The position numbers were made by a program, and so were the translations under genes. A model generated the notes under the pieces. It ran no database searches, was not told the DNA's origin, and saw only the letters and a list, made by a program, of their open reading frames with translations. A stretch of DNA of 28,794 nt. It comes from a virus. The stretch is taken from the IMG/VR virus record IMGVR_UViG_3300023116_000244, positions 1-28,794 of that record; one strand, given 5' to 3'. Shown here piece by piece: positions 1 through 28,794 of this stretch; positions within the stretch are counted from its first letter, which is position 1, and each line of letters opens with the position of its first letter.

Positions 1-69
1 GAGTTATGTATGTGAATGGGAGAAATGCTGCTCTAAAAGTTTTCCCCTATATAGTAATGGGGGAGATGT
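1..69 (+). other. Left edge: possible 3' end of an upstream gene
   Basis: Two forward frames are open into this edge. One stops at 75-77, overlapping the whiB-like start by 8 bases. The other stays open to a TAG at 110-112 and encodes a Cys-containing string (VCEWEKCCSKSF). Either could be the tail of a gene lying outside the window, and the sequence does not decide between them. A purine-rich ribosome binding site (GGGGGAG, 59-65) serves the next gene. Confidence 0.25.
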
Positions 70-387
70 ATGTCTGATGATGATTATTCTGTTAGTTTGT
101 TAGCAGAAGTATTAAATGTTCCTAAATGGTATTCAGATGCTTTATGTAATGTAAAGAAATATCCAGAAAATGACCCAGATTGGTGGTTTCCAGAACGAGG
201 TAGTTCTACCAAAAAAGCAAAAGAGATTTGTAACAAGTGTCCAGTAAAAGAGCCATGCCTAGAACAAGCCCTAATACGAGGAGAGCGATTTGGTATCTGG
301 GGTGGTAAGTCCGAAAGAGAACGCAGAGCTATACGCAAAGAAAGGCGTATGGCACCATTACCACCAGATGATGATGAGGATTTTTAA
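70..387 (+). CDS. WhiB-family iron-sulfur transcription regulator
   Basis: This 105-residue protein carries the full WhiB signature: Cys26, then C54-x2-C57-x5-C63 (four ligands for a [4Fe-4S] cluster), the GIWGG turn at residues 75-79, and a basic tail (RERRAIRKERR) that in this family contacts DNA. The last residues are acidic (DDDEDF). WhiB proteins act with the primary sigma factor as redox- or NO-sensitive regulators. Phage copies such as that of mycobacteriophage TM4 are known to interfere with host septation and superinfection. The start has a strong GGGGGAG ribosome binding site. Its stop overlaps by four bases the stop of a small gene on the other strand. The exact target genes cannot be read from the sequence. 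Confidence 0.93.
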   Translation: MSDDDYSVSLLAEVLNVPKWYSDALCNVKKYPENDPDWWFPERGSSTKKAKEICNKCPVKEPCLEQALIRGERFGIWGGKSERERRAIRKERRMAPLPPDDDEDF

Positions 388-542
388 GGTAAGTCTTCTT
401 CTGTTAATGTATAATCAACAAAGTATCTGTCATAAACAGCTTTAGCTTTTTTCTTGAGTTTTCCCCATTTAGCTTCTTCAATTGTTTTTCTACTTGTTAA
501 CCCTACAGCCATGTGGGTTAAGTAATCTTGTATATCTAACAT
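384..542 (-). CDS. Small hypothetical protein, convergent with whiB-like gene
   Basis: On the reverse strand an ATG at 542-540 opens a 52-codon frame ending in TAA at 386-384. It starts MLDIQDYLTHMAVGLTSRKT and ends in TLTEEDLP. The middle is Lys/Ala-rich (KWGKLKKKAKAVYDRYF) and should be helical and basic. Codon use (A/T third positions, GAA, AAA, ACA) matches the phage genes, and no forward gene occupies this stretch. An extended -10-like element TGATAATAT lies about 10 bases upstream of the start, and no good ribosome binding site is seen. It is the only reverse-strand gene I accept. The family is not recognised. A small DNA-binding or regulatory role is possible but unproven. Confidence 0.6.
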   Translation of the reverse strand: MLDIQDYLTHMAVGLTSRKTIEEAKWGKLKKKAKAVYDRYFVDYTLTEEDLP

Positions 543-646
543 AATCTTGTGAATATTATCACAAGCTATTTTATACCTTTGTATTTAATGTTAAATCTAT
601 GTTAAAATTTTTATGTAATCGTCTATGGCAAAATGTCATAGTAAGG
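543..646. other. Non-coding stretch with a 7-bp hairpin
   Basis: No convincing gene was found here. A hairpin CTATGGC / GTCATAG (623-629 with 635-641, AAAAT loop, one G-U pair) lies just upstream of the terminator hairpin. The two together could be the 3' end of a forward transcript or of a small RNA. The left part contains the promoter-like A+T-rich DNA for the reverse-strand gene. Confidence 0.35.
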
Positions 647-689
647 AAAGGCGTGAGTGTTTTAAATACCACGCCTTTTTTATTTTTTT
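647..689 (+). terminator. Rho-independent terminator
   Basis: A perfect 9-bp stem AAAGGCGTG (647-655) with CACGCCTTT (670-678) and a 14-base loop is followed by a nearly pure T tract to 689. It would stop forward transcription coming from the whiB side before the structural operon. The tract is only on the forward side, so it should not work for reverse transcripts. Confidence 0.85.
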
Positions 690-704
690 GATAATGTAGT
701 GTTA

Positions 705-755
705 GTCGGATTCCACACCGACCTCCTCCCATCATCGGCTCTCTTAGGAGAGCTG
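705..755 (+). other. G+C-rich island of alternative hairpins
   Basis: This short stretch is visibly richer in G+C than its surroundings. Hairpin A is GTCGG (705-709) with CCGAC (718-722). Hairpin B is CGGCTCTC (736-743) with GAGAGCTG (748-755), with a TTAG loop and one G-U pair. Two competing pairings exist: CCGA (718-721) with TCGG (735-738), and the anti-Shine-Dalgarno-like CTCCT (723-727) with AGGAG (746-750). No T tract follows, so it is not a terminator. It lies between a terminator and the first packaging-side gene. It may be a structured RNA or a DNA signal such as a cohesive-end or packaging site. The function is unknown. Confidence 0.4.
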
Positions 756-768
756 TATTCTGTATAAG

Positions 769-777
769 TGATATACT
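769..777 (+). promoter_or_regulatory. Extended -10 promoter for leaderless start at 784
   Basis: TG-A-TATACT forms an extended -10 box whose end lies exactly 6 bases before the ATG at 784, so the expected transcription start coincides with the start codon. No ribosome binding site lies upstream. No good -35 is seen, as is usual for extended -10 promoters. Leaderless transcripts are common in Actinobacteria. Confidence 0.55.
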
Positions 778-783
778 TTCTTT

Positions 784-1779
784 ATGTCTATTTTTATTGC
801 AATGCCTACAATGCACGATACCGAATTTGAAATTACTATTAATGATGCCTATAGAAAAGCAAGTAACCCCTCAGATATAAATTTTGGTATTCGCTCTCTT
901 TACTCTGACCCAAGAGAAGTTGAAAAGCTCAATAATATGAAAAATAAATATGGTAAAAGAATTAGAGGTTATGGTGATGCAATAACTGATGAAAATAGGC
1001 TAGAGAAAATTGGAACTGGTCACGCCAGAAAAGCTGTTTCAGATATGTATATGGGAGAAGATTACATTTTGAGTATTGACAGCCATAGTTTATTTATACA
1101 AGACTGGGATAAAATTCTCATTGAGATGTATGAAGAAGCATCGCAACTAACTAACAATAGTAAAACAATTATTACTGCTTATCCCTCTAAATATAAATAT
1201 GTTGAAAAAGGAATAAGAAAATTTGTTCAAGACAATATGTTATATCCATACATTGGTTGGGAAAAATATTGGACTTATGAAGAGTTTCCATTTTTATCAA
1301 GACCTTTATGGCAATCGTGTTTACCTTATATGGTTTTCCCATTAGAGGGTAGGTCTGAAAAATATTTACCCTCTGGTAAATTTTCATATAATTTTTCATT
1401 CAGCAAAGAAATGTTTTTGTATGAAGAAGATACAGAAATAGTAATAATGGAAGAAGATATTTGTAAAACATTTAAATTACTTAATGATGGTTGGGATTTA
1501 GTTCACCCAAATATAAATAAGCCTATTCTAGGACATTTATATTTAACTGATATTTCTGTATTAGGTGGTGGCAGAGCATCTTATACAGATTTTCTCGGTA
1601 GTATGGAAATACATAACGCAGAACTGAAAGAGCTTAAAAATTTTAACAGGTACTACCATAACCCAGAACTTTTGCATACAATTGAAAAATACGAAAAGTG
1701 GATGAACATAGACTTTAAAGAAAAATCTTTACATAATTTTCATATACCAGAAAGTTGGTTTCAAAGTGTGGGATGCTGA
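784..1779 (+). CDS. Glycosyltransferase, GlcNAc-transferase-like
   Basis: This 331-residue protein opens with IFIAMPTMHDTEFEITI and contains GHARKAVSDMYMGEDYILSI leading to the Asp-Ser-His at residues 99-101, then FIQDWD. This pattern fits the GlcNAc-type glycosyltransferase family related to Skp1 GlcNAc-transferase (GT60-like), which uses a nucleotide sugar. The DSH stands where a metal-binding DxD-type motif is expected. Phage copies probably glycosylate virion proteins, DNA bases or host surface sugars; which one cannot be told here. No membrane segment or signal peptide is seen. The gene starts the rightward operon, apparently as a leaderless mRNA, and its end overlaps the next gene by 14 bases. 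Confidence 0.8.
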   Translation: MSIFIAMPTMHDTEFEITINDAYRKASNPSDINFGIRSLYSDPREVEKLNNMKNKYGKRIRGYGDAITDENRLEKIGTGHARKAVSDMYMGEDYILSIDSHSLFIQDWDKILIEMYEEASQLTNNSKTIITAYPSKYKYVEKGIRKFVQDNMLYPYIGWEKYWTYEEFPFLSRPLWQSCLPYMVFPLEGRSEKYLPSGKFSYNFSFSKEMFLYEEDTEIVIMEEDICKTFKLLNDGWDLVHPNINKPILGHLYLTDISVLGGGRASYTDFLGSMEIHNAELKELKNFNRYYHNPELLHTIEKYEKWMNIDFKEKSLHNFHIPESWFQSVGC

Positions 1780-2143
1780 AAAAGAAACTTGGCAAGAATA
1801 TAAAAAGAGAAGAAGTGCTAACTCTGGCATATCTGGTATGGGTCAGAAAAAAAGAGAAGGTACTGGCAAAATAAATAAATCAGAACTTCGTGAAAAAGCA
1901 TTAAAGAGAGCTGGTTATCAATGTGAGTGGCATGAGTGTACAGACAGGACTTGGTTAGAGATGGCACATATCAAAGCTATAGGTATGGGTGGAAAAAATA
2001 GAAACATATCCAATGAATTATGGAATGTTGCGATATTATGTAAGAGACATCATGATATATTTGATGGAAGACAACAAGCTGGTGCTCACAAAGAGTATCA
2101 AGCATTATTAAGAGGTTATTTAAAAAGAGATGCCGAGATATGA
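1766..2143 (+). CDS. HNH endonuclease
   Basis: This 125-residue protein has a zinc-binding knuckle C53-x4-C58 and C92-x2-H95, and the HNH core AHI (His68), GMGGKNRNISNELWN (Asn87) and LCKRHH (His95/His96). In HK97-like phages a small HNH protein next to the terminase is often required for DNA packaging, probably by helping the large terminase make the end-specific cut. The position just before terL supports that role over a homing endonuclease. The N-terminal 35 residues are basic and low in complexity. ATG at 1766 overlaps the glycosyltransferase gene, and the ribosome binding site is weak (GTGTGGG), so translational coupling is likely. A start at the later Met25 is possible. Confidence 0.9.
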   Translation: MWDAEKETWQEYKKRRSANSGISGMGQKKREGTGKINKSELREKALKRAGYQCEWHECTDRTWLEMAHIKAIGMGGKNRNISNELWNVAILCKRHHDIFDGRQQAGAHKEYQALLRGYLKRDAEI

Positions 2144-2369
2144 TTATAAATGTTTAAGGTGTGAAAGTGTTTATGAAATTAATCATAAAATTACTGAAGA
2201 CCCTGAAATACTATGTCCAAAAGACAAATTCATTTGTAAAAGACAAATATCTGCAAATGTGGCTTTTGAAACACCTGTAGATGTAGAGTGGACAAAAGAC
2301 CCAGCAAATTTATCAGCAAGTTCTCTTAATAAATTTAACAAGGCTAAAAAGAAAAAATTTAGGTGGTGA
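2130..2369 (+). CDS. FmdB-like zinc ribbon protein
   Basis: This 79-residue protein begins MPRYDYKCLRC, the usual opening of FmdB-type zinc ribbons, followed by C29-P and C36. Four Cys (8, 11, 29, 36) can hold one zinc. The tail is Lys-rich (KAKKKKFRW). The start is fixed by the family motif and overlaps the HNH gene by 14 bases. Zinc ribbon genes of this kind are frequent beside phage terminases, but their job is not settled; nucleic acid binding or packaging help is a guess. The usual second CxxC is spaced out (CPKDKFIC), so it is a divergent member. Confidence 0.75.
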   Translation: MPRYDYKCLRCESVYEINHKITEDPEILCPKDKFICKRQISANVAFETPVDVEWTKDPANLSASSLNKFNKAKKKKFRW

Positions 2370-2370
2370 T

Positions 2371-2586
2371 ATGAGTTTTAACTATGACTTTTTAACTGAA
2401 GATGATAAAAAAACTATTGTTAATAATGAATTAAAAAAATTAGAAGCACAACATTTTGGTATGACAATTGTTGAGCCCTCTAAATTGCAACAGCAATCTG
2501 AACATTTACAATGGCAACAAGCAATAACAACTATTGAAAATCATATAAAAAAAATTAAAAAGAAAAAATCTGAACTAGGTATTTAA
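2371..2586 (+). CDS. Small helical protein upstream of terminase
   Basis: This 71-residue protein is highly charged and probably all-helical. The end is a Lys cluster (NHIKKIKKKKSELGI). AGGTGG precedes the ATG, and its TAA shares a base with the terL ATG. The position is where a small terminase subunit would sit, but the protein is shorter than typical TerS (100-180 residues) and no helix-turn-helix is obvious. I do not recognise the family. It could be a reduced TerS or a packaging accessory, with low certainty. Confidence 0.6.
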   Translation: MSFNYDFLTEDDKKTIVNNELKKLEAQHFGMTIVEPSKLQQQSEHLQWQQAITTIENHIKKIKKKKSELGI

Positions 2587-3800
2587 TGCCTGTATATGTA
2601 CCTGAATTACCAGGTTTGCATAAAAACCAAAAGGAAGTATCTAAATCTGATGCTCGTTGGAAAATATTATGTGCTGGTAGGCGTTTTGGTAAAACCAGAC
2701 TTGGTATTCATATGTGTATGGAAGTTGCTCTTAATGGTGGTAGAGCATGGTGGGTAGCACCTACATTTGCAATTGCTAGAGTTGGTTGGAGAGCACTAGA
2801 AAACGCTGCTTACTCTTTTCCAGAAGAAATTAGACCTAAAATATCTTTAGCTAATATGGAAGTAATTTTTCCAAATGGTGGCTCTATATCTTGTAAATCT
2901 GCTGACAATCCCCAAAGATTAAGAGGTGAAGGTTTGAATTTCTTAGTTATGGACGAAGCAGCATTTATTAAACCAGATGTTTGGCAAGAAGTTTTAAGAC
3001 CTACACTTACTGAAAGAAAAGGTTCTGCTTTATTTATTAGTACGCCAATGGGTATGAATAATTGGTTTTATGATTTATGGGAAACTGCAAAAACTGCACC
3101 TAATTGGGATAGATTTCAATTTTCAACTTATGATAATCCTGCTATAGACCCAGAAGAAATAGATTCAGCTAAAGCAGAAGTAGGGTCTATTGTTTTTGCT
3201 CAAGAGTATTTAGCAGAGTTTGTTGATGCAGGTCAAGGTTTACTTAAACCTGAGTGGATGCAATATTTTAAAGTTGAAGACAGAATGTACAAAGGTGGTG
3301 GTTCTCAATGGCAACCAGGAGAAATGGTTCACTTCGGTGGTGCTGACTTAGCAGTAACTACAAATACTCAATCTGACTATACAGTTGTAATGTCTTACGC
3401 AATATCACCAGATATGAAATTGTTTGTAGAGGATATGCAAAGATTAAAAATTGAAGGACCAGATATTATTCCAATGATACAAGGTATGTACCAAAAATAT
3501 AAATGGTCTTATGTTTGTATGGAAAAACAAGGATTTACTAAAACTTTTATACAAGAAGCACAGCGTAGAGGTATGAGAGTTAGAGAAATGGATGCTAGCA
3601 AAGATAAAATAACACAGGCTATGCCTTTATCGGCTAGGATGGAGGCAGGCGATGTGTTGTTTCGTTCTAATGCATCGTGGTTAGAAGATTTAGAGAGAGA
3701 ACTTATGACCTTTCCTGTAGGTAGAAACGATGATATCGTTGATGCTTTGGTATTGGGTGTACAGGCATTGGTTCAGAGGAGAAGCTGGCAGGCGTATTAA
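2586..3800 (+). CDS. terL: Terminase large subunit
   Basis: This 404-residue protein is the packaging motor ATPase plus nuclease. The N-terminal ATPase has Walker A-like AGRRFGKT (30-37), Walker B FLVMDE (119-124) with the catalytic Glu124, and the coupling motif STP (152-154). The C-terminal RNase H-like nuclease shows GADLAV with Asp254, Glu313 in MEKQG, and NDDIVDA with Asp383/Asp386, together the metal-binding acidic set. The length is somewhat compact for the family but complete. It is coupled to the gene before and the portal gene after by 1-base overlaps. It drives genome DNA into the prohead through the portal. Confidence 0.96.
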   Translation: MPVYVPELPGLHKNQKEVSKSDARWKILCAGRRFGKTRLGIHMCMEVALNGGRAWWVAPTFAIARVGWRALENAAYSFPEEIRPKISLANMEVIFPNGGSISCKSADNPQRLRGEGLNFLVMDEAAFIKPDVWQEVLRPTLTERKGSALFISTPMGMNNWFYDLWETAKTAPNWDRFQFSTYDNPAIDPEEIDSAKAEVGSIVFAQEYLAEFVDAGQGLLKPEWMQYFKVEDRMYKGGGSQWQPGEMVHFGGADLAVTTNTQSDYTVVMSYAISPDMKLFVEDMQRLKIEGPDIIPMIQGMYQKYKWSYVCMEKQGFTKTFIQEAQRRGMRVREMDASKDKITQAMPLSARMEAGDVLFRSNASWLEDLERELMTFPVGRNDDIVDALVLGVQALVQRRSWQAY

Positions 3801-6355
3801 TGGCAGAGAATAAAAGTTTTTTAAGCAGAGTATCGGATTATTTAAATAAACCTAGTGAAGCATCACTAAGGAAAATGGCGAGTTATAACCAAAGTCTCGC
3901 ATCTAGTAGAGATAGTAGCGTTTATGGTTATAACACAACAGCAGGTTTTTGGGAAACAGCAGAATTAAAAGAAATTGGAGATGGAACTGCTAATAGTGCT
4001 GTAGTAGCTTGTTTAAATGTTCTTGCGACTTCATTTGCCGAACCAGCATTACAAGTAGTTAAAAGAGACCAAGTATTTGGTGATAGAGAAGTTGATTACA
4101 AACACCCAGTTAGTGAACTTTATAGAAGACCTAATGAATTTATGTCTTCAAGTCTTTTATCACATTACATAGTTCTTTCTCTAAATGCTCATGGCGATGC
4201 TTTTATATTTAAAAATAGAAACAAACAAGGTAAAGTTGTAGCTTTAGTTCCATTAATGCCAGGATTAGTAGATGTAAGAGGTAACACATCTAAATTAATT
4301 ACGCATTACGAATATTATGCATCACAAAAAAATGCAACTTCAGGTGAACCAGTAAGAATAGACCCTAAAGATATTATTCATATTAGACAAGGTATTGACC
4401 CTAATGACCACAGAAGAGGTCACGCACCACTTAAATCAATTCTTCGTGAATTGTTAGGTGATGAAGCAGCAGGGCAATATACCACTGCATTGTTAACAAA
4501 CTTAGCTGTTCCAGGCGTGGTTCTCTCTCCAAGAAATGATGCAATGGGTGGTCCTACTAGGGAAGAAGCAGAAGCTATTGCTGAACTTTATAAACAAAAG
4601 TTTGGTGGTAAAAACAGAGGTGCACCAATGGTGTTATCTGGGTCAATGAATGTTGAAGTTGTTTCTTTTTCTCCTGACCAAATGAAGTTAACTGAACTAA
4701 GAAAACTTCCAGAAGAAAGAGTTTCTGCTGTTCTTGGTGTGCCAGCAATATTGGCTGGACTCGGAGCTGGATTGGATGCGGCAACTTATAACAATACTGC
4801 TGAGTTGCGAGAGTTCTTCACTGAGCAGAGATTAGTTCCATTATGGAAAACAGTAGCTAACGAATTAACTCATCAGTTGCTAGTTCCTGATTTTGGTGAT
4901 AGTGGTCAAGTTTGTGATTATGATATTCAAAATGTCAGAGCTTTACAAACAGATATGGATGATTTGTATTCCAGAGTTAATATGGGAGTATCTGGTGGTT
5001 GGATAACTATTGGAGAAGCTAGAAAAGTAGTTGGACTAGATGTTGATGAAAGACATAATGTCTATTTAAGACCAATGAATATGTTACAAGTTCCTGCTGA
5101 TGGCTCTCAACCAGAAGCACCAACAGAAGAACAAGAAAATACTAGAAATAATGACCCTGCTGGTGGAACAGTTGTCGATATGGAAGAACTTAGAGCATCT
5201 AGTGATAGTGGCTCTAGTATTTATTCTAAATTTTTAAGAGAGTTGTATGATATAAAAATGGATAGCGTAGATGCTGTACCAGAAACAACTAGACAAGCAG
5301 TTACATTTACACCTTCAAGAAATATGTGGATGTTTACCACACAAGAAGCTGCTAAAAGAAGAGCAGAACAAATTGGTTGCTCAGGTTTTCATACTCACAA
5401 AATAGAAGATATGACTTATTATATGCCTTGTAGTTCACACGAAGCATTTGAAAGAACAAAAAAATCTTACATTGATGGTATGGTGGAAGAGTTAAAAGTT
5501 AGCGTAGAAGAAGCTGAAGTACTTATGGAAAAAATATTCGAGATAGAGCCAGAAAATATTAAAAAGGAAAAACCTATGAAAGATAGGACAAATTTTCCAA
5601 GCCCTGGTGATGACCAACAAGTTTCTCTTTCTAATTCTAAATATAAACAATTTCCTTATGGTTACGCAAAAAGTTTGAAAGAAGATTATCCAGAAATATG
5701 GAGAAGAGGTGGTAATGGTGGTAATCCTCCTACCTCTTTTACAGGTAATGATGCTTTTGCTAGATGGTCTAAATATAAATCTGGCGATAGAAGTGAATCA
5801 GTACTTAGCTGGGTTCGTAGAAGAGAACGCTTTATGGGAAGACATCAAAACAATAACAGATTAGCTGGTGTTGTTGCCGCTATTAAATGGGGTGGTGTTT
5901 TAAATATGGGTGTTCCTGCTATGAAAAAAGTAATTAACGACCAGAAAAAAGTTGTTAACGCTAGAAGAAAAGAAGCTAGAAAACTAGCAATGAAAATTGC
6001 TGATGAATATAGTTCTAAAGCTGTTACTACTGCAATCTCTAAAGCACTAGATAAAAAAGTCGAAGACCATAATTCTAGTAATCCAAAATATAAAGCAACA
6101 AAGAGAATGTTAGTATCAGTTTTTAATAGGGGTGTAGGTGCTTATAGAACTAACCCTAGTTCAGTAAGACCAAGTGTTAATTCTGAAGAACAATGGGGAT
6201 TAGCACGAGTTAATGGGTTCTTGTTTGCTTTGAAAAATGAGAAGTTTAAGAGAAAGCCATACGATACTGATTTATTGCCTTCAAGTCATCCACTCTCATC
6301 TAAAAAACAGATGGCTGAAGTAAATAATAAAGTAGAGAACCCAAACACACCTTAA
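3800..6355 (+). CDS. Portal protein (HK97 type) with long C-terminal fusion
   Basis: Residues 1-430 are a standard HK97-type portal, the dodecameric ring for DNA passage. Markers are NSAVVACLNVLATSFAEP, HPVSELYRRPN, HIRQGIDP, and LPEERVSAVLGVPAILAGLG, then the ATYNNTAELREFFTEQRLVP stretch. Typical relatives end near 400-500 residues; this one has 851. Added parts: residues 503-556, FTPSRNMWMF and a candidate metal site C527-x3-H531-x-H533 with C544-x2-H547; residues 593-715, a module with VSLSNSKYKQFP, AFARWSKYKSGDRSES and AGVVAAIKWG; and residues 773-810, VFNRGVGAYRTNPSSVRPSV then EQWGLARVNGFL. The last two resemble modules often seen next to or fused with phage head proteins, but their role is unknown. 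An internal ribosome binding site may also make the C-terminal part alone. Confidence 0.92.
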   Translation: MAENKSFLSRVSDYLNKPSEASLRKMASYNQSLASSRDSSVYGYNTTAGFWETAELKEIGDGTANSAVVACLNVLATSFAEPALQVVKRDQVFGDREVDYKHPVSELYRRPNEFMSSSLLSHYIVLSLNAHGDAFIFKNRNKQGKVVALVPLMPGLVDVRGNTSKLITHYEYYASQKNATSGEPVRIDPKDIIHIRQGIDPNDHRRGHAPLKSILRELLGDEAAGQYTTALLTNLAVPGVVLSPRNDAMGGPTREEAEAIAELYKQKFGGKNRGAPMVLSGSMNVEVVSFSPDQMKLTELRKLPEERVSAVLGVPAILAGLGAGLDAATYNNTAELREFFTEQRLVPLWKTVANELTHQLLVPDFGDSGQVCDYDIQNVRALQTDMDDLYSRVNMGVSGGWITIGEARKVVGLDVDERHNVYLRPMNMLQVPADGSQPEAPTEEQENTRNNDPAGGTVVDMEELRASSDSGSSIYSKFLRELYDIKMDSVDAVPETTRQAVTFTPSRNMWMFTTQEAAKRRAEQIGCSGFHTHKIEDMTYYMPCSSHEAFERTKKSYIDGMVEELKVSVEEAEVLMEKIFEIEPENIKKEKPMKDRTNFPSPGDDQQVSLSNSKYKQFPYGYAKSLKEDYPEIWRRGGNGGNPPTSFTGNDAFARWSKYKSGDRSESVLSWVRRRERFMGRHQNNNRLAGVVAAIKWGGVLNMGVPAMKKVINDQKKVVNARRKEARKLAMKIADEYSSKAVTTAISKALDKKVEDHNSSNPKYKATKRMLVSVFNRGVGAYRTNPSSVRPSVNSEEQWGLARVNGFLFALKNEKFKRKPYDTDLLPSSHPLSSKKQMAEVNNKVENPNTP
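5564..5578 (+). promoter_or_regulatory. Internal ribosome binding site and ATG inside portal gene
   Basis: AAGGA at 5564-5568 lies 7 bases before an in-frame ATG at 5576-5578 (portal residue 593). It stands exactly at the border where the KDRTNFPSPGDD module begins. Initiation here would give a separate 259-residue protein identical to the portal C-terminus. This is inferred from spacing and domain border only. Confidence 0.45.
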
Positions 6356-6446
6356 GATAAATACCACGCATTTTAAAGACTTTTGTTAATCTTTTAATAT
6401 ATGCACCTAAATAAATCTGTTAACAGTTTATATAGGAGATGCACTC
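6356..6446 (+). promoter_or_regulatory. Intergenic region before prohead protease
   Basis: This 91-base gap holds a palindrome CTGTTAACAG (6417-6426), a 12-base copy (6358-6369) of a sequence also found in the terminator at 663-674, and a strong AGGAG ribosome binding site (6434-6438) 8 bases before the GTG start. No convincing -35/-10 pair is seen. An operator, RNA-processing site or decayed terminator is possible. Confidence 0.35.
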
Positions 6447-7604
6447 GTGAGTGAAATTAAAAATATCGACTTAGAATTTAAAGCAGAAGAAGAAGGAAAA
6501 GTTTCTGCTGTATTCTCAGTCTTCAATACATTAGATAGCGATGGCGATGTTGTCGTTCCAGAAGCTATCAAATCAGGATTTAAATCAGGTTCAGTTCCAA
6601 TGGTATGGGCTCATAAATGGGATATGCCAATAGGTAAAGGTGAAATCAAACAAGATGGCGATAAAGCTACATTTGAAGGTTCATTTTTTATGGACACAGA
6701 GTCTGGAAAAGAAGCATACAACTTAGTAAAAGCTATGGGTGACTTACAACAATGGTCATTTGGTTACAGAGTTAACGATAGCGAAAGAGGAAAATTCAAA
6801 AGTAATGATAAAGAAGTTGATGCTAGATATTTAAAAGATTTATCAGTTTATGAAGTATCACCAGTTCTTGTAGGTGCAAATCAAGAAACCTACACTATGG
6901 CTATTAAATCTAATAAGTCATTGCTAGAAGAATTAACAAAAGATACTTTAAGTTCAGAATCTTTTGCTGAAGAAAAACCAGCAGAAGAGCCAAAAGAAGA
7001 AGTAGTATCTCACGATGCAAATGCAGAACATTGTGCTTGTTGTAGTAAAAGCTATAGTGCTTGTGATTACGAGAAAACAGGTAAATGTGCAAAAGATATG
7101 AAAAAATCTGCTGACATTGAAGTTTCAGAGGAAGAACCAAAAACTTTCTCAGAGGAAGTTAAAAGTGTGCTTGCTGCACTTTCTAACTTAATGACACGAG
7201 CTAACGCCATTGCGATGTTGCGTGCCAAAGATGGGAGAAAAATAGGAGCCAAGGCAACTGAAGCCTTAAGAGCTGTTCAAGAAGACCTTATAGATGCATG
7301 GACTGAATTAGATGCATTCATCTCTGAGGTTGGTGCTGAAGAGGTTTTAGATGTTGACTTAGAAGAAGAACTAGCTGAAGAGATTATTGAAGATGATGAA
7401 CCAACTGATATAGTCGATACTGAAGAAGTTGAAGTTGAGGAAGTAGCAGAGGAACCTGATGCTGAATCAAGAGAAACTGAAGAAGTTCCAGTAGATAACA
7501 CTGAATCAGTTGACAATGATGACTTGGAAGATGATGTGTGGATAGAAAGCCAAAGATTAATAGCAGAAGCTATTGATGTTGAGGCTGACGACACAGAAGT
7601 ATAA
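6447..7604 (+). CDS. HK97-type prohead maturation protease (S78) with acidic tail
   Basis: This 385-residue protein has its protease domain in residues 1-155: VFSVFNTLDSDGDVVVPEAI, the catalytic His56 in VWAHKWDMPIGK, Ser104 in QQWSFGYRV and the closing LSVYEVSPVLVGANQET. This class cleaves the scaffold arm of the capsid protein inside the prohead. After residue 170 it differs from minimal proteases: a Cys/His cluster (H189, H195, C196, C198, C199, C206, C214), a helical part (236-295), and an extremely acidic tail (300-385). The tail may act as a scaffold. GTG start with AGGAG 8 bases upstream. The next gene is the major capsid protein, as expected. Confidence 0.92.
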   Translation: MSEIKNIDLEFKAEEEGKVSAVFSVFNTLDSDGDVVVPEAIKSGFKSGSVPMVWAHKWDMPIGKGEIKQDGDKATFEGSFFMDTESGKEAYNLVKAMGDLQQWSFGYRVNDSERGKFKSNDKEVDARYLKDLSVYEVSPVLVGANQETYTMAIKSNKSLLEELTKDTLSSESFAEEKPAEEPKEEVVSHDANAEHCACCSKSYSACDYEKTGKCAKDMKKSADIEVSEEEPKTFSEEVKSVLAALSNLMTRANAIAMLRAKDGRKIGAKATEALRAVQEDLIDAWTELDAFISEVGAEEVLDVDLEEELAEEIIEDDEPTDIVDTEEVEVEEVAEEPDAESRETEEVPVDNTESVDNDDLEDDVWIESQRLIAEAIDVEADDTEV

Positions 7605-7629
7605 GTAATCTAATAGGAGATAATTTACA

Positions 7630-8865
7630 GTGAGTAAAGTAGAAGAGCTTAGAGAAAATATCGCTAAATCTCGTGAAGAACTCAAATCTGTTTTTGATGC
7701 TCCAGCTGACAATGGTAAGTACTCACACGACCAAAAAGAGAAAATCAAAGGTCTTAATGAGGAATTAGCAACATCATTAGATGAGCTTAAGATTGAAGAA
7801 TCAAAAGCTGCTAATGCAAAAGCAATGGAAGTTGACGCAGATGCTGTCAACGAATTGCCAGTTGCTGAACCACAATCTGCTGGTATCAAAACAATTGGTG
7901 AGCAATTCACAAACACTGATGCTTATAAATCATATTTAAGCAATGGTGTTAAAGGTGTTGACTCTCAAGCAGAATTTAAAACAACTTTAAATACCACAGG
8001 TTATCCACCAGAGAGCCTTAGAGCACCTGGAATATTAGAGACAGCTTTAAGAGACCCTAATGCTGTTATTGGATTGTTTGACCAAATATCAACAACTCAA
8101 AACGCATATGTATATCTTGAAGAGACAACTTTCACAAACAATGCAGGTGAAATCGCAGAATCAGGAGACATCTCCTCTGCAAACGAATCAGCATTGGCTT
8201 TCACTGAAAGAACAGAAAGCATTCGCAAGATTGCTACTTTCTTACCAGTGACAGATGAGTTGTTAGCTGATGTCTCAGGTATTCAAGGATATGTCAACTC
8301 TCGTCTCACCACAATGATGAGATTGAGAATGGACAACCAATTACTAAATGGTAATGGTACAGCTCCAAACTTGACTGGTGTTTTGAATAAATCTGGTATT
8401 AACACATTTGACTATGCCTTGCCTTATGCAGGTGAATTAGGAAGACTTGGACAAGTCTACCAAGCTATTACAGAAATCAGAAAAGACGCTTTTGTCGAAC
8501 CTGATGCAATAGTTCTTCACCCAGAAGACTGGTATCAAATTGTTACAGCTGTATCTGATGTAACTACAAGTGGTTCTAAGAACCCATTAGTTGTAGCAGC
8601 AGGAAACTTCGGTTCCGATGTTGCAGCTAGATTATGGGGTCTTAAAGTCGTACCATCAACAGCAATTGCTGCTGGAACTGCCCTAGTTGGTAAGTTCGGT
8701 GGTGGCGATGCTGCTCAAATTGTTATGCGACAAGGTGTTGACCTTGCTGTATCTGACAGCCATAGTGACTTCTTTGCGAAGAATCAATTGGCAATCAGAT
8801 TGACAATGAGAATGGGTTTTGTCATTTACAGACCAACAGCTTTCTGTTCTATCACAAACTTCTAA
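7630..8865 (+). CDS. Major capsid protein, HK97 fold
   Basis: This 411-residue protein has a charged helical N-terminal arm (1-80) of the type that serves as built-in scaffold and is cut off by the protease encoded just upstream. The body shows the HK97 capsid pattern: ESLRAPGILETALRDPNAV, the loop region TTFTNNAGEIAESGDISS, RIRK-like IRKIATFLPVTDELLAD, the RLRMDNQLLNGNG segment before TGVLNKSG, DAIVLHPEDWYQI, LWGLKVVPSTAI, and the end VIYRPTAFCSITNF. GTG start with AGGAG 10 bases upstream. Codons are richer in C-ending forms than in neighbouring genes (AAC, TTC, GAC), in keeping with high expression. A strong terminator follows directly. Confidence 0.95.
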   Translation: MSKVEELRENIAKSREELKSVFDAPADNGKYSHDQKEKIKGLNEELATSLDELKIEESKAANAKAMEVDADAVNELPVAEPQSAGIKTIGEQFTNTDAYKSYLSNGVKGVDSQAEFKTTLNTTGYPPESLRAPGILETALRDPNAVIGLFDQISTTQNAYVYLEETTFTNNAGEIAESGDISSANESALAFTERTESIRKIATFLPVTDELLADVSGIQGYVNSRLTTMMRLRMDNQLLNGNGTAPNLTGVLNKSGINTFDYALPYAGELGRLGQVYQAITEIRKDAFVEPDAIVLHPEDWYQIVTAVSDVTTSGSKNPLVVAAGNFGSDVAARLWGLKVVPSTAIAAGTALVGKFGGGDAAQIVMRQGVDLAVSDSHSDFFAKNQLAIRLTMRMGFVIYRPTAFCSITNF

Positions 8866-8892
8866 GTTTGAGATAAAACGATAGTGTAGATT

Positions 8893-8915
8893 AGCCCTCT
8901 TCGGAGGGCTTTTCT
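8893..8915 (+). terminator. Rho-independent terminator after capsid gene
   Basis: A perfect 7-bp stem AGCCCTC (8893-8899) with GAGGGCT (8904-8910) is closed by a stable TTCG tetraloop and followed by TTTCT. The T tract is short, so partial read-through into the connector genes is likely. This would make capsid mRNA more abundant than downstream mRNA. Confidence 0.88.
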
Positions 8916-8954
8916 AATACCAACAATTTTTAATTTATAAGTTAGGATTTAATT

Positions 8955-9242
8955 ATGTATACAATTCCAGAAAAAAATATTTATAGGCTACCTGATGGAA
9001 AGCTATGGGAGGGTGACGCAGTAGATGTGCCAACTTCTCAAGCTGACTTAATTGCTAAAGCTGGTAAGGAATATCCAACTGATTGGCTCAAAGAGCAAGG
9101 TTGGGGTAAAAAAGAAAAACCAGCTAAAAAATCAAAATCCTCAAAACCTGCTAAAAAAGCAGAAAAAGTTGAGGAAAAAGCAGTTAAATCTGATGAGGTA
9201 GAAGATAAATCAGTAAAGAATTTCGATATAGAAGATAAGTAA
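8955..9242 (+). CDS. Small capsid-adjacent protein with Lys/Glu tail
   Basis: This 95-residue protein has an ordered-looking N-terminus (IPEKNIYRLPDGKLWEGDAV to DWLKEQGW, 1-51) followed by a low-complexity Lys/Ala/Glu tail (KPAKKSKSSKPAKKAEKVEE). AGGA precedes the ATG. It lies between the capsid terminator and the head-tail connector, where small decoration or head-associated proteins are common. The opening pattern of turn-rich strands ending in a Trp is also seen in the small gene at 15659. The family is not recognised; a virion surface or head-joining role is inference. Confidence 0.65.
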   Translation: MYTIPEKNIYRLPDGKLWEGDAVDVPTSQADLIAKAGKEYPTDWLKEQGWGKKEKPAKKSKSSKPAKKAEKVEEKAVKSDEVEDKSVKNFDIEDK

Positions 9243-9252
9243 GGAGGTCTAA

Positions 9253-9915
9253 ATGGCTTTCTCAACTGCAGCCGATGTAGAGGCTTATACTCGTATTGAT
9301 TTCGATTCTGATTTAGAGACACATTTAACAGACAATTTAATACCTTTTGTAGATGAAGCTATTGTTCAATATGTTGGATATGATGTTGAATACAAACAGC
9401 AAACAGAAACATTTACAGGTGACCAAACAAAAGAACTCTTTTTAACACATATACCTGTTCGTTCTATTGTTTCAGTTGTAGAAGATGATTTTACATTAAC
9501 TGAGGGCTCTAGTGCTGATTATGTATTTTATCCAAATGGTAGATTACATAGAATTGGTATAAGATGGTCTTATGCTAGAGAAAGAAACATTGTAGTAACT
9601 TATAATGCAGGTTATACAGCACATGGTGGTGGATTAAGTACTGATTTGCCTACTGTATTTAAAATGGTTTCAGCCAGAGCTGCTGCAAGACTATTAGAAG
9701 CTGTATTAGTTGTTTCTTCTCAACAAGAACCTAGTGCTATTAGTGACCAAAATACTACTGATGGAACTGCTGGTAACTTTAATTTAGCTAATAATGAAAG
9801 AATTGGTGACTATTCAGCAAGTTATTCAATAGGTTTAGATGCATTATCTGTAGCACCATTAAGTGGTTCTGACAGAACTCTACTTTCACCATATAGGAAA
9901 TCCTTTTTCGTGTAG
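9253..9915 (+). CDS. Head-tail connector protein (gp6-like)
   Basis: This 220-residue protein begins MAFSTAADVEAYTRIDF and shows the connector pattern: a helical N-terminus with DNLIPFVDEAIVQYVGYD, the strand pair ETFTGDQTKELFLTHIPVRS, SADYVFYPNGRLHRI, and NIVVTYNAGYTAHG leading to a helix DLPTVFKMVSARAAARLLEA. This family (HK97 gp6 / SPP1 gp15 type) forms the ring below the portal. A perfect AAGGAGG ribosome binding site overlaps the stop of the gene before. The Ser/Thr/Asn-rich part after residue 155 is longer than in minimal members. Confidence 0.85.
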   Translation: MAFSTAADVEAYTRIDFDSDLETHLTDNLIPFVDEAIVQYVGYDVEYKQQTETFTGDQTKELFLTHIPVRSIVSVVEDDFTLTEGSSADYVFYPNGRLHRIGIRWSYARERNIVVTYNAGYTAHGGGLSTDLPTVFKMVSARAAARLLEAVLVVSSQQEPSAISDQNTTDGTAGNFNLANNERIGDYSASYSIGLDALSVAPLSGSDRTLLSPYRKSFFV

Positions 9916-9918
9916 ATT

Positions 9919-10557
9919 ATGCCTAATAAGAAAGCACCTAGCGTGGAGGAAGCAAAGGCTTTATTTATAGGCAGTCCTAATAAATTACTTAAAGAATGGT
10001 CCAGTGAATGGGGTGTTTCAATTGAAAGAGTAAGACAACTTAAAGTAGAAGCTGGTCTATCTATTGGTAATGAAATAGATTACGAAATAGCAAATCAAGT
10101 AATTCAAAGAATACAATCAGGTTATGGAACTATAACTACTAGAAAAACATATGAAGGTTTGCCAGTTGGATATGATAAATTTCGTACTTGGTGTTTAAAA
10201 GATGTAGAACTAGCAAAACAAGCAGAAGAGGCCAGAAGTAATTTTTTAAATTCTTCATTTAATCCTACAGAAAAAGTTTGTTATAAATGTTCTCTTAATA
10301 AATCTATTAATGAATATAATAAATCAGCTAAATACAAAGATGGTTACCACAGATACTGCAAAGAGTGTCAAGTTCAGATAGCTGAAGAAACTGTAAAGCC
10401 AGATAAGAAAACTTGTTTATTGTGTAAACAAAGTCTTTCACCTAGTTCTTTTGATAGCAATTCAAAATTTAGAGATGGGTTATCTTTATTTTGTAAAACC
10501 TGTAAATCTAAGGAAAGAAGAAAACAAAGAAGGACAAACGAAAATTTAGGAATTTGA
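9919..10557 (+). CDS. Putative DNA-binding protein: HTH plus two zinc ribbons
   Basis: This 212-residue protein has three parts. Residues 23-48 (LLKEWSSEWGVSIERVRQLK) read like a helix-turn-helix. Residues 121-150 hold C121-x2-C124 and C147-x2-C150. Residues 166-195 repeat the same plan (C166-x2-C169, C192-x2-C195), each with a [FY]-x6-9-K-x-[KR]-D-G core, followed by a basic tail KSKERRKQRR. The two ribbons are clearly a tandem duplication. Similar Cys-pair modules occur in endonuclease VII-like and other DNA-binding phage proteins, but I see no catalytic His. It has no ribosome binding site and starts 3 bases after the connector stop, so reinitiation is likely. It is a foreign-looking gene in a head-tail block and could be a regulator. 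Confidence 0.75.
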   Translation: MPNKKAPSVEEAKALFIGSPNKLLKEWSSEWGVSIERVRQLKVEAGLSIGNEIDYEIANQVIQRIQSGYGTITTRKTYEGLPVGYDKFRTWCLKDVELAKQAEEARSNFLNSSFNPTEKVCYKCSLNKSINEYNKSAKYKDGYHRYCKECQVQIAEETVKPDKKTCLLCKQSLSPSSFDSNSKFRDGLSLFCKTCKSKERRKQRRTNENLGI

Positions 10558-10581
10558 CAAACTCTTATTTTCTGCTAAACT
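10554..10581 (+). promoter_or_regulatory. Sigma-A-type promoter inside late operon
   Basis: A consensus -35 TTGACA (10554-10559) is followed by 16 bases and an extended -10 TGC-TAAACT (10573-10581; fits the actinobacterial TANNNT). Expected start is near 10588, giving a leader of about 20 bases with an AAGGAG ribosome binding site for the gene at 10609. The -35 overlaps the stop of the zinc ribbon gene. It is the best promoter in the window. Confidence 0.75.
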
Positions 10582-10608
10582 TTATATTATGCAGAAAAAG
10601 GAGAATAA

Positions 10609-10758
10609 TTGAAAGACCAAATCGCAAGTCATATAGTAGCAATAACCAAAGAAGTATTTGGTATGAACGCCAAAGATACTTTTTTACAAGTAGGACAAAT
10701 GTCTAAATTTATCAAAGAACTTGATAAAGAATTTGATATTAAGTATAAGGGGGAATAA
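10609..10758 (+). CDS. 49-residue protein with TTG start
   Basis: TTG at 10609-10611 preceded by AAGGAG (10598-10603, 5-base spacing) opens a 49-codon frame that ends in TAA sharing a base with the next ATG. The protein begins MKDQIASHIVAITKEVFGMN and ends in ELDKEFDIKYKGE. It looks helical with no Cys and no membrane segment. The tight coupling on both sides and codon use like the neighbours support a real gene. It directly follows a strong promoter. The family is not recognised; small promoter-driven genes in virion blocks are often host-modifying accessory genes, which is a suggestion only. Confidence 0.75.
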   Translation: MKDQIASHIVAITKEVFGMNAKDTFLQVGQMSKFIKELDKEFDIKYKGE

Positions 10759-11006
10759 TGAATCAAAGATTATTTAAATTTGATATTGTAAAAATAACGA
10801 GAGGAAAAGAAACTCACCCCTATCAAACAGAAGAAGTTATTGATAAGGGTCACATTATCTTATCTACCTTTGGTTATGCTAATCCTAGAGAACCATTTTG
10901 GAAGTGGTCAGCTAAGGCACAGAGAGAGTACACAAAAGAAAATAAAACTGATGCGAGAGAAAGTTTTATTTTTAGAGAGTACTTAAAAGCTGAGGAAGAA
11001 GAATAA
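10758..11006 (+). CDS. Hypothetical protein, second gene of accessory pair
   Basis: This 82-residue protein begins MNQRLFKFDIVKITRGKETH and has aromatic-rich middle parts (FGYANPREPFWKWSAKAQRE) and an acidic end (KAEEEE). GGGGG (10749-10753) lies 4 bases before the ATG. It overlaps the TTG-start gene by one base, so the two are co-translated from the promoter at 10554. The strand-rich N-terminus (FDIVKITRG ... GHIILST) could be a small beta barrel. I do not recognise a family. Confidence 0.72.
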   Translation: MNQRLFKFDIVKITRGKETHPYQTEEVIDKGHIILSTFGYANPREPFWKWSAKAQREYTKENKTDARESFIFREYLKAEEEE

Positions 11007-11026
11007 AGACAGAAATTTTAGCTTGG

Positions 11027-11046
11027 CATACTATATTTATAGTATG
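11027..11046 (+). promoter_or_regulatory. Leaderless-type -10 box within inverted repeat at head-closure start
   Basis: TATATT (11032-11037) ends exactly 6 bases before the ATG at 11044. The box sits in an inverted repeat, CATACTAT (11027-11034) with ATAGTATG (11039-11046), which ends with the start codon itself. No ribosome binding site is present. The repeat could be an operator over the promoter. In a longer read-through mRNA it would form a hairpin hiding the ATG. Confidence 0.45.
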
Positions 11047-11391
11047 TCAGCTAAATACCCCACAAGATTACTAATTAACAAAGTTCATATTCAAAGAGTT
11101 TCTAGCACAGACGTAGATAGTCGTGGTTTACAATCAACTGCTTGGTCTAATGCATATGAAAATGTTATATGTAGATTAGTTTTCAATACAGAAGTTGAAA
11201 ATCGAAGTGGTAGAAATACAATATTACAAAGTTATACAGCTTATTTTGAGGGAACTGTAGATATTAAAGCATCAGATAGATTGTATGAACCTGCAACAGA
11301 AAAGTACTTTGAAATAGATAGTGTCCAAATTAGTGCTAATAGATTAGGAAGAGTATTACTTAAAACAGCAAATTTACTCTATAGAGAATAA
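11044..11391 (+). CDS. Head closure / head-tail joining protein
   Basis: The 115-residue protein starts MSAKYPTRLLINKVHIQRVS. The pattern STDVDSRGLQSTAWSNAYENVICRLVFNTEVENRSGRNT followed by YTAYFEGTVDIKASDRL and the end FEIDSVQISANRLGRVLLKTANL fits the small beta-barrel head-closure proteins (SPP1 gp16-type stoppers) that seal the connector after packaging. The position between connector and tail terminator agrees. I prefer the ATG at 11044 over a TTG at 11023, because a -10 box is placed for a leaderless start and the upstream seven codons add nothing family-like. The stop overlaps the next ATG by one base. Confidence 0.72.
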   Translation: MSAKYPTRLLINKVHIQRVSSTDVDSRGLQSTAWSNAYENVICRLVFNTEVENRSGRNTILQSYTAYFEGTVDIKASDRLYEPATEKYFEIDSVQISANRLGRVLLKTANLLYRE

Positions 11392-14300
11392 TGTCAGTAA
11401 GACTTCTTAATGATGTTGGAGAAAGAAGAGTTGTTGAAAAACAAAAATTTGTTTCTGAAACTCGTAAAGATGTAATTCTAAGTAAAAGGGGAGAAGCTCG
11501 AATATATAGAGCTAACAGAACTTTCTTATGGGCTAAATCTTTAGGTGCATCCACTCAAGCAACAAACAGCTTGGTAAATTTATCATATGGTGTTCTACAG
11601 ACAATTAATGATATTCAAGCATTATTCAGTGCTGGTAACTTTGTAAGGTCTGTTGCTGCTCGTTATGCTTGGACAATTGGTGGTAGAGCGTTATCAAAAG
11701 TACAAAGCAAAATTGTTCCTCAAGGTGGTGGAATTATTGGTAGGGCTATGCGTGTTCAGGCTGGTAGACAATCTAAAAAAATATTATCTTCTATGTCTAG
11801 TAATTTTTTCGTAAAAACAGAAATAGAAATTAAAAATGTAGTAAATATGGAAAAACATATTAAGAACCAACTAACACAAGGTAAAGGTTTAGCTAGACAG
11901 TGGGCACTAATGACTGCTGCAAATGCTGTTTCTAATGCACCTGACCCATACACTCAAGCTCAAAAAATTATGGGTAACAATCAAAAAAAAGGTTTAAAAA
12001 AAAGTCTTGATGGCAACTTTATGTCAGACCAAAACTATTTAAAAGACTCAACTATTTTTGGAAATATATTTAGTCAGACTATGAATGTATCAGAAGCTCA
12101 ACATTATAAAAAATTCTTAGCCACTGGTCGTAATCCTAATGATTATTTTGATGCTTATAGAAATAAAATAATTGAAATGAATGATGCTTATGATAAAGCA
12201 CAAAATCCTTATGGACCTACATATGTAAAAAATATGAAAACTGGAGAATTAGGCTACCAAAAAAACTTAGTTGATGAAATTAATAAATTAAAAAATGAAG
12301 CTAATAACAAGTATGGAACTCTCAAAGATGCTACTGATATAATAGAAAATCCTCATGGTTTAGATATAACTAAGAGTGCTGATAGAAAAATTATGAACAT
12401 GGGTACTGCTTCAATACCATATCAAGACAAATTTACTGTTGAAGATTTTGACAGAATATTAAATGGTTCTGCTACTTATACAAATAAATATAACGCTTAC
12501 TACGATTTGACACATTCTCTTAATTCATTAAGTAGAGCTAGGCAAGAAGGTGTCAAACCAGGTGCGAGAAAACCATTGGGGGGTGGTCCATCAGCTGTAG
12601 CCTATAGAGCACAAAAAGGTGGAAAAGAAGAAGCTAAATTTATGGATATGTTAAGAAAAGCAGCAAATGAAAGTTGGTACAATAGTAGTATGTCTAATGC
12701 AATCATTGATAAAGCATTAGGAACAAAAGGGTTTGGAACTACATATCGAGAAATGTTACATATAGAAACAGGTAACAGGGGTGTTCCTTTTGATGGCTTG
12801 TTTGTAAATGGTAGATTAAATCCAATATATGAAGGTAGAAATTTAGGCTATCAATTATTTAAAAGTTCTAACAATCCTAAAGACCCAAACTATATTCCAA
12901 GCCGAGACCAAATACAAAGAGCTATACATATTGATAATGAAAAATTTAAAGTTAAAGATGCATTTTTAAGAATATCGGTTTCTTTTGGTGGTAGAACTGC
13001 ACAAAGTAAATTTGCTGATGCTATTAGTGATGCACAAGAAATAGAATATGGTGGTATACAAAAATCAAAAAGTGGTATTAAAACTGCACATGGCAAAAAT
13101 GGAAATGATAGAACCTATAGATATACTTATCCAAGAACTTTATTTATGCATCAAGCTGCTTACAGTGCTGCTAAATCTTTAGGATTAAACTTTGGTATGA
13201 CACAGCCAAAAGTTACAAAGCATCAGATAAGAGGAAAATTTTATCAAGGCGAAACTACTTCTATGGAACCTAAACAAAAACAAAAAGCATTTAACTTAAT
13301 GTTAGATAGAAAAACAAAAGAAATCTTAAATGCTGAACTAGATATACGAAGAAAAACAGATTTAACTGGTAGGGTTTCTATAAGGGATGCTTATGAAACT
13401 ATATTATACGACCCAGAAGGAACTAGGTACAATGCACCTTTATTTAGAAATAAAGAATTGATACAAGAAAGTGTTCGTAAAATTACAAGTCCAGCAAATA
13501 GAAGGTCAACAATAATGTTTGATGATGCTGGTAATCCTCAAGTAGTTTATGAAGATACTGAACAAATTGGTGGTGGAGGTTATAAAAACTATTTTGATTC
13601 ACTTAATGATGCTCTAAAGTCAGGTAATGATGTTGGTGCTGCAATTAGAGCTAATCGAATATGGCAAAGCCAATTTAAACAAAATTTAAATGAAATATTT
13701 GGTGGTATAGGTGCAGATTTAGGTGATGAGGTAGTCTGGTATGCAAGATTTTCTGATGAAATGGCTTCAAGATATGGTGTTACTTCTATTGAGGACATTG
13801 TAGAAAACATACAAGCTAATGTTAGTAAAGCTAGAAGAAACTATATTGAATCAGCACAAATACAATCTAACGATAGATTAAAAAAAGGTAGAGCAAAGAG
13901 AGAACAAGATGCTATGGAATTTGCAGCTAAAAATGGTAAAAATTCCAAAATAGAAGCTGAGACTTTATACAAAACTAAACTTCAAGAATTAGAAGAAGCA
14001 GCAGATATAGAAGAATACATAACCTTAACTAATCAATTAAAAGATTTCCCTTATCAACAAGTATGGGATGAAATGGAAGAAGCAGAGTTAGATAGATTAA
14101 GAAGAGTCTATGACCCTAAGAGAGGTAGAGCAGCAACAGGTAAAAAAGTGACTCTAGGTGAAGAATCAATTTCTCTAAAACAATTTATGGGGGAGTTTAC
14201 TGAGGGTTTTGAAACAGAACTAAAAAATGTTGCACAAAGAATATCTAAAGAACAAAACATACCTCTTATAGATGCATATCAAACAAGTGAGTTCTTAGAA

Positions 14301-15137
14301 GCACAAGAAAGAGTTATTAATGACTATCAAATACTTGCTAATCAAGCAGGAATAACATTTGAAGTTGGCTCAGGAGAAGATATATCTGGTGTATTTCTTC
14401 AAAAGAGAAACCCTGCTACAGGTGAGTATGAAGAATTTTCGGCAACAATAAATGAGTTAATGAGAAGTCAACTAGAAGGTTTGGAAAGTAAATATAGACC
14501 AAAACAAGCTGACAGAGGTCGTAATGATGTACTAGATGAAATTGACACATCACAAGGTGCTTTTGGTTCAACGACACAAAAGACTAATGCTTTTGGAGAT
14601 AATACATTTGAAGAGGCAATGCAGTTATTAGAAGGTGCTGAAACTTTAAGAAAAGCTGTTAAGCAAGCTCTACAAAACATAGAGAAACTAAAACCTCAGA
14701 GAAGAAAAGGCATGCCAACATTTGGTGGTGGATTGGGTGTTGTTGTTGAAGGTGGTCAATTTTATTCCCTTATAGGCGAACTGGGTAGAAAAAAAATGAC
14801 AATAACTAATGATGAAAATTCAAAACTTAGAAATTCTCTAGCAACTATAGTAAGTGAGATTGAAAATAATACAATAATTAATACTCGATTATTAGCAATG
14901 TATTTATGGGGTTATAAATCAAGTGCAGGTAGTTCTCTTGATATAAATGTAATACTTGGTGGTATAAATGGTTCTTTTAGAGATGTAAATTTACCAGCTT
15001 ATATAAATCAAGGTATTACTACTAATATACAACAAGATATTGACAAACTAAATAAAGAGTTAACTAAACAAGATGCTTTAGTAATTTACAATTATTTATT
15101 CCACAAAATTAATCTAAGTGGTTTGCGTTATAAATAA
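11391..15137 (+). CDS. Giant neck-position protein with split gp10-like domain
   Basis: This 1248-residue protein lies where HK97-like phages carry gp10, a neck protein of about 100-150 residues. Parts of that domain seem recognisable. Residues 147-210 have EKHIKNQLTQGKGLARQWAL, SNAPDP and GLKKSLDG, like the helix, alanine-proline and G-L-x-x-S of gp10. Residues 523-598 have VSFGG, SDAQEIEYGG and YPRTLFMHQAAYSAAKSLG, like the closing E-[YF]-G and P-F-x-x-x-A parts. Between them are about 310 extra residues, and after them about 650 more, largely charged and helical, with no repeats or catalytic motif that I can name. No membrane segment. The gp10 link is inference; otherwise it is an unknown virion protein. 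Confidence 0.7.
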   Translation: MSVRLLNDVGERRVVEKQKFVSETRKDVILSKRGEARIYRANRTFLWAKSLGASTQATNSLVNLSYGVLQTINDIQALFSAGNFVRSVAARYAWTIGGRALSKVQSKIVPQGGGIIGRAMRVQAGRQSKKILSSMSSNFFVKTEIEIKNVVNMEKHIKNQLTQGKGLARQWALMTAANAVSNAPDPYTQAQKIMGNNQKKGLKKSLDGNFMSDQNYLKDSTIFGNIFSQTMNVSEAQHYKKFLATGRNPNDYFDAYRNKIIEMNDAYDKAQNPYGPTYVKNMKTGELGYQKNLVDEINKLKNEANNKYGTLKDATDIIENPHGLDITKSADRKIMNMGTASIPYQDKFTVEDFDRILNGSATYTNKYNAYYDLTHSLNSLSRARQEGVKPGARKPLGGGPSAVAYRAQKGGKEEAKFMDMLRKAANESWYNSSMSNAIIDKALGTKGFGTTYREMLHIETGNRGVPFDGLFVNGRLNPIYEGRNLGYQLFKSSNNPKDPNYIPSRDQIQRAIHIDNEKFKVKDAFLRISVSFGGRTAQSKFADAISDAQEIEYGGIQKSKSGIKTAHGKNGNDRTYRYTYPRTLFMHQAAYSAAKSLGLNFGMTQPKVTKHQIRGKFYQGETTSMEPKQKQKAFNLMLDRKTKEILNAELDIRRKTDLTGRVSIRDAYETILYDPEGTRYNAPLFRNKELIQESVRKITSPANRRSTIMFDDAGNPQVVYEDTEQIGGGGYKNYFDSLNDALKSGNDVGAAIRANRIWQSQFKQNLNEIFGGIGADLGDEVVWYARFSDEMASRYGVTSIEDIVENIQANVSKARRNYIESAQIQSNDRLKKGRAKREQDAMEFAAKNGKNSKIEAETLYKTKLQELEEAADIEEYITLTNQLKDFPYQQVWDEMEEAELDRLRRVYDPKRGRAATGKKVTLGEESISLKQFMGEFTEGFETELKNVAQRISKEQNIPLIDAYQTSEFLEAQERVINDYQILANQAGITFEVGSGEDISGVFLQKRNPATGEYEEFSATINELMRSQLEGLESKYRPKQADRGRNDVLDEIDTSQGAFGSTTQKTNAFGDNTFEEAMQLLEGAETLRKAVKQALQNIEKLKPQRRKGMPTFGGGLGVVVEGGQFYSLIGELGRKKMTITNDENSKLRNSLATIVSEIENNTIINTRLLAMYLWGYKSSAGSSLDINVILGGINGSFRDVNLPAYINQGITTNIQQDIDKLNKELTKQDALVIYNYLFHKINLSGLRYK

Positions 15138-15159
15138 CACAAATTCATTAGTTGTTAGA

Positions 15160-15165
15160 TATTAT
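15160..15165 (+). promoter_or_regulatory. -10 box for leaderless start of tail terminator gene
   Basis: TATTAT ends exactly 6 bases before ATG 15172. There is no ribosome binding site in the 34-base gap. No clear -35 is seen. Confidence 0.4.
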
Positions 15166-15171
15166 TAAGTT

Positions 15172-15651
15172 ATGCCTAATACAAGAGACCAAAACCAAAA
15201 AGTACCACCTGATGCAGAAATTATTGCTAGGGCTTGGTGCTTAAGTCAGACTTCCATAACAGATATAGTAGGCACTAGGATTGCTACAAGATTACCAAGA
15301 GATGCAGAAATGCCTTTTCTCGTTTTGTTTAGAAGTGGTGGTTCTTTATTAAATCCTAGAAGTGACGCACATATTCAAAATGCTTTAATACCAATGGAAT
15401 GTTTTGCAGGTCGTTGGGGTGGAGATAATGATACTGTTGTGCCTGATTATGGAGAAGCAATGAACCTTGCAAATACCATTATTCAGGCAGCTTTCAATTA
15501 TAGTAATGGGTATATACAAAGTAGTGATGGTCTAAAAGCCAAAATCTATAGTTTTGACATTATACAAATGCCAACACGAATAGAAGAGACTGCCACTGGT
15601 TTAGGTAGATATACTATAGCCTTATCTATGACATATAGAGATGCAAGCTAG
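15172..15651 (+). CDS. Tail terminator / tail completion protein
   Basis: This 159-residue protein has DAEIIARAWCLSQTSITDIV, then RIATRLPRDAEMPFLVLFRS, CFAGRWGGDN, a helix EAMNLANTIIQAA and a final strand pair with RYTIALSMTYRD. This is the layout of siphovirus tail terminators (gpU / HK97 gp11-type fold), which cap the growing tail tube and join it to the head. The position before the major tail protein fits. No ribosome binding site is present; see the -10 box at 15160. Confidence 0.75.
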   Translation: MPNTRDQNQKVPPDAEIIARAWCLSQTSITDIVGTRIATRLPRDAEMPFLVLFRSGGSLLNPRSDAHIQNALIPMECFAGRWGGDNDTVVPDYGEAMNLANTIIQAAFNYSNGYIQSSDGLKAKIYSFDIIQMPTRIEETATGLGRYTIALSMTYRDAS

Positions 15652-15658
15652 GAGAATT

Positions 15659-15985
15659 ATGTTTGGTAAAAACGAACAAGAGAATAAAAAAGTTAAAGTA
15701 AAATTAAACCCTTTATTTAACAAAGCAAACTCAGCTAGAGATGTCGTGTCTGGACAAGTTTTCCAGACAGGAGAATGGGTGGAAATTGAGTCCAAAGACT
15801 GGGATAGGCTAAAGGACAAAAGCTGGACCTTAGATGGTAAAGCATATCCTTTGCTTATTTCAGATACTGAGGAAGTCGCTGAAGAACAAGACAATGACGC
15901 TTCAGAGGACTATGTGGAAGAAGACATTGAAGACTTTGCCGATAATGGCAGTGTCTTGCAAGATACTGAAGTAGAAGAAGAATAA
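15659..15985 (+). CDS. Small acidic-tailed protein before major tail protein
   Basis: I chose ATG 15659 (108 residues), because TAGGAG lies just upstream (15649-15654). An earlier ATG at 15641 would add six residues and has no ribosome binding site. The N-terminal part KVKLNPLFNKANSARDVVSG followed by FQTGEWVEIESKDWDRLKDK looks like a small beta barrel. The last 50 residues are mostly Asp/Glu. The layout (small fold, charged tail, gene placed before or after a major structural gene) parallels the gene at 8955. The family is not recognised; a tail or neck accessory role is inferred from position. Confidence 0.65.
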   Translation: MFGKNEQENKKVKVKLNPLFNKANSARDVVSGQVFQTGEWVEIESKDWDRLKDKSWTLDGKAYPLLISDTEEVAEEQDNDASEDYVEEDIEDFADNGSVLQDTEVEEE

Positions 15986-15999
15986 TTAGGAGATAAATT

Positions 16000-16662
16000 A
16001 TGCCAAGCACAAATGGTACAATATCCGAAGTTATTGTTGGTACTGGTGTACTTTATGTTGCATCAATTGCTAATGATGGTAACACATCTGATGGAAGCGA
16101 CTATGTTGCTTTCCCAGGTGATGACTCAGGCGATACTGGAAACTGGGCAGCCCCAGCTTCCGACTGGGTAGATGTTGGGTATTCTGAAGACGGCTGGACT
16201 CTTGAAATGGATAAAACATTTGAAGACATTATGGTCGCTGAAGAAATTGACCCAATTGCAACATTTAAAACTGCACAAGAAGTCAGATTAACTGGTGAAT
16301 TAGCACAGGCATCTATGAGTAACTTACAAGTTGCTCTTGCTGGTGGTACTTTTACAGCAGATGATTCTGACTATGGTACAGGTTACGACAGCTTAAAACC
16401 ACCTTCAACAGATGACTATGATGAGAAATCATTATTGTTAATCGTTGATGGTCCTTCTGGTGCTGATAGACATGTGGAAATTCCTCGTGCTATCAATGTT
16501 GGAGCTTTTTCAATGGCTCATCAAAAAGCACCTCAAAAGGTCGTAATTGCAGTTGAGTTTAAAGTACTAAAGCCAAAGGCAGTACAGGCAACAAACCAAT
16601 TCCTTGAATTGTTTAGAATTGTTGACAATACTGGCGATAGCGATGTATTCGACATTAACTAA
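16000..16662 (+). CDS. Major tail protein (tail tube)
   Basis: This 220-residue protein is rich in Asp, Gly and beta-strand segments: VIVGTGVLYVASI, a turn-rich loop NTSDGSDYVAFPGDDSGDTG, WVDVGYSEDGWTLEM, and near the end PRAINVGAFSMAHQKAPQKV then VAVEF-type strand VIAVEFKVLKPKAV. This matches the siphovirus tail tube fold, which stacks in hexameric rings around the tape measure. TAGGAGAT lies upstream of ATG. The position directly before the frameshifted chaperone pair confirms it. Codons are capsid-like, as expected for an abundant protein. Confidence 0.88.
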   Translation: MPSTNGTISEVIVGTGVLYVASIANDGNTSDGSDYVAFPGDDSGDTGNWAAPASDWVDVGYSEDGWTLEMDKTFEDIMVAEEIDPIATFKTAQEVRLTGELAQASMSNLQVALAGGTFTADDSDYGTGYDSLKPPSTDDYDEKSLLLIVDGPSGADRHVEIPRAINVGAFSMAHQKAPQKVVIAVEFKVLKPKAVQATNQFLELFRIVDNTGDSDVFDIN

Positions 16663-16702
16663 CAAGGTTAAAAAATAATAATGATAGTGATAGGAGGTCA
16701 GT

Positions 16703-17068
16703 GTGGCTGACAAAAAAACAAAAGAAGTAAGAGACTTTGATTTAGCTTTGGAAGAAGCTGAAGAAAAAGCAATAGTGGTAAAGATAGCAGGGGAAGTTTA
16801 CACTTTACCTCACGCTTTACCAGCAAGAACAGTTCTTGCACAAATGCGTTGGATGGATGAGACAGGCAGTATGCCTACTCAAGCTATTCCAGAGTGGTTA
16901 GCATCAATAGTAGGTCAAGATAAATTAGACCAGATGCTTGATAATGGTGCTACTTGGGAACAATTAGAAAAATTGTTAACATATCTGTTAGAGCAATATA
17001 ACTTAGTACAAGATGCTGAAGAAGAAGTTGAAGCAGCAGATACTGAAGAGGATGGCTCCCCAAAATAG
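16703..17068 (+). CDS. Tail assembly chaperone, short product (gpG-like)
   Basis: This 121-residue protein starts at GTG with AGGAGG 5 bases upstream. The body VVKIAGEVYTLPHALPARTV and helices LAQMRWMDETG, WEQLEKLLTYLLEQYNLVQD are typical of gpG-type chaperones, which hold the tape measure while the tube polymerises. The tail (EEEVEAADTEEDGSPK) is acidic. It ends at a TAG placed directly after the slippery heptamer, so a fraction of ribosomes continue to the long form. Confidence 0.85.
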   Translation: MADKKTKEVRDFDLALEEAEEKAIVVKIAGEVYTLPHALPARTVLAQMRWMDETGSMPTQAIPEWLASIVGQDKLDQMLDNGATWEQLEKLLTYLLEQYNLVQDAEEEVEAADTEEDGSPK

Positions 17069-17406
17069 CATTTAAGCTCAGTGAAATATGGTTACGCTGG
17101 GCAGCTGTAGAATCAGACTTTCAACGACACTATAAAATTAGTGACCCTTTAGATATTACATATAGAAAGTTTATGATTTTGATAACTAACCTACCTTTAG
17201 ATAAATCCAATTTTTATGCACCTCACTATGCAGCATATATGGATGGTCAAACTTACGAAGGTGCAAACACAGAAAGTGCAAACAATCCACCAAAAGGTTG
17301 GTGGAAAAAAGAACTTGATAAAAGGAGAGGTCGTAACAGACCAAGGCAACAAGTTTCATTAGAAAAATTTGTTAAAGAATCTAAAAATCAAGGAACTAGG
17401 AAGTAA
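16703..17406 (+). CDS. Tail assembly chaperone, -1 frameshift fusion (gpGT-like)
   Basis: A -1 shift at 17059-17065 joins the 121 residues of the short product to 113 more, read from 17065 to the TAA at 17404-17406, giving 234 residues. The added part begins IAFKLSEIWLRWAAVESDFQ, continues without a stop, and ends in a basic stretch (KRRGRNRPRQQVSLEKFVKE). The -1 frame has no good start of its own at the junction, and the region lies just before the tape measure gene, as in lambda G/GT. The TAA shares a base with the tape measure ATG. Confidence 0.88.
17059..17102 (+). promoter_or_regulatory. -1 programmed frameshift signal
   Basis: The heptamer C-CCA-AAA (17059-17065) fits X-XXY-YYZ in the frame of the short chaperone and is followed immediately by TAG (17066-17068). 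After the slip, CCC-AAA-ATA is read. A possible stimulatory stem GCTCAG (17076-17081) with CTGGGC (17097-17102; one G-U pair) begins 10 bases after the heptamer. An alternative pairing uses AGCT at 17075-17078 with 17103-17106. Confidence 0.85.
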
Positions 17407-20400
17407 TGGTAACAGCTAAAGACGCAAAAGTTGTCGTAAGTTTAGATTTCCAAGCTAATGGACAGAGCTTAGGTCGTGCAGTTAGGGATATTGAGAAAAA
17501 CCTTAATGCTTTACAAAGAAGGTCTGCTCAAGTTGGTAAATCTATGTCAGGAATTATTCCTGCTTTCGCTGCTACTGGTGCGGCTGCTTTCTCAGCTTAT
17601 AAATTTGCAACAAGTGCGGCAATTCAATTTGAAGACTCATTTGCAGGTATAAAGAAAACTCTTAACTTTACTGAAGGTGCCGCTGTATCTGCTGAAAAGA
17701 AATTTAAAAACCTATCAGATGAAATTAGAGACATTGCTAAAACAACACCTATTGCAACTAATGAATTAAATAAGATTGGTGAAATTGGTGGTCAGTTAGG
17801 TATACAAGCTAGCCAAATAGGTAAGTTCGTAGATACAATTTCTAAATTAACAGTTGCTACCAATATGGGTGCAGAAGATGCAGCATTCGCTATTTCAAGA
17901 TTAGCCAACATAACAGGCACTGCTGAAAAAGACATTGATAACTTAGCATCAACATTAGTTAGATTAGGTAATGAATTTGCTGCTACAGAAAGTGAAATAA
18001 TCAATACAGCATTAGGTATAGCTACTGCTATGGAATCTTTGGAAAGTCCAATAACAAACTCTGCTGTAGATGCAATGGCATTAGCAACAGCTCTTAAAGC
18101 TGTAGGTGTTCAATCACAATCTGGTGCTACTGCTGTACAAAGAGCTCTTGATGTTATGGGTAAAGCAGTTGTTGGTGGTGGTAAAGAACTAGCAGTATTT
18201 GCAAAAATATCTGGACTGACTATTCAAGGATTTGAAGAATTAGCTTTAGTAGACCCAGCACAAGCATTTTTAGCATTTTTAAATGGTTTAAGAGATATAT
18301 CCAACTCTGGTGGCGATACTATAACTATGTTGGAGCAACTTGGTCTTTCACAACAGAGAACTGTTAGAGCATTAAGAGCTTTAGCTTTTGCATCTGATGA
18401 TGTAGAGAGAGCCTTAAAATCAGCTAATGAAGAATTTGTTATTAACAACGCACTTAACAGTGAAGCAGAAAAAAGATATCAAACAACAACTTCTCAAATA
18501 GGTATATTAAGAAACAATATAAACGATATAGGTATTGAATTAGGTTCTCAAACTTTACCAGTTCTAAATAGATTTATTAGTGGTATAACTACTATTGCTA
18601 AAGCAAAGACTGCTGACAATATTACCGACATGATTAAAAAGTTTGGTATTTTGGCAATAAGTTTAAATACTGTTGTACAAGCCTTAAAAAATGTACAGAG
18701 AAATATGTCAATGATGGTTGGTGCTGGTAAAGGTGGTCAAGGTGCTTTCTTTGCAGATTTTTTCAGAGGTAGACAAACTAATGCAAGTGCTAACGCTAGT
18801 GCACAAATAGAAATGTTAAGAAAAGAATTTTTGGAAACATTAGATGCAACATATTTAAAAGAATTAAAACACACAGAACCACATCAAATAGGTGCATTAA
18901 AAGCTCAATATAGAAACCTTCAGGCATCTGCTGCTCCTGGTAATCTACAGTTCTTAAATGAAAATAATCTTGATGGAACTTTTAAAGCATTTTTAGGTAC
19001 TAATAGAGACACTTTATTACAAGTATTGCAATCGCAAGGATTAGACACAAAAGATGTTGATTCAGTAATTAGAAGAGCTGCTAATGAGGGTATTGATGTT
19101 TTTAAAGATACAAGCAATTATGACCTAGATAATCTTGATGATTTCCAAAAAAAACATATTAATTATAGAAACCAAGTAAAAGATTCAATTACTGACCAAA
19201 TAGCAGACCAAACTAAATTAACTGAGTTAACACAGGTTAGAAACTCATTATTAGATGATGAATTAGATTTAAAGCAAAAAGGTAAGGATTTAGATTTTGA
19301 AGCAAGAAAGTCTTTGAACGCATTACAAATAGAAGTTGAAGAACTCAATCGTTTACAAGAACAAGATGTCAAAGAATATGAGGCAAAAACTGAGGAAATT
19401 GAAAAACAAACTAAATTACAAAAAGACTTTGCAAATATGACAAAAGAACAGCAAGCCGCTGCTCGTAAAAATCTTGAAAGTTTAGAAGAAAGTTCTAGCT
19501 TAATTACTAGAACAATTACAGAAAATAAAAAAGAAATAGCCAAAATTGAAGAAGCTAAAGGTAAGGGTAAAGCTACAGATGCAGATTTAGCTAGGTCTAA
19601 GGAACTTACATATCAAAATAAACTTTTAAGGGAACAAGAAGGACTATTAAGACAAGACATTAAAGTTGCTGAAGGTATCTTAGGTACATTTGAACAAAGT
19701 ACAGAATTTTTAGAAGAGGAGCAAAAAACACTTAAAAATGTAATTAACGATAGAAAGAAAGAACTTTCTCTTCTAAGACTTAGACAAGACCTTCTTTTGG
19801 GTGATGAAACTGGATTAGAAAATAGAGAGAAAAAAATTACTGGAAGAGGTAAGGATGCAGCAATTTCTAGTGAAGTTATGGCTGCTGCAAGTGGTTATGA
19901 GGTGTTTGATAGTGACCAAAAATTATTTCAAAAAGTCGAAAAAGAAAAACAATTATATAACGAACTATCTGAAGATATGTATAATTTATCAAATCAATAT
20001 ATGGAACTCTCAAAAAGAAAAGCTGAGGGGTTAGCAACACCAGAAGATTTAGAAAGACTTGCACAATTAAATACTGATTTAGAGCAATTAGACCCAATAC
20101 TTAAAAATCAAAGACAAACTTATTTAAGTTTACAAGATACCTTAGATGATACTATTACAAATACTGAAGGTTATGTAAAACTTTTAAAAACATTTGAAGA
20201 AACCCAATCAGACATTGTAGGTGCAGGTGCACAAAAGAAAATAAAAGAAGGTGTTGACTTAGATAAAATTGGTGGATTTGATGTAAGAGATGCTGTCAAA
20301 AATTTAGATACTTATATAACAGACATAGATACAAACTCAGAAAACTTAAAAAATAGATTACAGAGTATTGGTGATGAAATTGAAGCTCTTACTAAGAGAA

Positions 20401-23400
20401 ATGCTAAATTAAATGATGACATAGCTGAAGCTGCTGTAGACCCTAGAAAACAAGTTAGTGAAGCAGATTTAGATGAACTTGTTGCAAATAATGAAAAAAT
20501 TCAGAAACTTAAAGATAAAGAATTGACAATTGATGAAGCATTAACATTAAATTCTGAAAAGAGAGCTAAAGCCGATTCTGAAAGACTTAGATATGAAAAA
20601 GCTATTGCTGATATTAAAGAAAAATCAAAAGAGGGTGTCTTTGATAAAGAGGGTACTGAAGTTGGTGAGTTAAAACAGAGATTAAGAGATGAAGCTACGA
20701 AATTAGAAGAAGAAAGAATTGGTCTTACAAGAGATAAAAATGCAATGGATGATAAATTTTTTGAAAGACCTGATGTTATAGACCAACAGGGCAAGATTGA
20801 AGCTATTAATAGAGGAATTGCAGATGAAGTAAGTTTAAAGCAAAAATCCAGAGAACAATCTAAAAAAATTATTAATGATGCTAAACAAGAAATACAAGGT
20901 TTAGAAGATAAAATTTCAGCAAATAAAACATACATTGAAGATAATCAGAAATTACTCGATGATAATCTGATTGCTGAAAAGGAGAAAGCTCGTGTACAAA
21001 AAAATATTAAGGATTTTAATCAACAAAATATTGAAATGCTTTCGGAGATTGAAGCTAAAAACTCTGAGATTGCTAGGGCAGAAAAAGATTACGAAAAAGT
21101 TAAAAACTCAGCAGACAAAAAAAATAAGCAACTTAATCAACAAAAAGCTGATATTGAAGCCGAAATAGAGAAAAAACGAGCAAAAAATAATACTGCTGAA
21201 GCTAAGTTGAACGAAATTCTTGAAAGGCAGAAAAAAAATAAACAAGATATTAATAAACTTGATAGTGAGACACTTACACCTCAAAAATTTGAAGACTTGC
21301 AAATCGAAGAATACAACAGAGAAGAACAAAAGCGTATTAATGACAGGGCTGTAGCTAGAGGTAAAGAAGTTGATAAAATGTCTAAAGCTCTTCTTGAGCT
21401 TAGAGAAATAACTCAAGAAGAAACTTTACATGGTAAGCAAATAAAAAATAATAATAAACTTCAAGAAATACAAGCTCAAAAGTTACAAACAGTTAATCAA
21501 TTAATTAAAGACAATATTAAATCTGGTCAATTAACACCTCAACAAGCAGAATCTATAGTTCGTATGATTGACACTGGTCAAATTGGCGAAGTTATTGATG
21601 AACTTGGTCAAATACAAAGTATAAGTGATATGTTTGGCGAAAAAGGTATGGATAAGAGAAACTTTTTCGATAGGTTTAAACTAAGACCTGAAACTGTTGA
21701 AGGTATAAGAAATATACGAGAAGAAATTAATAATGTTGGAACTGGACTTTTTGGTTTAGGAAATAAATTTAAAAATTTTGGTCAAAAATTAGTTGATGGA
21801 ACAATAAGACCTCTTGAAAGTTTGCAAATTAGGTTGCTTAAAACTGGTTTTGGTATTAGTAAACTTGTTACAAAAATATTTAAACTTCAAGAATTGCCAT
21901 TTAGACAAGGTTTTTCAAGATTAGCTAGTTATTTAATAGATAATTTTGAAAAGAATAGTAAGCATATAAATTTCTTTACACAAAATGTTGGTCGAATGAT
22001 AAAAATGGTAGGAAGAGGTATAAAATTCCTTGGACTATTTGGTAAAAATATGGATAATCTTGCTCAAAAGTTTGTAACAAGTAACAAATTAACACCTCAA
22101 ATGATAAGAATGATGGTTAAGTTAACAACTGTTATTAGAGGTGTAGGTGCTGCCATTATGGGTCTTGTAGCAAATATGGCGATAATGGCTGCAATGAGTG
22201 CGGCAATGACAGCTTTCTTTAAAGTAAGTGAAAATGCTAATAAATCTCAAGCAGCAATAGATGGCATAAGAGGTTCTTTGGATGATTTGTTTGGAGATAG
22301 ACAAAGTCTTGTTGGACAAAAAGCAAATGTTAATGTTCTTACAGAATTATTAGATGAATATAAGAATAAAGGCACTGAATTTGCTGAGGTAACTCAAGCT
22401 ATAGCTGACAGACTTGATGAAGCTGAAAGCAATTTATTAAAACAAGAAATAGAATACAACAAAAAACTTGGAGACATAGTACAGACTACTTTATTTGACA
22501 GTAAGGTACTAGGAGACAATGCAGATGTTCAGAAATTCTTATCTGCTGTAGGTGATTTAGCAGGAACAACTATTGATTTAAGAGGAACAAGAGAACTCTT
22601 CTTTGATGATTTATTCCAAGGCATTGGTGCACAAGTAGCTGACATACCTACAACTGGACAGTTAACACCAAGAGATATATTAGAATCTTTTGTGGATGTC
22701 AATTCCTTTTCAAAATCTAGTAGACAAATATTTGGAATATTACTTGAAGGATTAGAAGATAGTTACGATTTAATTTATGACGCACCTGGAACAGGTAGTA
22801 GAAACTTCTTCAGTGTTTCACAACAAAACTTAAAAGAGTTCATGAAAGAGTTTGAAGTATCAAACAACAAATTCTTAGGTTTTGGTGGAGATGGAATATT
22901 TTCCAGAGATGCAGACAAAGAAGGTTATTTTGATTCAAAAGGCTTTGACAATTATACTAAAAACTTAGATGCAAATCTCCAGTCCATGGCTGACCAAATA
23001 GATGTTACGCTAGGTCCTGATTTTATAAAAATTGATAAAGTTTCTGCACTAGGTTTTAGAGATGAATTAGCAATGATTACTAAAGAGAGCGTTGCTGCTT
23101 TCTTACAAGAAACTGATGGTGCTTTATCTGCAACCGACCTAAAAGCTGGACAAATATTTTTAGATAACTTAATTGGTGGTCTAAGAAGTGATGGAACTGA
23201 ACAATTTAAAAAAGATTTAGTAACCATGTTTGCATCTGGAAATGTAATTGTTGAACAAGCATTTCAAGAAATGTCAGATGGAAAGAGTTTAATAGCCGAA
23301 ATACAAACACAAGCTATGCTTGCAGAAATGAAACAACTTCAAAATGAAGGTTTCATTGGTGTAATTGTAGACCCAGCTAAAAACTTTGCTCAAGCAAGAG

Positions 23401-26150
23401 CACAGTTGCAACAAGGTAGGAACTTATTACTTGAACAAGAAAAAGAAAATGCTCAAAAAATTAGAGAAGAATTAGACCTTGCTGCATTAGAGCTAGATAA
23501 ATTTAATCAAACTTTAACAGAAAACTTTAACAAAGTTAGAAATACATTATCACAAATATTTAGTGATATGCCTGTACAGGTTAAGAAGAGTATTAAGAGA
23601 ATAACTGAAGAGTTAATGGTCAAGGGTGCACTTGCTAGAAACTTTGAAAATATGATTAAGAGATTGTCAACTTTTGCACCAGTATTAGCTGAACAGCTAT
23701 CAAAAGAAGGACCTAAAGTTGCTCAAATTGTTAGAAACTTCTTAAAGGATAGAACTATGGCTCAAGTAGCTGAGTCAGGACTTATAAATCTATTCCCAGA
23801 AGGTGCTAGCGAAATAGGTGTCAAATCTGACCAATTAGAAGAACTTAAGAAAAATGGACTTGAAATCGGTTCAGCAATGGCTGATGGTATTTTATTGGGT
23901 TTACATAAGAGAGGTCAAATAGCACTACCTAACACACTTGTAATGTTATTAAATAATACTGTACAAGCTGGTGTTGATGCTATGGGTATTAGGTCACCAT
24001 CAGGTGTTACAAGAGATTTGATTGGTACCCCAATGATTGAAGGTATTGTATCTGGTTTAGCTGATACTGATACTATTAAAAATGCTATCAAAGGCACTAT
24101 GGATAAAGCTGTAATGGATGCTAGCAAATATGTTGAAGAACTTGACAAATATTATTATGCAACTACAAATCAAGCATTAGATGAAATGTCAGAAGCTTTT
24201 GATGCTTTATTTGGATTTACAAGTGCTCAAAGAGATTTAGTACAAGCTAATTACGCTGTTCAAAAATCTGAACAAGCACTTATGGCTACAAGAAGAGAAA
24301 TAGCTAGCTGGTCAGATAGATACTTAAAGAACCAAAAAGAATTACAACGATTAGAAGTTGAGGGTAGAAAAGGAAATATTACAGGTTCTGAAGAATTATC
24401 TATATTAAAACAAAAAGTAGCTTTACAAGATATGCTAGACAGGGCACAAGGTAAAAGAAGTGCTAGAGATAAATTAGCAATTGCTAACGCTGAAGAAGAA
24501 TTAGACAAACTTAAATTAGCAGCTGAAGCAGGAATTGTTTCCTCATTAGAAGTTGATGCTGCTGAAGAATCATTAGCAGAGTTAAAAGGTGATAACTTAA
24601 GTATTGATGAGCAAAGAATTGTAGTATTGGAATTAGCTGAAGCTAACAGAGAATTACAAAATACTGAAGATAAAGCTAAAGAAACTTCTGATGAATTAAT
24701 TGCTGCTAGACAGACTGCCATACAATTAACTGATGAACAGGCTAATGCTAATTATGAACTGGAAATTGCTTATGATAACTTAGAAGCTGCTGTTGAGGGT
24801 GTTTACTTAGCAGAACATAAATATGAAAAAGCAAGAGATAAATTTACTGAATTTGTTGCAACTTCACCTGAATTATTTGATGCACTAATAGAAGGTTATG
24901 GTGGTGTAGGTTCTCACATAGATACAGTAATTCAAAAAACAAAAAATATGGCTTCACAAACTAAAACTGCAATGGATTCTGCTATTGATAGCGTAAGAGC
25001 TTATTTACACGAACTTGCTAGAGCAGATGCTGAAGGAATGTTAGAGTACCATCCTAGTGATTTATCAAAAGGACAACAACTAGCACAAAAGGAATTTGCA
25101 AACTTTGAAGAATTTCTTGATTTATCTGGATTTGGGGGAACTCAATTTAAAGGTGAATTAATGAACGCTATTCAAACTAATAAAGTTGGTGCAAACTTAC
25201 CAGGAGCTAAAAATCAGTTTGCAGATGATACTGAATATCAACTTGGAATTAATCAAGCAGAAAGACTTATTCAAGCTAAAGATGATAAAGTTTTAGGTGA
25301 AACAAAAGGTAGGAGATATGAATTTGTTAGAGCAATGGAAGGTTTATTAGGTGTTCCATTTACATTATTTGAAAGTGGTGAATATGGTACTTCAGAAGAA
25401 GCATTGAAAAAACAAAATTTAGAATACTTAATACCTGAGTTAGCTAATAGAGGTGTATTAATATTTGATACTTCTCAAAAACTTAAAGACTATGAAGAAG
25501 ATTTTTCAAGAAATGTTGTTGCTGGTGTAACTCAAGCAGGATACAATCCTATTACTGGTAGACAAAGTTATGGTGGTCAAACAGAAACATATGAAGCTGA
25601 TTATCTACCAAAATATATAAAAGCATTGGGTGATTGGACTAAAGTGACAGGTATTAATTATCCAACAAAAGTTCAAGATTTACTAAATGAGATAGGTTTT
25701 TCTAACTCATCTAATGCTGAAAATTATTACTATCAAATGAAAAATAAAATTGGAAATCGTAATAATTTACCTCCAAATGAAAAAAATGTTTTAGATAATT
25801 ATTTTTTGAAATTAGCAGGTGCTTTGGACAGTTACCTAAAAATGATTGGTATGAAAAATACTGCTGTAGTAAAAGGTTTTAAATATGGTGGTAATGTTAG
25901 ACCTTTCCAAAGAGCATTAGTTGGTGAATATGGACCTGAATTTATACAAGCTCTTCCTCAAGGTGGTTTAAGAGTAACACCACAAGGTTCTGGTGCAGGT
26001 AGTAGTATGGTTGTAGAAAACTTAAATGTACAAGTTACTGGCGTACCAAGTGACCCAATACAAGCAAGAAAAGCAGCACAGCAAATACAAAAAGCTCTTG
26101 TTAACTTACAAAAAGAGGGTTCAGTTGGTACAGGTATGAGGAGAAATTAA
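17406..26150 (+). CDS. Tail tape measure protein
   Basis: This 2914-residue protein is the largest gene here. Residues 75-345 are the TP901-type tape measure core (FEDSFAGIKKTLNFT, IGEIGGQLGIQASQIGKFVD, LEQLGLSQQRTVRALRAL). Residues about 595-1420 are almost pure charged heptad coiled coil. Residues 1576-1605 are a hydrophobic, Met/Ala-rich segment (GAAIMGLVANMAIMAAMSAA) able to cross a membrane. MGIRSPSGVTRDLIG near 2192 and the second coiled coil (2276-2480) are followed by the usual closing ALVGEYGPEFIQALPQGG (2837-2854). This protein fixes tail length and is ejected ahead of the DNA. AGGAAG precedes the ATG. No lytic enzyme motif was recognised in it. Confidence 0.96.
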   Translation: MVTAKDAKVVVSLDFQANGQSLGRAVRDIEKNLNALQRRSAQVGKSMSGIIPAFAATGAAAFSAYKFATSAAIQFEDSFAGIKKTLNFTEGAAVSAEKKFKNLSDEIRDIAKTTPIATNELNKIGEIGGQLGIQASQIGKFVDTISKLTVATNMGAEDAAFAISRLANITGTAEKDIDNLASTLVRLGNEFAATESEIINTALGIATAMESLESPITNSAVDAMALATALKAVGVQSQSGATAVQRALDVMGKAVVGGGKELAVFAKISGLTIQGFEELALVDPAQAFLAFLNGLRDISNSGGDTITMLEQLGLSQQRTVRALRALAFASDDVERALKSANEEFVINNALNSEAEKRYQTTTSQIGILRNNINDIGIELGSQTLPVLNRFISGITTIAKAKTADNITDMIKKFGILAISLNTVVQALKNVQRNMSMMVGAGKGGQGAFFADFFRGRQTNASANASAQIEMLRKEFLETLDATYLKELKHTEPHQIGALKAQYRNLQASAAPGNLQFLNENNLDGTFKAFLGTNRDTLLQVLQSQGLDTKDVDSVIRRAANEGIDVFKDTSNYDLDNLDDFQKKHINYRNQVKDSITDQIADQTKLTELTQVRNSLLDDELDLKQKGKDLDFEARKSLNALQIEVEELNRLQEQDVKEYEAKTEEIEKQTKLQKDFANMTKEQQAAARKNLESLEESSSLITRTITENKKEIAKIEEAKGKGKATDADLARSKELTYQNKLLREQEGLLRQDIKVAEGILGTFEQSTEFLEEEQKTLKNVINDRKKELSLLRLRQDLLLGDETGLENREKKITGRGKDAAISSEVMAAASGYEVFDSDQKLFQKVEKEKQLYNELSEDMYNLSNQYMELSKRKAEGLATPEDLERLAQLNTDLEQLDPILKNQRQTYLSLQDTLDDTITNTEGYVKLLKTFEETQSDIVGAGAQKKIKEGVDLDKIGGFDVRDAVKNLDTYITDIDTNSENLKNRLQSIGDEIEALTKRNAKLNDDIAEAAVDPRKQVSEADLDELVANNEKIQKLKDKELTIDEALTLNSEKRAKADSERLRYEKAIADIKEKSKEGVFDKEGTEVGELKQRLRDEATKLEEERIGLTRDKNAMDDKFFERPDVIDQQGKIEAINRGIADEVSLKQKSREQSKKIINDAKQEIQGLEDKISANKTYIEDNQKLLDDNLIAEKEKARVQKNIKDFNQQNIEMLSEIEAKNSEIARAEKDYEKVKNSADKKNKQLNQQKADIEAEIEKKRAKNNTAEAKLNEILERQKKNKQDINKLDSETLTPQKFEDLQIEEYNREEQKRINDRAVARGKEVDKMSKALLELREITQEETLHGKQIKNNNKLQEIQAQKLQTVNQLIKDNIKSGQLTPQQAESIVRMIDTGQIGEVIDELGQIQSISDMFGEKGMDKRNFFDRFKLRPETVEGIRNIREEINNVGTGLFGLGNKFKNFGQKLVDGTIRPLESLQIRLLKTGFGISKLVTKIFKLQELPFRQGFSRLASYLIDNFEKNSKHINFFTQNVGRMIKMVGRGIKFLGLFGKNMDNLAQKFVTSNKLTPQMIRMMVKLTTVIRGVGAAIMGLVANMAIMAAMSAAMTAFFKVSENANKSQAAIDGIRGSLDDLFGDRQSLVGQKANVNVLTELLDEYKNKGTEFAEVTQAIADRLDEAESNLLKQEIEYNKKLGDIVQTTLFDSKVLGDNADVQKFLSAVGDLAGTTIDLRGTRELFFDDLFQGIGAQVADIPTTGQLTPRDILESFVDVNSFSKSSRQIFGILLEGLEDSYDLIYDAPGTGSRNFFSVSQQNLKEFMKEFEVSNNKFLGFGGDGIFSRDADKEGYFDSKGFDNYTKNLDANLQSMADQIDVTLGPDFIKIDKVSALGFRDELAMITKESVAAFLQETDGALSATDLKAGQIFLDNLIGGLRSDGTEQFKKDLVTMFASGNVIVEQAFQEMSDGKSLIAEIQTQAMLAEMKQLQNEGFIGVIVDPAKNFAQARAQLQQGRNLLLEQEKENAQKIREELDLAALELDKFNQTLTENFNKVRNTLSQIFSDMPVQVKKSIKRITEELMVKGALARNFENMIKRLSTFAPVLAEQLSKEGPKVAQIVRNFLKDRTMAQVAESGLINLFPEGASEIGVKSDQLEELKKNGLEIGSAMADGILLGLHKRGQIALPNTLVMLLNNTVQAGVDAMGIRSPSGVTRDLIGTPMIEGIVSGLADTDTIKNAIKGTMDKAVMDASKYVEELDKYYYATTNQALDEMSEAFDALFGFTSAQRDLVQANYAVQKSEQALMATRREIASWSDRYLKNQKELQRLEVEGRKGNITGSEELSILKQKVALQDMLDRAQGKRSARDKLAIANAEEELDKLKLAAEAGIVSSLEVDAAEESLAELKGDNLSIDEQRIVVLELAEANRELQNTEDKAKETSDELIAARQTAIQLTDEQANANYELEIAYDNLEAAVEGVYLAEHKYEKARDKFTEFVATSPELFDALIEGYGGVGSHIDTVIQKTKNMASQTKTAMDSAIDSVRAYLHELARADAEGMLEYHPSDLSKGQQLAQKEFANFEEFLDLSGFGGTQFKGELMNAIQTNKVGANLPGAKNQFADDTEYQLGINQAERLIQAKDDKVLGETKGRRYEFVRAMEGLLGVPFTLFESGEYGTSEEALKKQNLEYLIPELANRGVLIFDTSQKLKDYEEDFSRNVVAGVTQAGYNPITGRQSYGGQTETYEADYLPKYIKALGDWTKVTGINYPTKVQDLLNEIGFSNSSNAENYYYQMKNKIGNRNNLPPNEKNVLDNYFLKLAGALDSYLKMIGMKNTAVVKGFKYGGNVRPFQRALVGEYGPEFIQALPQGGLRVTPQGSGAGSSMVVENLNVQVTGVPSDPIQARKAAQQIQKALVNLQKEGSVGTGMRRN

Positions 26151-27499
26151 TGGCTAATCAAGTTCATGTTGGACAACTTAGTATCACATCACCATCTGGA
26201 ATAACTTTTAACTCTACAGATGGTGGTAGAGATTTACAAATACAAGGTTCTATTGGTGGTACTGCTGTAACTATGGACCACATTAAATACATAAGAGATG
26301 AATTAGTTTCACTCGCAGCATATGGTTTGGTTGTTCCATTCAGATATGATGGGGATAGTTCTTATGATGGATATGTAAGAGTTCAAAGTAGTTCAATTAA
26401 TACAACTAGATATACCTTGGGTGGTTTTAAATACAATATACAATTTGAATATTTAGGAAGAAGTGGTGAAATACAGTTTGAATCAAGATTTACAGGTGCA
26501 GTATTAGATAATGACCATAGTGTCAGCTCAACAACAAATCAATTTCATTGTCCACCATCAAATCATTATAACTATTATCACGCTGGTCAACCAGTGGATG
26601 GTACTAGATTAGCTAAAGATTTAACAAGTTCCTCTACTGGTGCTACAACAACTTTAAGACTAAAGACAGATAGTAATTTAAGAGATTTTAATGCTACATA
26701 CCATGTTGAACCTTCAGATTATTACAAAGGTGCTTGCAGAATATCAACTGGTACTTATTATGATGGATTTTCAAGAAATGCAGATGGTTCAAAAACATTT
26801 GATGATACTGCTTTAGAGGTAAGATGTGGTCTGTTTTCTAAAAATAAACCTACTGACTTAGTTTTAGAAAATGGTTTAGTAAAAATAGAATTTGAAAATT
26901 CAACTACACAAGCATTGTTTACAACTTATATATTTGATGTTTCAGACTATCAAACAAGTAAAGAATGGGCATTTAGTAGAGGTGCACCAAATGGTTCCGA
27001 CCAATTAGGTGATAACTATCAAGGGTGGAGAACTATGCAAATAATTAAAAACCATCCTGAGTGTGCTACTGTTAGGCTTACAAGTTATCTTAACTCTGAT
27101 TCTAAAGATGGAAGATTAGTTGTAGATTTCACTTTAAGAAGAGGTGCTCATCATGTTTCTATCGTTGCCAATCAACATACTGCAAGTAGGTTTAATTTAT
27201 CATTAGCAACAGCATCAGGAACAAATGCAAGTACTGGAACAGGTTACATTATTGATGGTAGCTCTAGTCCAGAAGATGGAAATAAATGGATATTAGGTAG
27301 TCCAGATAGTGCATCTAGTTCACTAAACTTTGATGTAGCAAGGGAAATGATGTATAAAAGTGGCTCTCAAATGAAAGCATTTATTGGATATGAATTAGCT
27401 CAAGAAGATGGTTCTATCAATGATTCAGATGACGCTGTAGATATTAGAGACCAATACTTTGATAATGTATACGAATACCAAAAGTTGATAAAAGCATAA
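26150..27499 (+). CDS. Distal tail protein (Dit-like)
   Basis: This 449-residue protein starts one base inside the tape measure stop, with GAGGAG upstream. The N-terminal 115 residues (VGQLSITSPSGITFNSTDGG, VSLAAYGLVVPFRYDGDSSY, GGFKYNIQFEYLGRSGEIQF) match the ring-forming domain of Dit proteins at the tail tip: a Val-Pro-x strand, an aspartate loop, then a G-x-[FY]-x-[YV] strand. The rest (120-449) is a strand-rich, Ser/Thr/Gly-rich domain that may be a carbohydrate-binding insertion. Order after the tape measure fits Dit. The call is moderate for the C-terminal part. Confidence 0.7.
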   Translation: MANQVHVGQLSITSPSGITFNSTDGGRDLQIQGSIGGTAVTMDHIKYIRDELVSLAAYGLVVPFRYDGDSSYDGYVRVQSSSINTTRYTLGGFKYNIQFEYLGRSGEIQFESRFTGAVLDNDHSVSSTTNQFHCPPSNHYNYYHAGQPVDGTRLAKDLTSSSTGATTTLRLKTDSNLRDFNATYHVEPSDYYKGACRISTGTYYDGFSRNADGSKTFDDTALEVRCGLFSKNKPTDLVLENGLVKIEFENSTTQALFTTYIFDVSDYQTSKEWAFSRGAPNGSDQLGDNYQGWRTMQIIKNHPECATVRLTSYLNSDSKDGRLVVDFTLRRGAHHVSIVANQHTASRFNLSLATASGTNASTGTGYIIDGSSSPEDGNKWILGSPDSASSSLNFDVAREMMYKSGSQMKAFIGYELAQEDGSINDSDDAVDIRDQYFDNVYEYQKLIKA

Positions 27500-28191
27500 T
27501 GTCAGTAACAGAAAAATTAATGGCTCAAGGTAGTTTTAATCTAAGATTAGATTATAACAAAACACCTAACTCAATATTAAATACAATTGATGCATGGGAC
27601 CAAATTGTAATAATTCCACAAAGAGTTGCTGAAAGCGAACTAAATGATAGTGCTATGTTGAATAGTGCTGATTATGTAGGTGTTATAACTGGATTAGGAC
27701 TTGGAGATGATTCAATTGAAATAAATGGTGCTGGTCTAGGTACTTATTTAGGAGATGGCGATACTAGAGGTCTACCTATATCTGATAAAGGTGGCGTATC
27801 TTCAATGAGAAAATATACAAATAAATCATTAGAGTATGTGCTAGACAATTATGATGATGGAGAGCCATATGGTCTATTAAGAGATGGTTCTACAGGTGGT
27901 AAAAGAGCTATTAGAGCTGGTACAATTACAAATCCTTCAAAAGAACAAACTGACTTACTTTTAAATTTTGATGGCACAAATGGTGACAAAGCTACAACTG
28001 ATGCAACTAAAAGAAAACACGATGTTGAATTTTATGGAAACGCACAATTAAGTAGCACACAATCTAAATTTGGTGGAACAAGTCTATATTTAGATGGTCA
28101 GAGGTCTTATTTAGAAGTCGACTATTCCTATCATTTTCAATTAGAGAGTGAAGACTTTACTATTGAATGGTGGGAATATAGGGAGGCTTAA
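27499..28191 (+). CDS. Tail hub-like protein ending in a truncated LamG domain
   Basis: This 230-residue protein has residues 1-150 like the first domain of siphovirus hub/Tal proteins (GSFNLRLDYNKTPNSILNTI, DAWDQIVIIPQR, ADYVGVITGLG, IEINGAGLGTYLGDGDTRGL). Residues 151-230 follow the opening of a LamG/concanavalin-like domain: LLLNFDGTNGDKATTD, VEFYGNAQLSSTQSKFGGTS, LYLDGQRSYLEV, FTIEWWEY. Such domains usually need about 150-200 residues, but here the frame ends after about 80, with TAA sharing a base with the next ATG. No ribosome binding site is obvious, so coupling to the gene before is likely. Incomplete as a lectin unless completed by another chain. Confidence 0.65.
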   Translation: MSVTEKLMAQGSFNLRLDYNKTPNSILNTIDAWDQIVIIPQRVAESELNDSAMLNSADYVGVITGLGLGDDSIEINGAGLGTYLGDGDTRGLPISDKGGVSSMRKYTNKSLEYVLDNYDDGEPYGLLRDGSTGGKRAIRAGTITNPSKEQTDLLLNFDGTNGDKATTDATKRKHDVEFYGNAQLSSTQSKFGGTSLYLDGQRSYLEVDYSYHFQLESEDFTIEWWEYREA

Positions 28192-28794
28192 TGCCACAAT
28201 TTGATTTAGCAAACGCAAACTTAAGTTTAGATGGATTACAGGCTGTTAAAGACAGAATTGGATTTGTTCCTTTTGTTTATGACACAGGTTATCCAGTTAA
28301 TGGTAATTATATTGATAATGACCCAGTTCCTTCAGGTTCAACAATATATGCAGAAAGTGTTTCAGGTCGTGTTCCTTTTGACCCAGATTTTCACGATGGA
28401 GTAAGAGGTAACTTAGTTGTAGGTTATGGTCATACATACAGAAACGAAGGTGCTATACACAGAGGTTCTGATTCTTTATTTTATGACTTTTATGGTTTAT
28501 ATGTAAATGATACATTTGAAATTAATACAGTAGATTACAGTTTCCCAATACAATATGGAGATATATATGCCACTACTGATAGTGGTGGTAATTGGCTTGA
28601 TTCAAGTGGTACTGTTCAAACTAGGGGTATAAGAGTTTCTTATACAGGTGATGATAGTTCTGATAACAATATGAGATTTTCTGAGTCTATTGCTAGTACA
28701 TTACTTTCAGAAGATTTAGTAGGTTACATAGCAAAAGTTAAATCTATATTTGAAGATTATGTTGATGCTTTTCCTTATGACACAACATTAGCTC
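28191..28794 (+). CDS. Minor tail / baseplate protein, partial
   Basis: ATG at 28191 with AGGGAGG upstream (28179-28185) opens a frame that is still open at the window edge, 201 codons read. It starts MPQFDLANANLSLDGLQAVK and contains VSGRVPFDPDFHDGVRGNLV, GYGHTYRNEGAIHRGS and FYGLYVNDTF. The composition is strand-rich, aromatic and low in Lys, like receptor-side tail proteins. I do not recognise the family. Its place after the hub-like gene suggests a baseplate or tip component. Confidence 0.7.
   Translation, partial: MPQFDLANANLSLDGLQAVKDRIGFVPFVYDTGYPVNGNYIDNDPVPSGSTIYAESVSGRVPFDPDFHDGVRGNLVVGYGHTYRNEGAIHRGSDSLFYDFYGLYVNDTFEINTVDYSFPIQYGDIYATTDSGGNWLDSSGTVQTRGIRVSYTGDDSSDNNMRFSESIASTLLSEDLVGYIAKVKSIFEDYVDAFPYDTTLA

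Follow-up and report, generated by a model that had tools for sequence, protein, structure and literature searches.

Among the closest described systems to the element reported here are RNAs that act in cis on RNA polymerase. The account of putL from phage HK022 in PMC9378689 describes two stem-loops of ~70 nt just downstream of PL, with the first paired base at transcript position 3, which bind the beta' zinc-binding domain of RNA polymerase according to cryo-EM work and remain active at least 10 kb away. The B. subtilis EAR, Tn916 canT and pLS20 conAn, cis-acting RNA antiterminators within long transcription units, are also thought to alter RNA polymerase, as stated in PMC11658703.

Here we analyse a window of DNA, i.e. 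the whole stretch of 28,794 bases of an IMG/VR virus record, in which a G+C-rich island at 705-755 precedes the packaging genes. Like the HK022 put RNAs (putL and putR), as described in PMC9378689, the element is carried by a phage, is cis-encoded, falls in the range of ~55-70 nt, comprises two stem-loops and lies ahead of an operon, near the presumed transcript start as putL does. Its two stem-loops are placed at the predicted 5' terminus, or close to it, by a transcript start deduced from the promoter. The element differs from put in the open, nearly invariant linker of 11-14 nt between its hairpins, in its location at packaging and structural rather than early genes, and in its hosts, inferred to be actinobacteria for the window's clade (clade A). 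The comparison covers gross architecture as described, and membership of the put family is not claimed.

Locus organization and likely host

The features of the window that enter the analysis are as follows.

70-387, + strand: WhiB-like regulator, a possible activator of AAATACCAC promoters
~650-690, + strand: terminator-like hairpin (GGCGTG...CACGCC) with a T-rich tract, of the upstream, WhiB-side unit; z -6.4 over 640-690
664-672, + strand: -35-like motif AAATACCAC of putative promoter P1
692-697, + strand: -10 box TAATGT of P1
705-722, + strand: hairpin 1, with a GTCGG/CCGAC stem and an 8-nt loop holding the conserved TCCAC; inferred transcript 5' end
724-734, + strand: linker TCCTCCCATCA, unpaired and nearly invariant
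736-755, + strand: hairpin 2, with 8 pairs, a covarying stem and, in the window, the tetraloop TTAG
772-777, + strand: -10 box TATACT of putative promoter P2, with TG before it, 6 nt ahead of the ATG at 784 (leaderless start)
784-1779, + strand: glycosyltransferase-like gene, the first of the downstream unit in the window
1766-2143: HNH-like gene
2130-2369: zinc-ribbon gene
2586-3800, + strand: TerL, the terminase large subunit
3800-6355: portal gene
6359-6392, + strand: another promoter-like site of the form AAATACCAC-N19-TANNNT, between the portal and protease genes
6447-7604: S78 prohead protease gene
7630-8865: major head protein (capsid) gene
8893-8910, + strand: hairpin directly 3' of the major capsid gene, a terminator-like barrier within the late unit

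The first-pass annotation had placed the island after a terminator and before HNH and terminase genes, and this layout is borne out by the hairpin with T tract at ~650-690 and by the HNH-like and TerL genes downstream. Among 50,697 INPHARED phage records there is no close relative of the window, the best TerL match covering most of the query being 27% identical. The presence of WhiB suggests an actinobacterial host for clade A. Phage sequences of 'Ca. Actinomarinales' carry WhiB and terminase genes according to the single-cell work reported in PMC7771536, and such WhiB-carrying phages fit the low G+C of the window.

Three further observations concern the records themselves. The portal (851 aa) has an additional C-terminal DUF3721 match and a sub-cutoff DUF5824 match, and positions 17406-26150 of the window form one open reading frame of 2914 aa. 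In a 65-kb contig (G013, locus L197), the first 60 bases recur exactly, inverted, ~13.4 kb on, possibly as an assembly artefact.

Composition and fold of the island

The two strong hairpins that had been noted in ~50 bases are present, at 705-722 and 736-755. The G+C content of 0.56 at 701-750 is the highest of any 50-base window within 1-3000, where most others lie at 0.2-0.44, in agreement with the description of a G+C-rich island in A+T-rich DNA; a second richer stretch, at 251-375 within the WhiB gene, reaches 0.46-0.52. On the + strand, 705-755 folds with -19.2 kcal/mol (z -3.36, 1/200 shuffles equally good), as against z -0.75 on the - strand, and in the wider 76-nt stretch 695-770 the values are -1.68 (+) and -1.75 (-), i.e. 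without strand preference in folding energy. Since the z-scores shift with the boundaries chosen, the case that the island is more than chance rests on conservation rather than on folding energy.

Mutually exclusive alternative pairings can be drawn in the window, as the first-pass annotation had stated, but they are not conserved: CCGA...TCGG is available in 29/40 distinct sequences, and the AGGAG partner of the anti-SD-like CTCCT in only 10/40. Mutually exclusive folds were hence rejected, including the CTCCT:AGGAG pairing.

The expected absence of a tRNA fold was confirmed by ARAGORN, which finds no tRNA or tmRNA in the window. Nor does the element present an intrinsic terminator, i.e. a G+C-rich hairpin followed by a U tract. 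The sequence 3' of hairpin 2 varies by clade, being GTATTC, GTATCTAAAA, ATATG or TTATTC, and the earlier remark that no T tract follows is fair; yet a permissive terminator scan lists 736-755 of the window as just terminator-like, with 5 T in 8. Rfam 15 gives no match in the window at the gathering score. The element regions of three loci, one per clade with the window standing for A, likewise yielded no credible match, low-scoring ones being taken as chance. EAR, canT and conAn are Firmicutes elements whose different architecture sets them apart from the present element, which no Rfam model matched.

Conservation among related phages

A TerL search yielded 80 loci, to which pattern scans and two profile-based TerL searches added further ones. 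By blastn the island was detected in 69/81 loci (a window fragment counts as one of them), and each of the 69 fits the exact motif pattern as well; invariance of the motif is therefore not merely a product of pattern searching. Altogether the element occurs in at least 274 records, many of which are overlapping pieces of one contig, and at least 92 distinct element sequences were counted among related IMG/VR phages. These fall in three clades, i.e. A, to which the window belongs, B (L068-type) and C (L268-type, found by covariance model). TerL identity is 61-67% between clades and descends to ~64% within clade A.

Among 18 hand-picked representatives, the mean pairwise identity is 0.807 for the element and 0.454 and 0.457 for the flanking 50 bases; the same set gives 0.704 for TerL DNA, 0.548 for its third codon positions and 0.859 for the best 54-column TerL stretch. 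Alignment A2 comprises 40 distinct sequences and 13 pairs, and alignment A5, with clade C added and fitted to the model, has 34 distinct rows. In A2 neither the UCCAC of the hairpin 1 loop nor the linker UCCUCCCAUCA varies, the linker being constant in 40/40 rows, albeit rows picked with a pattern containing it; in A5 a single row (L235, of clade C) has one linker base changed. Element length varies between 50 and 56 in steps that are not multiples of 3, and a coding explanation was rejected on this ground.

With the covariance model, the window and seven large relatives each give a single strong match; a further eleven matches are weak (E 0.016 or more) and were taken as chance, as were weak matches in the test set below. 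Wherever TerL could be located (218/218 loci), the element precedes it on the same strand, at a distance of 61-2187 nt, and the six element loci lacking TerL are pieces that end 0.8-2.0 kb past the element. Among the 95 loci that the element pattern by itself retrieved (L082-L176), TerL is present in 92, and the other three are among the pieces cut short of it. One covariance-model test set of 41 loci gave 21 full matches, one contig with a truncated match under two locus ids and 18 loci without the element. The latter start inside TerL or up to 1811 nt ahead of it, i.e. within the element-TerL range of 61-2187 (pooled over the clades), and so were not scored as absences.

The 50,697 INPHARED phage records contain no match to the element. 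A single exact pattern of 19 specified bases retrieved just two matches from GTDB genome contigs, in Lonsdalea and Antribacter, the number expected by chance in 257 billion bases. No report of this element was recognised in the open PubMed Central literature searched, and none of the Rfam families matches the three loci compared.

Evidence for a structured RNA

In A2, 520/520 cells are paired and three pairs show two-sided changes. Three measures of A2, namely its covariation score and the numbers of cells that pair or that change on both sides, exceed 500/500 shuffles, a control that ignores relatedness. Two of the five covariation measures fail to exceed the shuffles in A2 and A5 alike, i.e. 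the pairs with two-sided change (359/500 shuffles as high in A2, 190/500 in A5) and the pair types (489/500 and 494/500). Sliding the A2 structure along the alignment lowers the scores. In A5, 97.7% of cells are paired and the pairs with two-sided change number four, with U-A to A-U among the replacements; all four belong to stem 2. Hairpin 1 changes on one side only, through G.U wobbles. The loop of stem 2 is most commonly UUAG, and UUCG, UACG or GUAA in 7/40 rows.

Read on the + strand, stem 2 of A2 holds 54 G.U and 0 A.C in 360 cells. Over all pairs of A5 there are 53 G.U against 3 A.C, these three together with seven other mismatches being located at the outermost stem-2 pair, which is broken in 10/10 clade C rows. 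Such an excess of G.U over A.C would be expected for a + strand RNA but not for a DNA dyad, and these counts point to RNA. The first-pass annotation had offered a regulatory RNA as one option and compensatory changes among relatives as a check; such changes are present in stem 2, and, along with the strand-specific wobbles and a promoter placed to start an RNA at hairpin 1 (below), they favour that option. On these comparative grounds, the island is very probably a transcribed, structured leader RNA.

A putative promoter set to start the RNA at hairpin 1

A TANNNT box ends 6-8 nt ahead of GTCGG in 91/92 distinct sequences, the exception (L080) having it at 5, and at any single offset outside 6-8 TANNNT occurs in at most 24/92. 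With the -10 box 6-8 nt before hairpin 1, the RNA probably starts at or within 1-2 nt of this hairpin. Upstream, the clades differ: in clade A, AATACC(A/G)(C/T) precedes TANNNT with a 19-nt spacer, an arrangement found in 56/83 distinct upstream sequences, clade B has an extended TGN-TANNNT box and clade C other sequence. These differing designs appear to converge on one start, which falls at hairpin 1 or 1-2 nt from it. In the window's clade the promoter motif is overlapped by the terminator-like hairpin at 650-690. A hairpin of this kind within about 300 nt upstream of the element is present in 4/8 scanned records (at -54 in the window, -301 in G004, -276 in G013 and -77 in G005).

The second promoter-like site of the window, at 6359-6392, is not isolated. 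Six large clade A records hold 12 more + strand AAATACCAC sites. In five a TANNNT follows at spacer 19, and every other spacer accounts for at most three; the five are located at two homologous places and are thus not independent.

WhiB follows the same division. Among loci with at least 2.5 kb of upstream sequence, which are not independent, WhiB lies upstream in 56/56 of clade A, 0/19 of B and 0/3 of C; in clade A loci with shorter upstream sequence it is found in 38/53 (1.2-2.5 kb) and 37/59 (below 1.2 kb). A Pfam search of whole records, themselves fragments, detects WhiB in 6/6 of clade A and 0/13 others, the latter comprising B and C records plus a single C-like one that is truncated ahead of the element. 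WhiB may accordingly be a candidate activator of P1 and the sister AAATACCAC promoters in the clade that carries it, on the basis of a correlation confounded with ancestry. Separately, the motifs TCGAACATTTGTTCTA and TCGAACAGATGTTCGA are seen upstream of WhiB, at ~8205-8220 of L007 and at the start of the G002 record (L083); they resemble the actinobacterial LexA (SOS) box.

Comparison with a cohesive-end site

The cos sites of HK97-like phages generally have a compact, G+C-rich, conserved core, and like the element they lie upstream of the HNH and TerL genes. The island could in principle be such a cohesive-end or terminase recognition site, its G+C-rich linker serving as overhang and its dyads as terminase sites, a reading that we consider improbable. 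In its favour are the position ahead of HNH and TerL, the conserved G+C-rich core with one strong copy per record searched, and two contigs that begin close by: one of 37 kb at base 35 of the element, inside hairpin 2, and another 13 nt before the element. However, the far end of the 37-kb contig is a glycine-rich tail repeat and not the missing half. Shared conserved sequence is also where assemblies branch, which bears on contigs that start in or near the element.

Half-site scans used one left-half and one right-half pattern, each corresponding to one clade A variant and thus covering part of clade A. All 39 stretches retrieved with the right half carry the left half too, and the left-half scan gave 92 stretches, of which 80 are listed; the ten loci new from these scans (L179-L188) comprise three with the whole element and seven of unrelated G+C-rich sequence. 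None of the contigs fetched by the two scans begins or stops in the linker. The first-pass annotation's suggestion of a cohesive end gains little here: one contig does start inside hairpin 2, and contig ends lie mostly hundreds of bases upstream. By our own standard, dyads of a DNA site would show no strand preference in their mismatches, unlike the 54 to 0 of stem 2 in A2 and the 53 to 3 over all A5 pairs, and the element differs from HK97-like cos sites in this RNA-type covariation as well as in the absence of linker ends among the half-site contigs.

Contig ends fall within 1.4 kb upstream of the element in 29/59 loci of the first TerL search and within 1 kb in 23/32 of a later one, counts that derive from end lists typed by hand, with no null model and with some loci sharing a contig. 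The ends differ in place between clades, and other contigs continue across these points into a different upstream sequence. We read them as strain-variable DNA where assemblies break, rather than as a proven terminus; a physical end, if nearby, is more likely in this upstream stretch, since contig ends cluster there. Near-element ends are recorded in the window (1-60), in L001, L003, L005, L006, L008, L010, L012, L022, L028 and L033, and in the clade C loci L234-L299. On sequence comparison, an RNA accounts for the island better than a DNA end does.

The probable leader and its downstream genes

The first open reading frames past the element encode 104 distinct proteins, which sort into nine unrelated clusters. 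Six of these clusters have at least five members, and the three small ones may include spurious frames. Start signals vary as well. A second -10 box TANNNT stands exactly 6 nt before the first ATG in 60/92 distinct sequences, i.e. a leaderless P2, in clade B the ATG of TerL abuts hairpin 2, and in most clade C sequences AAAAGGAGT and then a start codon come just past hairpin 2. Given nine first-gene clusters and differing start signals, the RNA seems untailored to any single gene, and with unrelated first genes downstream its role is probably operon-wide. The start codons abutting or just following hairpin 2 in clade B and most of clade C support a cis-acting leader of the operon.

The same placement, directly before the start codon in clades B and C, would suit a translational switch that masks or exposes the ribosome site of the first downstream gene. 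We hold this to be very unlikely, as one constant RNA would have to serve first genes of nine unrelated clusters under three start arrangements (leaderless P2, abutting ATG and SD), and the CTCCT:AGGAG pairing that might operate it is present in 10/40.

The linker could also act in trans. In the actinobacterial 6C RNA, two stem-loops are combined with unpaired C-rich bases, and the element shares these traits with it and with other small RNAs bearing C-rich motifs. It is accordingly conceivable, if distinctly unlikely, that the element is a small RNA acting in trans, and that its pyrimidine-rich linker (with ACCUCCU in clade A and UCCUCCC in all) forms base pairs with GGGAGG-like sites of host or phage mRNAs. 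A 9-base linker complement on the element strand indeed recurs in 4/8 phage records, in the last codons of a gene of ~233 aa and ~26 nt ahead of the ATG at which the next, long gene starts (G002 28089, G004 38335, G005 30345 and G013 48255, in joined record coordinates). However, the site overlaps conserved coding sequence, for which reason it was not accepted as an antisense target; at this threshold it was not found in the window or the three other records, and the remaining 9-base sites, the element's own other strand aside, do not recur. Moreover, hairpin 2 has no conserved U tract, so that no discrete 3' end is predicted, and the clade B element runs directly into TerL. The C-rich bases of the element are in the linker and not in the loops as in 6C RNA, the element lacks a terminator, and no Rfam family matched it.

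A stable hairpin follows the major capsid gene stop in 13/13 records with that end, with sequence differing by clade and a T tract in some records and none in others, in keeping with an operon-level role. A stricter scan of eight records for T-rich terminators, however, gave only two in intergenic positions past the element, which leaves the need for antitermination uncertain.

Proposed mechanism

Based on the comparative evidence, we propose the following sequence of events. P1 would place the transcription start at hairpin 1 or no more than 1-2 nt from it, such that the first ~55 nt of the packaging and structural (late) transcript comprise hairpin 1 with its conserved loop, the pyrimidine-rich open linker and hairpin 2, the stem of which appears to be maintained while its sequence drifts. 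The RNA most likely serves the whole late unit in cis rather than one gene. It may then stay with the host RNA polymerase and modify it, allowing read-through of downstream pauses and terminator-like hairpins, and in the WhiB-carrying clade P1 and its sister promoters may be activated by WhiB via the AAATACCAC motif.

A structured RNA that leads the late transcript and acts in cis in a put-like manner is our best overall explanation, tentatively held and somewhat short of an even chance. Its central step, an action on RNA polymerase resembling that of HK022 put RNA, is drawn by analogy and is possible rather than probable. Counting against it, the -10-like pause sequence of putL has no counterpart conserved across clades (as judged by eye in A5), and the sister promoters inside the late unit could feed the tail genes without antitermination. 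More doubtful is the full proposal of a previously unlisted family, in WhiB-carrying and WhiB-lacking phages, that would reprogram host RNA polymerase within the first ~55 nt of the late transcript through the nearly invariant single-stranded UCCAC/UCCUCCCAUCA, i.e. an RNA-only processive late-gene antiterminator in phages unrelated to HK022.

A rival reading is a 5'-terminal cap, in which hairpin 1 blocks 5'-end-dependent decay, and the linker and hairpin 2 bind a phage or host protein that stabilises or autoregulates the late message. In support, nearly all sequences have hairpin 1 starting at the deduced +1, the element occurs irrespective of which gene comes first, and its unpaired bases are as nearly invariant as a protein site would be. 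Stability by itself, however, needs no invariant loop and linker, and we regard the cap as unlikely.

Significance

If the put-like leader is real, many uncultured phages would share an RNA family whose start is closely deduced, whose structure has covariation behind it and whose unpaired core hardly varies; synthetic templates would then allow direct tests in vitro, with no need to culture a host. Late-gene control in phages known from sequence alone would gain a further step, and RNA that directly controls polymerase another case. The correlation between WhiB and AAATACCAC, in turn, suggests phage WhiB proteins as late-promoter activators.
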